The notes beneath the pieces are model-generated. The model saw only the letters and a list, made by a program, of their open reading frames with translations. It ran no database searches and was not told the DNA's origin. A program made the position numbers and the translations under genes. A DNA stretch of 64,000 nucleotides, from positions 1-64,000 of the forward strand of contig CALVBP010000007.1 in NCBI GenBank assembly GCA_944325825.1, given 5' to 3'. Shown piece by piece: positions 1 through 64,000 of this stretch (position 1 is its first letter; the number at the start of each line of letters is the position of its first letter). This DNA is from Candidatus Gastranaerophilales bacterium. GTDB taxonomy: Bacteria; Cyanobacteriota; Vampirovibrionia; Gastranaerophilales; Gastranaerophilaceae.

Positions 1-154
1 GTACGTACTATATAAAAAATTTATATTTATTTAATTCTACTTTATTTCGGACATAATTATCCCATGTACATGTTCCCATGTTATACTATCATAAAACATC
101 AATATAGTGAGTCAAGATAACAAGGGTATAACTTACAATTTTTCAAGTGGTATC

Positions 155-172
155 TTTACAAAAATTTACAAT
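155..172 (+). promoter_or_regulatory. HLR1-like direct repeat upstream of recF
   Basis: TTTACAAA (155-162), two bases, TTTACAAT (165-172). This fits the cyanobacterial HLR1 consensus (G/T)TTACA(T/A)(T/A)-N2-(G/T)TTACA(T/A)(T/A) at every defined position. It ends 104 bp before the recF start. Further TTACA half-sites lie at 132-139 and, inverted, at 186-193. In Cyanobacteria this element is bound by the response regulator RpaB; binding here is inferred. A palindrome CATGTACATG lies at 63-72. Nothing else was recognised in bases 1-276. Confidence 0.6.
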
Positions 173-261
173 GAATTTAAGGGGATTTGTAAATTACAAG
201 TAAAGAGTTATAAAATCGTTAGTTTTATTTCTAAATTTCACCTAGACACCTTTTCTTATGC

Positions 262-267
262 TATACT
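262..267 (+). promoter_or_regulatory. Probable -10 box of recF
   Basis: TATACT lies 9 bases before the recF ATG and no Shine-Dalgarno sequence is visible between them, so the transcript may be nearly leaderless. No convincing -35 box is seen at 16-18 bp. Confidence 0.4.
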
Positions 268-276
268 CATATTATT

Positions 277-1365
277 ATGAAAATATTACATTTGGGGCTT
301 AAAAATTATCGTAATTGCATAGATGTCTGTCTTGATTTTTCAAGTCAAAAAACGCTTATTATAGGTAAAAATGCACAGGGAAAAACAAATGTACTTGAAA
401 GTATCTACATGCTCTCTGATTTAAAAAGTCCTAGAACATCTACCATAACTGATTTAATCAAATTCGGAAATGATAGTTTTAACATAAATGCTGTCATTCA
501 AAAAAACGGGACTGATGTTGAGTTAGATTATTCTTACAATTCTGACAAAAAACGAGAATTTAAAATAAATAAAGTAAAATCAACGGCAAAAGATTTCAAA
601 TTAACAGTAAAAACGGTTCTCTTTTCAACAAAAGATTTATTACTATTAAGAGGTGCCCCACAAGACAGGAGAGAATGGCTGGATAGAGCCATCTCGCAAA
701 TTTATCCGGCATATGATGAAAGGCTTTCTAAATTTGAAAAAATAAGAGTTCAAAAAAACAATCTATTAAAATCTGATTTTATAGATGAAACTCTACTTGA
801 TATATACAATGAACAGCTTATAATAACAGGAGCCAATATTATATATTTAAGAAAAAAATTCCTTAAAGAAATTGAAAAAATATCAAAAGAAAAGCACAAA
901 GTAATCAGCAGTACTGAGGACTTTGCTCTGGATTATACCTGTCCGGAATCTGAAATAGACGGAATATGTTCTTATTTACAGGAAGAATTAAAAAAACGAC
1001 GTATTGAAGAATTAGGCCGAAAACAAGCATGCGTCGGTCCGCACAGAGACGACATCATATTTACAATTAATAATATGGATGCCGTAAAATTTGCTTCACA
1101 AGGGCAGCAGCGGACACTTGTTTTATCTCTTAAACTCGGGGAATTGGAAATTATAAAACAAAAAACCGGTTTTTCCCCGATTCTTCTCTTGGACGATGTG
1201 CTGGCAGAGCTTGATGAAACCAGACAAAATTATCTCTTAAAATCAATTGACAATGACGTTCAGACTATTATAACTTCTGTTGACACACTGCTTTTTGAAG
1301 AAGAATTTCTGAGAGATGTAGAAATTTATTCAGTAGATAACGGCTCTGTTAAGAAATATAAATAG
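277..1365 (+). CDS. recF: DNA replication and repair protein RecF
   Basis: RecF is an SMC-like ATPase that loads RecA at single-strand gaps through RecOR. The 362 residues match the usual family length. Visible motifs are the Walker A loop GKNAQGKT (residues 30-37), the signature region with SQGQQR (about 274-279) and a Walker B segment ILLLDDVLAELD (about 303-314). No dnaA, dnaN or gyrB is adjacent, so the common dnaA-dnaN-recF-gyrB order is not kept, at least downstream. The gene's 3' end overlaps the convergent next gene by 17 bp. An HLR1-like repeat lies about 100 bp upstream, and the start has a -10-like box close by with no Shine-Dalgarno sequence. Confidence 0.95.
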   Translation: MKILHLGLKNYRNCIDVCLDFSSQKTLIIGKNAQGKTNVLESIYMLSDLKSPRTSTITDLIKFGNDSFNINAVIQKNGTDVELDYSYNSDKKREFKINKVKSTAKDFKLTVKTVLFSTKDLLLLRGAPQDRREWLDRAISQIYPAYDERLSKFEKIRVQKNNLLKSDFIDETLLDIYNEQLIITGANIIYLRKKFLKEIEKISKEKHKVISSTEDFALDYTCPESEIDGICSYLQEELKKRRIEELGRKQACVGPHRDDIIFTINNMDAVKFASQGQQRTLVLSLKLGELEIIKQKTGFSPILLLDDVLAELDETRQNYLLKSIDNDVQTIITSVDTLLFEEEFLRDVEIYSVDNGSVKKYK

Positions 1366-2725
1366 CATCAAACTTATACGCCTCAAGTGTTCTTGAAAAA
1401 TAATCAGGCGGCAATCCGGCTTTTTCCTTCAATGATTTTAAAAACACTTCTCTATCAGGAAGTTGTTCCCACACAACCGGCAGATAAACTGCTCTGCGTT
1501 CTCTTTCTGCTATTATAATGCCATGAGGATATATCTTGGATAGCAAATCTCTCTCATCTTTAAATTTTATTCTCTCTATTGACGAAAGTATTGATACAGA
1601 AATCTCTATTTGATTAAATTCATCCTCTGTAAGAGGGGGAAATCTGGAATCATTAAAAGCTGAATTTTTAGCATTATCAATCAGGTCTAAAATAAGAGGC
1701 TTAGTAGGATAAACCGAACCAATACAACCCCTTAATTGATTCTTTATCTTTAAAGTCACAAAAGAAGCGCCGTATTCGGTTAATACAGGGGGAATCTCTT
1801 TGGGAATATATTCCACTCCCTTCAGCGCAGCGCCTATAGAATCTCTGACCGTTCTTAAAATATATTTTTTACAATACTGCTCAATAAATTCATTTCTTGA
1901 ATCCGTATACATAAACCAGGAACCGTATCCTACAACCTTATCAGTATCTTTGCTTATATCCCCTGAATTATACATCATAATTCTAATCATAGAGCAATCA
2001 TTGTTGTTAGCAAAATCCACCAGACCTTTTATTCCAATCAGACCGCATGCTTGCTCTCTTTGCATAAACTCAATCTTGCCAGTTTCAATTATTGTAGCGG
2101 TATATGTATCAATCTGCCGGCATTCCTGTTGTGTATAATAATGACTTAAATCTGAAGAAATTACAAAGGAAGAGTTCTCCCAGTAAGTGGAAATTAAATC
2201 TGATATCAACCTATAATCACAATCTCCTACAAGTACCGGAACTATCCGTAACTTTTTCCCCAGCTTTTTAAGTCCTTTTACAAAGTCTATAGCACTCTGC
2301 ACCTGAGGACAAAATAAATTCTGTATAAATGGCAGCTGGACTTCAATTGAATGCTCATTATCGAAAACGTCGTTTGATATGAGACACGGAAACTTCTCCG
2401 CAATATCCTTAATTAGTCTATTGTTAACCTCCAAGCTCCCGAGGGGTGTATCAAAATATGTATACTCAGGTAAAGCAATATTTGTAAACGTTTCATGATG
2501 TGAAGGTGCTATAATAAATATATTTTCGCTCAATTCCAGATGCTGAAACCCTGCCATTGCAGCATATCCTGAATACACAACACCGGCATGCGGCACTATT
2601 ATAGCCTTACTTTTATATTCGTCTTTAATAACCTGTCTATATGAATTTAACAGGTTTGTAAGCTCTTCTGGCTTTTCAGGATAAAAACTCCCTGCATATA
2701 CCGGACTCTTATTCATATTTCGCAA
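1349..2725 (-). CDS. AmmeMemoRadiSam system protein B-A fusion (MEMO1 + AMMECR1)
   Basis: This is a two-domain fusion. Residues about 5-275 are a MEMO1-like domain (starts NKSPVYAGSFYPEKPEEL; contains VPHAGVVYSGYAAM). Residues about 285-458 are an AMMECR1 domain (GASFVTLKIKNQLRGCIGS; FPPLTEDE). MEMO belongs to the LigB-like metal-binding dioxygenase fold and AMMECR1 is of unknown biochemical role. In many prokaryotes both occur with a radical SAM protein (AmrS), which is not in this window. The 3' end overlaps recF tail to tail by 17 bp. The fused order B-A is known in other bacteria, and the function remains undefined. Confidence 0.9.
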   Translation of the reverse strand: MRNMNKSPVYAGSFYPEKPEELTNLLNSYRQVIKDEYKSKAIIVPHAGVVYSGYAAMAGFQHLELSENIFIIAPSHHETFTNIALPEYTYFDTPLGSLEVNNRLIKDIAEKFPCLISNDVFDNEHSIEVQLPFIQNLFCPQVQSAIDFVKGLKKLGKKLRIVPVLVGDCDYRLISDLISTYWENSSFVISSDLSHYYTQQECRQIDTYTATIIETGKIEFMQREQACGLIGIKGLVDFANNNDCSMIRIMMYNSGDISKDTDKVVGYGSWFMYTDSRNEFIEQYCKKYILRTVRDSIGAALKGVEYIPKEIPPVLTEYGASFVTLKIKNQLRGCIGSVYPTKPLILDLIDNAKNSAFNDSRFPPLTEDEFNQIEISVSILSSIERIKFKDERDLLSKIYPHGIIIAERERRAVYLPVVWEQLPDREVFLKSLKEKAGLPPDYFSRTLEAYKFDAIYIS

Positions 2726-2788
2726 CCTCTGGTAAAATTATAGCCGAATTACATCTTATTGAAAAGAAGTTAACACACAAACATCAAA

Positions 2789-3193
2789 TTAATGCCCTGA
2801 ATTTTGTTTTATTATATCCGAAACCCAGGGAATATAACTATACAAGCCCATAAACGATGTTATTGCAAGATATAAAATTATTAAAGTCGTAAATGCTTGA
2901 ACTATTGATAAATTAAACATAAAAGGTAACGGAAAACTTAACCAATACGGAATTGAATTAATTACCGGAATTCTATACAAAATCACATAAATAAGTTCTC
3001 CAAGTATAGAAATCAAAAAGAATAATATAGAAAGAAAAATTGACTGTAGTATATGATACATCAAAAAAGGAGTTATATGTTTTCTTAAAACAGCCGCTAC
3101 AATCAACCATACAAAACCGACTCCTCCTGCTGTTAAATAGGTTGCTGCTGATAAGATTCTCTCTATTGCGTATGGTTTTCTAGAAATTGACAA
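2789..3193 (-). CDS. Tic20-like/DUF4870-like small membrane protein
   Basis: A 134-residue hydrophobic protein with three or four predicted membrane segments (about 22-37, 42-68, 90-115). The layout of a short N-terminal stretch RILSAATYL, a YHILQS segment and a proline-rich hairpin before the last helix resembles bacterial Tic20-like/DUF4870 proteins found in Cyanobacteria. The match is by eye and the family is loosely conserved. Its start overlaps the upstream TPR gene by 14 bp, so the two are probably co-transcribed. Function in bacteria is unclear. Confidence 0.5.
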   Translation of the reverse strand: MSISRKPYAIERILSAATYLTAGGVGFVWLIVAAVLRKHITPFLMYHILQSIFLSILFFLISILGELIYVILYRIPVINSIPYWLSFPLPFMFNLSIVQAFTTLIILYLAITSFMGLYSYIPWVSDIIKQNSGH

Positions 3194-4250
3194 CTAAATC
3201 ACCCTTTCTTGCCTCATCAATATAATCCTCAAGTACTTGAATAAAGACCAATTTGTACTCGTCATTTTCAGGTCTTAAGTTCACAGCTGCTCTGTAGGAA
3301 TAAATAGAACGCTCGATTTGCCCGCTCATATAATAAACATTTGCAATAAGAACAAAAATACTAGGGTCAAGTTTATTAATCTTAAGAGCTTCTCTATATT
3401 GAGCTTCTGCCTCTTCATAACGCTTTAGATTAGAGTACAGATTACCTAATAATATATAAGCATTCACTTCTTTAGGATTAATCTCAATTGCTTTTTGGTA
3501 AAGCTTGACCGCATCGTCATAATCTTTAAAATCGGATTTTGCTATTGCATAGCAAATATAAGCTTTGTAATTATCACCATCAAGAGCTATAGATTTTTCA
3601 AAATACTCGTAAGCTTTCTCGCTGTCTTTTGTTACGGAAAGTGTATTTGCTATACATAACGCAACTGTCTTATTATCCGGTGCCAACTCAAACACCTTGT
3701 AATAATACTCAAGGGCTTTATTATAATCAAAAAGTTTATAGCATACATTACCCAAATCAACAAGCGCAGTTAGATTATTAGGATCAAGAGATAGGGCTTT
3801 TTCATAGTATGCTCTTGACTCAACATAGTCATCAAAATCATGATATAAAAGAGCAATTGCATTATATATTTCAGGGTCATTTGAATTAAAATCCAAAGTC
3901 CTTGAATAATAATGGAGAGCTTTTGCAAAATTCTTCATCTCTGCATATGTATTACCAAGATTGTAATAAACCAAATAATTGCTAGGATTTACAAGCATCG
4001 CTTCATTGAAGCATTTAAGAGCCTTTTTATACTCTTTTGCATAAAACCATATACTCCCGAGGTTTAAAAGAGTTTGTATATCTTTGGGGTCAATATCCAA
4101 TAAACTTTCATACACAGATATGACTTTTTCAAACTGATTATCCATTGCATAATATTTTGCAAGTTCATGGTAATATTCCGTATTTTTAGGATCCATAGCC
4201 ATCTTTAAAACAGTTTTTTCAATAGCTTTATTTAGTTCTTGTTTATCCAT
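3180..4250 (-). CDS. Tetratricopeptide repeat protein
   Basis: The 356 residues are almost entirely TPRs: about nine 34-residue units with the usual W/L-G-Y-A-F-A-P pattern, such as YYNLGNTYAEMKNFAKALHY and AYILLGNLYSNLKRYEEAEA. There is no signal peptide or membrane segment, so it is probably a cytoplasmic scaffold or adaptor. It lies between rsfS (33 bp upstream) and the Tic20-like gene (14 bp overlap) in a minus-strand operon. Its partner cannot be read from sequence. Confidence 0.85.
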   Translation of the reverse strand: MDKQELNKAIEKTVLKMAMDPKNTEYYHELAKYYAMDNQFEKVISVYESLLDIDPKDIQTLLNLGSIWFYAKEYKKALKCFNEAMLVNPSNYLVYYNLGNTYAEMKNFAKALHYYSRTLDFNSNDPEIYNAIALLYHDFDDYVESRAYYEKALSLDPNNLTALVDLGNVCYKLFDYNKALEYYYKVFELAPDNKTVALCIANTLSVTKDSEKAYEYFEKSIALDGDNYKAYICYAIAKSDFKDYDDAVKLYQKAIEINPKEVNAYILLGNLYSNLKRYEEAEAQYREALKINKLDPSIFVLIANVYYMSGQIERSIYSYRAAVNLRPENDEYKLVFIQVLEDYIDEARKGDLVVNF

Positions 4251-4283
4251 CTCTCTCTCAGCAACCCTTCTAATTTTCTAACA

Positions 4284-4694
4284 TTATTCTTTGTATTCAG
4301 AATATTCTTCAGATTCTTTAAGCCATGTTTCTTCCGGAATACTAAAAGCATGATTCCAGAATTTTTCGATAGCATAAGTTTCTCTCTCATCTTGATGCAG
4401 GATATGAACAACTACATCTCCGTAATCTATAAGATTCCATCTGTTTTTAATATCGTTTTCTTTCCCTATGGGTAATCTTGAAAAACTAGCTTTAACCTTA
4501 TCTGTAAGGTTTTCAGTTAACGCTTTAACCTGTGTATTAGTCTGGGCAGAACAAATTACAAAATAGTCAGCAAAAGAAGAAACATTACTTATATTTAATA
4601 TAGAAATATTTTTTGCCAGTTTTTCATCCAAAAACCTTGCAATAATACATGCGAACTTATAAGATGTAATACCTTCCGCCATTGAATTCTCCAT
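4284..4694 (-). CDS. rsfS: Ribosomal silencing factor RsfS
   Basis: RsfS (YbeB/Iojap family) binds ribosomal protein uL14 and blocks 30S-50S joining when nutrients are scarce. The 136-residue protein shows the family core: the DYFVICSAQTNTQVKAL segment (about 43-59), the W-LIDYGDVVVHIL strand (about 91-104) and the ending ..YAIEKFWNHA. Length is typical. The start lies 2 bp after the rpiB stop, which indicates an operon rpiB-rsfS-TPR. The more usual neighbour nadD is absent. Confidence 0.92.
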   Translation of the reverse strand: MENSMAEGITSYKFACIIARFLDEKLAKNISILNISNVSSFADYFVICSAQTNTQVKALTENLTDKVKASFSRLPIGKENDIKNRWNLIDYGDVVVHILHQDERETYAIEKFWNHAFSIPEETWLKESEEYSEYKE

Positions 4695-4696
4695 AC

Positions 4697-5122
4697 TTAA
4701 ATCATATCTATTCTATTTTTGTGTCTGCCGCCTTCAAATCCGGTATCTAGCCATATATCAACAATATCCAGAGCTAAACCCGTTCCGGTAATCCTTTCAC
4801 CCAGGCAAAGGACATTTGAATCATTATGCATTCTCGTCATTCTTGCAGAAAATGTATCTGTACAGTGAGATGCTCTTATACCATCAAATCTGTTAGCTGC
4901 AATAGACATACCGATGCCGGTACCGCAAACCAGTATAGCTCTTCCTGAAGTTTTTAAAACTTCTTGCGCTACAGCTTTTGCAATAACGGGATAATCACAG
5001 GATTCTTCAGAATAACAGCCTTTGTCAAAAACTTCATATCCAAGTTCTTTCAAATGTTTTATAATATCACATTTAAGTCTGAATCCGCCATGGTCGGAGC
5101 CAATTATAATTCTGTCTGCCAA
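4697..5122 (-). CDS. rpiB: Ribose-5-phosphate isomerase B
   Basis: RpiB interconverts ribose 5-phosphate and ribulose 5-phosphate in the pentose phosphate pathway. The N-terminal IIIGSDHGGF, the catalytic-Cys region VCGTGIGMSIAANR and the ending HKNRIDMI are diagnostic. The frame is open up to a TTG at 5143. The better start is the TTG at 5122, because GAGGGGAT sits about 6 bases in front of it and the protein then begins MADRIIIGSDHGG. That gives 141 residues, normal for the family. A hairpin (5179-5205) separates it from fabZ. Confidence 0.92.
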   Translation of the reverse strand: MADRIIIGSDHGGFRLKCDIIKHLKELGYEVFDKGCYSEESCDYPVIAKAVAQEVLKTSGRAILVCGTGIGMSIAANRFDGIRASHCTDTFSARMTRMHNDSNVLCLGERITGTGLALDIVDIWLDTGFEGGRHKNRIDMI

Positions 5123-5178
5123 AAGATTATCCCCTCTTAACAATTCTTACACAATTTTAACATATTTTTAAGCAAATT

Positions 5179-5205
5179 AGAAGAGCCTCACATGGAGACT
5201 CCTCT
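5179..5205 (-). terminator. Hairpin between fabZ and rpiB
   Basis: On the minus strand the RNA can form an 11-bp stem (AGAGGAGUCUC with GAGGCUCUUCU, two G-U pairs) with a 5-base loop, starting just after the fabZ stop. No U-tract follows, so it may be a weak terminator or an mRNA-processing or stability hairpin. Confidence 0.4.
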
Positions 5206-5211
5206 GAATTT

Positions 5212-5652
5212 CTATTTTAATGCAACTGTTATATCAGCTTCAATAGCTACTTTCCCGTCGACATAGCCTGTTCCATGGCATTTACAAATAGGTCCTTTAA
5301 CCTTTATCAGCTCAATATGCATATCTAATCTGTCGCCGGGTCTTACAATATTTTTCCATCTTACGTTATCGGCACCTGCATAAAGAGTTAATTTACCTTT
5401 AAATTCAGGAAGACACATTAAAACCGGAGCTGAGCACTGTGCTAAGGCTTCTAATTGTAAAACCCCAGGCATAATTGGATTCCCAGGAAAATGTCCTTGA
5501 AAGAATTCTTCGTTCATAGTTAAATTCTTATACCCTTTAGCATATTTACCCGGAACACATTCTGTAATTCTGTCTACCAGTAAAAATGGGTATCTATGCG
5601 GAATCATTTCCATAATCTGCATAGTATCAAATGATAAAACTTCTTCTGTCAT
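5212..5652 (-). CDS. fabZ: 3-hydroxyacyl-ACP dehydratase FabZ
   Basis: FabZ dehydrates 3-hydroxyacyl-ACP in type II fatty acid synthesis. The 146-residue hot-dog-fold protein has the MIPHRYPFLLVDRI opening and the catalytic-His motif GHFPGNPIMPGVLQLEALAQ with its glutamate further in. It follows lpxC by 13 bp. FabZ and LpxC compete for the same 3-hydroxyacyl-ACP pool, and in several lineages the genes are fused or adjacent. lpxA, often the next gene, is not present. An AAAGGAGAA-type ribosome site precedes the ATG. Confidence 0.95.
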   Translation of the reverse strand: MTEEVLSFDTMQIMEMIPHRYPFLLVDRITECVPGKYAKGYKNLTMNEEFFQGHFPGNPIMPGVLQLEALAQCSAPVLMCLPEFKGKLTLYAGADNVRWKNIVRPGDRLDMHIELIKVKGPICKCHGTGYVDGKVAIEADITVALK

Positions 5653-5665
5653 ACTATTCTCCTTT

Positions 5666-6502
5666 TTATATTTTAACTAATTTATTTTTAAGTACCTGTG
5701 CAACTTTTGTATGTACAGCATGCCCAGCCTCTTTTACAAGAATTTGAGCCCTTATATTGAGCGGTGAAACCCCTGTTAAATATATATCTCCGAACAAATC
5801 AAGAATCTTATGTTTAACAGGCTCTAATTCCGAGCGAAGCTCTGTTGTATAACCATCATCTTTCAGTCCTACCGTATTTTCTATAGTCACACCTTTTGCA
5901 AAGCCCAGCATCTGAAATTTCTTTAAGTCCTTATAAAAACCGAATGTTCTTGCCTCAATTATTTCATTCAAATTCTTTAAATCAACGCTAACCCATCTTT
6001 TTCTTAAATCAGGATGGTCGTAATTTACAGCATAAGAAATATATAAATCTTTGTCCGGAAGTATAACCATGCTTGTTTTGCCGTTCAGATAATAAACAGG
6101 TTCGCTCACCGTATAAAGTTCATTATTTACCCCCTCAATACCTGCTTGCTTAAACAAATCAATCCAGACTTTCGAACTTCCGTCGAATATTGGGAATTCT
6201 GTTTCTGAAAGATATACATCAATTGAGTCAATCTTACAGATAGCACAAGCTGCCATAAAGTGCTCACAGAGCATTGCTTTGTATTTATAGTCTCCAAGAA
6301 GAGTCCGGTGTTCCTTACTGCATAAAGTTACGCAATGTTCTGTTGAATGAAGGTTTTCAATTTCAGCATTAAAACAGACATCAGCACCTTTTGAAAAGAT
6401 TCTGATTTTTCCGCCCCGTGAAGGTTTTATTAAGACCTCACAATGGAGATTCTTCATCAAAGTTTTTCCTGAAGTTTTAATTTCTGTTTTAATAGTTACC
6501 AT
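5666..6502 (-). CDS. lpxC: UDP-3-O-acyl-N-acetylglucosamine deacetylase LpxC
   Basis: LpxC is the zinc deacetylase that commits UDP-GlcNAc to lipid A synthesis. Zinc ligands are visible in CEHFMAA (about residue 80) and HKILDLFGD (about 231-239). The catalytic-His region is GHAVHTK near the C-terminus. TEFPIFDGSS marks the first domain. At 278 residues it is slightly shorter than proteobacterial LpxC (about 305) but complete. The start overlaps the lpxD stop by one base (TAATG), so translation is probably coupled. Confidence 0.95.
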   Translation of the reverse strand: MVTIKTEIKTSGKTLMKNLHCEVLIKPSRGGKIRIFSKGADVCFNAEIENLHSTEHCVTLCSKEHRTLLGDYKYKAMLCEHFMAACAICKIDSIDVYLSETEFPIFDGSSKVWIDLFKQAGIEGVNNELYTVSEPVYYLNGKTSMVILPDKDLYISYAVNYDHPDLRKRWVSVDLKNLNEIIEARTFGFYKDLKKFQMLGFAKGVTIENTVGLKDDGYTTELRSELEPVKHKILDLFGDIYLTGVSPLNIRAQILVKEAGHAVHTKVAQVLKNKLVKI

Positions 6503-7605
6503 TATTGAACCTCAGATGATTCATGTCCTTCTTCAAAAGTTTTAAGAAGCGGTTCATATTTTTTGAATTTAGCAATTAAATCGCCTGCATCTTTCATAAT
6601 TTTAAGCTGCTTTATAAACTCTTTTCTTGGAACAGCAGGCGCTCCAACTACAATTGATTTAGCAGGGAAGCTCTTAGTTACACCGGCCTGAGCTGCAATA
6701 ATAGTATCATCACCGATTTTAATATGGTCAGCCAAACCTGCTTGACCTGCTATTACGACTCTGTCTCCGATTACGCAGCTTCCTGCTATACCGACTTGGG
6801 AAACTATCATACAACCTTTACCGATACGGCAATTGTGCCCAATCATAACAAGGTCATCAATTTTTGTATTATCTCCTACAATTGTATTCTCTATTGTGCC
6901 TCTATCAATCGTTGTATTAGCGCCGATTTCTACATTATTTCCTATTTCAACAGAACCTATTGACGGAATTTTAAAGATTACTTGTTCCACATCATTATCT
7001 CTTATCTCACCGTCTTTTCTGGCTTGCTCTATATTGTTCGGATTTTCCGTAACAAAACTGAATCCGTCAGCGCCTAATGAAACTCCATGATGAAGAATTA
7101 CATCATTACCGACAATAACTCTATCTCCTATATTTACACCCGGGTGAAAGAAGCAATTATTACCAATTACAGAACCACCTCCAATATAAGAATTCGCTAA
7201 AACTTTTGTATTATTACCAATCTGAACATTTTCACCAATTACTACATTAGGGCCTAAAGAAACATTCTCTCCTAATTTTGCAGACGGGTGAACTATAGCC
7301 GTCGGATGAATTCCTGTATTTACATGCGGAGCTTCATAAAACATATTAATCAGTTTCATCATAGCCAGACGTGGTCTTTCGACTTCTATAGTAGTGAAAC
7401 CTTCGATATTTACACCCAGCGGAACAAGTGCAGCTTTCGCTTTCGTTGTTGAAAGATTCGCTATCTCATCCTCTCCTAAGGCAAGCGCTAGCGTATTTTC
7501 ATCCGCCAAAGCCGGGGGTGCAATCTTTGTAATTGCAGCATCTTTTGCTTTAGTCAGCATACCTCCGGTAATCTGTGCAATCTGTTCCAATGTAAATGTC
7601 TTCAT
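6502..7605 (-). CDS. lpxD: UDP-3-O-(3-hydroxyacyl)glucosamine N-acyltransferase LpxD
   Basis: LpxD adds the N-linked acyl chain in lipid A synthesis. The N-terminal uridine-binding domain (about 1-100) is followed by a left-handed beta-helix of hexapeptide repeats (about 105-320), visible as many [I/V]G-N-x steps. HHGVSLGADGFSF holds the catalytic-His region and MIGHNCRIG a later repeat. The frame is open to 7632, but the ATG at 7605 has AAGGAG 6 bases upstream and begins MKTFTLEQIAQ, so this start is chosen (367 residues). It is the first gene of lpxD-lpxC-fabZ. Confidence 0.95.
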   Translation of the reverse strand: MKTFTLEQIAQITGGMLTKAKDAAITKIAPPALADENTLALALGEDEIANLSTTKAKAALVPLGVNIEGFTTIEVERPRLAMMKLINMFYEAPHVNTGIHPTAIVHPSAKLGENVSLGPNVVIGENVQIGNNTKVLANSYIGGGSVIGNNCFFHPGVNIGDRVIVGNDVILHHGVSLGADGFSFVTENPNNIEQARKDGEIRDNDVEQVIFKIPSIGSVEIGNNVEIGANTTIDRGTIENTIVGDNTKIDDLVMIGHNCRIGKGCMIVSQVGIAGSCVIGDRVVIAGQAGLADHIKIGDDTIIAAQAGVTKSFPAKSIVVGAPAVPRKEFIKQLKIMKDAGDLIAKFKKYEPLLKTFEEGHESSEVQ

Positions 7606-7628
7606 AACACACTCCTTATATTCATTAA

Positions 7629-8099
7629 TCAATTTTCATTTATCTTATTAATAATATTAGTAGTCGACTTCCCTTGTACAAAATCTATAAACTCAACTCT
7701 TATATTATTTCTCTCTGTAACATCTCTTTCCGGAAGAGTTTCCAGTGTATAATCCGCCCCTTTTGTATATACATCAGGTTTTATTCTCTCCAAAAGTTTT
7801 GCAGGGGAGTTCTCATCAAATAATACCACATAATCGACACAGCTCAAAGAACTTAATATTTCAGCTCTATCTAATTCGTTATTAATGGGGCGGGAATCTC
7901 CTTTAATAGCTTTAACTGAATTATCAGAATTCAATAGAACAATTAAATAATCGGCAAAACTTTTTGTTTTCTTTAAATACCTCACGTGCCCGACATGTAA
8001 AATATCAAAGCATCCATTTGTTACAACAAAGGTTTTACCATTTTCATGACCTTTATTAACAATATCGAAAATTTCTGATTGTGTTACAATCTCACCCAT
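7629..8099 (-). CDS. rfaE2: D-glycero-beta-D-manno-heptose 1-phosphate adenylyltransferase
   Basis: This nucleotidyltransferase activates heptose 1-phosphate to ADP-heptose for the LPS inner core. The 156-residue protein has the class motif NGCFDILHVGHVRYL with HVGH at 35-38, and SRPINNELDRAEIL. In many Proteobacteria it is fused to the kinase as HldE; here the kinase is a separate gene (rfaE1, near 18.5 kb). It lies just upstream of lpxD, about 24 bp from the chosen lpxD start, so it is probably in the same operon. Confidence 0.9.
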   Translation of the reverse strand: MGEIVTQSEIFDIVNKGHENGKTFVVTNGCFDILHVGHVRYLKKTKSFADYLIVLLNSDNSVKAIKGDSRPINNELDRAEILSSLSCVDYVVLFDENSPAKLLERIKPDVYTKGADYTLETLPERDVTERNNIRVEFIDFVQGKSTTNIINKINEN

Positions 8100-8242
8100 A
8101 AAAAATCTCCCTTTAATTATAATTTTATTTCAAAAAAATGCTAAGATTTGTAACAAAATATTATTTTTATTAAAGAAAAAGAAAAAAATGCCGTTAATAA
8201 ACTTGATAGTTACAATACTGGTTAAAATGAAAGGAGATTCAT

Positions 8243-8605
8243 ATGGTATCTGTAAATCCTACTCCCGGAGATTCAAATAAGAATGACTTACCTAAACTCA
8301 AGGCTGAAGTAAAAGAAAACCCTTCTGATAATTTAAGTGTATGGAACAAATATGACTCAGACGGTAACGGAACAGTTGAAGAAAACGAAGTAAAAGAATT
8401 TGTACGGGATAATATGCCGCCAATTGCAGGATTGAAAAGCACTATTGATATGTTTAACGGCAGCGTAGCTGCATTGAGCAAGCATATAGGAGCTACCTGG
8501 AAGGACAGTATTGAAAACATGTCTAAAGCCTTGAAAGAATATATTGATACAGCAAATAAAGACAACATAAAAAATTCGGCTGCAGATAATGGACTTATTA
8601 ATTAG
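8243..8605 (+). CDS. Small protein with one canonical EF-hand loop
   Basis: A 120-residue protein of unknown function. Residues 38-49 form a textbook 12-residue EF-hand loop: D38, D40, N42, T44, E46 and the bidentate E49 all fit, so calcium binding is likely. There is no signal peptide or membrane segment. The second half is predicted helical (KSTIDMFNGSVAALSKHIGA). AAAGGAGA lies about 6 bases before the ATG, and a bidirectional terminator overlaps the stop. It stands alone between divergent rfaE2 and convergent asd. Only one loop is visible, so if it pairs it may do so as a dimer. Confidence 0.75.
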   Translation: MVSVNPTPGDSNKNDLPKLKAEVKENPSDNLSVWNKYDSDGNGTVEENEVKEFVRDNMPPIAGLKSTIDMFNGSVAALSKHIGATWKDSIENMSKALKEYIDTANKDNIKNSAADNGLIN

Positions 8606-8633
8606 GAAAAGCGCCTAAAGCGCTTTTTCCTAA
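8602..8633. terminator. Bidirectional terminator between EF-hand gene and asd
   Basis: TTAGGAAAAGCGC pairs with GCGCTTTTTCCTAA around a short loop. The hairpin covers the stop codons of both convergent genes, so it can end both transcripts. Confidence 0.7.
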
Positions 8634-9643
8634 AACAATTCCATCTCGGTAATTTTTTTACATATCCTAACCGTATTTAAAGCGGCACCAATTCTTAAAT
8701 TGTCAGCTACACACCAGAGTGATATTCCATTGTCAAAAGCAAGATTTTTTCTTATTCTTCCTGCAAATACCGGATTCACCCCATCAGCATCTCTTGTGGT
8801 CGGATATTCATAGTTCTCAGGATTGTCTATTACTTTCACCCCATAAGATTTTGAAAGAATTTCACGAACCTCATCCGGCATAACCCCTTTTTCAAATTCA
8901 ATATCAACCGCCTCGGAATGCCCTCTAAAGACCGGTACTCTAACAGCAGTACACGAAATTAGAACATCTTCCGAAAGGTGAAGAATTTTTCTTGTTTCGT
9001 TTACTACTTTCATTTCTTCTTTTGTATAACCGTTTTCACAGAATACATCTATTTGAGGTATAACGTTAAATGAAATTGGTTTTTTAAAACAAACATTTTT
9101 AAAAGCATCCCCTTTTAATCTTGCAGCAGTATCTTCTCGTAATTCATTTATCGCTGCTAAACCTGCGCCTGAAACAGATTGATATGTTGATACTATAAGT
9201 CTTTTTATTCCAAATTTCTTCAACGGCTCAAGAACAAGCATTAATTGCGAAGTTGAACAATTCGGATTTGCAATTATACCTTTATGTAATCTCAAATCCT
9301 CATCATTTACCCCAACGATAACAAGCGGTACATCTTTTTCCATTCTGAAAGCAGATGAATTATCTATCAAAACGCCGCCCCTTTTGACAATTTCCGGAGC
9401 ATACATTTTACTTGTAGAACCGCCTGCTGATGCCATTACAATATTTACTCCGTCAAATGCTTCCGGCTTAGCTTCTTCAACAATATATTCCTTGCCTTTA
9501 AAAGTTATTTTTGAGCCTGCACTGCGTGCACTTGATAAAAATTTTATTGAACTATATTCAACATTAAGTTCTTCTGCTATCTGAAGTATTTCTCTTCCGA
9601 CTACACCTGTTGCTCCAAGTACTGCAATATTAGGTTTTCTCAC
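8630..9643 (-). CDS. asd: Aspartate-semialdehyde dehydrogenase
   Basis: Asd reduces 4-aspartyl phosphate to aspartate semialdehyde, the branch point to lysine/DAP, threonine and methionine. The NADP-binding start VLGATGVVGREIL, the active-site ANPNCSTSQ (C129) and the substrate-binding end SLWCVADNLRIGAALN are clear. Length (337) is normal. It is 10 bp downstream of dapB on the same strand, so the pair is an asd-dapB operon feeding diaminopimelate for peptidoglycan. dapA is not in the window. Confidence 0.95.
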   Translation of the reverse strand: MRKPNIAVLGATGVVGREILQIAEELNVEYSSIKFLSSARSAGSKITFKGKEYIVEEAKPEAFDGVNIVMASAGGSTSKMYAPEIVKRGGVLIDNSSAFRMEKDVPLVIVGVNDEDLRLHKGIIANPNCSTSQLMLVLEPLKKFGIKRLIVSTYQSVSGAGLAAINELREDTAARLKGDAFKNVCFKKPISFNVIPQIDVFCENGYTKEEMKVVNETRKILHLSEDVLISCTAVRVPVFRGHSEAVDIEFEKGVMPDEVREILSKSYGVKVIDNPENYEYPTTRDADGVNPVFAGRIRKNLAFDNGISLWCVADNLRIGAALNTVRICKKITEMELF

Positions 9644-9653
9644 GATATTCTCC

Positions 9654-10412
9654 TTAATCCATAATATTTTCTAAACCATATACAAATCTTTTATTTTCAT
9701 TTATATATCTTACAGCCATTATAACACCCGGCATGTAGCATTCTCGGTTCATAGAATCATGTCGTATTGTAAGAATTTGTCCGGATGAGCCAAACAAAAC
9801 TTCTTGTGATGCTATATACCCCGGAAGTCTAACCGAATGAATATGAATGTTATTATATGCCTCTGCACCACGAGCCCCTACTAAAGTTTCTTTCTCAGGA
9901 CAATTACCGTTAATAAAAGATTCATTTTCTTCGGACATCATTAATGCCGTTTTTACAGCAGTGCCGGAAGGTGCATCTTTTTTCTGATTATGATGTAATT
10001 CAATAATTTCAGCGTTTTTAAAATATTTAGAAGCCATTTTTGCAAACATCATCATTAAAACCGCACCGGTAGAAAAATTAGGCGCAATTAAACAACCTAA
10101 ATTGTTTTTCTTTGAAAGTTCCTCTAACTCTTCAATCTGGTCGTCTTTTAACCCCGTTGTTCCAATTACTATACTTATACCGTTATTTAAGCAAAATAAT
10201 GCGTTTTCATAAATTGAAGCCGGCTGGGTAAAATCAATCAATATATCAATTTTATTAGCCTCTTTGGCTTCCTTTATAGAAGAAAACTGACCGTTATTGA
10301 TATCCACACAGGCAACAAGATTCATATCATCAGCTGCGTTTACAGCTTTTATAACTTCTTGTCCCATCTTTCCGTTAGCTCCGCATACAGCTATATTTAT
10401 TTTTTTATCCAT
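9654..10412 (-). CDS. dapB: 4-hydroxy-tetrahydrodipicolinate reductase
   Basis: DapB carries out the NAD(P)H reduction in the lysine/DAP pathway. Motifs are the nucleotide-binding CGANGKMGQEV (9-19), IGTTGL, the catalytic HHNQKKDAPSGTA and a C-terminal RHDSMNRECYMPG. The 252-residue length fits. AAGGGGAG precedes the ATG. The promoter region has a TTGTAT -35 and a TTATAT/TATAAT -10, with an HLR1-like site just upstream, so the asd-dapB operon is a candidate target of that regulator. Confidence 0.95.
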   Translation of the reverse strand: MDKKINIAVCGANGKMGQEVIKAVNAADDMNLVACVDINNGQFSSIKEAKEANKIDILIDFTQPASIYENALFCLNNGISIVIGTTGLKDDQIEELEELSKKNNLGCLIAPNFSTGAVLMMMFAKMASKYFKNAEIIELHHNQKKDAPSGTAVKTALMMSEENESFINGNCPEKETLVGARGAEAYNNIHIHSVRLPGYIASQEVLFGSSGQILTIRHDSMNRECYMPGVIMAVRYINENKRFVYGLENIMD

Positions 10413-10447
10413 AAGCTCCCCTTATATTCATACAAATTAGCTTATAA

Positions 10448-10479
10448 ATTATATAACAAATAAAATTAGTAATATACAA
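10448..10479 (-). promoter_or_regulatory. Probable dapB promoter
   Basis: On the minus strand, TTGTAT (10479-10474) is followed after 17 bp by TTATAT, with TATAAT overlapping it three bases further on. The inferred start of transcription is about 30 bp before the dapB ATG. Confidence 0.5.
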
Positions 10480-10494
10480 GGATTTGAGAGTTTA

Positions 10495-10512
10495 CATGTA
10501 AAGATTTGTAAC
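10495..10512 (-). promoter_or_regulatory. Near-perfect HLR1-like repeat upstream of dapB
   Basis: Read on the minus strand it is GTTACAAA, TC, TTTACATG. Fifteen of sixteen defined positions match the HLR1 consensus; only the last base deviates. It ends about 16 bp upstream of the dapB -35 box. On the plus strand it overlaps a possible -35 (TTGTAA, 10506-10511) for the small-RNA candidate. Confidence 0.5.
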
Positions 10513-10562
10513 AATTTTATATAAAAGTGTTATAAATTATGCATAATGTGGAATATATATAA

Positions 10563-10638
10563 TATAATCTCTTTTCTTTATTTTCTCCTCCACTCCTTTA
10601 TCTAACGAGAGTTAATGCCGCAACGATTGCGGTTTTTT
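10563..10638 (+). ncRNA. Candidate small RNA with exposed CUCCUCC element
   Basis: A gene-free stretch carries TATAAT (10563-10568) and then a pyrimidine-rich single strand with CTCCTCC (10585-10591). Next come a mini-hairpin TAAC-GAGA-GTTA (10603-10614) with a GNRA loop and a strong intrinsic terminator (10618-10638). The transcript would be about 60-65 nt, or up to about 97 nt from an upstream TATAAA box. No ORF with a ribosome site lies in it. The unpaired anti-Shine-Dalgarno-like element recalls the design of cyanobacterial Yfr1, but homology is not claimed. Confidence 0.4.
10618..10638 (+). terminator. Intrinsic terminator without an upstream ORF
   Basis: A perfect 6-bp stem CCGCAA/TTGCGG with a 3-base loop is followed by six T. 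It points along the plus strand, where no protein gene precedes it. Confidence 0.75.
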
Positions 10639-10655
10639 CTTTATTAGAGCCAATA

Positions 10656-10687
10656 AAAAAAGGATGGACTTTTTGTCCATCCTTTTT
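10656..10687. terminator. Bidirectional terminator after the secreted helical protein genes
   Basis: AAAAAGGATGGAC and GTCCATCCTTTTT form a long stem around five T. On the minus strand it is followed by a run of U and ends the pair of genes at 10705-11383. Confidence 0.8.
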
Positions 10688-10704
10688 CACACTTACGATG
10701 CATT

Positions 10705-11055
10705 TTAGTCTTTATTGAAAAGAGATTTCCAAAAGCTTGCTTCGGCCTCAATTGCATTTCTGGTATTTTCTCTTCTTTTTTGGGCTTCACGCTGCTGCTT
10801 TTTCAAAGCTCTTTCACGCTCTCTTTGTTGTTTTTTTATAGCACGCTGTCTTTCTCTTTGCTGTTTTTCGTATTGAGCTTGTCTTTCTTTTCTGGCTTTC
10901 TCTTGAGCTTTAGCTTGAGCATTAAACTCTTTTTCTTTCTGAGTAATAGGTGAAATCAAGTTATTAACAAAATTTTCAATACGTGATTCTGCCGCATATG
11001 ATGCCAGAGATGATATAATCATAGCAATAATTGTGATTGTGAAGATTTTTTTCAT
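10705..11055 (-). CDS. Secreted charged helical protein (paralogue 1)
   Basis: A 116-residue unknown protein. A signal peptide (about 1-21: MKK, a hydrophobic stretch, ASYAAES) is followed by a mature part rich in K, R, E and Q that should be one long helix. It contains 11-residue repeats of the type KQQRER-x-RAIK, three in a row. The next gene upstream, 13 bp away, is a paralogue sharing the signal-peptide end, the -LSP/ISP-T-KEKEFNA segment and the aromatic end W-S-. Export to the periplasm is likely. The function is unknown; a short coiled-coil or cell-wall spacer role is possible. Confidence 0.75.
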   Translation of the reverse strand: MKKIFTITIIAMIISSLASYAAESRIENFVNNLISPITQKEKEFNAQAKAQEKARKERQAQYEKQQRERQRAIKKQQRERERALKKQQREAQKRRENTRNAIEAEASFWKSLFNKD

Positions 11056-11068
11056 AAAGATTTTCTCC

Positions 11069-11383
11069 TTATTTCTTTAATATTGAATTCCAATATTCTT
11101 TTTCTGCATTTATAGCATCTTTTGTTGCCTGACGTCTTTCTTGAGCTTCTTGTCTTTGTTTTTCAGCAGCTGCTTGTCTTTCTTTTTGCTGTTTTTCGTA
11201 TTCTGCTTTTTTGGCAGCATTTTCCTTCTGCTGAGCTTCCATTTTCGCATTAAATTCTTTTTCTTTAGTTGTTAGCGGAGAGAGTTTTTTATTAACATAA
11301 TTTTCTAACCTTGATTCAGCAGCTGAAACAGTCAAAACTCCCGTTAACGCAACCATTGCTAAAATTGCCAATAATTTTTTCAT
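11069..11383 (-). CDS. Secreted charged helical protein (paralogue 2)
   Basis: A 104-residue paralogue of the next downstream gene. It has a signal peptide (about 1-21, ending VSAAES), then SPLTTKEKEFNA and a K/Q/E-rich helix with YEKQQKERQ, ending in AEKEYWNSILKK. It is about 12 residues shorter than its neighbour, which corresponds to one 11-residue repeat unit plus one residue. AAAGGAG lies before the ATG. The pair looks like a tandem duplication followed by repeat gain or loss. No known family was recognised. Confidence 0.75.
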   Translation of the reverse strand: MKKLLAILAMVALTGVLTVSAAESRLENYVNKKLSPLTTKEKEFNAKMEAQQKENAAKKAEYEKQQKERQAAAEKQRQEAQERRQATKDAINAEKEYWNSILKK

Positions 11384-11441
11384 ACCAAACTCCTTTCATT
11401 GAATAAAACACATTTTAAAATACATTTTTTTAATTTTCAAG

Positions 11442-11447
11442 TATAAT
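11442..11447 (+). promoter_or_regulatory. -10 box abutting the WecG/TagA start
   Basis: TATAAT lies 7 bases before the ATG at 11455 and no Shine-Dalgarno sequence is seen, so the mRNA may be leaderless. Confidence 0.4.
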
Positions 11448-11454
11448 AAATAGT

Positions 11455-12171
11455 ATGGGTAAAGAATTATTAGGATTAAATGTGGACACTTTTGGGTTCG
11501 AAGAAGCTGTTCAAAGGGCAAAAAATCTTGTGGACGGCAGAAAAGTAGCCCAGATTATTACAATTAATCCGGAGATGTTTGAAACTGCATCTAAGGATAA
11601 TGATTTTGCCAACATTATTAAAGAAGCAGACCTAGTTATTCCGGACGGAATCGGAGTTAAACTGGCTTTAAAATTAAACGGTGTTAACACAGAAAGAATC
11701 CCGGGTATTGATTTTGCAAGAAGATTATTGGATGAAGCAGCCGTTAATAATATACCTGTCGCAATAATTGGTGCAAAAGAAGAAGTTTTAGTAAAAGCCG
11801 TTCAAAACTTGACTAAAGAAATTAGCGGATTAAATATAGTTTATTATCATAATGGTTATTTTAATAATGATAATGAAATCTATGAAGAAATAAACACAAA
11901 GTCTCCCAAGCTTATACTTGTGGCTATGGGTTCTCCGAGACAGGAAAAATTCATATACAATGCAAAAAAAGTTTTAAATCCTGCCCTTATGATAGGCATC
12001 GGAGGGAGCCTTGATGTATGGTCAGGGATGGTTAAAAGGGCTCCTAAGTTATTTCAGACACTGGGTCTTGAGTGGCTCTACAGGACAATCACGCAGCCTT
12101 CCCGAATAAGAAGGATATTCCCGACATTACCGGTCTTTTTAATTAAATCACTTACTAAGAGGAGTTTATAA
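11455..12171 (+). CDS. WecG/TagA/CpsF family glycosyltransferase
   Basis: This family (GT26) transfers ManNAc or ManNAcA-type sugars to a lipid-linked GlcNAc in teichoic acid, enterobacterial common antigen or capsule synthesis. The motifs [22 protein letters not shown] (with the catalytic-Asp region), [28 protein letters not shown] and [16 protein letters not shown] are typical. Its 238 residues are normal. In a diderm with LPS genes it most likely acts on an envelope polysaccharide. Its stop overlaps the next start by one base (TAATG). Confidence 0.9.
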
Positions 12172-12998
12172 TGCTTACAGCACAAGAAATTGAAAACCTT
12201 AAAGCTTCTGCAAAAGAAGTAAGACGAAATATCTTAAAAATGGTTCATAATGCAAAATCCGGACATCCCGGAGGTTCCTTATCAGGTGCAGATATCTTAA
12301 CCGTTTTATATGAAAAATGTTTAAATATACCTTCTGACTGGGATAAGAATCCCGGTTTTGATAAAAGAGACCGCTTTATTCTTTCAAAAGGGCATGCTTC
12401 ACCGCTTTTATATGCAATCCTTGCTCAACATGGAATTATTCCTAAAAATGAACTCATGACCTTTAGGAAGATTAACAGTAAACTTCAAGGGCATCCGGCA
12501 TATGGTTATATTCAAGGGATTGAAACTTCAACAGGTTCACTTGGGCAAGGGCTTTCTGTAGGATGCGGTATAGCCTTAGGACTCAAAATGGATAAAAATG
12601 CTGCAAAAGTTGTAGTATATTTAGGAGATGGAGAATTACAGGAAGGCTCCTGCTGGGAAGCTTTTATGCAAGCTTCTCACAGAAATTTAAACAATCTTAT
12701 AGCTATTGTAGACAGAAATAAGCTTCAAATAGACGGTTGTACAGAAAATGTAATGTCTTTAGGCGATGTTTCTGAAAAAGTTAAGGCTTTTGGGTGGAAC
12801 GTTACAGAAATTGACGGACATGACATAGAAGAAATTTATATGGCCGTTGAAAAAGCAAAAAAATCGAATAAACCATTTGCAATAATTGCTCATACTATTA
12901 AAGGCAAAGGGGTTTCGTTTATGGAAAATCAAGCGGGCTGGCACGGGAAAGCCCCAAATGATGAACAACTTGAACAAGCTATAAAAGAATTGGAGTAA
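12171..12998 (+). CDS. Transketolase, N-terminal subunit
   Basis: This is the thiamine-pyrophosphate-binding half of a split transketolase. The [18 protein letters not shown] opening, [30 protein letters not shown] and the GDG...N TPP/Mg motif ([13 protein letters not shown] to NKLQIDG) are all present. Transketolase moves two-carbon units in the pentose phosphate pathway. In genomes with the split form the C-terminal half usually follows directly. Here a 67-residue gene follows instead and no C-terminal half is found in the window, so it must lie elsewhere or be missing. Confidence 0.9.
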
Positions 12999-13000
12999 CA

Positions 13001-13200
13001 ATGAAAACCTGTCCATTTAATGATAATAAAAACTGCGATGATAACTGTCCGCTATTTGTATCCCCTGAGGAATTAAATGAATTTGTTACGGCACGACTCT
13101 CTTCAATAGGTGTAATAAACCGCAAAGAAGGTGAGTGTTCACTAAAAATGCTGGCTTTGAGTCAAAGCAGAATAGTATTTGAAAACACGAATACTCGCGG

Positions 13201-13204
<4 letters not shown>
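13001..13204 (+). CDS. Small cysteine-containing protein, unknown
   Basis: A 67-residue protein starting 2 bp after the transketolase stop, with GGAGTAACA leading into the ATG, so translation is probably coupled. The N-terminus has four Cys (C4, C12, C16, C46), in part as CPFNDNKNCDDNCPLF, which could bind a metal. No family was recognised. Its TAA is shared with the convergent gene's stop in a TTAA overlap at 13201-13204. Confidence 0.6.
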
Positions 13205-16944
<3,740 letters not shown>

Positions 16945-16949
16945 TAAAG

Positions 16950-17474
16950 TTACCCTATATTAATATTTTCACCCGAATCCTTAATATCCGTATCGCTTGA
17001 AACCCTTACATCAGATATTGTTCCGTTAAATTTGTATGTTTCGCCTTCAAGTGTAACCGGTAATCCCATTTTAATTTTATTTCCGCCTACAACGGCCCCG
17101 TCTTTTGTAATTTTTGCAGTATCAGATATTGTTACAACAGCATCAAAAATAGCAGGTTGTGACGGATCATTAACTAAAGTGTATTTTCCGGCGGGAGATA
17201 ATGTCTTACGAGGTTGTGAGGTAACATCAAGAACTGTTAGTTCTGTATAAGGGACGTTCCTTATAGTTATAAAAGTTTTTGCATCTTTCTTTACAGGAAA
17301 CTCTTCACCTGTAACAGTTACACCGCGCAAGAACACCTGAAAAGTAATAGATGATGTTGCTTCAATTTGTTTATCAGCTGTTTGCCTGAAATGTTTTGCC
17401 GTATAAATTCCAACAAGCAATGCAATTATTACACCGCCGACTATAATCAAATCAACCAAACTAAATTTTTTCAT
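16950..17474 (-). CDS. DUF4330 family membrane-anchored protein
   Basis: The chosen ATG at 17474 has AAGGAG about 8 bases upstream and gives 174 residues; the frame itself is open to 17570. One N-terminal membrane helix (about 5-22, VDLIIVGGVIIALLVGIY) is followed by a beta-rich extracytoplasmic domain with repeated hydrophobic strands. The pattern resembles DUF4330, a family common in Cyanobacteria and of unknown function. It sits between rfaE1 (overlapping its 3' end upstream) and the IctB-like gene, which suggests an envelope role. Confidence 0.65.
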   Translation of the reverse strand: MKKFSLVDLIIVGGVIIALLVGIYTAKHFRQTADKQIEATSSITFQVFLRGVTVTGEEFPVKKDAKTFITIRNVPYTELTVLDVTSQPRKTLSPAGKYTLVNDPSQPAIFDAVVTISDTAKITKDGAVVGGNKIKMGLPVTLEGETYKFNGTISDVRVSSDTDIKDSGENINIG

Positions 17475-17484
17475 ATAACACTCC

Positions 17485-18513
17485 TTAATTATCAAGTTCA
17501 ATTTTTTCAGGCATTGAAGCCAAGATTTCATCAATATTCGTTGTAGCACAACCGAATTGTTTAATAACAATACCTGCTGCTATATTTCCTATAATGGCTG
17601 CATAGACAGGTTCGGCACCGAGTGCAAGTGCAAGTGTATATGTAGCTGTAACAGTATCTCCAGCCCCAGTTACATCAAATACTTTTGACTTATTAAAGAC
17701 AGGTATATGAGTATATTTGCCGCCTCTTTCTACAACAACCATACCCTCTGAACCGCAAGTTATAAGTATGCATTCAGCCCCAGTTAAATCCATTAATGAA
17801 TACCCTGCCCGCATAAAATCTTCTTTAGATTTTAAAGAATATCCTACAAATTTTTGTGTGTCAGGAAGATTAGGAGTCATTGAATAGGCTCCACGATATC
17901 TGTTTAAATCTCTTTGAGCATCAACAATAACCTTTTTGGAATATTTTCGTGCATTTTCAGTAACACATTTAATTATATTATCTGATAAAGTTCCAATATG
18001 ATAATCAGAGAGAATAATTGCATCAAATTCCGGAATAAGTTTTTCAATTTTTTCAATTAATTTTTGTTCCGTTTCTTTTGATATAGGAGCATTTGTCTGT
18101 CTGTCAATTCTAACAATCTGCTGTGTTATTGAATGAGAACAAGAACCGGAAATTCTTGTTTTTGTTATAGTTTTACGTTCTTTATCGGTAACCAGAGAGG
18201 AACAATCAATACCGGCTTCATTAAAAGCATTTTTTAAATCATTTGCCTGATAATCCTCCCCTATTACTCCTATAACACTGACCTTCCCGCCATTTATTGA
18301 AGAAACATTATGAGCCGCATTTGAAGCTCCTCCCAAAATATGTTTTGTATGCGTATGCTGTAAAATTAATACCGGAGCTTCTCTTGAAATTCTTTCCGTA
18401 TCACCGTAAACCATTTCATCCAGCGCCAAATCTCCAATAACTAAAATTTTAGCTTCATTTAATCTTGATATATAATTTTTTAATTTACTGATATTTATAT
18501 CCATAATATCCAT
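17485..18513 (-). CDS. rfaE1: D-glycero-beta-D-manno-heptose-7-phosphate kinase
   Basis: A PfkB-family sugar kinase that phosphorylates heptose 7-phosphate in ADP-heptose synthesis. Motifs are VIGDLALDEMVYGDTERISREAP in the N-terminus, ILGGASNAAHNV (substrate site) and FDVTGAGDTVTATY with the catalytic Asp. It is the partner of rfaE2 at 7.6-8.1 kb, about 10 kb away, so the HldE functions are split here. Starts at 18513 or 18504 (MDINIS) are both possible because AAGAGAG precedes both. Its promoter region is shared with the divergent gene at 18596. Confidence 0.9.
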   Translation of the reverse strand: MDIMDINISKLKNYISRLNEAKILVIGDLALDEMVYGDTERISREAPVLILQHTHTKHILGGASNAAHNVSSINGGKVSVIGVIGEDYQANDLKNAFNEAGIDCSSLVTDKERKTITKTRISGSCSHSITQQIVRIDRQTNAPISKETEQKLIEKIEKLIPEFDAIILSDYHIGTLSDNIIKCVTENARKYSKKVIVDAQRDLNRYRGAYSMTPNLPDTQKFVGYSLKSKEDFMRAGYSLMDLTGAECILITCGSEGMVVVERGGKYTHIPVFNKSKVFDVTGAGDTVTATYTLALALGAEPVYAAIIGNIAAGIVIKQFGCATTNIDEILASMPEKIELDN

Positions 18514-18595
18514 CTCTCTTATGATTGCCAACTATTAAAATATCATATATAATATTATCATAAAAATAAAAGGTGAGCTTGTAGGATAGTTTGGG

Positions 18596-19537
18596 ATGGC
18601 TGATAATAATTTACAAAACAATAAATTCCTTAGTAAAAATGATGCTCTGGACATCAATGAACTTGCATCTCTTAATGAAGAAATAACTCCGGAATTTATT
18701 GAACAACTTCAAAACCAAGTATCCAAAACAGCAGATCAGCTGAACAAAAAAGCATCAACACCGGTTAATCCTGATGATGATACGACATTATTTGAAGAAG
18801 TTCAACCGGAAAAAGAACAGCCTGCCGAGCCAGTAACGGATGTGTCTGACTCAATTAAAGCTCCAAAAGAAGAAGGAGCTTCAAGAAGCAAAATCAATAT
18901 TGATAATACAATTGATGACAACTTTATTAAAAAGTATAAAGCGAAATTAAATAAACAAGAAGCTGCAGCTCAAGCAGAGGCGGTTGCGGCTGCTCATGCA
19001 CAAGAACAAGCACCGACTAACTCTGGCTCGGCAGATACATCCGGAGAAAAAGTTCAAGAAACTTTTCAGAATTCAAATAACTCAGAAACTAACTTAAAAG
19101 AAAATAAAGAAATTGAAAATTTAACAAGCGGAAATATTCTGGAAAAACCGGCATCTAACGAACAAATTAAATATAATGAAAGCCTTGATTACTTAGATGC
19201 TAATGTAAAATATTCTAAATATGTAATTTATATTGACCCCGAAAATAAAGATTTCATTGACAGTTTAACCGTTAAAGAACGCAAAAATCTAATTAACAGA
19301 ATACTGCGGCAACAGGATGATATTGCCATAACCAAAAGAAGGCTTGGTATTGTCCAAACTGTTATTAAGCACACAATTATAGCTGTTATAACTATTGCAA
19401 TAGCAGTGCCTGTAGTTTATCTAACAATTAATGCCTCATTGGAAGCAACCATTAATAACTATAGACGTTCACAATCCATATTCCAAACACTGTACAGAGA
19501 ACACGGGAAAATTAAAACTAAATCAAATTTCAGGTAG
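18596..19537 (+). CDS. Tail-anchored low-complexity protein, unknown
   Basis: A 313-residue protein. Residues about 1-195 are low-complexity (rich in N, Q, E, A, S), and the next region has a predicted helical segment with VKERKNLINRILRQQDDIAI. One membrane helix (about 260-280, IIAVITIAIAVPVVYLTI) is near the C-terminus. This layout implies a cytoplasmic N-terminal part tethered to the inner membrane. The convergent gene ends 1 bp away. No family was recognised. Confidence 0.6.
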   Translation: MADNNLQNNKFLSKNDALDINELASLNEEITPEFIEQLQNQVSKTADQLNKKASTPVNPDDDTTLFEEVQPEKEQPAEPVTDVSDSIKAPKEEGASRSKINIDNTIDDNFIKKYKAKLNKQEAAAQAEAVAAAHAQEQAPTNSGSADTSGEKVQETFQNSNNSETNLKENKEIENLTSGNILEKPASNEQIKYNESLDYLDANVKYSKYVIYIDPENKDFIDSLTVKERKNLINRILRQQDDIAITKRRLGIVQTVIKHTIIAVITIAIAVPVVYLTINASLEATINNYRRSQSIFQTLYREHGKIKTKSNFR

Positions 19538-19538
19538 A

Positions 19539-20237
19539 TTAAGATTTATTTTTCCCTAAAATCCAATCACCCAGGATTGAACCTGCTTGATAACCTGCTA
19601 TAGATGCCGCAACAAATGCCAGACCTTTCAACATACCCGGGACAGGTTTTAGCGAAATTTTATTTAGTAGTTTTGTTGTTGAACAATAATCTTTAATTGC
19701 AGATGCCTGAGCTTTTAAGAAAGGATTTTGGCTGTATAAACTTTCTCTGGCAACAGTTACTTTCTTTCCGTTAATTTTCTTGGTTATTGGCATTCCTAAG
19801 AATTTTTTAGCTGCTGCTTCTGCAGAAAACATCGTTGTAAGAGCTAGAGCTTCTCTTGCAAGAGCATCTGTCTTATCATCGGAATAAAGGACTTTGACAC
19901 CGCTTGTTGCACAAATTATCGGGTTAATATTATCTGCAGTAAATCTCACAATCTTACCTGCACCTTTTAAAAACTTACTGTCTTGGGCAATATTTTTAAA
20001 AGCTTGTTCTGCACCTTTAATGGTTTCACCGGCAGCGGCATCACTTACTTTAACCATATCCCCTGTTGCCTTTGCAGCTTTAAGTGTCTGAGCTGCTGCA
20101 ATATCCATATTCATCATTCCATAAATAGGATTTTCATCAATAGCATCTACTCCTCTTGAAGCACGTCTGAAGGAGAATACGGCATTTGATGCTATAGCCG
20201 GAGCAAATAATGCAATTGATGATAAACCTGATGTCAT
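19539..20237 (-). CDS. Hydrophobic Ala-rich protein, unknown
   Basis: A 232-residue protein with an N-terminal hydrophobic stretch (SSIALFAPAIASNAVF), Ala-rich helices and a C-terminal hydrophobic segment (MLKGLAFVAASIAGYQAG). Its style resembles the N-terminal third of the 673-residue protein at 43793, but no clear homology can be shown by eye. An HLR1-like repeat lies about 80 bp upstream. AAGG precedes the ATG. Function is unknown. Confidence 0.6.
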   Translation of the reverse strand: MTSGLSSIALFAPAIASNAVFSFRRASRGVDAIDENPIYGMMNMDIAAAQTLKAAKATGDMVKVSDAAAGETIKGAEQAFKNIAQDSKFLKGAGKIVRFTADNINPIICATSGVKVLYSDDKTDALAREALALTTMFSAEAAAKKFLGMPITKKINGKKVTVARESLYSQNPFLKAQASAIKDYCSTTKLLNKISLKPVPGMLKGLAFVAASIAGYQAGSILGDWILGKNKS

Positions 20238-20315
20238 ATTTTAACCTTACACACTGTAATACTACATTTATATAAAGTATTTTTCTGGTCAAAAATTGCA
20301 TAAAATTAGTAAGCT

Positions 20316-20333
20316 TTTACATTTCTTAACAAA
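20316..20333 (+). promoter_or_regulatory. Near-perfect HLR1-like repeat upstream of the 20237 gene
   Basis: TTTACATT (20316-20323), TC, TTAACAAA (20326-20333). Fifteen of sixteen defined positions match the HLR1 consensus. It lies in the gap before the gene that starts at 20237 on the minus strand, just past the stop of the CorC-like gene. Confidence 0.4.
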
Positions 20334-20336
20334 GGA

Positions 20337-21683
20337 TTAAGCTTCTTCTGATTGAATAGATTCTGTATTTTCCGGCTTTTTATAAATTTGTAATTTTGTT
20401 ATACGAGCGCCGTCAATTTCAACTACAGTAAAAGTAAGACCTTCATACGTAACAGAATCACCAATATCTGCAATATGTCCTAACAGTTTAACGACAAGCC
20501 CCGCAATTGTTTCGACATCATCTTCTTCAAACTGAGCTTCATTAATACCGAAATACTCTGCTAATTCGTCAATACGCATCATTGCATTTGCTATATAAGT
20601 ATTCTCGGAAATTTCTTTAATATCAGCCTCTTCCTCTTCGTCAAACTCATCCTGAACATCGCCGATTATTTCTTCCAGCACATCTTCTAAAGTAATTAAA
20701 CCGGCAGTTCCACCAAACTCATCTATTACAATAGCCATTTGTGCATGTTCTTTTTTAAATTGAATTATCAAATTATCAAGAGTCATTGTCTCCGGCACAG
20801 GCATCAGCGGACGAATAAGTTTTTCAAGTGAATAGTTTTCCTTAGACATTGAAAGCGAATACAAATCTTTTACATGAATAAAGCCCAAAATTTTATCTAT
20901 ATTATCTTCATAAACAGGATATCTTGTATACTGATTTTCCAAAGTAAATTTTATCAGTTCTTCATATGAAATATCATTAGGTATACACATCATATCAGTT
21001 CGGGGAATCATTACCTGTTTTGCCATCAAGTCAGAGAATTTAAACATATTATGAAGCATCTCAGCTTCTGTTTCATTTAAAACTCCCTCATTGTAACTTA
21101 CATCAACAAGCATATCCAATTCTTCCGTTGAATGTACAAGAGCTGAATCATCAGCTGTTGCATGGAATGCACAAAGTATCTTATCCCCAGAAACCAGCAA
21201 CAACCACACAAAAGGTTTAAATACCGTAATAAATATATCCATCGGCGTTGCAACCCAGAGAGCTAGTTTGTCAGGATGTAAAAGCGCAAAGCATTTGGGG
21301 AGCTGTTCGCCTAATAATACATGAAAATATGTAACAAGAACAAAAGATATTGGGACTGCTATAGCGTGCGCATATATGCCGGAATTAGCAACTGGTAACA
21401 GTTTTATAAGAGGTTCTATTAATTGCACAATTGTAGCTTCTGCAACCCAACCTAACGCAATACTTGCAATTGTAACACCCAATTGCGCTGCCGCAAGCAT
21501 TTTGTTTGTATCGTTTACAAGCTTTAAAGCCCGTTTTGCATTTGCGTTGCCTTCATTGCACAGCTGTTCAAGACGTGTCTTTCTAACTTTAACCAGAGAA
21601 AATTCCGCCGCAACAAAAAAACCATTAACAAAGAGTAAAAATACTATTATAAATATATTAATGAATATATCGGTTAGGTCCAT
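20337..21683 (-). CDS. CNNM/CorC family (DUF21-CBS-CorC_HlyC) membrane protein
   Basis: A 448-residue protein with an N-terminal DUF21 transmembrane domain (about 1-195, opening FVNGFFVAAEFSLVKVRKTRLEQL). Two CBS domains follow (about 215-335, with VMIPRTDMMCIP and HAQMAIVIDEFGGTAGLITLEDVLEEI). The C-terminal CorC_HlyC domain is at about 350-435. Relatives move or regulate Mg2+/Co2+ or were named hemolysins (TlyC); transport of a divalent cation is the best guess. TATTAT lies 6 bases before the ATG, so the mRNA may be leaderless. Confidence 0.9.
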   Translation of the reverse strand: MDLTDIFINIFIIVFLLFVNGFFVAAEFSLVKVRKTRLEQLCNEGNANAKRALKLVNDTNKMLAAAQLGVTIASIALGWVAEATIVQLIEPLIKLLPVANSGIYAHAIAVPISFVLVTYFHVLLGEQLPKCFALLHPDKLALWVATPMDIFITVFKPFVWLLLVSGDKILCAFHATADDSALVHSTEELDMLVDVSYNEGVLNETEAEMLHNMFKFSDLMAKQVMIPRTDMMCIPNDISYEELIKFTLENQYTRYPVYEDNIDKILGFIHVKDLYSLSMSKENYSLEKLIRPLMPVPETMTLDNLIIQFKKEHAQMAIVIDEFGGTAGLITLEDVLEEIIGDVQDEFDEEEEADIKEISENTYIANAMMRIDELAEYFGINEAQFEEDDVETIAGLVVKLLGHIADIGDSVTYEGLTFTVVEIDGARITKLQIYKKPENTESIQSEEA

Positions 21684-21782
21684 TCCTCTATAATACCTTT
21701 AAATTATACACGTAATTTTACATCAGATATGAACATTTTGCAATATTGGACAAATTCACTGAGATTATAATATAATCTACAT
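21684..21782. promoter_or_regulatory. Divergent promoters with -10 boxes abutting both start codons
   Basis: On the minus strand TATTAT (21695-21690) is 6 bases before the CorC-like ATG. On the plus strand TATAAT (21771-21776) is 6 bases before the DUF3326 ATG, with TTGGAC (21746-21751) as a possible -35 at 19 bp. Neither ATG has a properly spaced Shine-Dalgarno sequence. Confidence 0.45.
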
Positions 21783-22736
21783 ATGAAAACCGGAGCTTTT
21801 ATAGTGCCAACAGGAATCGGAGCCTCAATTGGAGGCTTTGCCGGAGATGCCAGTAAATGGGCAAGAAGAATTTCAAAAAAATGCCGTTTAATAGTTAATC
21901 CAAATGTGGTTAATGCGGCTTGTTTTTCCGGAATTACTGATAATATGCTATATCTGGAAGGGTATTCAATGGATGAATTTTTCAAAGGCAGATTAAACCT
22001 AATCCCTTCAATCAATAACAAAATTGGTATAATTTTTGATAAAAGTATACCTCAGGAAGTTTTAAATATTCATACAAACACAATAAATGCCGTAAAAACC
22101 GTATATGATTTAAATATTCCATTTACTGTAACTACAGATGAAGCGGTTGGAGTAGAATTTTTTATCAACGATTCCGGTGACTCGGTGGGGAACATAAAAA
22201 ATCCGGGCACTTTATTAAGAGCCGGAGAAAAGCTTCTTAATTTTGGAGTTGATGCTGTTGCTATTGTTTGTCATTTTCCAGAAGAGCAAGGTGGCAGTTA
22301 TGCAAACGGAATAGGGGTAGATCCTGTGGGTGGAGCGGAAGCTATTATCTCTCATTACCTGTCAAAAGAGTTAAGAGTACCGTGCGCACATGCACCTGCT
22401 TTTACGGACTTCTCCATAACTACAGATATTGTTGACCCCAGATGCTCGGCAGAATTTATTACCCCGACTTTCTTACCATGTATATTATTAGGTCTAAGCA
22501 TTGCACCTAAAATAGATTACCATAATGAACCTGCCTCAATTTCAGTTAACGATGTTGATTTTCTAGTTACTCCATATAATTGTCTCGGCGGGATTCCGGT
22601 ACTTGAAATGAATAAAAGAAATAAAAAAATATATGCAATAAAAGAAAATCTTACAGTTCTAAATATTTGTCCTGAAAATTTTCCTATAAATTGTGCTATA
22701 ATAAATACATACGAAGAATTACTGGAGCTTTTATGA
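21783..22736 (+). CDS. DUF3326 family protein
   Basis: A 317-residue protein whose opening VPTGIGASIGGFAGDASKWA and later conserved stretches (VNPNVVNAACFSGI, IVCHFPEE, GVDPVGGAEAIISH, HAPAFTDFS) match DUF3326. That family is found in Cyanobacteria, plastid-bearing eukaryotes and a few other bacteria. The biochemical role is unknown. Its presence supports the cyanobacterial-lineage placement. The stop overlaps the next start (ATGA), so it is coupled to the pilin-like gene. Confidence 0.8.
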   Translation: MKTGAFIVPTGIGASIGGFAGDASKWARRISKKCRLIVNPNVVNAACFSGITDNMLYLEGYSMDEFFKGRLNLIPSINNKIGIIFDKSIPQEVLNIHTNTINAVKTVYDLNIPFTVTTDEAVGVEFFINDSGDSVGNIKNPGTLLRAGEKLLNFGVDAVAIVCHFPEEQGGSYANGIGVDPVGGAEAIISHYLSKELRVPCAHAPAFTDFSITTDIVDPRCSAEFITPTFLPCILLGLSIAPKIDYHNEPASISVNDVDFLVTPYNCLGGIPVLEMNKRNKKIYAIKENLTVLNICPENFPINCAIINTYEELLELL

Positions 22737-23470
22737 TAAAAAAATTTGAAAGAGCATTCTCTTTAGCAGAACTTTTAATAGTTATGGCTATTATTGCAAT
22801 CATTACCGCTATGAGTTTCTCTATAGCTAAAAAGGGAATAAAAAGTGCTTACAACTTATTCTTTTATACAGGATATAATGGCATCTATGAAGCTATCGGT
22901 GATGCCATTGATTATGGATATTCTCCTGATAGTGCCAATTTGGGTAATAGTGATTTTATAGAACACATTACCAAAATTATGTCTGCTCAGAAGTCTGTAT
23001 CCGGAAATGACGTTAAAATTGAAGCTCCTAACGGCATTACTTATACTATCTCATATAAAACTGATTATATACTAGAGAACGAGTCCGGTCCTATCTATCA
23101 AATTATTATGAAAGTTCCGTATCAAAAGACAGGGAATGAAAGTGAAGCAAAATCAACACTTTATTATTTGCCGAATTTAAGAAATGGCATGTTGATTCCT
23201 TATGGTGTTATTACAGCTGATAATAATGTAAACCTGCAAAGAAGACAGGATCTCCTGCCATTTTATATTGATGATGGCTCAGTCGGCAGAATACTGGAAT
23301 ATTCTAACGGTTACTCATATAGCAAACCTGTTTTTACCAACTTTAGAGAGGCATTCTGTCAGCTTTATGGCTCATTGACTCTCGAAGGAGTTTCTTACGT
23401 AAGCTGCTCCGGGATACTAGCAGGTAAAAAAGGGCTATTAAAAGTTGCGAATCCGCAAAAAATATTTTAA
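22733..23470 (+). CDS. Type IV pilin-like protein
   Basis: The ATG at 22733 overlaps the preceding stop as ATGA and gives 245 residues. The start KKFERA|FSLAELLIVMAIIAI is a class III (prepilin) signal: cleavage after Ala instead of the usual Gly, with F1 and E5 kept and one membrane helix. The rest is an unknown globular pilin or pseudopilin domain with two late Cys in a QLYGSLTLEGVSYVSCSG context. No pilus assembly genes are nearby. A terminator follows. It could be a minor pilin, a pseudopilin or a DNA-uptake pilin. Confidence 0.75.
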   Translation: MIKKFERAFSLAELLIVMAIIAIITAMSFSIAKKGIKSAYNLFFYTGYNGIYEAIGDAIDYGYSPDSANLGNSDFIEHITKIMSAQKSVSGNDVKIEAPNGITYTISYKTDYILENESGPIYQIIMKVPYQKTGNESEAKSTLYYLPNLRNGMLIPYGVITADNNVNLQRRQDLLPFYIDDGSVGRILEYSNGYSYSKPVFTNFREAFCQLYGSLTLEGVSYVSCSGILAGKKGLLKVANPQKIF

Positions 23471-23488
23471 TTAGACGAATAAAAACTA

Positions 23489-23522
23489 CAAAAAAGGGAC
23501 AAATATGTTTGCCCCTTTTTTG
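23489..23522. terminator. Terminator after the pilin-like gene
   Basis: CAAAAAAGGG-A-CAAA pairs with TTTG-C-CCCTTTTTTG around TATG. T-runs on both strands mean that it can serve both the pilin-like gene and the convergent tig gene. Confidence 0.75.
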
Positions 23523-23550
23523 TGTTTAAGCATATATAAATTGTTATTTT

Positions 23551-24843
23551 TTATTTTACTTTGATTGTATTATTTTCGCTTAAGAATTGAGTTACCTTTT
23601 CATTTAAGGCCTGCTGAGAAAGTGCATTAAATACACCCGGAGTATGAGATAACTGCTTAATCATAGTTGTAGTATCTATTTGATACATTCTACTTAATTC
23701 AGCCAATTTAGCCCCGAAATCTGATTGCGAAACAGTGATATTTTCTTCTTTTGCAATTTTATCAATTACGAGAGAATTTTTAACTCTTACAGCTGCATCT
23801 TCTTTTAAGCTGTTCATAATATTATCATACCCTTGAGCTTCAACTGCTTGATCCCAGGTAAATCCCTGCATCTGAAGTTTTTGTTTATATTCCTCAAGTA
23901 ATTGATCAGCTTCTCTGTCAATCATAGATTGCTGAATATCAACTTTAGCATTGTTAACAACTTTTTCAAAAACAGCTTTTTCTGAATTTGTTCTGTCAAT
24001 ATCCTCTTTCTGTTTATCAAGATATGACTGGATATCAGCTTTTAAATCATCTACTGTTTTAAAAGGTCCGACTTTCTGAGCGAATTCATCATTAAGCTCA
24101 GGCAAAACTTTTGTTTTTATTTCGTTAATTTTGCATTTAAAAACAGCAGGCTGCCCGGCTAATTTTTTCTCATGATAAGTTTCAGGGAACGTAACATTAA
24201 TTTCAAACTCTTCACCTAAAGGTCTGTCTACAAGTTGTTCTGCAAAGCCAGGTATAAAACTTGAATGAGCCAAATCCAATGTGTAGTTTTTAGCATCACC
24301 GTGTTCTATTTTTTCACCATTTGAAAACCCTTCGAAATCAAATACTACAATATCACTTGCAAGAGTTTTCCTATCTGTTACTACTACAGTAGTTGCAGAT
24401 TGTTCCAGTAAACCGTCAAGAGATTTCTGGAAAGCATCTTCCGGAGTCTTATACCCTTCAACTTCAATTGTCATATTTTTGTATTCACCAAGAGTAACTT
24501 CAGGGCGAAGCTCCATTCTTGCTGTTATTTTTAAATCCTCACCTATATTATATGTATATGATTCAACATATGGTTGGGCTACGACATCAAAATTATTGTC
24601 TTTAATAACCTGAGAAAAGATTCTAGGTAAAGCAGTCTCTAAAGCTTCATGCTTAATTCTTTCTTCACCTATATTTTGTTCCACGATATTTCTGGGAGCT
24701 TTGCCTTTTCTAAATCCCGGAATATTCACATACTGTGATAATTTTTTAGCTGCATTGTTATAAAAATCCACTGCATCTTTTGCAGGAATATCAATATCAA
24801 CTTTTACAACATTTTCAGGAAGTTTTTCAATTTTAGTTTCCAT
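23551..24843 (-). CDS. tig: Trigger factor
   Basis: Trigger factor is the ribosome-bound chaperone and peptidyl-prolyl isomerase that meets nascent chains. The 430-residue protein has the ribosome-binding signature loop with GFRKGKAPRNIVEQ (about 44-57) and a FKBP-like PPIase domain (about 155-245, with DIVVFDFEGFSNGE and PGFAEQLV). A helical C-terminal domain follows. Length is normal. clpP and clpX, frequent neighbours in other bacteria, are not adjacent. Confidence 0.95.
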   Translation of the reverse strand: METKIEKLPENVVKVDIDIPAKDAVDFYNNAAKKLSQYVNIPGFRKGKAPRNIVEQNIGEERIKHEALETALPRIFSQVIKDNNFDVVAQPYVESYTYNIGEDLKITARMELRPEVTLGEYKNMTIEVEGYKTPEDAFQKSLDGLLEQSATTVVVTDRKTLASDIVVFDFEGFSNGEKIEHGDAKNYTLDLAHSSFIPGFAEQLVDRPLGEEFEINVTFPETYHEKKLAGQPAVFKCKINEIKTKVLPELNDEFAQKVGPFKTVDDLKADIQSYLDKQKEDIDRTNSEKAVFEKVVNNAKVDIQQSMIDREADQLLEEYKQKLQMQGFTWDQAVEAQGYDNIMNSLKEDAAVRVKNSLVIDKIAKEENITVSQSDFGAKLAELSRMYQIDTTTMIKQLSHTPGVFNALSQQALNEKVTQFLSENNTIKVK

Positions 24844-24910
24844 CTATCAATCCTCTTATTTTAATATATCCTCAATTATATACGCTACTACAAACAGTAT
24901 AAAATGTAAA

Positions 24911-24938
24911 CGGGCGAAGCGTAAATACGCTTCGCCCG
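24911..24938 (-). terminator. GC-rich hairpin after the NarL-type regulator
   Basis: An 11-bp perfect stem CGGGCGAAGCG/CGCTTCGCCCG with a six-base loop stands out in an AT-rich region. On the minus strand it is followed by UUUACAUUUUA, so it probably ends the regulator transcript. Confidence 0.65.
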
Positions 24939-24965
24939 AAAACTAATCAATTACAAAATACAAGC

Positions 24966-25652
24966 TTAAACCAAGCCTTCTTTCACAGCCTTTACAGCTG
25001 CTTGCACCCTATCATTTACACACATTTTTTGTAAGATAGAACATACATGGGCTTTGGCAGTATGGACACTTACAATAAGTTCCTTTGCTATTTCAGTATT
25101 ACTTTTCCCTTCTACAAGATGTTTAAGAACCTCATATTCTCTTTCGGTCAAAGGAACCCTGCCTTCTTCCGACGATTTATCTTTTAAAATTCCTAGAGTT
25201 TCTTGTCTGGGGAATGAATCCAAGACTTTCCTTGCTATTACAGGGTCAAGCCAACAAACACCGTTAGCAACATCTCTTATAACATCTGCTAATTTAGCAG
25301 GGTCTATGTCTTTAAGGCAATATGCCATAGCACCGGAAGATAACGCTGCAATTACCTCTTCTTCCCTATCATGCGAAGTTAGAGCTATGACTTTGATATC
25401 TCTGTTCATTTCTTTAACCTTTAGTGTTGCTTCAATTCCGTTCATCCCGGCAAGTCCTAAATCCATTAGAACTATATTGGGATTATATTTAGCTATTAAT
25501 TCAAGCCCGTCAATAGCATTATCACTCTCTGCAACAACCTCAATATCATCATTAGAATTTAATGCACAGCGAAGACCGACTCTTGTCAATTTAAAATCCT
25601 CAATTATAATTACGCTAATAGTCTTTTTCTCAATCTCAACAGTTGTACTCAT
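24966..25652 (-). CDS. NarL/FixJ family response regulator
   Basis: From the ATG at 25652 (AAGGAG about 8 bases upstream) the protein has 228 residues. The receiver domain (about 12-130) has the acidic pair E18-D19, the phospho-acceptor D64 in NIVLMDLGLAG and the switch residues ALTS and K in CLKD. The LuxR-type HTH (about 160-225) starts PLTEREYEVLKHLVEGKSNTE. No sensor kinase is adjacent, so it is an orphan here. Similar regulators are common in Cyanobacteria. The target is unknown. Confidence 0.9.
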   Translation of the reverse strand: MSTTVEIEKKTISVIIIEDFKLTRVGLRCALNSNDDIEVVAESDNAIDGLELIAKYNPNIVLMDLGLAGMNGIEATLKVKEMNRDIKVIALTSHDREEEVIAALSSGAMAYCLKDIDPAKLADVIRDVANGVCWLDPVIARKVLDSFPRQETLGILKDKSSEEGRVPLTEREYEVLKHLVEGKSNTEIAKELIVSVHTAKAHVCSILQKMCVNDRVQAAVKAVKEGLV

Positions 25653-25737
25653 CGACTCTCTCCTTACTATTTTTGTGTACAAAACTATTAAATAATAGTA
25701 AAGAGTCTCAGTATATTAGCCACTCATCTATAGTTTG

Positions 25738-27006
25738 TTATACATGTCGGTATATAAGTTCTAAAACTTCTCTGACTGAATAATTATCTTTGGTAATAAA
25801 AAAGCTTTTAGAAGTTTGTGATATAACATATTTCATAGATTTACCATCCAGAAACAAATCCGTATATGGTTTTAACATAATTGATGGAACTACTATATAA
25901 TCTGCCACAACATCTTTAACCGTATTTATTAAATCTTCAGAAGTTATTAAGCCTGCTACAGTAATTTTATCTCCCCAATACGTTGACTCGACAGGCTTTA
26001 CAAAAGTATGAAGGTTATTAATTATATTCAGTTTATCTGAAATATATTCAAATGCTGATAATGCGGCAACCGAGCAGGCAAAACAAATCGTCAGAGGTTT
26101 AGTCAAAGCATCCGGGAGTTTTAATTTATCAAAATCATCAATCAAAGTTCTTAACGAACCTACTCCATCCTCCAATTGGGAAAAACTTCCGTAATACTCT
26201 GCCGGAGGGATTTTTTTGTCCGCCAGTAAAAAGAACTCATCAGAACAACATACTTTAGGATACTTTCCGGCGATATTTAATGTTTCAAGAGCAACCTGCT
26301 TATCCACAGTTTTAAGTTCGGTTTGCCTGAATTGCGTAACACCTACCGGAACTATTGCAACAGATAATAAAGAATCCCCCAAGCTTGAAAGCTCCGAAAG
26401 AGTTCTATCCAGTTCCGCACCGTCATTGTAACCCGGGCATAAGACAATCTGAGCATGAAAAGGTATTCCTTGCGATACAAACCACTTCAGATTATCCATA
26501 ATTTTGGATGCATTAGGATTCCTCAACATTTTAACCCTTAACTCGGGATTTGTTGTATGAACCGAAATATAAAATGGACCTAAATGAAGTTTAGAGATAC
26601 GTTCTTTATCCTTTTCCGTAAGATTTGTTGTTGTTATATATGTTCCTTGTAAATAAGAAAGCCTGTAATCATCATCTTTAATATACAGAGTATCCCTCAG
26701 CCCCTTGGGCTGCTGAGCTACGAAACAAAAAATACAATTATTTAAGCAGGGTTTAACCTTATCAAAAACGGCACTTTCAAATATTATCCCTAAATCTTCA
26801 TCATAATCTTTTTCCAGTTCTATCTCTTCAAATTCACCGTTTCTTTTCTTTATTGTAAGCAAAAACTGTTCACTCTTGCAAAAATAATTATAATCTATCA
26901 TATCTTCAGGGGCTTCACTATCTATCGAAATGAGTTCATCCCCTTCTTCAAGACCTAATTCTTCTGCAATAGAACCTGCTATGACACCGCTAATCTTTGC
27001 AGGCAT
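25738..27006 (-). CDS. PDZ-radical SAM-DUF512 protein
   Basis: A 422-residue protein with an N-terminal PDZ-like domain (about 3-62, AKISGVIAGSIAEELGLEEGDEL). A radical SAM core carries the CxxxCxxC cluster C87, C91, C94 (PCLNNCIFCFV), and the C-terminal region is DUF512 (VCCSDEFFLLADKKIP). The family occurs in Firmicutes and Cyanobacteria, is often called Fe-S oxidoreductase, and its reaction is unknown. Its start overlaps the end of the PadR-like gene by 17 bp, so they are co-transcribed. Confidence 0.85.
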   Translation of the reverse strand: MPAKISGVIAGSIAEELGLEEGDELISIDSEAPEDMIDYNYFCKSEQFLLTIKKRNGEFEEIELEKDYDEDLGIIFESAVFDKVKPCLNNCIFCFVAQQPKGLRDTLYIKDDDYRLSYLQGTYITTTNLTEKDKERISKLHLGPFYISVHTTNPELRVKMLRNPNASKIMDNLKWFVSQGIPFHAQIVLCPGYNDGAELDRTLSELSSLGDSLLSVAIVPVGVTQFRQTELKTVDKQVALETLNIAGKYPKVCCSDEFFLLADKKIPPAEYYGSFSQLEDGVGSLRTLIDDFDKLKLPDALTKPLTICFACSVAALSAFEYISDKLNIINNLHTFVKPVESTYWGDKITVAGLITSEDLINTVKDVVADYIVVPSIMLKPYTDLFLDGKSMKYVISQTSKSFFITKDNYSVREVLELIYRHV

Positions 27007-27502
27007 TATTAAACCCTTCCAACAGTGATAAAAAGTTTTTATATTCGCAGATTAAATTGTCAAAAACAAGCTTTGAATAGAAATTAAGTTCTTTATTAGT
27101 TAAAATATTTTTTGTATCTAATAATATATTTTCAGCTTTTATTTTTAATATTTTAAACAGTTCTCTCTGCTCATCAGTTTTCAAGACATCCGCACAAGCT
27201 AACTTTATCCTTGAAGCCGTTAAAAACTGGACAGGATTGTCGTTCGGCTGAGCCAGAATAAGTTTTTTTAATTCATCCATTCCCGACCCGGTAATTGAAT
27301 AATATGTTGAAGGTCTTCCTCCAGAAGACATTGTTTTTTGAAGCTTTACATAACCTGATGCTTCAAGGCGATTCAATGCGGGTTTAATTGTTCCGTAACT
27401 GGGGGTTGTCAGCACCGAAAACATCAACCGGATTTCCTTAGAAATACCGTACATTGTCAAAACTTTATTACTCAATTCATATAAAATTAGAAGTTCAATC
27501 AT
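26990..27502 (-). CDS. PadR family transcriptional regulator
   Basis: A 170-residue protein with an N-terminal winged helix (LLILYELSNKVLTMYGISKEI, then SYGTIKPALNRLEASGYVKL and GGRPSTYYSITGSGMDEL). This is the PadR pattern, and a helical dimerisation part follows (about 100-170). PadR proteins often control their own operon or an efflux system. It lies between the GGDEF/HD-GYP gene (11 bp upstream) and the DUF512 gene (17 bp overlap), which points to a three-gene operon. The ligand is unknown. Confidence 0.8.
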   Translation of the reverse strand: MIELLILYELSNKVLTMYGISKEIRLMFSVLTTPSYGTIKPALNRLEASGYVKLQKTMSSGGRPSTYYSITGSGMDELKKLILAQPNDNPVQFLTASRIKLACADVLKTDEQRELFKILKIKAENILLDTKNILTNKELNFYSKLVFDNLICEYKNFLSLLEGFNNACKD

Positions 27503-27513
27503 TATTCAAGACC

Positions 27514-29406
27514 TTAACTAAACTCATTCTGCACAATTGAGACAAATTCATTGGCGAGTTTATCGCTCCACTTATTATTCGCATCATTCAAAATAGTTTT
27601 AATAGCATCTTCCTTAGTCATAGCAGCTCTGTATGGCCTATTTTCCAGCAGTGCGCAGTAGGAATCCACAATTAAAATTATTTGAGATTCTATAGGGATA
27701 TTTTCTCCTGATAATTTATTCGGATAACCTGTTCCATTCCAGTTTTCATGGTGCTTTTCTATTATAGGAATTATATCGACCACTGTACTTATAGGTTCTA
27801 AAATTTCTCTTGCAGCAATTAGCGGATGCTGCTTGATTGAAGCTTTATCCTCTTCTGTTAAAGGTTCTTTCTTTTCTAAGATTTCTTTGGGAACCATTGT
27901 ATTACCAATATCATATAAAAGCATTGCTATTTTTAACTTATCAATGCTTTCCTTCGGCAAATCAAAACGTTTTGCAAGTAAGGAGGCTAATTGAACTTTT
28001 TGTTTTGTACCATCTTCAGCATGTTCAGGATTGTATGTTTTTATCAGCTCATCAGATACCTGATAAAGTATTTCATTATTAATATTCATCTCTTGTAATT
28101 TGTTCGACAATATTTTAGAAGTCTTTCTATCTAAAGGTATCCTGTGTTTTGTTAAAATATTAATAAAGGTATCAATTGCAACTTCTTGCCAAGATGTTTC
28201 ACTAACAGGTTTTGCTAATGTGACCCTGTTTCTGCCGTTTCTTTTAGATTCATACATGGCATGGTCAACCAGCTCAAGCAGCTCATCAATATCATCGGAG
28301 TGCTCCATATATGTTGCTACGCCAAGGCTGGCTGTTATATTACCGATTCGTTCCAGCTGTACCGCTTCAATAGCTTTTCTAATACGCTCAGCAACAACCA
28401 ACCCGCCGGCAGAATCAACTCCGGGCAGTATAACGTTAAATTCTTCCCCGCCCATTCTTGCAGCTACGTCAATAGAACGGCCGTTGGTTTTCAAGACTTC
28501 TGCTATAGCTTTAATAGCGATATCTCCGTAGTTATGACCATACACATCATTTATTTTTTTCAGATGGTCTAAATCAATACCTATTACTGTAAATTTCTGA
28601 TTCTGACGGCTTGCACGAACAGCTTCCTTCTTAATAAATTCTTCAAAATATCTTCTGTTATAAAGCCCCGTCATTCCATCAGTTATTGCTTGTTCCTTTA
28701 CTGCTTGAAACAAATCCGCTATAGTTATAGCCAGTTCAATTTGTCTTGCAAAAAGAGACAAGAAATTCAATTCATTTTCCGTAGCATTTTCTCTTGAAGA
28801 AAATACAACTAAAGACCCAAAGTGAGAATGATTATATGAAAGCGGAACTAATATAAAGGATTTTGCGTTTGTTTCATCAGCAAAATTTTGAGCCAATTCA
28901 TCTGTTATATTAGGGAAGACATTCTTTGCTAAATTAAATATATCCTTTGATTGATAGATTTTTTTCCCGTCAATTGCTTCCGGAAGGTTCTCAATATCCG
29001 GAAATTTTAATCTTATATCCCCCGGAGCACAACTAAATAAATTTAAGAATTTATCTGCAAATAAATCACCTGAACAAGCAACAATTTGTAAATAATCCCC
29101 CTCGTTATCAACCAACCGTTTTGCAATACAGCTGTGAAGATAACCTAATTCGCCTTGTAAACAGCTTACTATTGCATTTAAAACGCTTGAAAGCGGCTTG
29201 GAAGAGTTCATCATATCCCAGATATGCTGTAATGTGAGCATCTGCCTATTTGCTGTATCCAGCTCTTTTGTACGCAAGGCTATTTCTTCTTCTAACTTAG
29301 CATTACGCTCATACAGCTCAAGAAGAGATTGTTTTCCGCTATAGACAGAGGATTCAATATGATCTATTTGATTTTTAAAATTCTTTAAACTATCGAAAAA
29401 ACCCAC
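27514..29406 (-). CDS. GAF-GGDEF-HD-GYP cyclic-di-GMP protein with degenerate HD motif
   Basis: A 630-residue cytoplasmic protein (GTG start). An N-terminal coiled coil (about 25-60) and a GAF domain (about 75-230) are followed by a GGDEF domain with an intact GGEEF and the inhibitory RxxD site five residues before it (RSID). A C-terminal HD-GYP domain (about 440-630) ends it. The GYP part HHENWNGTGYP is intact, but the HD pair is YD (LLYDIGN, usually LLHDIGK) and the later D-x-x-D pair is D-x-x-C (VDSYCAL). So it can probably make c-di-GMP, while its HD-GYP phosphodiesterase is probably weak or lost. Confidence 0.88.
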   Translation of the reverse strand: MGFFDSLKNFKNQIDHIESSVYSGKQSLLELYERNAKLEEEIALRTKELDTANRQMLTLQHIWDMMNSSKPLSSVLNAIVSCLQGELGYLHSCIAKRLVDNEGDYLQIVACSGDLFADKFLNLFSCAPGDIRLKFPDIENLPEAIDGKKIYQSKDIFNLAKNVFPNITDELAQNFADETNAKSFILVPLSYNHSHFGSLVVFSSRENATENELNFLSLFARQIELAITIADLFQAVKEQAITDGMTGLYNRRYFEEFIKKEAVRASRQNQKFTVIGIDLDHLKKINDVYGHNYGDIAIKAIAEVLKTNGRSIDVAARMGGEEFNVILPGVDSAGGLVVAERIRKAIEAVQLERIGNITASLGVATYMEHSDDIDELLELVDHAMYESKRNGRNRVTLAKPVSETSWQEVAIDTFINILTKHRIPLDRKTSKILSNKLQEMNINNEILYQVSDELIKTYNPEHAEDGTKQKVQLASLLAKRFDLPKESIDKLKIAMLLYDIGNTMVPKEILEKKEPLTEEDKASIKQHPLIAAREILEPISTVVDIIPIIEKHHENWNGTGYPNKLSGENIPIESQIILIVDSYCALLENRPYRAAMTKEDAIKTILNDANNKWSDKLANEFVSIVQNEFS

Positions 29407-29489
29407 CGGCGAAGCCCCATACTTTCAACTTTATTAGTATAACACATCTCACATCTATTCTTCAATCATAAGTATATATGAATTTAAAA

Positions 29490-29563
29490 CCTCCTTGACG
29501 GGAATTGAACCCATGACCTCAGGCTTCGGAGACCTGCGCTCTATCCAACTGAGCTACAAGGAG
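29490..29563 (-). tRNA. tRNA-Arg (anticodon CCG)
   Basis: A 74-base cloverleaf on the minus strand: acceptor CTCCTTG/CAAGGAG, D arm GCTC-AGTTGGATA-GAGC, anticodon stem CAGGT/GCCTG, T arm ATGGG-TTCAATT-CCCGT and discriminator G. The loop CTCCGAA gives anticodon CCG (complement at 29527-29529), which reads CGG. The CCA end is not encoded. Confidence 0.95.
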
Positions 29564-29735
29564 GTGCTTTCATTAAGTTTTTTACTAATACCTTATGTGT
29601 AATTTGTGTGTAAAATTTATAAAGTACTTACATTCTAATTTTATCACAGTTTTACAAAGAAAACTATTTTAATTATTCTTAAGAATAGCAAATTTTTTAT
29701 TTAAATGATTTATAATCTGTATAAGGAGTTTAAGG

Positions 29736-29987
29736 ATGAAAATATTTTTTAACTTAATTTCAAACAATACCAAGTACAAAAGACCTGCATTTACGAGAAA
29801 AACGGTGGAGGAACTCCGTCAAGAAGAACAAAGAATTGAAAACGAAGAACATACTATTCAAAAACAACTTAACCAATTAGATAGAGAACAGACCAGAATT
29901 GATAACGAGCACAATCGCTTAGATAACGAACAAAATAAACTCTATGATGAGCAAAAACGCATCGACAAAGAACTGAACAAACTTTAA
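29736..29987 (+). CDS. Small heptad-repeat helical protein
   Basis: An 83-residue protein with AAGGAG about 9 bases before the ATG. From residue about 27 to the end it is made of eight exact 7-residue units beginning with L or I, such as LDREQTR, IDNEHNR and LDNEQNK. Only the first position of each heptad is hydrophobic and the rest is strongly charged or polar. It should form one long helix, either a stand-alone charged helix or a loose coiled coil. No family was recognised. It stands alone between the tRNA and the convergent nadC. Confidence 0.65.
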   Translation: MKIFFNLISNNTKYKRPAFTRKTVEELRQEEQRIENEEHTIQKQLNQLDREQTRIDNEHNRLDNEQNKLYDEQKRIDKELNKL

Positions 29988-29993
29988 TATTAC

Positions 29994-30827
29994 TTATTTA
30001 CAATCTAAACCCAAATCTAATGTTCCAGCTTTTGCAACTATAGCACTCGACGATATAATATCAACACCCGTTGCTGCAATTTCTTGTACAGTGGACAAGT
30101 TTACGTTCCCGCTAGCTTCAACTACGGCTTTTTTATTTATAAGTTTTACACAATCTCTCATCATTTCTACACTCATATTATCCAGCATAATAATATCAGC
30201 TCCGCAAGCTAAAGCTTCCCTGACTTGCTCAATTGTGTCACATTCAACTTCAATTTTATGTGCATGTGAGAGATTTACTTTCAATTTATTGACAGCATTT
30301 GTAAGTGAACCTGCAAACTTGATATGATTATCTTTAATCATTGCACAATCAGACAGATTAAATCTGTGCAAAGCCCCGCCGCCCATCTTGACAGAATATT
30401 TTTCAAAAGCTCGAAAGCCTGGAGTCGTTTTTCTTGTATCCGCAATTTTAGCAGGATAATTTCCGATTGCAGACTGATATTTATTTGTTTCCGTTGCAAT
30501 TGCACTCATTCGCTGTACATAATTTAGAGCAGTTCTTTCACCCATCAGAATAAAACGGGCCGGCCCTTTAATATCAGCAATTTTATCACCCTTTTTAATT
30601 CTATCCCCGTCATTAAAATAGAATTTAATATCTATTTCATCAGAAAGGATTTTGAAAACAGCTTCGAAAACATTTTTACCGCAAAATATTCCATCAACTC
30701 TTGTATTTAATTCACAGCTTAAAGAGTCTTTTTCATTTGTTAAATAATCTGTTGTTATATCCCCAAACCCAATGTCTTCTTGAAGAGCATTTTTAATATG
30801 ATTTTCCACAAAAAATTTATTCAACAT
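29994..30827 (-). CDS. nadC: Nicotinate-nucleotide pyrophosphorylase (carboxylating)
   Basis: NadC makes nicotinate mononucleotide from quinolinate and PRPP in de novo NAD synthesis. The chosen ATG at 30827 has AAGGAG about 7 bases upstream and gives 277 residues starting MLNKFFVENHIKNALQEDIG. Conserved stretches are GDITTDYL, RKTTPGFRAFEKYSVKMGGG with HRFNLSDCAMIKDNH, and IMLDNMS. It overlaps the end of nadB by 11 bp. nadA, the third pathway gene, is not in the window. Confidence 0.95.
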   Translation of the reverse strand: MLNKFFVENHIKNALQEDIGFGDITTDYLTNEKDSLSCELNTRVDGIFCGKNVFEAVFKILSDEIDIKFYFNDGDRIKKGDKIADIKGPARFILMGERTALNYVQRMSAIATETNKYQSAIGNYPAKIADTRKTTPGFRAFEKYSVKMGGGALHRFNLSDCAMIKDNHIKFAGSLTNAVNKLKVNLSHAHKIEVECDTIEQVREALACGADIIMLDNMSVEMMRDCVKLINKKAVVEASGNVNLSTVQEIAATGVDIISSSAIVAKAGTLDLGLDCK

Positions 30828-32442
30828 AAACAGGCTCCTTACCATACTGCTTTATAATAATTTCGGAATGTTTTGCTATTTTATCCATTACGTTATAATC
30901 AGACCTTGAATGGGCTCCACGAGATTCTTTTCTGTTAAGAGCCGCTTCCACAATTAATTCCGCAACATTTAGCATATTTCTGTATTCGTATTCTTCTTTG
31001 CTTGAACATTTGCGATTACGAGGAAATTCTATTTTTAGTTGCATAAGTCCGTTTTTAGCCTTAAGCAGAGACTCTTCATTTCTTATAATACCCACATTTT
31101 CCCACATCAAGTCCTTTAATGTTTGACGCATAGATTCGACATTACACTCAACATCTACAGAAGATTTTTCATAAATCCCGATTGTGTTCATAATAGAAGA
31201 ATCAATTTTTTTAGGAGGTATTAGGTTCGCAAAAGATAAAAAATCAGCAAGTTCATAAGCTGAAACTACACACTCTAACAAAGAGTTGCTTGCGAGTCTA
31301 TTAGCTCCATGCAAGCCTGTAGAAGCAGTCTCTCCTATTGCATATAGCCCTCGAATAGAAGTCTTGCCTTCAACTGTTGCTTTTATTCCACCCATCGAAT
31401 AATGAGCCGCCGGAGCAACCGGAATCGGGGTTTGTGAAATATCAAGACCTCTCTCTATACATTTTTTTGAAATTGTAGGAAATCTGTTAAATAATTTTAC
31501 TTTATCAATAATAGATGCATTTAAAAAAACATTAGCAGAATGCGTTTTATTCATTTCGCTGTAAATGGCTCTTGTAACAATGTCTCTTGGTGCTAATTCA
31601 CGCTTATCATGATAGCATGCCATAAATTCCTTACCTTCGCTGTTGATAAGCTTAGCCCCTTCCCCTCTTACAGCTTCGGAAATAAGGAATCTGTCTCTGC
31701 TGGATGAATTTAGAGCTAATGCCGTCGGATGAAATTGTATAAATTCCATATCTTGAATAATCGCTCCAGCATTGTATGCTAAATCTATTCCGTCACCAGT
31801 TGCCCCTTCCGGATTTGTTGTATATTTATAGAGTTGCCCGACTCCGCCTGTAGCAAGCACAACCGCTGCGGCATATACAATTTCATGTTCCCCTGTTAAT
31901 TCATTGAAAATTATTGCCCCTTTACATTCACTATCTGAATCAACAAGCAGCTCTGCTGCTATTGTATTTTGCATTACAGTAATATTTTCATCTTCTTTAA
32001 CTTTTTGTGTTAAAGCATCCGTAATTCCACGCCCTGTCGCATCACCATTTACATGCAGAATACGTTTAAAACTGTGAGCAGCCTCTAAGGTAAACGCAAG
32101 ATTCCCGTTAATATCTTTATCGAAATTAACTCCCAGTTCCATCAAATCATTAATTACTTCATCTGAACGCTCGGAAATATATCTCACAACATCCGGATTA
32201 CTTAAACCGGCACCTGCTTTTAGCGTATCTTCAACATGTAAATTTACACTGTCTCTGGGATTTTGATGTAAAACACCAACGATTCCGCCTTGTGCATATC
32301 TTGAGTTGCTTTCGCCAAGTTCAGATTTTGTAATAATAAGGATTCCGTCAGGTAATTCCATCTGTCGTGACAGCTTTAATGCGGCATACAAACCTGCAGC
32401 ACCGCTGCCAATTATTATTACTGAATATTCAGAATACTTCAT
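30817..32442 (-). CDS. nadB: L-aspartate oxidase NadB
   Basis: NadB oxidises aspartate to iminoaspartate with FAD, the first step of de novo NAD synthesis. The 541-residue protein has the dinucleotide motif IIIGSGAAGLYAALKL (about 10-25) and NSRYAQGGIVGV, the FAD-binding GATGDGIDLAYNAGA, HPTAL and YSMGGIKATVEGKTSIRGLY. The C-terminal helical domain is complete. The nadB-nadC order with overlap indicates one operon. Quinolinate synthase NadA must be encoded elsewhere. Confidence 0.95.
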   Translation of the reverse strand: MKYSEYSVIIIGSGAAGLYAALKLSRQMELPDGILIITKSELGESNSRYAQGGIVGVLHQNPRDSVNLHVEDTLKAGAGLSNPDVVRYISERSDEVINDLMELGVNFDKDINGNLAFTLEAAHSFKRILHVNGDATGRGITDALTQKVKEDENITVMQNTIAAELLVDSDSECKGAIIFNELTGEHEIVYAAAVVLATGGVGQLYKYTTNPEGATGDGIDLAYNAGAIIQDMEFIQFHPTALALNSSSRDRFLISEAVRGEGAKLINSEGKEFMACYHDKRELAPRDIVTRAIYSEMNKTHSANVFLNASIIDKVKLFNRFPTISKKCIERGLDISQTPIPVAPAAHYSMGGIKATVEGKTSIRGLYAIGETASTGLHGANRLASNSLLECVVSAYELADFLSFANLIPPKKIDSSIMNTIGIYEKSSVDVECNVESMRQTLKDLMWENVGIIRNEESLLKAKNGLMQLKIEFPRNRKCSSKEEYEYRNMLNVAELIVEAALNRKESRGAHSRSDYNVMDKIAKHSEIIIKQYGKEPVYVE

Positions 32443-32522
32443 TGCCTTACCTCAAATCTGCTATATCAATATTTTAAACCAAAAATAAAGAATAAATGTT
32501 AATTTAATATAAAGATTTGTTA

Positions 32523-33308
32523 TTACTTAATCGGCATAGTATCCAAAAGAAGCACTTTCGGATGAAGGGTATCTTCAATAATTGAGTAGTCTAATTTAGC
32601 AATCGGTGATAGCTGCTTAGCTTTTGCGATATCTTCATCATGACCGGACATATCACCCATTTTTTGTTTATATAAAGCTCTGTCAGCATAATATTTAGGC
32701 TTATTTTTCACACGGTCAATTAATAAATCAAATACTTTTACAGACAGGTCATAACGTCCTAATGTAGCATAGATATCTGCCAGGCACACATAACCCGCAT
32801 ATGCATTTGTGTCCAAAGCTAAGATACTGTTACAGTATGACATTGCTTCCTTATAATTGCCATTTAACTTATAAAGCATTGCAACCCTTAAGTTATCTTG
32901 CATTTCTATATCACCTGAATGAATATAATCATCCAGAGCTCCTTTATAATCTCCCCAATACACACGAATCAGAGCTCTGTCTTTATATAAATCAGACAAT
33001 TCTTTGTCACTGGCATATGCCGGAAAAGTTAGGATAGCTTTATCAATTTCCATAAGTGCCGCACTTTTATTTTTCATTTTAGTTAAATAAACTGCATTAT
33101 TTCTATGAAAAATCCACTCTGTTGCGGCAGCGCTGTTAGTTAGTTTAGCAAAAAACAATCTGGTATTTGACCCCCAAAAAGCCATCTGCAGGAACTTATT
33201 CCCCGGCGGAGTACATAACCATACAACGAACAGAAAACCTACAATTATCCAGGTTAGGATAATCCTATCTTGTTTTTTTTGTTTACTATTATCAAAATTC
33301 TTAATCAT
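32523..33308 (-). CDS. Membrane-anchored TPR protein
   Basis: A 261-residue protein with one N-terminal membrane helix (about 18-37, ILTWIIVGFLFVVWLC) and then about four TPR-like repeats (AVYLTKMKNKSAALMEIDKA; RVAMLYKLNGNYKEAMSYC; YVCLADIYATLGRYDLSVKV). The repeats probably face the periplasm. No enzyme motif is seen. It is a lone gene between nadB and the metallopeptidase. Partner unknown. Confidence 0.75.
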   Translation of the reverse strand: MIKNFDNSKQKKQDRIILTWIIVGFLFVVWLCTPPGNKFLQMAFWGSNTRLFFAKLTNSAAATEWIFHRNNAVYLTKMKNKSAALMEIDKAILTFPAYASDKELSDLYKDRALIRVYWGDYKGALDDYIHSGDIEMQDNLRVAMLYKLNGNYKEAMSYCNSILALDTNAYAGYVCLADIYATLGRYDLSVKVFDLLIDRVKNKPKYYADRALYKQKMGDMSGHDEDIAKAKQLSPIAKLDYSIIEDTLHPKVLLLDTMPIK

Positions 33309-33363
33309 AGTTTTAGCTCTCTAGAGTATTTTACAAGAAATTATAAAAAAAATAAAGGTTTTA

Positions 33364-34149
33364 TTAATTTATTGAAACATATTTCTGTAACGCACTTAAC
33401 TCGGGAATTCTTCCGGAGCTAAAAGCTGCATCAAACATTTTCAAAATATTCGGAGCCTTATTTTCCATCATGCTCCTGTTTGTAAAATACATCTCAACTC
33501 CTCTGGCAAAAAGTTCTGACGGAGCATTATAATACTTATTTAAGCGTGAAATTTTTGACAATAATCTTCTTAAAGCCCTTTGCTTTGAGCGCAAGCATAG
33601 GTATGATTTTGTTACATCATCTACCTTGCTGTTATCAAGACTGTTAATTGAATAGAAATTATTTCCTACTCGTACTTTATCGTATTTTATTAAATAAGAT
33701 AAAGGATAGGGAAGTTTCTTTTCTATACAGGTAATTTTGGAAGTCGATTTAAAATTCGGATAATTAACCTTAATCATAGATGTGAGATGCTTAATATCTG
33801 ATTTTAAAGATTCAGACTTGTCAAAAATAGGTTTAATGCTTTCTTTCGGAATAAGAGCTACTGTGACTTCCAATAGCTCATCCAGCATATCTTCATCCAG
33901 ATTCGGGAAAATAAAATCCAAAGATTTAAGGGTTTTATCATATTTAAAATGCACATAATGTGCAAATTCATGTAATAGAACATTAAACGGTGATTCTATT
34001 CCTTTTGCTATATCTATTCTAAAATTTTTATTCTTAGCTATGAAAAGTCCCTTATTCCCGCAAGCTTTATTCTTCCCATAGTTAATTTCTATATCATAAG
34101 ACTTGATATAATTTATTAATTTTTCGGTTCTGTCTCTTTTATTATCCAT
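33364..34149 (-). CDS. Gluzincin-like zinc metallopeptidase, unknown family
   Basis: From the ATG at 34149 the protein has 261 residues; a TTG at 34170 is also open. The active-site helix LLHEFAHYVHF contains HEFAH (60-64), and SELFARGVEMYF near residue 212-223 offers a glutamate third ligand, as in HExxH-E proteases. There is no signal peptide, so it is probably cytoplasmic. The start lies inside the end of cutA (34 bp overlap). It is not clearly an ImmA/IrrE, WSS1 or SprT protein by eye, and its substrate is unknown. Confidence 0.7.
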   Translation of the reverse strand: MDNKRDRTEKLINYIKSYDIEINYGKNKACGNKGLFIAKNKNFRIDIAKGIESPFNVLLHEFAHYVHFKYDKTLKSLDFIFPNLDEDMLDELLEVTVALIPKESIKPIFDKSESLKSDIKHLTSMIKVNYPNFKSTSKITCIEKKLPYPLSYLIKYDKVRVGNNFYSINSLDNSKVDDVTKSYLCLRSKQRALRRLLSKISRLNKYYNAPSELFARGVEMYFTNRSMMENKAPNILKMFDAAFSSGRIPELSALQKYVSIN

Positions 34150-34445
34150 TTCAAATAGTCTTCCGAACAATCAACAACCGGCAGTGCTACAATTTCCGGT
34201 ACAGTATACGGATGCATATCTTCAATAACAAGTTTTACCTTACCGTAATTTGTTCTTCTTGTTTTTATCATCATAAGAAGTTCTTTTTCTTCACACAATT
34301 CCCCATCCCAAGAAAAAGTAGATTTTAATTGCTCTACAATTGAAACACACGCTGCAAGCTTATGCTTCATTAATATTCTAATTATATCCTTGGCAATTTT
34401 TTTACTTTTTACAGGTAACGTACAATAAATTACAACAATATCCAT
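34116..34445 (-). CDS. cutA: Divalent-cation tolerance protein CutA
   Basis: CutA is a small trimeric ferredoxin-fold protein first linked to copper tolerance; its exact role is uncertain. The 109 residues carry the family features: IVVIYCTLPVKSKKIAKDII, LAACVSIVEQLKSTFSWDGEL, EEKELLMMIKTRRTNY and HPYTVPEIVALPV. It is 9 bp from glcD and overlaps the metallopeptidase gene, so glcD-cutA-peptidase may form one transcript. Confidence 0.93.
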   Translation of the reverse strand: MDIVVIYCTLPVKSKKIAKDIIRILMKHKLAACVSIVEQLKSTFSWDGELCEEKELLMMIKTRRTNYGKVKLVIEDMHPYTVPEIVALPVVDCSEDYLKWIIKETEPKN

Positions 34446-34454
34446 AATTTCTCC

Positions 34455-35846
34455 TTACTTAACTACAAAAATTTTACCGGGATTCAAGATATTATTCGGA
34501 TCGAAAATTCTCTTAATCCTTTTCATATATTCAATCGAGGCTTGGTCAATTACATTTTCAAGGTAAGACAATTTTTCAATACCTATTCCATGCTCAGCAG
34601 AAATAGTTCCGCCCAGTTTTCTTGCGGTCTCATACATTTCAGATTTAGCTGCGATATAACTCTTAAATTGAACATCATCTTCTGTATTGATAGCTATTTG
34701 AGGATGAATATTCCCGTCCCCGACATGCCCTACCAGACACATCTTTAAATTATATCTGTTACTAATCTCCTTGCATTTTGCAATCATTTCCGCCAGATTT
34801 TCACGAGGAACAATAATATCATCTGACAATACATCAGGAGCTAATCTCGCCGTAGCTGCAAATGAGGAACGTCTGGCTGTCCAAATTTTGTCACATTTTT
34901 CTTGGGTATCTGCTATATCTATACCGGTAGCACCTGTGTTTTTTAATACATTCAAAACTCTGCCTTGCTGCTCTTCCATAGATGATTCAAAACCATCTAT
35001 CTCAATAAGCAGCATTGAATCAGCATTTACATTCAAACCGCTCGGATAAAATGATTCCACTGTTCTTATAGAATTATTATCCATAAAATCTATTGTTGCC
35101 GGAAAAACCCTTTCGGATATAATTCCGTTCACAGCAGAAATAGCCTCCTCCATTGATTCAAAATACGCTGTTACTATTCTGCTGGATTCCGGTTTTGGGA
35201 TGAGCTTTAAAATAGCTTCAACAACAATAGCTAAAGTTCCTTCGCTGCCGACTATCAACTGGTTAAGGTGAAAACCTGCAGCATCTTTGATAGTTCCGGC
35301 GCCCAGTGTAATAATTTCTCCATTAGCAGTTACTACCTTTAGACTCAAAACATAGTCTTTAGTTGTTCCGTATTTAAAAGACCTAGCACCACCTGAAGAT
35401 TGTGCGATACTTCCTCCAACAGTTGAAACTTTAAAATTAGACGGATCCGGCGGGTAAAACAACCCAAACTCTTCAACATAACTTTTTAAATCACCCAATA
35501 CAACTCCCGGTTGAACCCTTACTGTCATATTTGAAGTATTTAGCTCAAGGATTTTATTCATTTTGGAGAAATTTAATACAATTCCGCCATGCTTACAAAC
35601 ACAAGCTCCCACCATGTTTGTACCTGCCCCTCTTGCTACAATAGGTATTTTATTTTCATTAGCATACTTTACAACTTTCCGGACTTCTTCAATCGATTCT
35701 GCAAAAACAACTAAATCAGGCAATTCCCCTTTTTCATCAAAGTTGGAAGCATCACAAGAGTAACAATAACGTTCTTCGCTGCCTGTAAGAACGTTACCGC
35801 TTTTAAACATTGATTTAATTTCATCTAAACTATTTTTCAACAACAT
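34455..35846 (-). CDS. FAD-linked 2-hydroxyacid oxidase/dehydrogenase (GlcD family)
   Basis: A 463-residue PCMH-type flavoprotein. The FAD-binding part (about 35-215) has PIVARGAGTNMVGACV and PPDPSNFKVSTVGGSIAQSS. The C-terminal domain has the HVGDGNIHPQIAI motif and ends SAEHGIGIEKL...FDPNNILNPGKIF. GlcD relatives oxidise glycolate or D-lactate. No glcE or glcF is adjacent, so it may be a D-lactate or other 2-hydroxyacid dehydrogenase. It overlaps the giant coiled-coil gene by 17 bp. Confidence 0.88.
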   Translation of the reverse strand: MLLKNSLDEIKSMFKSGNVLTGSEERYCYSCDASNFDEKGELPDLVVFAESIEEVRKVVKYANENKIPIVARGAGTNMVGACVCKHGGIVLNFSKMNKILELNTSNMTVRVQPGVVLGDLKSYVEEFGLFYPPDPSNFKVSTVGGSIAQSSGGARSFKYGTTKDYVLSLKVVTANGEIITLGAGTIKDAAGFHLNQLIVGSEGTLAIVVEAILKLIPKPESSRIVTAYFESMEEAISAVNGIISERVFPATIDFMDNNSIRTVESFYPSGLNVNADSMLLIEIDGFESSMEEQQGRVLNVLKNTGATGIDIADTQEKCDKIWTARRSSFAATARLAPDVLSDDIIVPRENLAEMIAKCKEISNRYNLKMCLVGHVGDGNIHPQIAINTEDDVQFKSYIAAKSEMYETARKLGGTISAEHGIGIEKLSYLENVIDQASIEYMKRIKRIFDPNNILNPGKIFVVK

Positions 35847-38800
35847 GTGATGCTATTTTTTCGATACTTTTGTTTAATTTTGCAATTTGTCTGTCCATAC
35901 CGCCCACTTTTTTAGTAAGTTGTGCTGTATCTTTACCGTCTAAAAGTTCCAATGCGTCTTCCAGCTTAGCTTCCAAAGAATTAATTTTATCCTGCTGTAC
36001 AGACATTTTTTCATCCACCGCAACCAGGAATTTATTAATTGTATCTTCCAGAGGAGTCAAGTCAAACTTTTTAGTACTATTTATTGTGTTTTCTACTATG
36101 ATTTTATCAAGTTTTGCTTCAAGAGACGAAATTCTCTTGGTTTGTTTTTCAAATACATTTCCTAGCGCTTCAACTAGCTCAATGCTTTCAGAATCATCTT
36201 CCGCTTCAGCTTTTAAATCTGTCAACATTGCCTTAATTTGTTCTATTTCGTCCAAAGACTCAACTCTATCTGCTATAGTGTTAATTTGAACACTTGCATT
36301 ATCAACCCATTCCGCAAGATATTCGAACACCTGATTAAACACTTGATTTGTCTTAGCTCCTGAAATCATCATATTGTTAAGAGAGTTTAATTTTGAATCA
36401 ATCTTATCAATACCCGCTTCTCTCGGGAAGTTTCGGGTTCTTTCATCCAAATCATTAATTACAAGTTTAAAATCTTGTAAATTATCTTGCAGCGTCTTAT
36501 ACGATTCATCTGAAGCAAGAATAAGTTTATTAGTTCTCGTGCTGATACTTACTAAATCTTCCGCAATATCTTCTATATCTTTCTTAGCAGGAAGTTCTGT
36601 CTTAATAGATTCAACAAGCTTATAGATATCATTTGTTGATGATATTAAATCCGAGAATTCTTTACCATGGTCATTATCTTTCATCTCATTTAAGACTAAT
36701 CTCAAATTAGCAATATCCGCTTCAAGATCTTGCAGGCTGTATATATAATCGACATCGCCTTCTGAAGAAATTATAGAATTAATTTTTTCATTAATATTTG
36801 AAATATCATCTTTTAATGAATCTATTTTATTATCAATAACCGCAACATTATCATTTATGTCTTCAACAACATCCGCGGAGGTCACAATATGGCTTAAAAT
36901 TGTTATAAGTTCTGAATGTTTTTCCTGAATAAAATCTAAGATTTCTTCCTGTTCGGCAACAAAAGAAATTTGATTAAAGACATTCAGAAATTGAGTAATA
37001 ATATCCGATTTAAAATCTTTTAGTTCTGCATCTAACTTGCCTTCCAGGTTCTGAGAATCTAATTTCTTTGAGAATTCCTCTATTGAAGCCAGCACAGAAT
37101 GCTTAACTAGAGTATTCATCTCTGCCACATCAGGCAGGTTATTACAACACAAATCACTTATATCTTCTATATAGCTTAACTCTTCTTGTATTAAATCTTC
37201 CAAACCTGCTATCTGCTTATTTATAGATGCTTGGAATGCTTCATCAAAAGACTTATTGGAAATTTGAGATCTTAAATTATCAAAACTTTCTTGCAGTTTG
37301 TCAATTTGTTTTCCATTTTCTTCACAAGAAGATTTAACCAGATTAGAAAGTTCGTCAATTTTGCTGTTTACCCCTGATTTTACATCTTCAAAACGTGAAA
37401 TAATATCATTAACAGAATTATTTATATTATTAAACGAATCATTATATTTATTAGAAATAAGTTTAATTTCTTCATATTTATCAACAACCGTATCAATAAA
37501 CTTTTTATCAAATAATGAAAGCTTGTCTTCAATATTTTTTCTGTCAGCTGAGATTATGTTACCTATTTCAGTAATATTTTTACTTATAAAATCTTCAATT
37601 CTGTCGTTTAAACTTTCTACTGAAGAATTTATTAAAAGTTCAACAGCAACTTTATAGTCTGACATTGCAGATGTAAATAGATTTGCATCTAAAAGCTTAT
37701 TTAAGTTTGTAATAAGTTTTTCAACCGAATCCGTAAGCTCAATCTTTAAATTATCGAGTTTTCCCAGCATTACAGATGTATCAGTCTTAATATCAAAAAA
37801 TGATTTTAAATCCTCAATACTGTTATATATATGATTACTTATAATATCTTCTATTTGATTTGTTAGTTTGACAGTCTCGTCAGACTGCGACTTTTTAAGC
37901 AAATCAAATTGATCAATCAGTTCTGCAATCACAGTATCTGTTTCTTTTTCAACATTCTGAGAAAGTGAATCAAGACCTTTGCCCAGAAATTCAATAATTA
38001 AATCTTTACAACAAATAACATTTTGTTTTTCAGCCTCAATCTGTTCCGATAAATTATTGACATACGAATCAATTGATTGAAGCTCTCCCGCTGAAATTTC
38101 TGCACTTGTTGAAATCAATGAATTAACTTTTTCTGTAAGTGAATCGCTAAGCTCAAGAATAAGCGACTTATTATTATCAACCAAAGCATTTAAAGCTGCT
38201 AATTCCGATTTTGCAGCATTCGACATTGAAATCTGTTCATTTGCACGATTTTCAACAGATTTAACTGCATTGAGTATATTTTGTGCTTGTAAAACTGTAC
38301 CCTCATGCTGTTCTCGAGACAGAGCGCCAATATTTTCAAGTAAAGTATTATTATTAGCAGTCATTTGTGTTAATGCCGCAATATCAGCACTTGAAGTCTT
38401 TACGACATCAAACTGCTCAGACAAACTGTCTTTTACTTCACTAACACTTGCCTCCAAACGTTGAGCATTTGATGCAGTACTTTGAGTTAAAGCATCAAAG
38501 CCTTCTGTAACATTATATGAAACCGTATTTATACCGCTGTCTAAATCCGATTTTATTTCTTCAACATTAGCCGTTAACGTTTCACTATCTTTAGAAATTT
38601 TATCAAAAGATGCTGCTATGATGTTTTTAAGTTCTGTACCTGCAGCTTTAGTATTAGAATCAAGAGCCAGTATATCCGATTCAAACTTTTTATCCAGAGA
38701 CTCAAGCTTATTACCCAAGTTATCACATTTCGCAGAAAGTTCCTGAGCCTGAATATCCAGTACAGAATCTATATATTTTGTAATATCATCTAACTGTGCT

Positions 38801-41800
38801 TTTAAATCTTGTGTCAAAACCTGATTATTGGTTTCAATATTTTTAGCAAATTCATTCAGTTTAACCTTCAAAGAACAATAATCTGCTGCAGTTAGTTTAA
38901 CATTTTCATCTATTACACCTTTGAGAGTTTCTGCAATCTCAGAAATTTGCCTCATATTTTCATCAGACTGTTCTTCCCAGACTGCTTTCATTGCGGAATT
39001 TATATCAGAAATTCTGTCTTTTAAATAATCCGACTGGGAAGAAGCTTTAGCTTGCAGGTTATCAAAAACCTCTTCAATCTTTGTTTTATATCCTTCCAGT
39101 TTTTCTGATACCTTTTCTTGCATCCTTTCGGATATCGAAACGAATTCTGATTCAATTTTATCAGACAAAGATTTGTCAGATTTATCAAAAAGTATTGTTA
39201 TTTGTGAAACTAAAGACTCAAAATTACTTTCAATTATAGAAAGCTGCCTTGTCATATCACCGTCGACATTTTCATCAACTTTATCTAACACATTTTTTAA
39301 TCCGGCAAAATCCTCGAGGATTACATCCACCTTTTTAGATAAAGTATCAGCATATTGATCATTAAGGGAATTTACAAGAGACTTGAGCGATACAAAATTC
39401 TCAAGAATTTTGGCTAGAGCCCCGGTCATAGATGAAGAGTTGTCATCGGACAGTTTTCCGATTTGCACCTTTAATTCTTCTACTAAATCCGTTATTTCTT
39501 GAGTATTTTTACTGTACAGATTTTCAAACGAGAATTTTAGCTCACTTAATTTATCTGCATTTTCACAGGTAAATTCCTGTTTATAATCCGTAATTTTATC
39601 AAGCAGCGCATTTTTCAAAGCTGTCAGTTTAGAATCAAAATCACTTTTTAAAGTCCCGGCAGCATCTAAAATTCCTTCAATTTTATTATCAGCAGAAATA
39701 CTGTTTACCGAAAGGATTTCTTTAATCTCTTTATATGAATCTTGTATCTCCAGCAATTTTGCATATGAATACTTGAGCTCATTTTTTAAGTCTTCTGAAT
39801 TTTCAGAAATTGCCCGCTTAACTAAATCTAATTCTGCAGATGTTTCTTCCTGTATACTTTTTAAATTGTTCTCGACTTGTATTCTAATTACATCAACAAC
39901 ATCTCTGACATTTTCAATATAGTTTAAATTATTTTCTTTAAAAATATTTGAAATACCGGCAAGATTCACATTAGAATCAGAATCTGCAGACGATTTCGCC
40001 TCGCTTACATAAGACAAAACATCAACAATTGAAGAAGCTATATTATCCAATACCGGCTTAAGCGCTGTAAGAGAAGCCGCTTGAGTTTTCTTTAATTCAT
40101 CTTCAAAATTATCTAATTTGCTTATTAAGAGTTCATACTTCCCGTACAAATCATTGGTAAATTTTTCTGATAATTCTGAATTCGCACCTTCTATACTATT
40201 TGCAAGCTCCTGCTTTGATGCATACAAATCAACCCGTAAATCTTTTACAGTGTTTACAAAATCCAGAGCTAAGACTTTTTCTACAGCAGTCTTTAAATCA
40301 GTAAATTCTCTTTTCAGATTACCTGTCTCAACAACAGAAGAATCCATTTTATAATCAAGTACACCTGTTAAATTCTTTATATTTTCAATCTGATCAACCA
40401 GCTGTGCAGAGGAATTTGAAACTGAATTTTCTTGATTTTCCAGAGATGTTCTTAAGCTATTTTCAAACAAAGTAAGCCTGTCCGTAATATTTGAAAATAT
40501 TGCATTGTTCGCAGAAACACTATTTTCATCAAGCTGAGAAACAATTGCCTTTAAATCAGATATATTTTCAAAAACCGAACCAAAATTTTTCTCACATAAA
40601 ACAGCAATGGAAGACTGTGTATTATTGAGCTTTGAACTTAAGGTATCTGCTCCGGCCGTAATTGAGTTCAGCACCCTTGTTATGTTTACTTCATTAAGAC
40701 TTGAAATTTTCTCTGTACTTTCATCAATATGATTTTTAATATTTAATTCAGTTTTCCCTAAATTAGAAAGCAAGTTTTGGAAGTTTATATTTATATCAAG
40801 TGCCTTTACAGCATCTGACACTTTTTGAAGTTCCTCTGATGTAAACTTAAGATTCCTGTCAAGAGTCAACGTACCTTCAATAATATTCTTCAATGTTCCT
40901 TCAAGAGAAGTTTTAAATGTTTCAAATTGCTCATTTGTATTAATTAAAGAAACTTCTGTCTGTAATTTTTCCAAAGATGCAAGTATATCTTTTGTATTCT
41001 GGTCATTTTCATCAGCGATTGAAGCTTTTAATCCCGCTATTATATTTACTGAAGCATCAATTTTATCTGCAAGATTATCAATACGTATATATTTATCACC
41101 CAGTTCATTTACAGAGGCGGTGAGTTCTCTTGTTTGTGCTGTTAATTCAAATAAACGCTCATTTTGAGAGTTGACATCTGCTTGAGTTGCCAGATTTTTA
41201 AGAGCATCTTCCACTTGAACAGTTTTTTGATCCAACATTTGCAATGCAGACAATACAGTATTGGAAGACATTTCAATATTTGACAATACATCCGAAAATC
41301 TATCCAAATAATCAGTTTTATCAATTGATGTTATTGTCTTTATAATCGTTTTAAAGTTATCATTTAAACTTAAAACAATAGAATCAAACCCGTTATTCAA
41401 TCTTTCTAAATCATTCTTTAAAAGCGAAATATTTTTAATAATTTCTTTTTTCTGGGAATCATCAGACCTCAGAGCATCCAAACGCAGAGTTATGTCAGTC
41501 AAGGATTCTTTCTGAGAAACCACTTCTCTTGAAAATACAGAAAGATTTGTTGCAACAATATCAAAAAGCTCTTTTACTTCAGAAGATTTAATCATTTCTG
41601 AACTGTTCTTTAGGAGTGTTGAAAATAGGGATTCTATAGCACCGAATTTTGATAGTAAAATACTATGGCGCTCATCCAAATTTTGTTTTAATTCGGACAA
41701 GAAAATTTTTATTAAATCAATATCTTCTTCCGTATTAATTTTTTCCAGCTTATCATTAATACCTGTGAGCAACTTATCAACATCTGAGGTATTAAGAATA

Positions 41801-41883
41801 CCCTGTGCCCGTATTGAATTCAATAAAGTTTTAACTGTATCAAAATTCTCTTTTATTTCTGAAAAGTTATCGAAATCTGCCAT
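35830..41883 (-). CDS. Giant coiled-coil protein (about 2017 residues), unknown
   Basis: One uninterrupted frame of about 6 kb. The sequence is helical throughout, with heptad-like leucine/isoleucine spacing and many near-repeats of the form L-x-x-L-x-x-x-I/V-x-x-L, rich in S, D, E, K and N. There is no signal peptide, membrane helix or enzyme motif. Composition is like its neighbours, so recent transfer is not suggested. The ATG at 41883 (MADFDNF) or 41901 may be the start. It could be a cytoskeletal or polar scaffold, or a structural rod several hundred nanometres long if fully extended. No family was recognised. Confidence 0.8.
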   Translation of the reverse strand: MADFDNFSEIKENFDTVKTLLNSIRAQGILNTSDVDKLLTGINDKLEKINTEEDIDLIKIFLSELKQNLDERHSILLSKFGAIESLFSTLLKNSSEMIKSSEVKELFDIVATNLSVFSREVVSQKESLTDITLRLDALRSDDSQKKEIIKNISLLKNDLERLNNGFDSIVLSLNDNFKTIIKTITSIDKTDYLDRFSDVLSNIEMSSNTVLSALQMLDQKTVQVEDALKNLATQADVNSQNERLFELTAQTRELTASVNELGDKYIRIDNLADKIDASVNIIAGLKASIADENDQNTKDILASLEKLQTEVSLINTNEQFETFKTSLEGTLKNIIEGTLTLDRNLKFTSEELQKVSDAVKALDININFQNLLSNLGKTELNIKNHIDESTEKISSLNEVNITRVLNSITAGADTLSSKLNNTQSSIAVLCEKNFGSVFENISDLKAIVSQLDENSVSANNAIFSNITDRLTLFENSLRTSLENQENSVSNSSAQLVDQIENIKNLTGVLDYKMDSSVVETGNLKREFTDLKTAVEKVLALDFVNTVKDLRVDLYASKQELANSIEGANSELSEKFTNDLYGKYELLISKLDNFEDELKKTQAASLTALKPVLDNIASSIVDVLSYVSEAKSSADSDSNVNLAGISNIFKENNLNYIENVRDVVDVIRIQVENNLKSIQEETSAELDLVKRAISENSEDLKNELKYSYAKLLEIQDSYKEIKEILSVNSISADNKIEGILDAAGTLKSDFDSKLTALKNALLDKITDYKQEFTCENADKLSELKFSFENLYSKNTQEITDLVEELKVQIGKLSDDNSSSMTGALAKILENFVSLKSLVNSLNDQYADTLSKKVDVILEDFAGLKNVLDKVDENVDGDMTRQLSIIESNFESLVSQITILFDKSDKSLSDKIESEFVSISERMQEKVSEKLEGYKTKIEEVFDNLQAKASSQSDYLKDRISDINSAMKAVWEEQSDENMRQISEIAETLKGVIDENVKLTAADYCSLKVKLNEFAKNIETNNQVLTQDLKAQLDDITKYIDSVLDIQAQELSAKCDNLGNKLESLDKKFESDILALDSNTKAAGTELKNIIAASFDKISKDSETLTANVEEIKSDLDSGINTVSYNVTEGFDALTQSTASNAQRLEASVSEVKDSLSEQFDVVKTSSADIAALTQMTANNNTLLENIGALSREQHEGTVLQAQNILNAVKSVENRANEQISMSNAAKSELAALNALVDNNKSLILELSDSLTEKVNSLISTSAEISAGELQSIDSYVNNLSEQIEAEKQNVICCKDLIIEFLGKGLDSLSQNVEKETDTVIAELIDQFDLLKKSQSDETVKLTNQIEDIISNHIYNSIEDLKSFFDIKTDTSVMLGKLDNLKIELTDSVEKLITNLNKLLDANLFTSAMSDYKVAVELLINSSVESLNDRIEDFISKNITEIGNIISADRKNIEDKLSLFDKKFIDTVVDKYEEIKLISNKYNDSFNNINNSVNDIISRFEDVKSGVNSKIDELSNLVKSSCEENGKQIDKLQESFDNLRSQISNKSFDEAFQASINKQIAGLEDLIQEELSYIEDISDLCCNNLPDVAEMNTLVKHSVLASIEEFSKKLDSQNLEGKLDAELKDFKSDIITQFLNVFNQISFVAEQEEILDFIQEKHSELITILSHIVTSADVVEDINDNVAVIDNKIDSLKDDISNINEKINSIISSEGDVDYIYSLQDLEADIANLRLVLNEMKDNDHGKEFSDLISSTNDIYKLVESIKTELPAKKDIEDIAEDLVSISTRTNKLILASDESYKTLQDNLQDFKLVINDLDERTRNFPREAGIDKIDSKLNSLNNMMISGAKTNQVFNQVFEYLAEWVDNASVQINTIADRVESLDEIEQIKAMLTDLKAEAEDDSESIELVEALGNVFEKQTKRISSLEAKLDKIIVENTINSTKKFDLTPLEDTINKFLVAVDEKMSVQQDKINSLEAKLEDALELLDGKDTAQLTKKVGGMDRQIAKLNKSIEKIASHVVEK

Positions 41884-41983
41884 ATAACTACTATCCCACA
41901 TCCTAAATTATTACATTTACACTTATTATATACTAATATAAAAATAGTGACAAATAATAATTTTTTTCTTAAAATTAAACTTA

Positions 41984-42568
41984 ATGAATTATTTGTTTTT
42001 CATTTTAATAGGGGTATCTATAATTGCAGCAATTATTAACGGGACTGTTACTGAGCTTGTTAATTCTATGCTGGATGCATGTAATACTGCTGTAAAAATT
42101 GCACTCTCACTAATCGGAATTATGGCTTTTTGGCTCGGAATGATGAGAATTGCCGAAAAAGCAGGACTGGTTAAAATAATATCAAAATTTCTTTACCCTC
42201 TTGCAAAGCCTCTATTTAAAGATATAAAAAAAGATTCTCCGGCTCTTGGAGATATAACAATGAGCTTGACTGCAAACGCATTGGGGCTGACAAACGCTGC
42301 AACACCAATTGGATTGAAAGTAATGAAGGAGCTTCAAGAAGAAAATCCTAATAAAGAATCCGCAAGTGACCCCATGTGCATGTTCCTTGGAATGAATACA
42401 GCGGGATTTCAAATAATTCCCGTAACAGTTATTGCAATACTTACGGGTTTGGGCGCCGGCAATCCGACAGATATCATTCTGCCAACTCTCATTGTTACTA
42501 CTTTAGCATTTATATCATCAATTATAATAACTATTATTCTCAGAAAAATCTGGAGGGAGAAAGCATGA
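41984..42568 (+). CDS. spmA: Spore maturation protein A-like (nucleoside-recognition/Gate domain)
   Basis: A 194-residue membrane protein with about five helices. The stretch ALSLIGIMAFWLGMMRIAEKAGLV and the motif GDITMSLTANALGLTNAATPIG are characteristic of SpmA-type Gate-domain proteins. In Bacillus SpmA/SpmB affect spore core dehydration; in non-sporulating bacteria their role is unknown. The stop overlaps the spmB start as ATGA. No ribosome site is obvious before this start. Confidence 0.85.
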   Translation: MNYLFFILIGVSIIAAIINGTVTELVNSMLDACNTAVKIALSLIGIMAFWLGMMRIAEKAGLVKIISKFLYPLAKPLFKDIKKDSPALGDITMSLTANALGLTNAATPIGLKVMKELQEENPNKESASDPMCMFLGMNTAGFQIIPVTVIAILTGLGAGNPTDIILPTLIVTTLAFISSIIITIILRKIWREKA

Positions 42569-43083
42569 TTATACTTCCTCTTATGATTTTAATAATACTA
42601 ATTGCGGGAATTGTAAAAAAAATTCCTGTGTATGAAGAATTTGTAGAAGGTGCAAAAGATGGTTTTATCATCTCAATAAAAATAATACCTTATCTTGTTG
42701 CATTAATAGCTGCAATTTCAATGTTCAGAGCTTCCGGAGCTATGGAGTGGGTTACAAATCTTTTAAGTTTTATTCTTAATAAATTTTCAATATCAGCAGA
42801 TATAGTCCCTCTTATGATTGCCCGTCCTCTTTCCGGCTCTGCCGCATTGGGGTTATTCTCAGAGCTTGCATCTTCACATGGTGCAGATGCATTTATAACA
42901 AAAATGGCTGCTATTATGATAGGCAGCTCCGAAACAACCTTTTATGTTCTTACAGTATACTTCGGTTCCGTAGGAATCAAAAAATTCCGATATGCTCTTC
43001 TTACTGGAGTTATTTCTGATGTTATAAGTATTGCACTAGCAATTTGGGCTGCACATCTGTTTTTTCCTGCCAGCATTGGGTAG
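42565..43083 (+). CDS. spmB: Spore maturation protein B-like (nucleoside-recognition/Gate domain)
   Basis: The ATG at 42565 follows GGAGGGAG and overlaps the spmA stop (ATGA), giving 172 residues. Membrane helices include IILPLMILIILIAGI and IIPYLVALIAAISMFRA. The motif MIARPLSGSAALGLFSELA and IGSSETTFYVLTVYFG are typical of SpmB. It most likely acts as a pair with SpmA in the inner membrane. Its last 62 bp overlap a convergent zinc-ribbon gene. Confidence 0.85.
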   Translation: MIILPLMILIILIAGIVKKIPVYEEFVEGAKDGFIISIKIIPYLVALIAAISMFRASGAMEWVTNLLSFILNKFSISADIVPLMIARPLSGSAALGLFSELASSHGADAFITKMAAIMIGSSETTFYVLTVYFGSVGIKKFRYALLTGVISDVISIALAIWAAHLFFPASIG

Positions 43084-43396
43084 CAAAGTTTGAATTGCTA
43101 TTTTCTGCTACACATTTATGCAAAACTGCAAAATTTATATCTATAAAATTAATTTTAGAAAGTTTTTCTAATTTAAACTCATCCGAGCCACAATTGGTAC
43201 AATACCTATTATATGGCTCAATTTTGTCACCTCTCTGAACGGTTTTTAATTTAACCCCGCAGCATGCACATCTTGTTATATACCACTCATTTTTTATAAG
43301 TTTACCGCAATCAGGGCAATATCCTTGTTCAATATCCGGTAGAACCTTATCATGCTGACATTTATTATTAAATTTAAATAAATTAGTTAAAAACAT
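43022..43396 (-). CDS. Cys-rich zinc-ribbon protein, unknown
   Basis: A 124-residue protein with several Cys pairs: C13 with H15, C27-C30 (YCPDCGKL), C43-C46 (RCACCG) and C66-C69 (YCTNCGS). These can form two zinc ribbons. The C-terminal 20 residues are encoded antisense to the end of spmB. No membrane or signal segment is seen. The zinc ribbons make it a likely real gene, but no family was recognised. Confidence 0.6.
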   Translation of the reverse strand: MFLTNLFKFNNKCQHDKVLPDIEQGYCPDCGKLIKNEWYITRCACCGVKLKTVQRGDKIEPYNRYCTNCGSDEFKLEKLSKINFIDINFAVLHKCVAENSNSNFATQCWQEKTDVQPKLLVQYL

Positions 43397-43792
43397 TCCG
43401 TTTCCTCATCTGATATTTATTTATTAATTTTGTATATAAAAAAATCAACAAATGTAAAGAATTATGAAGAAAAATCTAAAATTAAAGCAATTATAAAGAG
43501 AAATACAACTTTATATATATAAGATATTTATAACACGCTATACACATATATCTATTATTTATACTACACTTCACACATTTAAGTTTTTAGAGTCATTTTG
43601 ACTCTTTTTTTTTGTAATATATGTTCACATAGAGGGAAGTTTGCTTGCATTTTAAAAAAATAATAAGTATACTAAATACACTTAATCTTATTTTTTGTAA
43701 CAATGTTGCCGAAATTTGTAACAAAATAGCAAATCTGATGATTAAAAAGACTTTATAAAATTGTGTACATATTAGGTAAAGGGTTTGTGTAG
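43397..43792. other. Gene-free stretch of about 400 bp
   Basis: No credible protein gene. It contains an orphan plus-strand terminator (43589-43613) and two identical inverted GTTACAAA half-sites (TTTGTAAC at 43694-43701 and 43715-43722) 21 bp apart, about two helix turns, upstream of the 43793 gene. Very AT-rich. Confidence 0.6.
43589..43613 (+). terminator. Orphan intrinsic terminator
   Basis: AGAGTC-ATTTT-GACTCT followed by eight more T. No plus-strand gene ends nearby: the nearest is spmB, 500 bp back and covered by a convergent gene. It may end a small RNA or the spmAB transcript. Confidence 0.65.
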
Positions 43793-45814
43793 TTGAAAAT
43801 CGAAAAGTGCAGTAACAGTCCAATAATTAACTCTTCTGATAATAAACAAGACAGGCAAGTTACAAAACCTTATAATCCGAGTTTTGGTTCTGGCGTAACC
43901 AGCGTGTTGAGTGGAGTCGGAAGCTTTATGCAGGGCGTTGAAAACGGAGGATTTCTGGTATCCTTCTTAATTCAAGACTGCTTAGGCATGACAATGCCTC
44001 GTGTAGGAGCTGCCTTTTTAAGAGACAAAGAAGTAACAGGGCATTATAACGTTCAGGAAGGATTTGAAGTTCTTGGCAGAGAAGGGCTTACAGGACCTTG
44101 TATGATGGCAGTAGCTCCAATTATGTTTGCACTTGCCGCAAAATTTGGGAAAACTACCAGTGTAAATTCTCAACTCATAAAAAGATTTGGTAATAGTTTA
44201 AAAGAGATAGTTGCCAAATCTGATTTTGATAGAGCTCTATTAAAGAATAAGGATAAATTCAAAGAAGAATTCTTTAGAAAAAATATTCGCAAAATGCTGG
44301 AAAACTCTCTTGGTAAAGAAAATGTAAAAGAAGAAAGCATTGAATATATACTCAAACAGCTCAAAAACTATGAAAACATACCTGTAGATGCCAAAACGAA
44401 GAAATTGTTTGGAAAGAACAAGTACAGAAAAGAATGCTTGGCTAATATCTCGGAGCATATTGATAACATCAGATACAACACCTCTACCGATCTTAATATG
44501 TTACAAAAAATAAAAGTAGGATCTGATGAATTAAAAGATATCAAGGCCTTCTCTACAAAAGAAGCAATTGATGCAATGGTTAAATACAGTAATGATGCCA
44601 TCGCAATTAATAAACAACTCGACAAACTTGATGCAGCACATGCTGAAAGCATAAAAAACAGTTCTATTGCAAAACGTATGATTGCAAATATTTCGACAAT
44701 GGCTGCAACTTTAGGAGTGCTGTCAATCCTACCTAAAATATATGCAAAAAGTGATATAGCCCCTGGTGCACAAACCGCAAACAAATTACGAGAAATTAAA
44801 GAGCAAGAAAGAAAGCTGGAAAGAGAACTCGAGCATGACAAAGAGCGTGAAGCTATCTTAGAAAAAGACCTTGAAATTGAAAAGAAAAGAGCTAACGGAG
44901 AAGTTAGTTTCAAAGGCTCAAAAAATCCTTTATCAAAACTTGGAGAAATTATTTCTAAACACTCTAATGAAAAGATTTCTTCAGAATTAGAATATAACGG
45001 TCATAATTTTACACATACTTTAATGGCCGGGCTCTCCCTATTCGGGTTACTTTTACCCAGAGGGTTGAGAGCATATAATCGTGCTCAAACCGATGATGTA
45101 ACAGGTAAAAAAGACTTAACTGAATTGTACGAAATTCTTATAAGAGATATTACCTCCAGCTTAGCTGTTGTATTTGTTGTACCTATGCTAACAAGAGCAT
45201 TTGTAACATCCTATGAAAAACAATCCGGATTTGTCTTAATGCAGAAAAACAGAAACATGAGCAAGTCCAAAACCATGCTCAACTTGTTAAATCCGTACAG
45301 CCAAGCTCATGTACTTACCAATTCTGAAATTTCATCTCTTTACAATAATGTTGACAGTCTGGATAAAATGAAGAACTTCTGCAAATACATCGATAAAAAT
45401 AACGGTGATTTACAAAAAATACTTTCAAAATCTGAAACTGTTAACACAATCTTCAATGAAAAGACTCTGGATTTATCAAAATTAAAGAATTTAGACAGAA
45501 GCGAGAAAAACAAAAAAATTATAGAATTCTTTGAGCACTTTGATAAACAAGCAGTTAAACTTAACAAATCCAGAGATAAGACAAGTCTTAATCAGCTTGT
45601 TACAAACTTAATGAAGAGTGTTAAAAAGCCTAAAGGAAACGGAATTACAGCATTCGCAAGAGGTTTAAATTCGATTCCGGCATTATTAACAATGGTATTT
45701 ATATCACCATACATCTTAGGGTGGTTTATACCTAGATTAACCTATGCAAATACCCGAAGAATCCACGAGAAACAAGAACGTGAACGTGAAGCTATACTAA
45801 ACAAAACCGCATAA
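43793..45814 (+). CDS. Large lineage-specific membrane-associated protein, unknown
   Basis: A 673-residue protein with a TTG start (weak AAAGGG upstream). An N-terminal PSFGSG motif and a Gly/Ala-rich hydrophobic region (about 30-120) lead into a helical domain. Then come a hydrophobic stretch near 295-315, a long E/K/R coiled coil (about 328-370) and a second SFKG motif (about 374). Two or three more hydrophobic segments follow (about 410-425, 455-475, 625-645). No family was recognised. Its stop is 2 bp from that of the convergent transglycosylase gene. Confidence 0.7.
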   Translation: MKIEKCSNSPIINSSDNKQDRQVTKPYNPSFGSGVTSVLSGVGSFMQGVENGGFLVSFLIQDCLGMTMPRVGAAFLRDKEVTGHYNVQEGFEVLGREGLTGPCMMAVAPIMFALAAKFGKTTSVNSQLIKRFGNSLKEIVAKSDFDRALLKNKDKFKEEFFRKNIRKMLENSLGKENVKEESIEYILKQLKNYENIPVDAKTKKLFGKNKYRKECLANISEHIDNIRYNTSTDLNMLQKIKVGSDELKDIKAFSTKEAIDAMVKYSNDAIAINKQLDKLDAAHAESIKNSSIAKRMIANISTMAATLGVLSILPKIYAKSDIAPGAQTANKLREIKEQERKLERELEHDKEREAILEKDLEIEKKRANGEVSFKGSKNPLSKLGEIISKHSNEKISSELEYNGHNFTHTLMAGLSLFGLLLPRGLRAYNRAQTDDVTGKKDLTELYEILIRDITSSLAVVFVVPMLTRAFVTSYEKQSGFVLMQKNRNMSKSKTMLNLLNPYSQAHVLTNSEISSLYNNVDSLDKMKNFCKYIDKNNGDLQKILSKSETVNTIFNEKTLDLSKLKNLDRSEKNKKIIEFFEHFDKQAVKLNKSRDKTSLNQLVTNLMKSVKKPKGNGITAFARGLNSIPALLTMVFISPYILGWFIPRLTYANTRRIHEKQEREREAILNKTA

Positions 45815-45816
45815 TT

Positions 45817-46485
45817 TTACAGATAGCTGGATAAAATAGAGCGTACGTAATTTTGCGTTTCTTTATACGGCGGAACACCGTCATATTTATCAACAGCACC
45901 GGGGCCTGCATTATATGCGGCAAGTGCAAGTATTACATTACCGTTATATCTATTCAGCATTGATTTTAGGTATTTTACTCCGCCTTCAACATTTTGTTCC
46001 GGATCAAGAGGATTTGTAACACCCAAACCTTTAGCAGTAGCAGGCATTAGTTGCATTAAACCTAAGGCTCCGACACGAGATTTCGCATTAGGATTAAAAC
46101 CTGACTCTTGATTTACAAGTGCATTTACTAATTTTTCATCAACGCCATGTTTCTTTGAAACTCTTGATATAAGCTCTTTTATTTTTGATTTTGTTGAGTA
46201 ATCTTTTGAAATACCTTCTGCATTACTCGAATATATAGTTGCATTAACTCTTGTTGCCGGATTAGTAAGTAAATCCCCGAATTTTGCCTGTGCAGAAGAC
46301 TTTAGGACTTTATCAAAAGATTCTATATTAGCTTTATTAGCGGTTGATTGAACGGCATTGTTAGATTCCACCGGAGTCCATTGTGCGTTTAGTCTGTTTA
46401 TATAACTATTCATTTGAGCAGCACGCTGCATAGCACTTGACTGTCCTGATGACGATAGCAAATTTTGAATCATAGCTGAAAACAT
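45817..46485 (-). CDS. Lytic transglycosylase (SLT domain)
   Basis: A 222-residue protein. The C-terminal SLT/goose-lysozyme-like domain (about 108-222) has the catalytic glutamate E127 in [12 protein letters not shown], then [13 protein letters not shown] and [15 protein letters not shown]. It cleaves peptidoglycan between MurNAc and GlcNAc with anhydro products. The N-terminal 100 residues are Ser/Asn-rich with no clear signal peptide, so export may be non-classical or the protein may belong to an assembly machine. AAGGAT lies about 9 bases before the ATG. Confidence 0.88.
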
Positions 46486-46651
46486 GTTTTATTTATCCTT
46501 TCAATTAAACATGACGGGGAATCATAAGTTTTCTTTAAGTAATTTATAAAAAATACACTATATGGTTTAATATTTTTATACGATAAGTCAAAAATATGGA
46601 TTTTTTTTTTACAATATGATATTATAACCACATAGTGAGGGAGAGTGTCCG

Positions 46652-48841
46652 GTGAATAATGAGAATTTTTTAATAGAAGAAAGAGATTTAGAACTCGCAA
46701 GGGATATATGCAAGTATATTGAAAATCCGGTAATAAGAAATCGTGCAGTTGCTAATGCTATTGCCGGTAATGTTGCAGAAAAATATTTTACAGAGATAGA
46801 AATTGATACCGCATCAGGATTACACAATATATCTTATGTTTTAAATAACCTTGAGATTTCTGATATATATATTAACAATTGTTACATAGATGTAAGGCTT
46901 TACTTTAATGACAATGAGCTATGCGTTCCTAAGATACTTTTTGATAAGGGTATAGAGCCATCTGCGTTCATGTTTATAAAGGTTACGCCTGATTTAGCCG
47001 GCGGAACTGTTACAGGCTTTGCTCTGCCAAATGAAATCGATACATCGGTAGAATTAAACGGTTATTATAAAGTAAATGAAGACCAGCTGGTATCGTTTTA
47101 TGATATAGAACCTCTGTTAACTGATAGACAAGCTCAAGAATTTATAGATGATATTGATCAGAAAGTTTTCTCGTTCCTTGACGGTTCTCTGGAGAATGTG
47201 GATGAATTCTACAAAGAGCTTCTAAGTTCAAAAGATGCGAGAGAACGGTTAGCTATTGCTGCTAAAGCTCAAAATATTTTCAATTTTATATCAATCACCA
47301 AACCGGAAGAAAATCATGTATCCGCCTCACCGGAAACAACTAAAGAAACTTTGGAAGAAAATTCTCCTGTTAATATGGATATGAGTTCAGAACCGTTAAT
47401 ACTGGAAGAAGAGCCGGTAGAATTTTCTCTTGAAGAAACATCTGATTTTGAACCTATTGAAGATTTTGAGAATTCGCTTGTACAAGGTGAACCTTTTGAC
47501 TTATCAGCAGAAACCGGAAGCTTTGAACTTGAAGAAACCGATGCGGTTAATGAATTGGAAAATTTTGGAAACGAAAGTCCGGAAGAACTTATTGAAAATA
47601 CGACAGATAAAGATATCGAAGATATTGAAATACCTGTTGATAATGATATTGAAAAAGAGTTCGACGAACAGGAAGAAACTTCGCCTTTTAATGAAATAAC
47701 AAGCGATGGTAATTTATCTTCTGATATAGATGGTATTGAATATTCTGAGATAAGCGCTGTAAATTATGAAGATATGCAAATAGCTGACACATATGAGCAG
47801 GTAACAGAAGCTGCAGACACAGATATCGTTGAAGAAATAATACCAAATTCAGAAGAAGATACTGATACCTTGTTAGAGAATGAAATACCGGAATACAATC
47901 CTGATACAAACAGAATTTCAGACGAGAATTCTATTCAGGAAGCATCGGCAGAAACCTTTGAATATTCAACCTCAACTACTCCGAGCATAAATACAATCGA
48001 AGAATCCATGGAAAGCAAGGAGGGTAATGAGGGTGATGTGCATAATGAAGAAAGCCTTGAAGACCTTTTAGAAAAATCTGAGACAAAAGATGAAGAGGTA
48101 TCTGATGATGTACAAAATGAAAATACGCCACAAATAGATACTCTATTTAATCAAACTTCGGAAGAGGAAGAAATAGATAGTGCAGTTAACACAACTATTT
48201 CAAAGAAAAAGAGCTCGAAATTGCTTCCTATTGTAGGAGTTCTTGCAGTTTTAGGTGCTGTAGGTTATTATGGCTATACTAAGTTTATGATGCCGGCATC
48301 CTCTACACTTCCTGCACCGCAAAATGATTTAAAACAAACTCAAGTTAAACAAGCAGTCAACAAGAAGAAAGCTCAGCCGGTACAAGAAGCCATGCCGATT
48401 GAAACAGTTGAAAACATAGAAACACCTGCTAAAACAGAAGAAGCTGCTGCGGTGTCTATACCTGCAATAGAACAAAATCTTGATGCTTCTATTCTGGTAT
48501 CAAACCTTACTGTCAATTGGGAAGTTCCAAGCGGATATGTTTCTAATAATACCGCTAAACGATACTTCCTGAAACTGGGTAAAATCATACAACTTAACCT
48601 AAAAACAGAGCTTTTATTACTTAGTAAGCCTCCTATTACTAATAAGATTGCGGTTGAAGTTGAGTACAACAAAGATACTAAGAAATTTGAAGTAAAAGGT
48701 ATGACTGAGTCCAGCGGAGAAAAATCCGTAGATGATGTAATATTAAAAACCGTTAATAATGCTTTGGATATGAATCTGAGGATGAACACGGGTTCATTTG
48801 GTAATATAACCGGTAATCCTGTTCTTGTAATTCATTTATAA
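46652..48841 (+). CDS. Membrane protein with acidic linker and TonB-C-like end
   Basis: A 729-residue protein (GTG start, GAGGGAG upstream). Residues about 1-215 form an ordered N-terminal domain that resembles cyanobacterial DUF1822 by eye (NAIAGNVAEKYFTE ... CYIDVRLYFNDNELCVPKIL); this is a weak call. Residues about 216-520 are an acidic E/D-rich disordered linker, about 525-547 is a membrane helix (LLPIVGVLAVLGAVGYYGY), and about 613-729 is a TonB-C/TolA-like beta domain. It opens an operon with the next two genes. It could span the envelope and link a cytoplasmic domain to a periplasmic one. Confidence 0.6.
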   Translation: MNNENFLIEERDLELARDICKYIENPVIRNRAVANAIAGNVAEKYFTEIEIDTASGLHNISYVLNNLEISDIYINNCYIDVRLYFNDNELCVPKILFDKGIEPSAFMFIKVTPDLAGGTVTGFALPNEIDTSVELNGYYKVNEDQLVSFYDIEPLLTDRQAQEFIDDIDQKVFSFLDGSLENVDEFYKELLSSKDARERLAIAAKAQNIFNFISITKPEENHVSASPETTKETLEENSPVNMDMSSEPLILEEEPVEFSLEETSDFEPIEDFENSLVQGEPFDLSAETGSFELEETDAVNELENFGNESPEELIENTTDKDIEDIEIPVDNDIEKEFDEQEETSPFNEITSDGNLSSDIDGIEYSEISAVNYEDMQIADTYEQVTEAADTDIVEEIIPNSEEDTDTLLENEIPEYNPDTNRISDENSIQEASAETFEYSTSTTPSINTIEESMESKEGNEGDVHNEESLEDLLEKSETKDEEVSDDVQNENTPQIDTLFNQTSEEEEIDSAVNTTISKKKSSKLLPIVGVLAVLGAVGYYGYTKFMMPASSTLPAPQNDLKQTQVKQAVNKKKAQPVQEAMPIETVENIETPAKTEEAAAVSIPAIEQNLDASILVSNLTVNWEVPSGYVSNNTAKRYFLKLGKIIQLNLKTELLLLSKPPITNKIAVEVEYNKDTKKFEVKGMTESSGEKSVDDVILKTVNNALDMNLRMNTGSFGNITGNPVLVIHL

Positions 48842-48859
48842 TATTGGGAAAGAGAGTTT

Positions 48860-50329
48860 ATGGAAAAGAATAAGTATTATGATTTAATAGTTGAATTAAT
48901 AAAAGAAAATCAAAAATTTCCCGGACATGAAGATATTTTAGATGCAATAGCAGAAGATGTTTATAATCATGCAAAAGTTGTCTTAAATTCTGTAACCAAT
49001 GAAGATGTAATATCTGCTTATTTGGAAAAAGTGATTTCTACCTCTATTATTACAGTTTCTAAGAAGCTCAATAAAAATACTCGTATGCGCTCATCAAATG
49101 CTGTTGATGCTATCATTGCGGCCAGAAAAGCTGCTGCAGCAACGAAACTCTCTTCCGTCAAAGCAGAAACTGTTGAAAAAGTTGACTTAACCGTTAACAC
49201 AGAATTGGTTGATAAAATGATAAACGGTATCGCTGTTCAACAGGAGCCAACAGAGCATCTGCAAGAACCTGAAGAAGAAGCCCCGAGCTTTGAACCTATA
49301 ACAGACAGTCTCGACATCCCGGAAGAGACTCCTGTTTTGGAAGACTCTGTTCCAGCTGAATCTGATGAATACTTAAATCAGATTTCATCTGCAGATTTTG
49401 AAGAACCGGTACTTCAAGAAGAGGAAGATGAAGTTTTACTTGATATTAACTCAGATGAATCCATTAATATGGATATTGATAATATAGCAGAAATCGAATC
49501 TCCTACAGAAGAAGAAGAAGAAGAAGAAGAAGAAGAAGAAGAAGAAGAAGAAGAAGAAGAAGAAGAAGAAATTCCTTCTGTTGATTTTAATCAGGAATTT
49601 ACAATTGAAGATTCCTCTGCTGGTATCACAGAATTAACACCGCCGAATAGTGATGTTACTGAAGCTGAAGAATCATTAATAGGCACTTCTCAAGAAGACT
49701 TAAAAAGCGACGAAAGTATTGATGAATATAAAGATTCAGAAAACCTCACAGAAACATTTATAGAAGAATCCGAGCCTCCTCAGGACATTTTAGAAGAGAC
49801 AAACTCTTCGGAAGAAATTGGAGAAGAGGAGACTTCTAATAATCTTCTAGAAGATGTTTCTCAAGGTGTTGATGAGCTTTTTGCTGAAAACGGGAATGAC
49901 GTTGATACTCTTCCGGAAATATCTGAAGAAATAAATATGGGTTTTGATGTAATTTCAGAGACCGAAGCTTTACCATTGGAAGAAAATTCTTCTATTCAGG
50001 ACCTTGAAGAAATTAACCCTGCCGGAGCTGATATTATTGATGAAGATGCAAATTCTGCACAAGATACACTCGCAAAAAATATTGCAATACCGGATTATTC
50101 CTTGTTTAGTTATAATCCGGGGCCGCAAGAATCTCTATGGAATGAAGCTGACGTAGAAGAAGCGCTGGCAACCATTGATAAAAAAGAACCCGATTCTAAT
50201 ATTTTTGAGCTGTATAAACTCCGGTATAATAAAGGTTATACGGTTGACAAAATTTGTAAAGAACTTAATCTTGACAAAGAAAGTGTTATTGATTCATTGA
50301 TTGAGATATCTTTATTAGTAAAGGAATAG
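48860..50329 (+). CDS. Acidic protein with 21-Glu tract and C-terminal HTH
   Basis: A 489-residue protein. The N-terminal about 110 residues are ordered and helical. Residues about 115-420 are very acidic and probably disordered, with E217-E237 from an uninterrupted run of GAA codons. The C-terminal about 60 residues hold an HTH-like segment (GYTVDKICKELNLDKESVIDSL). It lies 18 bp after the membrane protein gene and 7 bp before the zinc-ribbon/NTPase gene. The acidic linker is like that of the upstream gene. No family was recognised. Confidence 0.6.
   Translation: MEKNKYYDLIVELIKENQKFPGHEDILDAIAEDVYNHAKVVLNSVTNEDVISAYLEKVISTSIITVSKKLNKNTRMRSSNAVDAIIAARKAAAATKLSSVKAETVEKVDLTVNTELVDKMINGIAVQQEPTEHLQEPEEEAPSFEPITDSLDIPEETPVLEDSVPAESDEYLNQISSADFEEPVLQEEEDEVLLDINSDESINMDIDNIAEIESPTEEEEEEEEEEEEEEEEEEEEEIPSVDFNQEFTIEDSSAGITELTPPNSDVTEAEESLIGTSQEDLKSDESIDEYKDSENLTETFIEESEPPQDILEETNSSEEIGEEETSNNLLEDVSQGVDELFAENGNDVDTLPEISEEINMGFDVISETEALPLEENSSIQDLEEINPAGADIIDEDANSAQDTLAKNIAIPDYSLFSYNPGPQESLWNEADVEEALATIDKKEPDSNIFELYKLRYNKGYTVDKICKELNLDKESVIDSLIEISLLVKE
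49508..49570 (+). repeat. (GAA)21 trinucleotide repeat in a coding region
   Basis: Twenty-one uninterrupted GAA units, in frame as Glu codons with no GAG interruption. Slippage in units of three keeps the frame, so the repeat could vary the Glu tract length between cells or strains. Confidence 0.9.
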
Positions 50330-50336
50330 AAGTTTA

Positions 50337-53291
50337 ATGCAATGTCCCAGATGCAAAAAAGAAATTGAAGACAATTCTTTAAAGTGCAGCTATTGCGGTG
50401 CTAAAGTAGGGTCTTTATGCAAATCTTGCGGGGCATACAACCCTATAACAGCTAAAGAATGTTCCGGCTGCGGAAATATCTTATTGAAAATTTGTCCGGA
50501 TTGCGGTTCAGCAAATCTTCCGGCTGCAAAGACATGCCGCAAATGTAAAGCAAATCTTGAAAAAAAAGAGGAAAAAGAACAAGCTGCATTACCGGTTTAC
50601 ACAGGAAACATGTTTTCACAACAGAAAGTAAAAACAAAACTTCTTGATGCTATTAAAAATGTAAACACTAAAGTTATTACAATAGGCGGGGAAAGCGGAT
50701 TAGGGAAAAATCTGATTCTCCGGTACAGTATTAATGAATTAAAAAACGCTAAGCTAATATGGATGCTTGGTTCTTGCACACAAATTACACAGCTTTCACC
50801 ATTCGGCTTCTTCCAGGACATGTTATTGAATTTTTTTAATATTAATAACTTCTGTCCGGATACTTTGCAACTCAAAAAAAACTCTTTAAAATTTTTTAAA
50901 CAAGACTTTCCGTCTTTAACAAATAATGAAATATTAGATTTATTAAACTTTTTATACCCTGAAAATATGGATAAATATGAAAATATTTATTATAACAAGG
51001 CAAGAATGTTTAATATTATGAAAAAAGTTATCTTAACCATACTTGAAAAAATGAAAGTTGTATTTATTATAGATAACTTTGAATATATAGATGGGATGTC
51101 ATATGACTTTATAGAAGAACTTCTAAAAGAAGAATTGGTTCTTGAAAGAAGTAAGTTTATACTGATTTCGGCAGAACCAAAGCCAGGACTTGGCAGACTT
51201 CCTTCTCCCTCTTTAAGTGCTGATAATTACATGGACTTAACGATTGCTCCATTTTCTCCAAATCAGATAGAATCTCTTCTGGGACAGTACAGCGGAATTA
51301 AATTTGAAAAACCTTTTATTGAACAGGCAATCAAAATATCAAACGGCATACCTGCTGCTGTCGAGCAAATCGTTCTTCTTTATAATGACATCAAAAGGAA
51401 TGGTCTAAAATCCAAATCTTACAGCACATTAGAAGATGTAGTCAATTTACGGCTAAACATACTTAAACAAACAGATTTACATGCATATAGAATTCTAACG
51501 GCAATGTCAATTCTTGGTAAAAAATTCTATCCTGCAATGCTTGAAAATTTTGATAACAATCCGGAACAAGAATTCGAACGAATAGTTGAAAAACTTGTTG
51601 AATCGGGATTTATTACTCAAATCAATACTCTGTCATTTGAATTTAAAAGCAGCAGAATCTGGAAAATTATTGTTGCCTACGTAAAAAATGATGAGAATTT
51701 TGAAGAAATATTGAATATGCTCTATGAAATTCTGAGCATATATAAACAATCATCTATAGCCCTGTTAGGGTATATTGTACAAAAGTTAAGCAACAACGAT
51801 CAAGCCTTTGATATTTGGACATTATTAATGAAACAAGCTTGCTATATCGGAGATATCGGTCTGTACATTATAACCCAGAAACAGGCTCTTAAACTTATAG
51901 AAAATAAAACTAACCCATTTTATCAAAAAGTTAAAAGAAATATCTACACAAGAGTCGGCAAGCTTCTTGAACCTATTGACTACAAGGCAGCTTTTGAGTA
52001 TTTGCAAACAGCAATTATGATGCTGGATGATACGGATGATGCCGAACATATAGAATTATTAGGCTACCTTGCTTCTTGTTCAATGAAAGCAGGTAATTAC
52101 TGGGGCGCTATAGAATGTACCGACAGTGTTCTAAACAAACTTTCCGAGGATATGAAATTTGAAAGAATCCTTATAAAAGCAAGGCAAGTTAAGCCACTGC
52201 TTAGACTGGGCAATTACGGACAACTTATAAATCTTATTGAAACAGAACTTTTGCCGGAAATAGAAAAAGTTCTGTCAAAAGGGAGAGATTTACCTGTTAT
52301 TAGGATTTCAGACCTCTTTGATACCTGGATTGATATATATTTTGATTTTGCTGAAGCTCTTATCTTCCAGGGGGATGGAAAAATGTTCGATGTTATCCAG
52401 AGCATAGGTGATATTCTGGAGAAAAATCAAAGAGCAGATACAGCAGTAACTTGCAGGCTCTATTTGCTTATTGCGCTTGCTAACACTATAAAAGGCAACT
52501 TTAAAACCTCTAAAAAAGTTTTAGACGATTTGCTTAAAAATTATCAGCTTGATAATATGGATTCCTTTATTGTTTCAAGATGGAATTTTATAGATATTTT
52601 AAACAAGTTCTTTGAAAAAGACTATAATACTCTGTATACTGAATTATTTAATGTTACAGCATATGCAAATAATGTTAATGATAATTTTACAAAAAATATT
52701 TTAAAGACCCTGCTTGCCAAAATTTTAAAAGATGGCGGACAAACAAAAAAAGCGTTGGAAATTTTAGAAGAACAGGTTTCATATTTTGCAAAAACCAAGG
52801 TCGCTACAGGAGTCCTTTTATCCTGGTATTTAATTGCGGAAATAAAACTTATTACAAATGGTACCCAATTTGCGCTTGATATAGCAACAAAAGCCCTTGA
52901 TATAGCACAGGGGCCTAATATAAACAACTATTACTTTATCGCCTTATTTAACAGATTAATCGGAGAAATTTATCTTGCTAAACAAGATTTTGAGTCTGCA
53001 AAAGTTTATATTGAAAAATCAATAGTTATAGCTAAACAATTTAATCTTGAATTTATACTTCTTAACAGCTATTTACAAAATGCTAAATTATATCAGGAGC
53101 TAGCACTGCCCAAGTCTAGCAAAAGGCCTGAATACATAAAACAAGCTCTTAAGATGTTCCAGCTTGCCAAAAACTTATCTATCGTATCAGAACAACCAAT
53201 TATACAAAAAACTATAAAAGAAGCTCTCAACCTGTTGCTTTCTTTTTGCAAGCTTAATGGTATTGCTATTAGCGGGAAGAGTCCGGAATAA
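50337..53291 (+). CDS. Zinc-ribbon/P-loop NTPase/TPR-like protein
   Basis: A 984-residue protein. Three four-Cys ribbons fill residues 3-70 (C3, C6, C17, C20; C28, C31, C42, C45; C53, C56, C67, C70). A STAND-like or AAA-type NTPase domain follows (about 95-380): P-loop GESGLGKN at 118-125 with Asn125 where Ser/Thr is usual, and Walker B VVFIIDNFEYID (about 241-252). The remaining 600 residues are helical TPR-like repeats. This is the layout of large signalling ATPases. The Asn may weaken Mg-ATP binding. It ends the three-gene operon; the convergent gene ends 24 bp further on. Confidence 0.75.
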   Translation: MQCPRCKKEIEDNSLKCSYCGAKVGSLCKSCGAYNPITAKECSGCGNILLKICPDCGSANLPAAKTCRKCKANLEKKEEKEQAALPVYTGNMFSQQKVKTKLLDAIKNVNTKVITIGGESGLGKNLILRYSINELKNAKLIWMLGSCTQITQLSPFGFFQDMLLNFFNINNFCPDTLQLKKNSLKFFKQDFPSLTNNEILDLLNFLYPENMDKYENIYYNKARMFNIMKKVILTILEKMKVVFIIDNFEYIDGMSYDFIEELLKEELVLERSKFILISAEPKPGLGRLPSPSLSADNYMDLTIAPFSPNQIESLLGQYSGIKFEKPFIEQAIKISNGIPAAVEQIVLLYNDIKRNGLKSKSYSTLEDVVNLRLNILKQTDLHAYRILTAMSILGKKFYPAMLENFDNNPEQEFERIVEKLVESGFITQINTLSFEFKSSRIWKIIVAYVKNDENFEEILNMLYEILSIYKQSSIALLGYIVQKLSNNDQAFDIWTLLMKQACYIGDIGLYIITQKQALKLIENKTNPFYQKVKRNIYTRVGKLLEPIDYKAAFEYLQTAIMMLDDTDDAEHIELLGYLASCSMKAGNYWGAIECTDSVLNKLSEDMKFERILIKARQVKPLLRLGNYGQLINLIETELLPEIEKVLSKGRDLPVIRISDLFDTWIDIYFDFAEALIFQGDGKMFDVIQSIGDILEKNQRADTAVTCRLYLLIALANTIKGNFKTSKKVLDDLLKNYQLDNMDSFIVSRWNFIDILNKFFEKDYNTLYTELFNVTAYANNVNDNFTKNILKTLLAKILKDGGQTKKALEILEEQVSYFAKTKVATGVLLSWYLIAEIKLITNGTQFALDIATKALDIAQGPNINNYYFIALFNRLIGEIYLAKQDFESAKVYIEKSIVIAKQFNLEFILLNSYLQNAKLYQELALPKSSKRPEYIKQALKMFQLAKNLSIVSEQPIIQKTIKEALNLLLSFCKLNGIAISGKSPE

Positions 53292-53314
53292 AAAGTTTCA
53301 GGGGATGAAATACT

Positions 53315-53869
53315 CTATACGTAATCATCAGGATTTCCTGAATAATCTTGAATCATACCGGTTTCTTCCGTAGTTGCGGCTACTCCGGAATAATCTTTAA
53401 CGGATTCCCTATAAGCGAGAGCCCGCTTATTAAGCTCATCCATTGCCATAGGTCCTGTTAGAACTTCAATTACTTCACCGTTTGAATCATAGAGCTTTAA
53501 GCGTGGGATTTCAACACCTTGAGGTGTTTTAAATCCCATTAAAGACATCGGCCCGTACTCACCAAAACCATCTTTTATCTCATAATATATTTCTTTTAAG
53601 TTTTCATTATCAAGACAGCTTAAAGCAACATTATTACTCGTTTCTCTTTGCACCCAATCTTGAACGGTCTGTGTCTCTTCAAGGAGTTCGGCAAGCTGCT
53701 CTGATGTAGCTTTAATATTAACAAATAATGGGTCGCCGCCCTTACCTACGGCAGTCGGACCTTTATCCCTTGATTTAAAAACTCTGTAATTGGCTTCATC
53801 AATTACTTTATTACCGTTTGAATCAGTTTGTATATTAGGATTCTTTTCAATATTAAATTCATCAGCCAT
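53315..53869 (-). CDS. Small soluble protein, unknown
   Basis: A 184-residue, rather acidic protein with no signal peptide or membrane segment. A central part (about 80-150) includes KEIYYEIKDGFGEYGPMSLMG and VEIPRLKLYDSNGEVIEVL. An AAGGAG ribosome site lies before the ATG. Its promoter region is shared with the divergent gene at 54044, which also has the HLR1-like site. No family was recognised. Confidence 0.6.
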   Translation of the reverse strand: MADEFNIEKNPNIQTDSNGNKVIDEANYRVFKSRDKGPTAVGKGGDPLFVNIKATSEQLAELLEETQTVQDWVQRETSNNVALSCLDNENLKEIYYEIKDGFGEYGPMSLMGFKTPQGVEIPRLKLYDSNGEVIEVLTGPMAMDELNKRALAYRESVKDYSGVAATTEETGMIQDYSGNPDDYV

Positions 53870-53935
53870 GAGAATACTCCTTATAATTTGATTTACGGCA
53901 TAAAACCGGGAATCTTTAATAAAATAATCAAAATT

Positions 53936-53953
53936 TTTACAAATATTTACAAT
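53936..53953 (+). promoter_or_regulatory. HLR1-like direct repeat upstream of the 54044 gene
   Basis: TTTACAAA (53936-53943), TA, TTTACAAT (53946-53953). All defined HLR1 positions match. It lies 26 bp upstream of the -35 box of the 54044 gene and 66 bp before the divergent 53869 start. Either or both genes could be controlled. Confidence 0.6.
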
Positions 53954-53979
53954 TTGAGAACTGCAGTTTTAGTAAATAA

Positions 53980-54008
53980 TTGACTTTAAATTTTCTCTAT
54001 TGTTAAAT
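53980..54008 (+). promoter_or_regulatory. Probable promoter of the 54044 gene
   Basis: TTGACT (53980-53985), a 17-bp spacer and TTAAAT (54003-54008). The inferred start is about 30 bases before the ATG at 54044. Confidence 0.5.
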
Positions 54009-54043
54009 ATGATTGTGTGTATCGCAACAAAGGATTATTAGTA

Positions 54044-54808
54044 ATGTATATAATGCCAATCAACAACTATCAACCATCTTACCGTGGTAAATTTTTAAAA
54101 ACACGTGCACTTTCAAATTATGTAGACAGTCTTGATGAAACAGGGTTAAAACTATTTCTTAGAAACAAGCAGTTAATGGAAGCAAAACAAGACGGAAAAA
54201 TCTTCATTTATGAAAAAAAATATTTATCTCAGAACGCAGGCGGACAAACACGTGTTGTTTTAAGAGAAAACAACTGGCCAATCATAAATGAAGTAACCCA
54301 TGAATGGTGTTGCAACGTTGACGGGGAAGAAGTAAGCAAAAGTTATCCCGATGCAGAAAAAAAAGTTTTTGATAAGCTTTTTGACAAGTATAACAACGAC
54401 CGTAAATTCGAAGAAACTCAGGAATATAACACCGTAAATAAAAGAATAAATAAATTGAAAGACAGAATTCTTTCCGAAATAGAACCTATAAATTACGGAT
54501 TGGGAAAAATTCGTACAAATCTTATTTTTTCAGGAGATAAATACGTTACTGTTGATGCAGGACAAAATAGAAAAAGAGTTTACTCCAAATCAAAAGAACT
54601 ATTACAAGAATATATGGTCTTTGATAAGCCTCGTAATGAAAGCTATGGGGATTATGTATTAAAAGATTATGAAAACGGAAAATTAGTCAGAGAGTATATA
54701 TGCAATAGTGATTACACAAAAGTTAACAGGATTCGCATAACAGAAAACGGGGCGCCCGGGCCATGGCGATGTATTTACGAGGATGGCAGTATTGGAGAGC
54801 CCGTCTAG
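54044..54808 (+). CDS. Lineage-specific protein with SYRGKF-type N-terminus, unknown
   Basis: The ATG at 54044 has AAAGGA about 9 bases upstream and gives 254 residues. The N-terminus MYIMPINNYQPSYRGKF includes a PSYRGKF motif similar to the PSFGSG start of the 43793 protein. The rest is a mixed helix/strand domain with a repeat-like end (YGDYVLKDYENGKLVREYI; MRITENG-type strands). There is no signal peptide or membrane segment. It lies upstream of rnpA and under the promoter with the HLR1-like site. Function is unknown. Confidence 0.65.
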   Translation: MYIMPINNYQPSYRGKFLKTRALSNYVDSLDETGLKLFLRNKQLMEAKQDGKIFIYEKKYLSQNAGGQTRVVLRENNWPIINEVTHEWCCNVDGEEVSKSYPDAEKKVFDKLFDKYNNDRKFEETQEYNTVNKRINKLKDRILSEIEPINYGLGKIRTNLIFSGDKYVTVDAGQNRKRVYSKSKELLQEYMVFDKPRNESYGDYVLKDYENGKLVREYICNSDYTKVNRIRITENGAPGPWRCIYEDGSIGEPV

Positions 54809-54858
54809 AGCATATAACTGTTTACAAAATATTAGTATTAGGCTATTATTTACTTACT

Positions 54859-55203
54859 ATGCTGCAAAAAGAATACCGGTTAAAAAAAAGAACAGCATTT
54901 AATGCCACATACAGAACCGGAGTATCATTCCACAGAGACGGCATTACAATGTTTTGCGGAAAAGAAAAAAACACAGAGACTCCGACTAAAATCGGCTTTG
55001 TTGTAAGTAAAAAAATTCATAAACGTGCGGTAAAACGGAATCGGATAAAACGTTTAATGAGAGAAAGTGTGCGTCTGCACATCAAAGAAAATGGTTTTAC
55101 AACAAAATATCTATCCGTAATTTTCACTGCATCCTCTAAATGTCTAAACAAAGACTTTAAAGAAATTAACTCCGGAATAACAAAACTTATAGGCTTATTA
55201 TGA
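54859..55203 (+). CDS. rnpA: Ribonuclease P protein component
   Basis: RnpA binds the RNase P RNA to mature tRNA 5' ends. From the ATG at 54859 it has 114 residues, the family length: EYRLKKRTAFNATYRTGVSF, then IGFVVSKKIHKRAVKRNRIK-RLMRE with the RNR signature. No clear ribosome site precedes the ATG, and the frame is open further upstream to 54763. The usual neighbours rpmH and yidC are not adjacent. The stop overlaps the next start (ATGA). Confidence 0.93.
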   Translation: MLQKEYRLKKRTAFNATYRTGVSFHRDGITMFCGKEKNTETPTKIGFVVSKKIHKRAVKRNRIKRLMRESVRLHIKENGFTTKYLSVIFTASSKCLNKDFKEINSGITKLIGLL

Positions 55204-55769
55204 TTGATGGTATTATAACACCTGCAATAAGAGATATTGATTATCTGGCTCCTTGTGCACCATATCCTGCTATACCGTCAGGAATAACAATTGGTCAGGA
55301 TAGTATTTACAGATTTTCTATCCCGTCAGAGGAACAGCCTACACTTACAATAAAAGATTACATACCGGATTACAACGGTAATTTTATTAAACCAGGTCAT
55401 TATGAACTTGCACTTTCAGATGACAGGGAATTTTTGTATATTGTAGAAGCCAAGAATTTAATTGCTGCTATACCTGTTTTTAAACTTGCTGAGAATGAAA
55501 AAGAATTAAAAAAATATAGAGATAGAAATCGGGAATTAACAAAATCTGAAGTAAAAGAAATAAAGAAAAAAGAAAGAGCTGCCAGAAGGCAAAAAAGATT
55601 TGATGATATTATAGAAAAAAAATACGCCCAAACAGGAGCAACGCTTCCGGCAAAAGAATATATTCATATGAATGCCTCTATTGAGTATATTAAAGATGGA
55701 GGATACTATCTTTTATTTTACGAAAAGGGCTTCATAAGAGCCTGGGGAGCTATTAAGGTAAAATCTTAA
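55200..55769 (+). CDS. Unknown protein translationally coupled to rnpA
   Basis: A 189-residue soluble protein that starts in an ATGA overlap with rnpA. The N-terminal part is rich in Pro and short strands (LAPCAPYPAIPSGITIG). A central K/E/R helix (about 95-142, with SEVKEIKKKERAARRQKRFD) follows, then a C-terminal YIKDGGYYLLFYEKGFIRAW segment. It is neither YidC nor YidD. The link with rnpA suggests an RNA- or ribosome-related role, but that is inference only. Confidence 0.6.
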   Translation: MIDGIITPAIRDIDYLAPCAPYPAIPSGITIGQDSIYRFSIPSEEQPTLTIKDYIPDYNGNFIKPGHYELALSDDREFLYIVEAKNLIAAIPVFKLAENEKELKKYRDRNRELTKSEVKEIKKKERAARRQKRFDDIIEKKYAQTGATLPAKEYIHMNASIEYIKDGGYYLLFYEKGFIRAWGAIKVKS

Positions 55770-55885
55770 CGTTCGTAATATTTATGTACAAATTCCTGAT
55801 TATATGATATGATAAAAGCATAGTAGTAGATAAAATTTTTGAAGATATATGCGATAAAAAGACTGAGTATTCAATAAAAAAGTTG

Positions 55886-55908
55886 CCGGGTAGGTTATAT
55901 GTACCCGG
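55886..55908 (+). promoter_or_regulatory. Hairpin in the rny leader
   Basis: A perfect 7-bp GC-rich stem CCGGGTA/TACCCGG with a 9-base loop lies about 45 bases before the RNase Y start. TATGAT at about 55807-55812 could be the -10 box, giving a leader of about 130 nt. No U-tract follows, so it is not a simple terminator. It could be an autoregulatory or processing site. Confidence 0.4.
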
Positions 55909-55951
55909 ATATCGTGTATATATAAAAAAATAGAAAAGGAAAAGGTGCTAA

Positions 55952-57472
55952 ATGAGTGCATTACTGACCGTTGCAGTTATTGTATTGGTTATACTGGCTG
56001 CTGTCATTGCAGTGCAAAGAGTTAAGTACAAAAATCTTATGCTGCAAACCGAACAAAGTATGAAAGACTTGCAGGAAAGAGAATCTATCATGCAAAAAGA
56101 AGCTATGATAAAGGCAAAAGAGGCTCTGCAAGCAGAACGTGAACAGCTTAATGAAGATGAAAGAGAACGCAGAAGAGAATTCGCCGTAATAGAAAATAAG
56201 CTTTCAAAAAGAGAAGACCAAATTGAAAACAAATTACAAGAAATCACAGATAAAGAAGTTGAACTTGATAAAATGAAAGATCAGCTTATTGAAAAAGAAG
56301 ACTTTCTTGACGAAATCGTTCAAAAACGCACTCTGGAACTGGAAAGAATTGCCGGCATGTCTGCCGAAGAAGCTAAAAAAATGCTTATGGAGCAGTTAAA
56401 AAGTGACCTGGCGCAAGAACAGCTTCAACTTATTCGGGAGAATGAAGCAAAAATAAGAGAGAGTGCCTTAGAAAAATCAAAAGAAATTCTCTCTACAACT
56501 ATGCAAAGATGTATGATGGAGCAGGTTGTCGAATCTACAGTATCTGTAGTTTCTCTTCCTAATGATGAAATGAAGGGACGTATAATCGGGAGAGAGGGCA
56601 GAAATATAAGAACCTTAGAAACTCTTACCGGCGTAGACCTGATTATTGATGATACACCGGAAGCAGTCGTACTATCTTCATTCGACCCTGTAAGAAGAGA
56701 AATTGCTAAAATTGCGCTTGAAAAACTTATTCAAGATGGCAGAATTCACCCTGTAAGGATTGAAGAGACCGTCGAAAAATCAAGAGAAGAAGTTGAACAA
56801 AAAATCTTAAAAGAAGGTGAAAATGCAGCATTGGATATGGGTATAATTGGTCTCAATAAAGAACTTATTAAAAACCTGGGCCGCTTATATTACAGAACCA
56901 GCTACGGTCAAAATGTACTGAAGCACTCTCTTGAAGTCGGACATATTGCCGGAATGCTTGCAGCTGAGCTCGGTGCAAATGTAAACGTTGCAAAAAGAGC
57001 CGGACTTCTTCACGATATTGGTAAAGCTGTAGACCAAACTCAAGAAGGTACTCACATACAACTTGGCGTTGAACTGGCTTTACGCTATGGAGAAAAACCG
57101 GAAGTCATACACGCTATAGAAGCCCATCATGATGATGTAACGGCTAATACAATTGAAGCTGTTCTGGTTAAACTTGCAGATGCTATCTCTGCCGGCAGAC
57201 CCGGTGCAAGAAGAGATACTCTGGAAATTTATATTAAACGTCTTCAAAAAATTGAAGAGATTGTTAACAGCTACGAAGGGATAAAACAATCTTTTGCAGT
57301 TCAGGCAGGAAGAGAAGTCAGAGTAATTGTTCAATCTGAAATGTTTGACGATTTGGCATCCCAAAAGCTTGCAAGAGATATCGCAAAGAAAATTGAAGAT
57401 GAACTTGATTATCCGGGACAAATAAAAGTTACGGTTGTTAGAGAATTCAGAACTACTGAAATTGCGAAATAA
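55952..57472 (+). CDS. rny: Ribonuclease Y
   Basis: RNase Y is a membrane-bound endoribonuclease that starts mRNA decay. The 506 residues have one N-terminal membrane helix (about 4-21), a long coiled coil (about 25-190) and a KH domain (from about 209, [19 protein letters not shown]). An HD domain with [10 protein letters not shown] (H354-D355) and HHDDV follows. AAGGAAAAGG lies before the ATG. A hairpin in the leader and another 20 bp after the stop frame the gene. ymdB follows, as in Bacillus. Confidence 0.97.
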
Positions 57473-57492
57473 TGAATATGCAGAAGTAAATG

Positions 57493-57522
57493 GGGATAAA
57501 TGTCAGCCTGATAATTTATCCC
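57493..57522 (+). other. Intercistronic hairpin between rny and ymdB
   Basis: A perfect 9-bp stem GGGATAAAT/ATTTATCCC with a 12-base loop. No U-tract follows, so it is probably an mRNA-processing or stability element and not a terminator. Confidence 0.45.
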
Positions 57523-57560
57523 AAAAGCCTCACAGGTAAAGTAAAATATAGAGTTTGGGA

Positions 57561-58406
57561 ATGGAAACAATTAAGTTATTATTTTTCGGAGATATCACAG
57601 GCAGGCCGGGGAGGCTTGCTATTAAATCATACCTGAATTCATTAGATGAAAAACCGGATTTCGTTATTGCTAATATTGAAAATGCTTCACATGGATTTGG
57701 CTTAACAAAAAAAAATTATGAAGATTTAAAAAATGCAGGGATTGACTACTTTACATCGGGAAATCACATCTGGGATAAAAAAGATATCTATGATTATATT
57801 GAAGAAGCCACAAACCTTCTTCGTCCAATAAACTACCCGTCCGGGACTACAGGAAAAGGCTCCCTGACATTTGACCTAAAAGGACAAAAAATCAGTATTA
57901 TAAATGCACTGGGCAGAGTATTTATGCCTCCTATTGATTCGCCATGGGAAATTGTCACAAGAGAGATAGAGCAGCTTCTGGACAAAGGAACAGACAGTAT
58001 ATTTATAGACTTCCATGCAGAAGCTACCGCCGAAAAGATTTGCCTCGCTAAACATCTTGCAGCTAAATATAATACTCAGGAAAAATCTTACATAAAAGGA
58101 TTTTTCGGTACTCATACTCATGTTCAAACAGCGGATGAAACCATTTTAAACGGTATGGCATACATAACAGATGCAGGATTTTGCGGAGCCTGCGACAGCG
58201 TAATAGGAATGGAATTTTCCACATCCTTAAAGAGACTGGCAACAAGCCTCCCTGAAAGGTATGAAATAGCTCAGGGCAACGAAGCGCAAATAAACGGGGT
58301 TGAGGTTCTTTTTGACAGAACAAAATCAACCCGAATAACCAGAATTAATGTTAAAGTAAATACTAATGAAAATGAAAAGGAGGTCAACCTTGATTCTGGC
58401 GGCTGA
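57561..58406 (+). CDS. ymdB: YmdB-like metallophosphoesterase
   Basis: A 281-residue calcineurin-like phosphoesterase (TIGR00282 family). Metal-ligand motifs are KLLFFGDITGRPGR, IANIENASHGFGLT, FTSGNHIWDKKD, IFIDFHAEATAEK and FGTHTHVQTAD. In Bacillus YmdB hydrolyses cyclic nucleotides and affects biofilm, RNA levels and nanotubes. The frame is open to a TTG at 57555; the ATG at 57561 is preferred. Location directly after rny is the conserved arrangement. Confidence 0.93.
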   Translation: METIKLLFFGDITGRPGRLAIKSYLNSLDEKPDFVIANIENASHGFGLTKKNYEDLKNAGIDYFTSGNHIWDKKDIYDYIEEATNLLRPINYPSGTTGKGSLTFDLKGQKISIINALGRVFMPPIDSPWEIVTREIEQLLDKGTDSIFIDFHAEATAEKICLAKHLAAKYNTQEKSYIKGFFGTHTHVQTADETILNGMAYITDAGFCGACDSVIGMEFSTSLKRLATSLPERYEIAQGNEAQINGVEVLFDRTKSTRITRINVKVNTNENEKEVNLDSGG

Positions 58407-58421
58407 TATCGGAGGTGAATC

Positions 58422-59276
58422 ATGAAAGGTGATTATCACATCCACACATATTATTCAGACGGGGTTTTTTCACCTGAAAAAATCGTTGATTTAGCGTTAG
58501 AAGCAGGCTTGCAAGCCATTTCGCTCACAGATCACGATAATGTTTTATCGTACAATGTTGCGGTAGATTATCTTAAGACTAAAGAAGTTGATTTAAAAAT
58601 CATCCAGGGTATTGAGGTTAATACTTTGTACAAAGAATACGAAGTCCACATTCTAGGTTATTTCCCGGATGTCACCAAAAGTGATTTTAAAAATCTGTTG
58701 AAGATTCAACAGCAAGCTCGTACGAAACAAACAAAAGAAATACTTGCTCTTTTAAATAAAAAAGAAGGTATAAAAATCAAATATGATGATGTAAAGAATA
58801 TGGTTGCGGAAGGCGGAAGTATAGGACGACCGCATATAGCAAAGGCTATTACAAATGCCGGCGGCACAAGTAATATTATGGAAGCTTACAGCAAATATAT
58901 CCACAGAGCATCACCTGTTTATGTTGAAAGAAAAACCGTATCGCCGTTTGATGCAGTAGAAGTTATTTATGACTCAGGCGGAATACCAGTTATAGCACAC
59001 CCTTATGATATTGATATAGCTGAAAAACTTATTAAAGAGCTGATGAATTGCGGTTTGAGAGGAATTGAAGCTTATCACAGGAAACATTCACCGGCAATAG
59101 TAGAATATTTTTCTTCAATGGCAGAGAACTTGGGTCTAATTGTAACAGGAGGGTCCGACTTCCATGCACCGAATATTATGAACGGACAAATTATTCTGGG
59201 TAAGAATTTTGTCCCGGAATGGATTTATGATACCTTGCTAAAAGAAAAGAAACGTCTGGATATGGCACAATCTTAA
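58422..59276 (+). CDS. PHP-domain phosphoesterase (RNase AM/3',5'-nucleotide bisphosphatase type)
   Basis: A 284-residue protein with the PHP metal-binding motifs: DYHIHTYYSDG (5-15), SLTDHDNV (about 35-42), IQGIEVN (E near 62) and GRPHIA. The later IPVIAHPYD and GGSDFHAP complete the set. Relatives include E. coli RNase AM (YciV), a 5'-3' exoribonuclease and 3',5'-nucleotide phosphatase. It follows ymdB by 15 bp with a GGAGGTG ribosome site, so rny-ymdB-PHP looks like an RNA-turnover operon. Confidence 0.88.
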   Translation: MKGDYHIHTYYSDGVFSPEKIVDLALEAGLQAISLTDHDNVLSYNVAVDYLKTKEVDLKIIQGIEVNTLYKEYEVHILGYFPDVTKSDFKNLLKIQQQARTKQTKEILALLNKKEGIKIKYDDVKNMVAEGGSIGRPHIAKAITNAGGTSNIMEAYSKYIHRASPVYVERKTVSPFDAVEVIYDSGGIPVIAHPYDIDIAEKLIKELMNCGLRGIEAYHRKHSPAIVEYFSSMAENLGLIVTGGSDFHAPNIMNGQIILGKNFVPEWIYDTLLKEKKRLDMAQS

Positions 59277-59290
59277 TAAGAGAGGTTTGT

Positions 59291-59872
59291 ATGAAAAAAG
59301 GGTTCACAATAATTGAAGTTTCCATACTGTTTATTATATTTCTAATAGTAGCTATTCTTGTTGCTCCGCTTTCTCTTGATGATACTATTCAAGCCAAAAA
59401 TACTTCCAGATGGAGAACTGTGCAATCCGATTTTTCTAATATATTCTATTCATTAAGAACTGCTGCAGAAGATAATCAAACAAATTTTGCAGAAGCATTT
59501 CATACAATAATGGAAAATGAAACTAAAAATAACATCCCTGCCTATCAAATAAATAGTTTGGGAACTACTCAGGTAAAAGAGCCATATATATTTGATAATT
59601 ATAAAGTTACTTATTCTAATGCAGTTTTCGCCTACAAAATATTTTCCGACTCAACAGATAATAATTTAAAAGGATACATTATGTATGATGTAAACGGCTC
59701 AACAAAACCAAATACCTGGGGTAAAGACGTTTTTGGTCTAAATATATACTCGGACAGATTTGAACCCTTTTGCAAAGATAAACCCGTAAGTACTCAAAAA
59801 CAAGACTGCTCAAAAAATGGAACCGGACTTTGCTGCTCAAACTATTATTTGATTGGAGGAAATTTTGACTAA
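59291..59872 (+). CDS. Type IV pilin-like protein
   Basis: A 193-residue protein starting MKKG|FTIIEVSILFIIFLIVAIL: a standard prepilin cleavage site with Glu at position 5 and one membrane helix. The C-terminal end has four Cys (FCKDKPVSTQKQDC and GLCCSNYYL) that could form disulfides. The central part is unknown. It lies 14 bp after the PHP gene and overlaps the LOG gene, with no pilus assembly genes nearby, like the other pilin-like gene at 22.7 kb. Confidence 0.75.
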   Translation: MKKGFTIIEVSILFIIFLIVAILVAPLSLDDTIQAKNTSRWRTVQSDFSNIFYSLRTAAEDNQTNFAEAFHTIMENETKNNIPAYQINSLGTTQVKEPYIFDNYKVTYSNAVFAYKIFSDSTDNNLKGYIMYDVNGSTKPNTWGKDVFGLNIYSDRFEPFCKDKPVSTQKQDCSKNGTGLCCSNYYLIGGNFD

Positions 59873-60452
59873 TATAAGAAATATTTGTGTATTTGCCTCA
59901 TCCTCAAATGATTTAGATGAAGTATTTTATAAAGAAGCCCGAGAATTAGGACTATTAATAGGTCGGGCCGGGATGAACATTGTATACGGAGGGAGCAGAA
60001 GAGGTCTTATGTATGCCTGCGCAGGAGCTGTTAAAGAAACCGGAGGGAATTTGATAGGTATTATGCCGGAAAAGCTTGCAAACATGGGATTTGCCAATCC
60101 GGAAGACTGCGAAGCATTCCACGTAACAGCCGGAATGAGAGAACGTAAAGCTAAAATGGACGAGCTTTCGGATGCGGTTATAGCAATTCCGGGAGGTTAC
60201 GGTACTCTTGAAGAACTTTCCGAAATGATTGTTCAAAAGCAGCTTGGTTATAATAACAAGCCCATTATAGTATTAAACACCGCAGGTTTTTATGATAAAT
60301 TAATCGAATTTATGGATTCCACAATTCTGCTAAACTTTGCAAATAGTAATGCAAAGCGGCTTTATTTTATCGCCTCATCTCCACAAGAGGCAATATCTTA
60401 TTTACAGAACTATGTTCCTGAAGAAATAGGTTCCAAGTTTGCTATCAAATAA
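59865..60452 (+). CDS. LOG family protein (nucleoside 5'-monophosphate phosphoribohydrolase)
   Basis: A 195-residue protein starting at a TTG at 59865, which has GGAGGA 4 bases upstream; a TTG at 59853 is also open. The start overlaps the pilin stop by 8 bp. Motifs are ICVFASSS, VYGGSRRGLMYACA and the signature PGGYGTLEELSEM. LOG proteins release the base from cytokinin or purine monophosphates. Bacterial members are often mis-named lysine decarboxylases; the actual substrate here is unknown. Confidence 0.9.
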   Translation: MTNIRNICVFASSSNDLDEVFYKEARELGLLIGRAGMNIVYGGSRRGLMYACAGAVKETGGNLIGIMPEKLANMGFANPEDCEAFHVTAGMRERKAKMDELSDAVIAIPGGYGTLEELSEMIVQKQLGYNNKPIIVLNTAGFYDKLIEFMDSTILLNFANSNAKRLYFIASSPQEAISYLQNYVPEEIGSKFAIK

Positions 60453-60455
60453 CAA

Positions 60456-60680
60456 CTATTTTAACTCAGGCAAACTCAAAACACCTATTGCTATTCCGTA
60501 TAATGCTGCTTGAACTTTGTTGTGAACCGAAAATTTTCTGTAAATACTCTCAATATGTTTCTTAACAGTTGTCTCTGATACATATAGTTTTTGAGCAATT
60601 TCTTTGTTCAGGTAACCTTCAGCGACAAGTTCAAGAACTTCAGTTTCTCTTTGTGTTAATATGTTATAGTAATCCTTCAT
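60456..60680 (-). CDS. Small stand-alone LuxR-type HTH regulator
   Basis: Only 74 residues: a GerE/LuxR HTH (about 6-66, ILTQRETEVLELVAEGYLNK, then VSETTVKKHIESIYRKF) without a receiver domain. Cyanobacterial PedR is a small regulator of this type that senses redox state through a Cys; this protein has no Cys, so that mechanism is excluded. No ribosome site is visible. TATGAT lies 6 bases before the ATG, so the mRNA may be leaderless. Three tandem HLR1-type octamers lie 48 bp upstream. Confidence 0.85.
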   Translation of the reverse strand: MKDYYNILTQRETEVLELVAEGYLNKEIAQKLYVSETTVKKHIESIYRKFSVHNKVQAALYGIAIGVLSLPELK

Positions 60681-60728
60681 ATTACTATCATACTACTAAC
60701 TCACCAAAATTCTTTAATGTATTTTCCA

Positions 60729-60756
60729 ATTACAAATTTTTACAAAAATTTACAAT
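60729..60756 (+). promoter_or_regulatory. Triple HLR1-like repeat upstream of the small LuxR-type gene
   Basis: ATTACAAA (60729-60736), TTTACAAA (60739-60746), TTTACAAT (60749-60756), each separated by two bases. The last two are a perfect HLR1 match and the first deviates at one base, so there are three in-phase copies of the octamer. They lie between the upp stop (60767) and the regulator start (60680). Confidence 0.65.
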
Positions 60757-60766
60757 TTTTGAAGAG

Positions 60767-61423
60767 TTATGTATTAAATATTCTATCGCCCGCATCACCC
60801 ATTCCGGGAACAATATAGCCCCTTTCATTCAGATGCGAATCTACAGCTGCAACTATTAATTTTATATCAGGAAATTTCTCAAAAACGGCATCAATACCTT
60901 GCGGAGCTGAAATCATGCAAACACAACAGATATTTTGTTGCGGGATACCTTTTTCTGTATACAAATTAATAGCCTCAATAAGCGAATTACCGGTTGCGAG
61001 CATTGGATCAGTTATATAAACATAATACTTTGAAGGATCTTCAACCGGCATAGGAACTTTATTATAGTACCATACAGGTTTTAAAGTCTTTTCATCTCTA
61101 TACATCCCGATATGTCTTATTGTAGCCTGCGGTAAAATATCAACTGCTTCATCAGTAAAAATTAAGCCTGCTCTTAAAATCGGAGAAATTATTATAGTTA
61201 TATCCTGATTTATTGTTTTTGTTACAAAACTTGTAAGTGGAGTCTCCACTTTTATATCAGTCTGCGGTAGATTTTTGGTCGCCTCATACAAAAGGATGCG
61301 GGTCAATTTTCTTGCTGCCAACCTAACACCTTGAGTATCGGTATTTTTGTTTCGTAAAGTACATAAACTTTGATTAACAATAGGATTTGAAATAATACTT
61401 AAATTTTTGTAGTTATTTAACAT
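60767..61423 (-). CDS. upp: Uracil phosphoribosyltransferase
   Basis: Upp makes UMP from uracil and PRPP in pyrimidine salvage. The 218-residue protein has the PRPP-binding motif YITDPMLATGNSLIEAI, the ISPILRAGLIFTDEA segment and the C-terminal ERGYIVPGMGDAGDRIFNT with the uracil-binding region. Length is normal. The start overlaps the end of the mlaD-like gene by 11 bp. Confidence 0.95.
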   Translation of the reverse strand: MLNNYKNLSIISNPIVNQSLCTLRNKNTDTQGVRLAARKLTRILLYEATKNLPQTDIKVETPLTSFVTKTINQDITIIISPILRAGLIFTDEAVDILPQATIRHIGMYRDEKTLKPVWYYNKVPMPVEDPSKYYVYITDPMLATGNSLIEAINLYTEKGIPQQNICCVCMISAPQGIDAVFEKFPDIKLIVAAVDSHLNERGYIVPGMGDAGDRIFNT

Positions 61424-62066
61424 TGCATTGCCTGCTTTCTAATTTAACCCCTAATTCTTCCATCTTTTTATTTGAATCATCTATTAGTTCATCTGTATAT
61501 TTTAAGAATTGCTCAATATTTCCGCTGCTGCCTCCAAAATTTAAGTTTATAAAATTAACTTTATTTGTAAATGATGAAGCAGAATATATAATTGTCATTA
61601 ACTTATTATACATTTCGTTAAGCAGCCCCAGAGCATCATGCAGTCTTTTAGGAGGCATAACAACAAGCAGTTGTGAAGGCTCATTATCATAAGTATCTTC
61701 TTCGGGCAGGTATAGTTCCAGAGATTTTGAGCCTGCCATCCCGCTAAATTCAACGGTTACTACAGTTCCTTGGGGGATATAGACTTCAGGATTAGTCAAA
61801 ACAAATTTTACATAGACCTCGCCGTTCGTAGGTTTAATTTTGGTTACATGACCAACTTCAATTCCCATCATTCTTACCGGAGAACCTACGATTAATCCGT
61901 CTACATCATCAAGAAAAATTTGATAATCATTTTCATCATTTTTTTCTTTAATACGGATAAATAATATTGATAAAGATAAAATAAGGAAAATTATAAAAAG
62001 CCAGATTAACAACTCTGCACTGTGAGTTATGTAAACTACTCTACTCTCTTTATCATTTTCCTTCAT
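61413..62066 (-). CDS. MlaD-like MCE domain lipid transport protein
   Basis: A 217-residue protein from the ATG at 62066 (a TTG at 62087 is also open). One N-terminal membrane helix (about 13-35, AELLIWLFIIFLILSLSILFI) is followed by an MCE domain (about 40-125, with DVDGLIVGSPVRMMGIEVGH and VTVEFSGMAGSKSLELYLP). MCE proteins form periplasmic rings that move phospholipids between membranes with MlaE/MlaF-type ABC transporters. Those partners are not adjacent. The final third is an unknown helical tail. Confidence 0.88.
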   Translation of the reverse strand: MKENDKESRVVYITHSAELLIWLFIIFLILSLSILFIRIKEKNDENDYQIFLDDVDGLIVGSPVRMMGIEVGHVTKIKPTNGEVYVKFVLTNPEVYIPQGTVVTVEFSGMAGSKSLELYLPEEDTYDNEPSQLLVVMPPKRLHDALGLLNEMYNKLMTIIYSASSFTNKVNFINLNFGGSSGNIEQFLKYTDELIDDSNKKMEELGVKLESRQCNVK

Positions 62067-62215
62067 ATTGAAAACATTATACAACAAATTAATACATAAA
62101 TAAAGATTAAAAACAGCTCAGCAAACATTGTTACAATTCTATAACACATCTTACTATTAATCTGTGTTTATAGTATTATAATAAGTAAAGAATGGATTAG
62201 GAGGTAGATAAAATA

Positions 62216-63031
62216 ATGTCTATTGCGCTTGAGCAGAAACAAGGTTTAATAGCCGGAGATGGACTTTTACCCGTAAAAATGGCACAGTATGCTAAAGAAA
62301 ACGGATTTGACGTAATTGCAATTTCACTTTCTAATGATAACTTTGCTCAGTTAAAGAAATATTGTTCAAAAGTATACTCTTTCTGTCCCGGAGAAGTTCA
62401 AAAGATTGAAGATACGCTGAAAGCCGAAGGAATAAAGCAAATCACTTTTTTAGGAAAAGTAAGTAAAACAATACTTATAAAGCGCCCCAAATTTGACTCA
62501 AGAGCTATTGATTTTATAAAAAAAGCTATCCGGCTCAATGATGATAAGGTTATGCTTATGATTATTGAAGAAATGGAAAAAGCAGGTATTACTATTTTGG
62601 ATCAAACCTTGTTTATTAAAAATCTTATGATTCCATCAGGAGTATTGGGGAAAGTTCAACCTACCCCGGAACAGATAGAGGATGTAAATTACGGATACTG
62701 GCTTGCAAAAGAAACCGGAAAACTTGATGTAGGTCAATCTGTTGTCATTAAAGATAAAATGATTATGGCTGTAGAAGCCATTGAAGGAACAGATAATTGT
62801 ATTAAACGTGGATGCAAAATTGCAAAAAATCATTCTCGTGTAATTAAAGTTGCGAAACCTTCTCAGGATAAAAGGTTTGATATTCCGGCAATTGGATTAA
62901 GAACGCTTAAAACAATGAAAAAATTCAAAGCCGATTTAATAGCTGTGGAAGCCGGGGAAACTATTATAGTTGACAAGGAAGAAGTCGTTAAATTCGCAAA
63001 TAAACATAATATTGTAGTTATGGCTATTTAA
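62216..63031 (+). CDS. lpxI: UDP-2,3-diacylglucosamine pyrophosphatase LpxI
   Basis: LpxI hydrolyses UDP-2,3-diacylglucosamine to lipid X, in place of LpxH. The 271 residues begin QKQGLIAGDGLLPVKMAQYA, have ITFLGKVSKTIL and contain the C-terminal DUF1009 part with VIKDKMIMAVEAIEGTDNCI and DIPAIGLRTLKTMKKFKA. GGAGG lies about 10 bases before the ATG. lpxB follows one base after the stop. Use of LpxI and not LpxH is common outside Beta- and Gammaproteobacteria. Confidence 0.95.
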   Translation: MSIALEQKQGLIAGDGLLPVKMAQYAKENGFDVIAISLSNDNFAQLKKYCSKVYSFCPGEVQKIEDTLKAEGIKQITFLGKVSKTILIKRPKFDSRAIDFIKKAIRLNDDKVMLMIIEEMEKAGITILDQTLFIKNLMIPSGVLGKVQPTPEQIEDVNYGYWLAKETGKLDVGQSVVIKDKMIMAVEAIEGTDNCIKRGCKIAKNHSRVIKVAKPSQDKRFDIPAIGLRTLKTMKKFKADLIAVEAGETIIVDKEEVVKFANKHNIVVMAI

Positions 63032-63032
63032 T

Positions 63033-64000
63033 ATGAAAAAAATCTTTGTTATCACAGGAGAATATTCAGGCGACATACATGCCGGCAGGGTTGTTCAAAT
63101 ACTTAAAGAGATAAACCCTGAAATGGAAGTTCAAGGAATTGGCGGAGAGAATCTAAAGAATGCGGGGGCTCTGCTTTTTTGCGACCACTCTAAAATGTCT
63201 GCTTTCGGGTTCAGCTTAAATATTGCCCTGGAACACTTAAAACTTGAAAAAGAAGTATCCGAATATATTCTTGACGAATATAAACCGGATTTAGTCTTAT
63301 TAATTGATTATGGAACATTTAACCTAAGGGTTGCTAAACGGCTTAAAGGACACGGTATAAAAGTTGTCCACTACATTCCACCTCAGGTATGGGCAAGCCG
63401 GAAATGGAGAATAAAAGAAATAAAAAAGTATGTAGATAAAGTTCTTTGCATATTTCCTTTTGAAGTGGAGTTATACAAGCAATACGGGATTGATGTTACA
63501 TATTGCGGGCATCCTCTTGTTAAACAGCTTCCGCAAAAAGCAGATAGAGGGACCTTTTTCGCAGAACACGGCCTTGACCAATCCAAAAAACTTGTTTCTA
63601 TTTTCCCTGGTTCACGACCTCTTGAATTAAAATTCTTTGGCAAGACATTTCTTAGTGCAGCAAAAAGATTACAAAAAATGCACCCGGAATTACAAATATG
63701 CATTTCTCATGCTCCAAATCTTAATGATAAAATTTTTGATAAATATATAAAAAATACTGATTTTAAAACTATTAAAGGAGAAAATCAGGCGTTATTAAGT
63801 GTTTCAGATTCATTAATACTGGCTTCCGGGACAGTTGCGCTTGAAGCTGCACTCTATAAGACACCCATGATTATAGGATATAAAGGGCCCTGGATTCTTT
63901 ATTTGATATACCTTCTTGTCAGATGTATAAAAAAAGTTTCACTCCCTAATATAATTACAGGAGAAGATATTGTACCCGAACTAATCCAAAATAAGTTTAA
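63033..64000 (+). CDS. lpxB: Lipid-A-disaccharide synthase LpxB (truncated by window end)
   Basis: LpxB joins lipid X and UDP-diacylglucosamine to the lipid A disaccharide. The frame opens at 63033 and runs through the window end (about 322 codons present, roughly 380 expected). Motifs are KKIFVITGEYSGDIHAG, DLVLLIDYGTFNLRVAKRL, HYIPPQVWASRKWRI, LVSIFPGSRPLELK and ASGTVALEAALYKTPMIIGY. It directly follows lpxI (one base gap), so the two steps are co-transcribed. Confidence 0.95.
   Translation, partial: MKKIFVITGEYSGDIHAGRVVQILKEINPEMEVQGIGGENLKNAGALLFCDHSKMSAFGFSLNIALEHLKLEKEVSEYILDEYKPDLVLLIDYGTFNLRVAKRLKGHGIKVVHYIPPQVWASRKWRIKEIKKYVDKVLCIFPFEVELYKQYGIDVTYCGHPLVKQLPQKADRGTFFAEHGLDQSKKLVSIFPGSRPLELKFFGKTFLSAAKRLQKMHPELQICISHAPNLNDKIFDKYIKNTDFKTIKGENQALLSVSDSLILASGTVALEAALYKTPMIIGYKGPWILYLIYLLVRCIKKVSLPNIITGEDIVPELIQNKF

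Follow-up and report, generated by a model that had tools for sequence, protein, structure and literature searches.

The question raised by this locus is what three closely spaced genes, which a sequence-only reading of the DNA had described as an uncharacterised operon of a membrane protein, an acidic HTH protein and a zinc-ribbon NTPase, do in the gut Gastranaerophilales. The window, i.e. the whole stretch of 64,000 nucleotides that was analysed, comes from a genome of 1.85 Mb (57 contigs, 95% complete). We find that the operon is a variant of ECF sigma/anti-sigma systems, that it gives the domain DUF1822 a candidate role, and that its sigma factor is unusual in one genus, namely that of the window genome (the window genus). 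The trio is probably a sigma/anti-sigma switch combined with a STAND-like ATPase in one operon, in which the sigma factor of the window genus would most likely work as a protein-binding switch. An uncharacterised core operon can thus be tested as a sigma/anti-sigma circuit that has a predicted promoter, and DUF1822, a domain present in most of the cyanobacterial genomes sampled, gains a candidate function. In addition, the genomes form a natural series from an intact sigma factor with its promoter, through a degenerate sigma factor with a changed promoter, to the loss of the sigma factor, which is useful for studying how sigma factors are repurposed or discarded, and which roles an anti-sigma factor and an ATPase play once the sigma factor no longer reads promoters.

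Table 1. Features of the operon and its upstream region, in positions of the window
Feature	Position	Strand	Basis or remark
Genus-specific promoter-like motif RGATTTTTTT-N8-ATGNTATNAT	46598-46625	+	replaces the ECF-type promoter; conserved across aligned genus loci
Gene 1	46652-48841	+	729 aa, GTG start; membrane anti-sigma candidate
DUF1822-like alpha/beta domain, gene 1 residues 1-157	46652-47122	+	PF08852 in same-genus genomes; hhalign; Hjc Z 7.4
Three-helix anti-sigma domain without zinc ligands (candidate), gene 1 residues 164-223	47141-47320	+	RsiW 5wuq_D, Z 6.3 (below the tool's level for an unambiguous match), rmsd 2.7, 60 residues
Gene 1 acidic linker, fast-evolving	47297-48211	+
Gene 1 single TM helix LLPIVGVLAVLGAVGYYGYTKFM, start near residue 524	48221-48289	+	sequence
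Gene 1 TonB-C-like periplasmic end (predicted)	48509-48838	+	TonB_2 in relatives
Gene 2	48860-50329	+	489 aa; ECF sigma-factor derivative split by acidic insert
Sigma region 2, gene 2 residues 1-75	48860-49084	+	E. coli sigmaE 6jbq_F, Z 6.6, rmsd 4.0, 76 residues
Gene 2 acidic disordered insert	49247-50089	+	most of residues 127-405 with pLDDT <50
Sigma region 4 fold without SQSEVSKR recognition-helix motif, gene 2 residues 426-489	50135-50326	+	SigD region 4 3vfz_B, Z 8.5, rmsd 2.3, 58 residues
Gene 3	50337-53291	+	984 aa; zinc-ribbon/AAA_16/TPR protein (STAND-like)
Three zinc ribbons	50337-50552	+	CxxC at residues 3, 17, 28, 42, 53, 67
Former cyclase/linker site, ~16 residues remaining	50562-50610	+	relatives: degenerate class III cyclase domain or acidic/charged linker
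Walker A GESGLGKN, residue 118	50688-50711	+	sequence
Walker B VVFIIDNF, residue 241	51057-51080	+	sequence
TPR-like helical repeats	51954-53276	+	profile matches

The trio is a real, conserved operon. As had been read from the sequence, and as the ORF coordinates confirm, the three genes are co-directional, with gaps of 18 bp between genes 1 and 2 and of 7 bp between genes 2 and 3. All three occur in the same order at each locus of the window genus with enough upstream sequence; the trio is the rule across the family (one representative per genus), and an outgroup family (L160) has it as well. Gene 3 is present in 144 of the 146 genomes and in all 41 of the 41 genera of the family, its nearest named loci being 62 to 89% identical and mostly labelled Candidatus Gastranaerophilales or Melainabacteria/Cyanobacteria; it is also found in other families of the order, with weaker relatives at the class level. 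The sequence-only reading had made its proposal depend on the three genes staying together in relatives, which holds for all testable loci of the genus and for a family-wide cluster, but not for several genera in which gene 3 lies apart or the sigma gene is missing. Genes 1 and 2 are paired and apart from gene 3 in f4, g9 and g20, gene 1 has no detectable adjoining sigma gene in f2 and six genera (one clade in the gene 3 tree), and gene 3 is found alone in f2, f4 and several genera. Since gene 3 also occurs alone, its tie to the sigma factor may be regulatory rather than physical. Between the window and its close relatives, dN is 0.06-0.28 in the structured parts of the proteins versus 0.51-0.81 in the acidic linkers; dS is saturated, so that only contrasts in dN are used and dN/dS values are not quoted. 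The low dN of the structured parts indicates that the sigma-derived domains are maintained, unlike those of a decaying pseudogene.

Some neighbouring features may be recorded here. The flanks are syntenic in the genus where examined, with genes for a 673-aa protein and a transglycosylase upstream, and for a 184-aa protein and rnpA downstream (window positions 43793-46485 and 53315-55203). Further upstream, the minus strand carries an ORF of 2023 aa (35830-41901). In g9, a divergent gene 3 relative of 1039 aa is located near the separated gene 1/gene 2 pair (L288:8728-11847), the full gene 3 being on another contig.

The identity of gene 2 emerges from its relatives. In most other genera the protein has ~190 aa and lacks the long insert, and the sister-genus orthologues (L037, L044 and L049) match TIGR02937, the model of the ECF superfamily, with up to 71 bits (cut-off 42.9); furthermore, Pfam sigma region 4 scores above its cut-off in gene 2 of other genera. 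The window protein aligns at both ends to these short relatives, its sigma2 and sigma4 being separated by an acidic insert of ~290 residues. Structure prediction of each domain, which had been put forward as a check, was carried out: in the AlphaFold model the ends of gene 2 are ordered and the middle is disordered, and the ends match sigma regions 2 and 4, the sigma2 and sigma4 folds both being present with moderate Z-scores, while gene 1 matches RsiW (Table 1). Window gene 2 itself has no match to sigma profiles in Pfam, NCBIfam or a TIGR02937 search of its own genome, and although chains of sigma region 4 headed the Foldseek results, their E-values exceeded 0.3. Gene 2 is, on the alignment of its relatives and the modest Z-scores of its predicted folds, a descendant of an ECF sigma factor. 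The acidic linker and the HTH-like end assigned to it earlier are thus kept, but the "HTH-like protein" is a sigma derivative whose N-terminal ~75 residues, i.e. region 2, are ordered as well.

The acidic linkers had also been taken as a sign that the proteins form one complex. That of gene 2 contains 37% D+E versus 1% K+R, and that of gene 1 contains 31% D+E versus 4% K+R. Because the long insert of gene 2 is a derived trait that arose at the level of the window genus, shared linkers are no argument for one complex, and this part of the proposal is abandoned. The linkers of genes 1 and 2 consist in part of near-identical short repeats, e.g. SLIDLNNQNIDTEED or DDDDMLILDDEDETP (L024:6452-7198; L022:6739-8487; L059:1793-7144), which suggests that repeat expansion lengthens them.

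For gene 1, the parts named by the sequence-only reading were all recovered: an ordered N-terminal domain (pLDDT 91, pTM 0.86), the acidic linker, one TM helix and a TonB-C-like end. The last of these matches Pfam TonB_2 above the cut-off in L288 and L289 and below it in L034 and L045, with no match of this profile in the window copy; a profile search with window gene 1 returned one sub-threshold match. The N-terminal domain is DUF1822-like (PF08852), a model that gene 1 of the outgroup L160 matches with 40.5 bits (cut-off 25). Across the family this domain is found about once per genome, four same-genus genomes matching with E 5e-6 to 1e-5, and the window genome itself has no PF08852 match in the profile search. 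An hhalign comparison of gene 1 with cyanobacterial DUF1822 gave 94% (E 1.4e-7), and the domain scores above the cut-off in 154 of 244 genomes of the phylum. Directly behind DUF1822, the zinc-finger profile zf-HC2 is above its cut-off in L045 and L059, and 6 of 26 genus representatives carry the motif Hx3Cx2C there (residues 195-210). Class I anti-sigma domains are helical bundles that bind the sigma factor, with non-zinc forms being common, and are defined as N-terminal with a fourth helix (PMC7406223). Gene 1 shares with this class the three-helix bundle and the position next to a sigma gene; its domain is not N-terminal but follows DUF1822, and no fourth helix was seen in the model after residue 210. 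From these profiles and the predicted fold, we consider gene 1 a candidate membrane anti-sigma factor, with the DUF1822-like and putative anti-sigma domains on one side of the TM helix and the predicted TonB-C-like end on the other.

It had been suggested that the operon reaches from a DNA- or RNA-binding element to the periplasm as one complex. A sigma factor joined to the periplasm by a membrane protein agrees with the first half of this suggestion but not with a fixed single complex; a fixed assembly of three proteins is not required, since gene 3 lies apart, or gene 1 lacks a sigma partner, in several genera.

The core of the DUF1822 domain (gene 1 residues 33-157) resembles a PD-(D/E)XK nuclease-like fold in the model, the match being to archaeal Hjc (VIA-align only, Z 7.4), and residues D80 and R82 hardly vary within the genus. 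A Foldseek search with the N-terminus of gene 1 gave no significant match (best E 0.02). The modelled likeness is a resemblance of fold, and nuclease activity is not claimed.

Gene 3 fits its earlier description, with three zinc ribbons (six CxxC pairs), Walker A and B motifs and TPR matches, to which a profile match to AAA_16 can be added. An alignment of 29 relatives shows no variation at any of the twelve ribbon cysteines or at Walker A residues G123 and K124. Between the ribbons and the NTPase, many relatives have an insert of at least 200 residues. At the class level it represents a degenerate class III cyclase domain (hhalign versus phylum cyclases: 96%, E 1.7e-9); the order-level copies align weakly (E 0.0016), the family-level copies not significantly, and in some genera an acidic or charged linker alone occupies the site. 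In window gene 3, neither a cyclase homology domain nor a long linker was found between ribbons and NTPase. The link to cyclases comes from the profile-profile comparison with the phylum cyclases; for the degenerate region, a PDB sequence search returned nothing significant and Pfam Guanylate_cyc stayed below its cut-off (E 0.03). By sequence comparison, gene 3 is a descendant of zinc-ribbon/cyclase/AAA/TPR proteins, whose layout we take to be soluble-adenylyl-cyclase-like, and the graded series of relatives suggests that the cyclase domain decayed along the way. Gene 3 resembles these proteins (zinc-ribbon/class III cyclase/AAA_16/TPR) in its N-terminal zinc ribbon, AAA_16 NTPase and TPR repeats, and differs from them in that the window copy lacks the cyclase, which in the family-level copies is highly degenerate or replaced by an acidic linker. 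Each of the Gastranaerophilaceae genomes searched has one class III cyclase match.

If gene 2 derives from an ECF sigma factor, the next question is which promoter it reads. In genera with an intact sigma factor, TGGAATATTTT is found upstream of gene 1, and in 16 genera the starts of GGAATA and of a downstream GTNHTC-type element are invariably 20 nt apart, which is the layout of ECF promoters. The strict pattern (GGAATA-20 nt-GTNHTC) has 65 matches in 97 family genomes versus ~11 in the reversed control, and most of these are single matches in their genome, located at this operon. In g9 and g20, where gene 3 is elsewhere, the pattern accompanies the sigma pair. No copy was found upstream of separated gene 3, and lineages that lost the sigma gene lack the pattern, with f2 keeping a near-match. 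The ECF-type promoter is also absent upstream of gene 1 in the window genus. The motif that replaces it, RGATTTTTTT-N8-ATGNTATNAT, has a single match in the whole window genome; across 19 genus genomes it matches 11 times, in 11 of them, versus 0 in the reversed control. A sister-genus locus (L025) looks intermediate, with GGAA kept and the -10 element changed. A second block conserved throughout the genus (window positions 46500-46600) contains ATNCACTATATGGTTTAAT followed by GTCAA (TTGAC on the other strand), and probably serves as promoter region for the lytic transglycosylase gene that diverges from the operon (45817-46485, minus strand).

The protein of the window genus has changed as well. 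The SQSEVSKR motif is found in 0 of 32 species of this genus versus 24 of 27 orthologues elsewhere, the mean net charge of sigma4 is -5.3 in the 32 species versus +1.4 elsewhere, and the GRLRR stretch is likewise gone; hence the conserved promoter-contact residues (basic patch of region 2.4, recognition helix of region 4.2) are lacking. Promoter reading by gene 2 of this genus appears to have been lost or changed. Despite the lost DNA-contact residues, conservation persists in both sigma domains (sigma2 and sigma4), in the anti-sigma domain and in gene 3.

These observations suggest how the circuit might work. In genera with an intact sigma factor, gene 1 would hold the sigma factor at the membrane until a periplasmic cue arrives, and the freed sigma factor would transcribe its own operon, giving a positive feedback that would also raise the level of gene 3. 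The product of gene 3 could act as an effector or co-regulator through its nucleotide-switched AAA domain and partner binding by its TPR repeats. In the window genus, the sigma derivative might instead serve as a ligand of the anti-sigma factor, or as an adaptor towards gene 3 or RNA polymerase, and no longer as a canonical promoter reader. We favour such a protein-switch role because the DNA-contact residues are gone and the promoter is changed while the sigma2, sigma4 and anti-sigma domains and gene 3 are conserved; altered promoter specificity is its main rival. More tentatively, and with the odds somewhat against it, DUF1822 could be the sigma-binding or signal-gating part of anti-sigma factors, with a pseudo-sigma in the window genus switching between a membrane anti-sigma factor and a STAND-like ATPase.

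Two other readings concern the window genus in particular. The trio there could be a signalling or structural complex without any role in transcription, gene 1 being a hub that recruits gene 3 through a pseudo-sigma adaptor. The retention of the sigma fold without its DNA-contact residues, the genus-wide disordered acidic insert of gene 2 and the standing of gene 3 as the most widely kept member would all suit such a complex, which we nonetheless hold to be doubtful, as in most other genera the sigma factor looks functional and its promoter is in place. Alternatively, gene 2 could be a working sigma factor of changed specificity that reads RGATTTTTTT-N8-ATGNTATNAT and still autoregulates. The strong conservation of this derived motif in the genus, including its -35-like half, and its single occurrence in the window genome are in line with this, as are the intermediate form in L025 and the conserved sigma2 and sigma4; on the other hand, sigma4 has become acidic, none of the 32 species retains the recognition-helix motif, GRLRR has gone too, and the new -10 (TGnTATtAT) is what an extended -10 would look like to the housekeeping sigma factor. 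We therefore regard changed specificity as unlikely, and retain the protein-binding switch as the preferred reading.

The sequence-only reading knew of no described system with this layout, a statement that does not hold: gene 2 of sister genera is an ECF sigma factor, and neighbourhoods of sigma factors with DUF1822 have been published. Like SigW/RsiW and RpoE/RseA, the operon has a sigma2/sigma4 gene adjoining that of a one-TM putative anti-sigma factor with a three-helix domain, with Hx3Cx2C in some genera and an ECF-type promoter (GGAAT / GTC) upstream in relatives. Unlike these systems, it has the anti-sigma gene first, the anti-sigma domain behind DUF1822, a TonB-C-like periplasmic end, an ATPase as the third gene and, in the window, a sigma factor with an acidic insert and without DNA-contact residues. 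FecI/FecR cell-surface signalling likewise combines a sigma factor with a one-TM regulator that has a periplasmic part, and involves a TonB-related domain, all of which have counterparts here. The present operon differs from it in that no outer-membrane receptor gene adjoins, the TonB-C-like domain is on the regulator itself, and a FecR domain was not found.

The closest parallel is found within the phylum. A sigma ORF directly adjoins DUF1822 in 20 of 30 strong phylum loci, Pfam sigma domains were found as well, and annotated plasmids carry the arrangements sigma-70/DUF1822/CHAT (Nostoc), caspase/sigma-70/DUF1822 (Rippkaea), and DUF1822/CHASE2/DUF928 with CHAT nearby. At the family and order level, the operon resembles these neighbourhoods in that the sigma gene adjoins DUF1822 and a gene for a signalling or effector protein; the window sigma and DUF1822 partners are recognised via relatives and folds alone. 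It differs in gene order and in its third partner, a zinc-ribbon AAA-TPR protein, and none of CHAT, caspase or CHASE2 was found in the window trio. Furthermore, cyanobacterial DUF1822 proteins match the whole model of 370 positions, whereas here only the first ~170 positions are matched, and an anti-sigma domain, a TM helix and a TonB-C-like end follow. Our literature search yielded no paper in which DUF1822 is described as an anti-sigma factor, and no description of sigma/anti-sigma factors of Gastranaerophilales or Melainabacteria; the sigma-DUF1822 neighbourhoods are already published. Neighbourhoods of EACC2-caspases include ECF sigma factors and DUF1822, and such caspase/CHAT-type systems have been proposed to be related to apoptosis or immunity (Kaur et al. 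2021, PMC8195603). By analogy, gene 3, with its STAND-like architecture, might be a defence-type STAND NTPase for which the sigma pair would provide an inducible switch. We consider this very improbable, as there was no PADLOC match and gene 3 is a core gene shared by nearly the whole family, unlike the patchy genes of defence. That the three genes are unrelated neighbours merely sharing low-complexity acidic stretches, as the fast evolution of the linkers and the separation of gene 3 from the pair in several genera might suggest, is hardly credible given that order and spacing are kept at every testable genus locus and in the outgroup family, that sigma/anti-sigma domains are recognised and that the promoter motif is operon-specific.

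Finally, a CHASE2-type protein is encoded near the sigma-less gene 1 in three genera (G000:C12:30184-30726, i.e. L268; L284:10624-12573; L291:1540-3495), CHASE2 together with a cyclase being confirmed in two of them, which recalls the cyanobacterial DUF1822-CHASE2 neighbourhoods.
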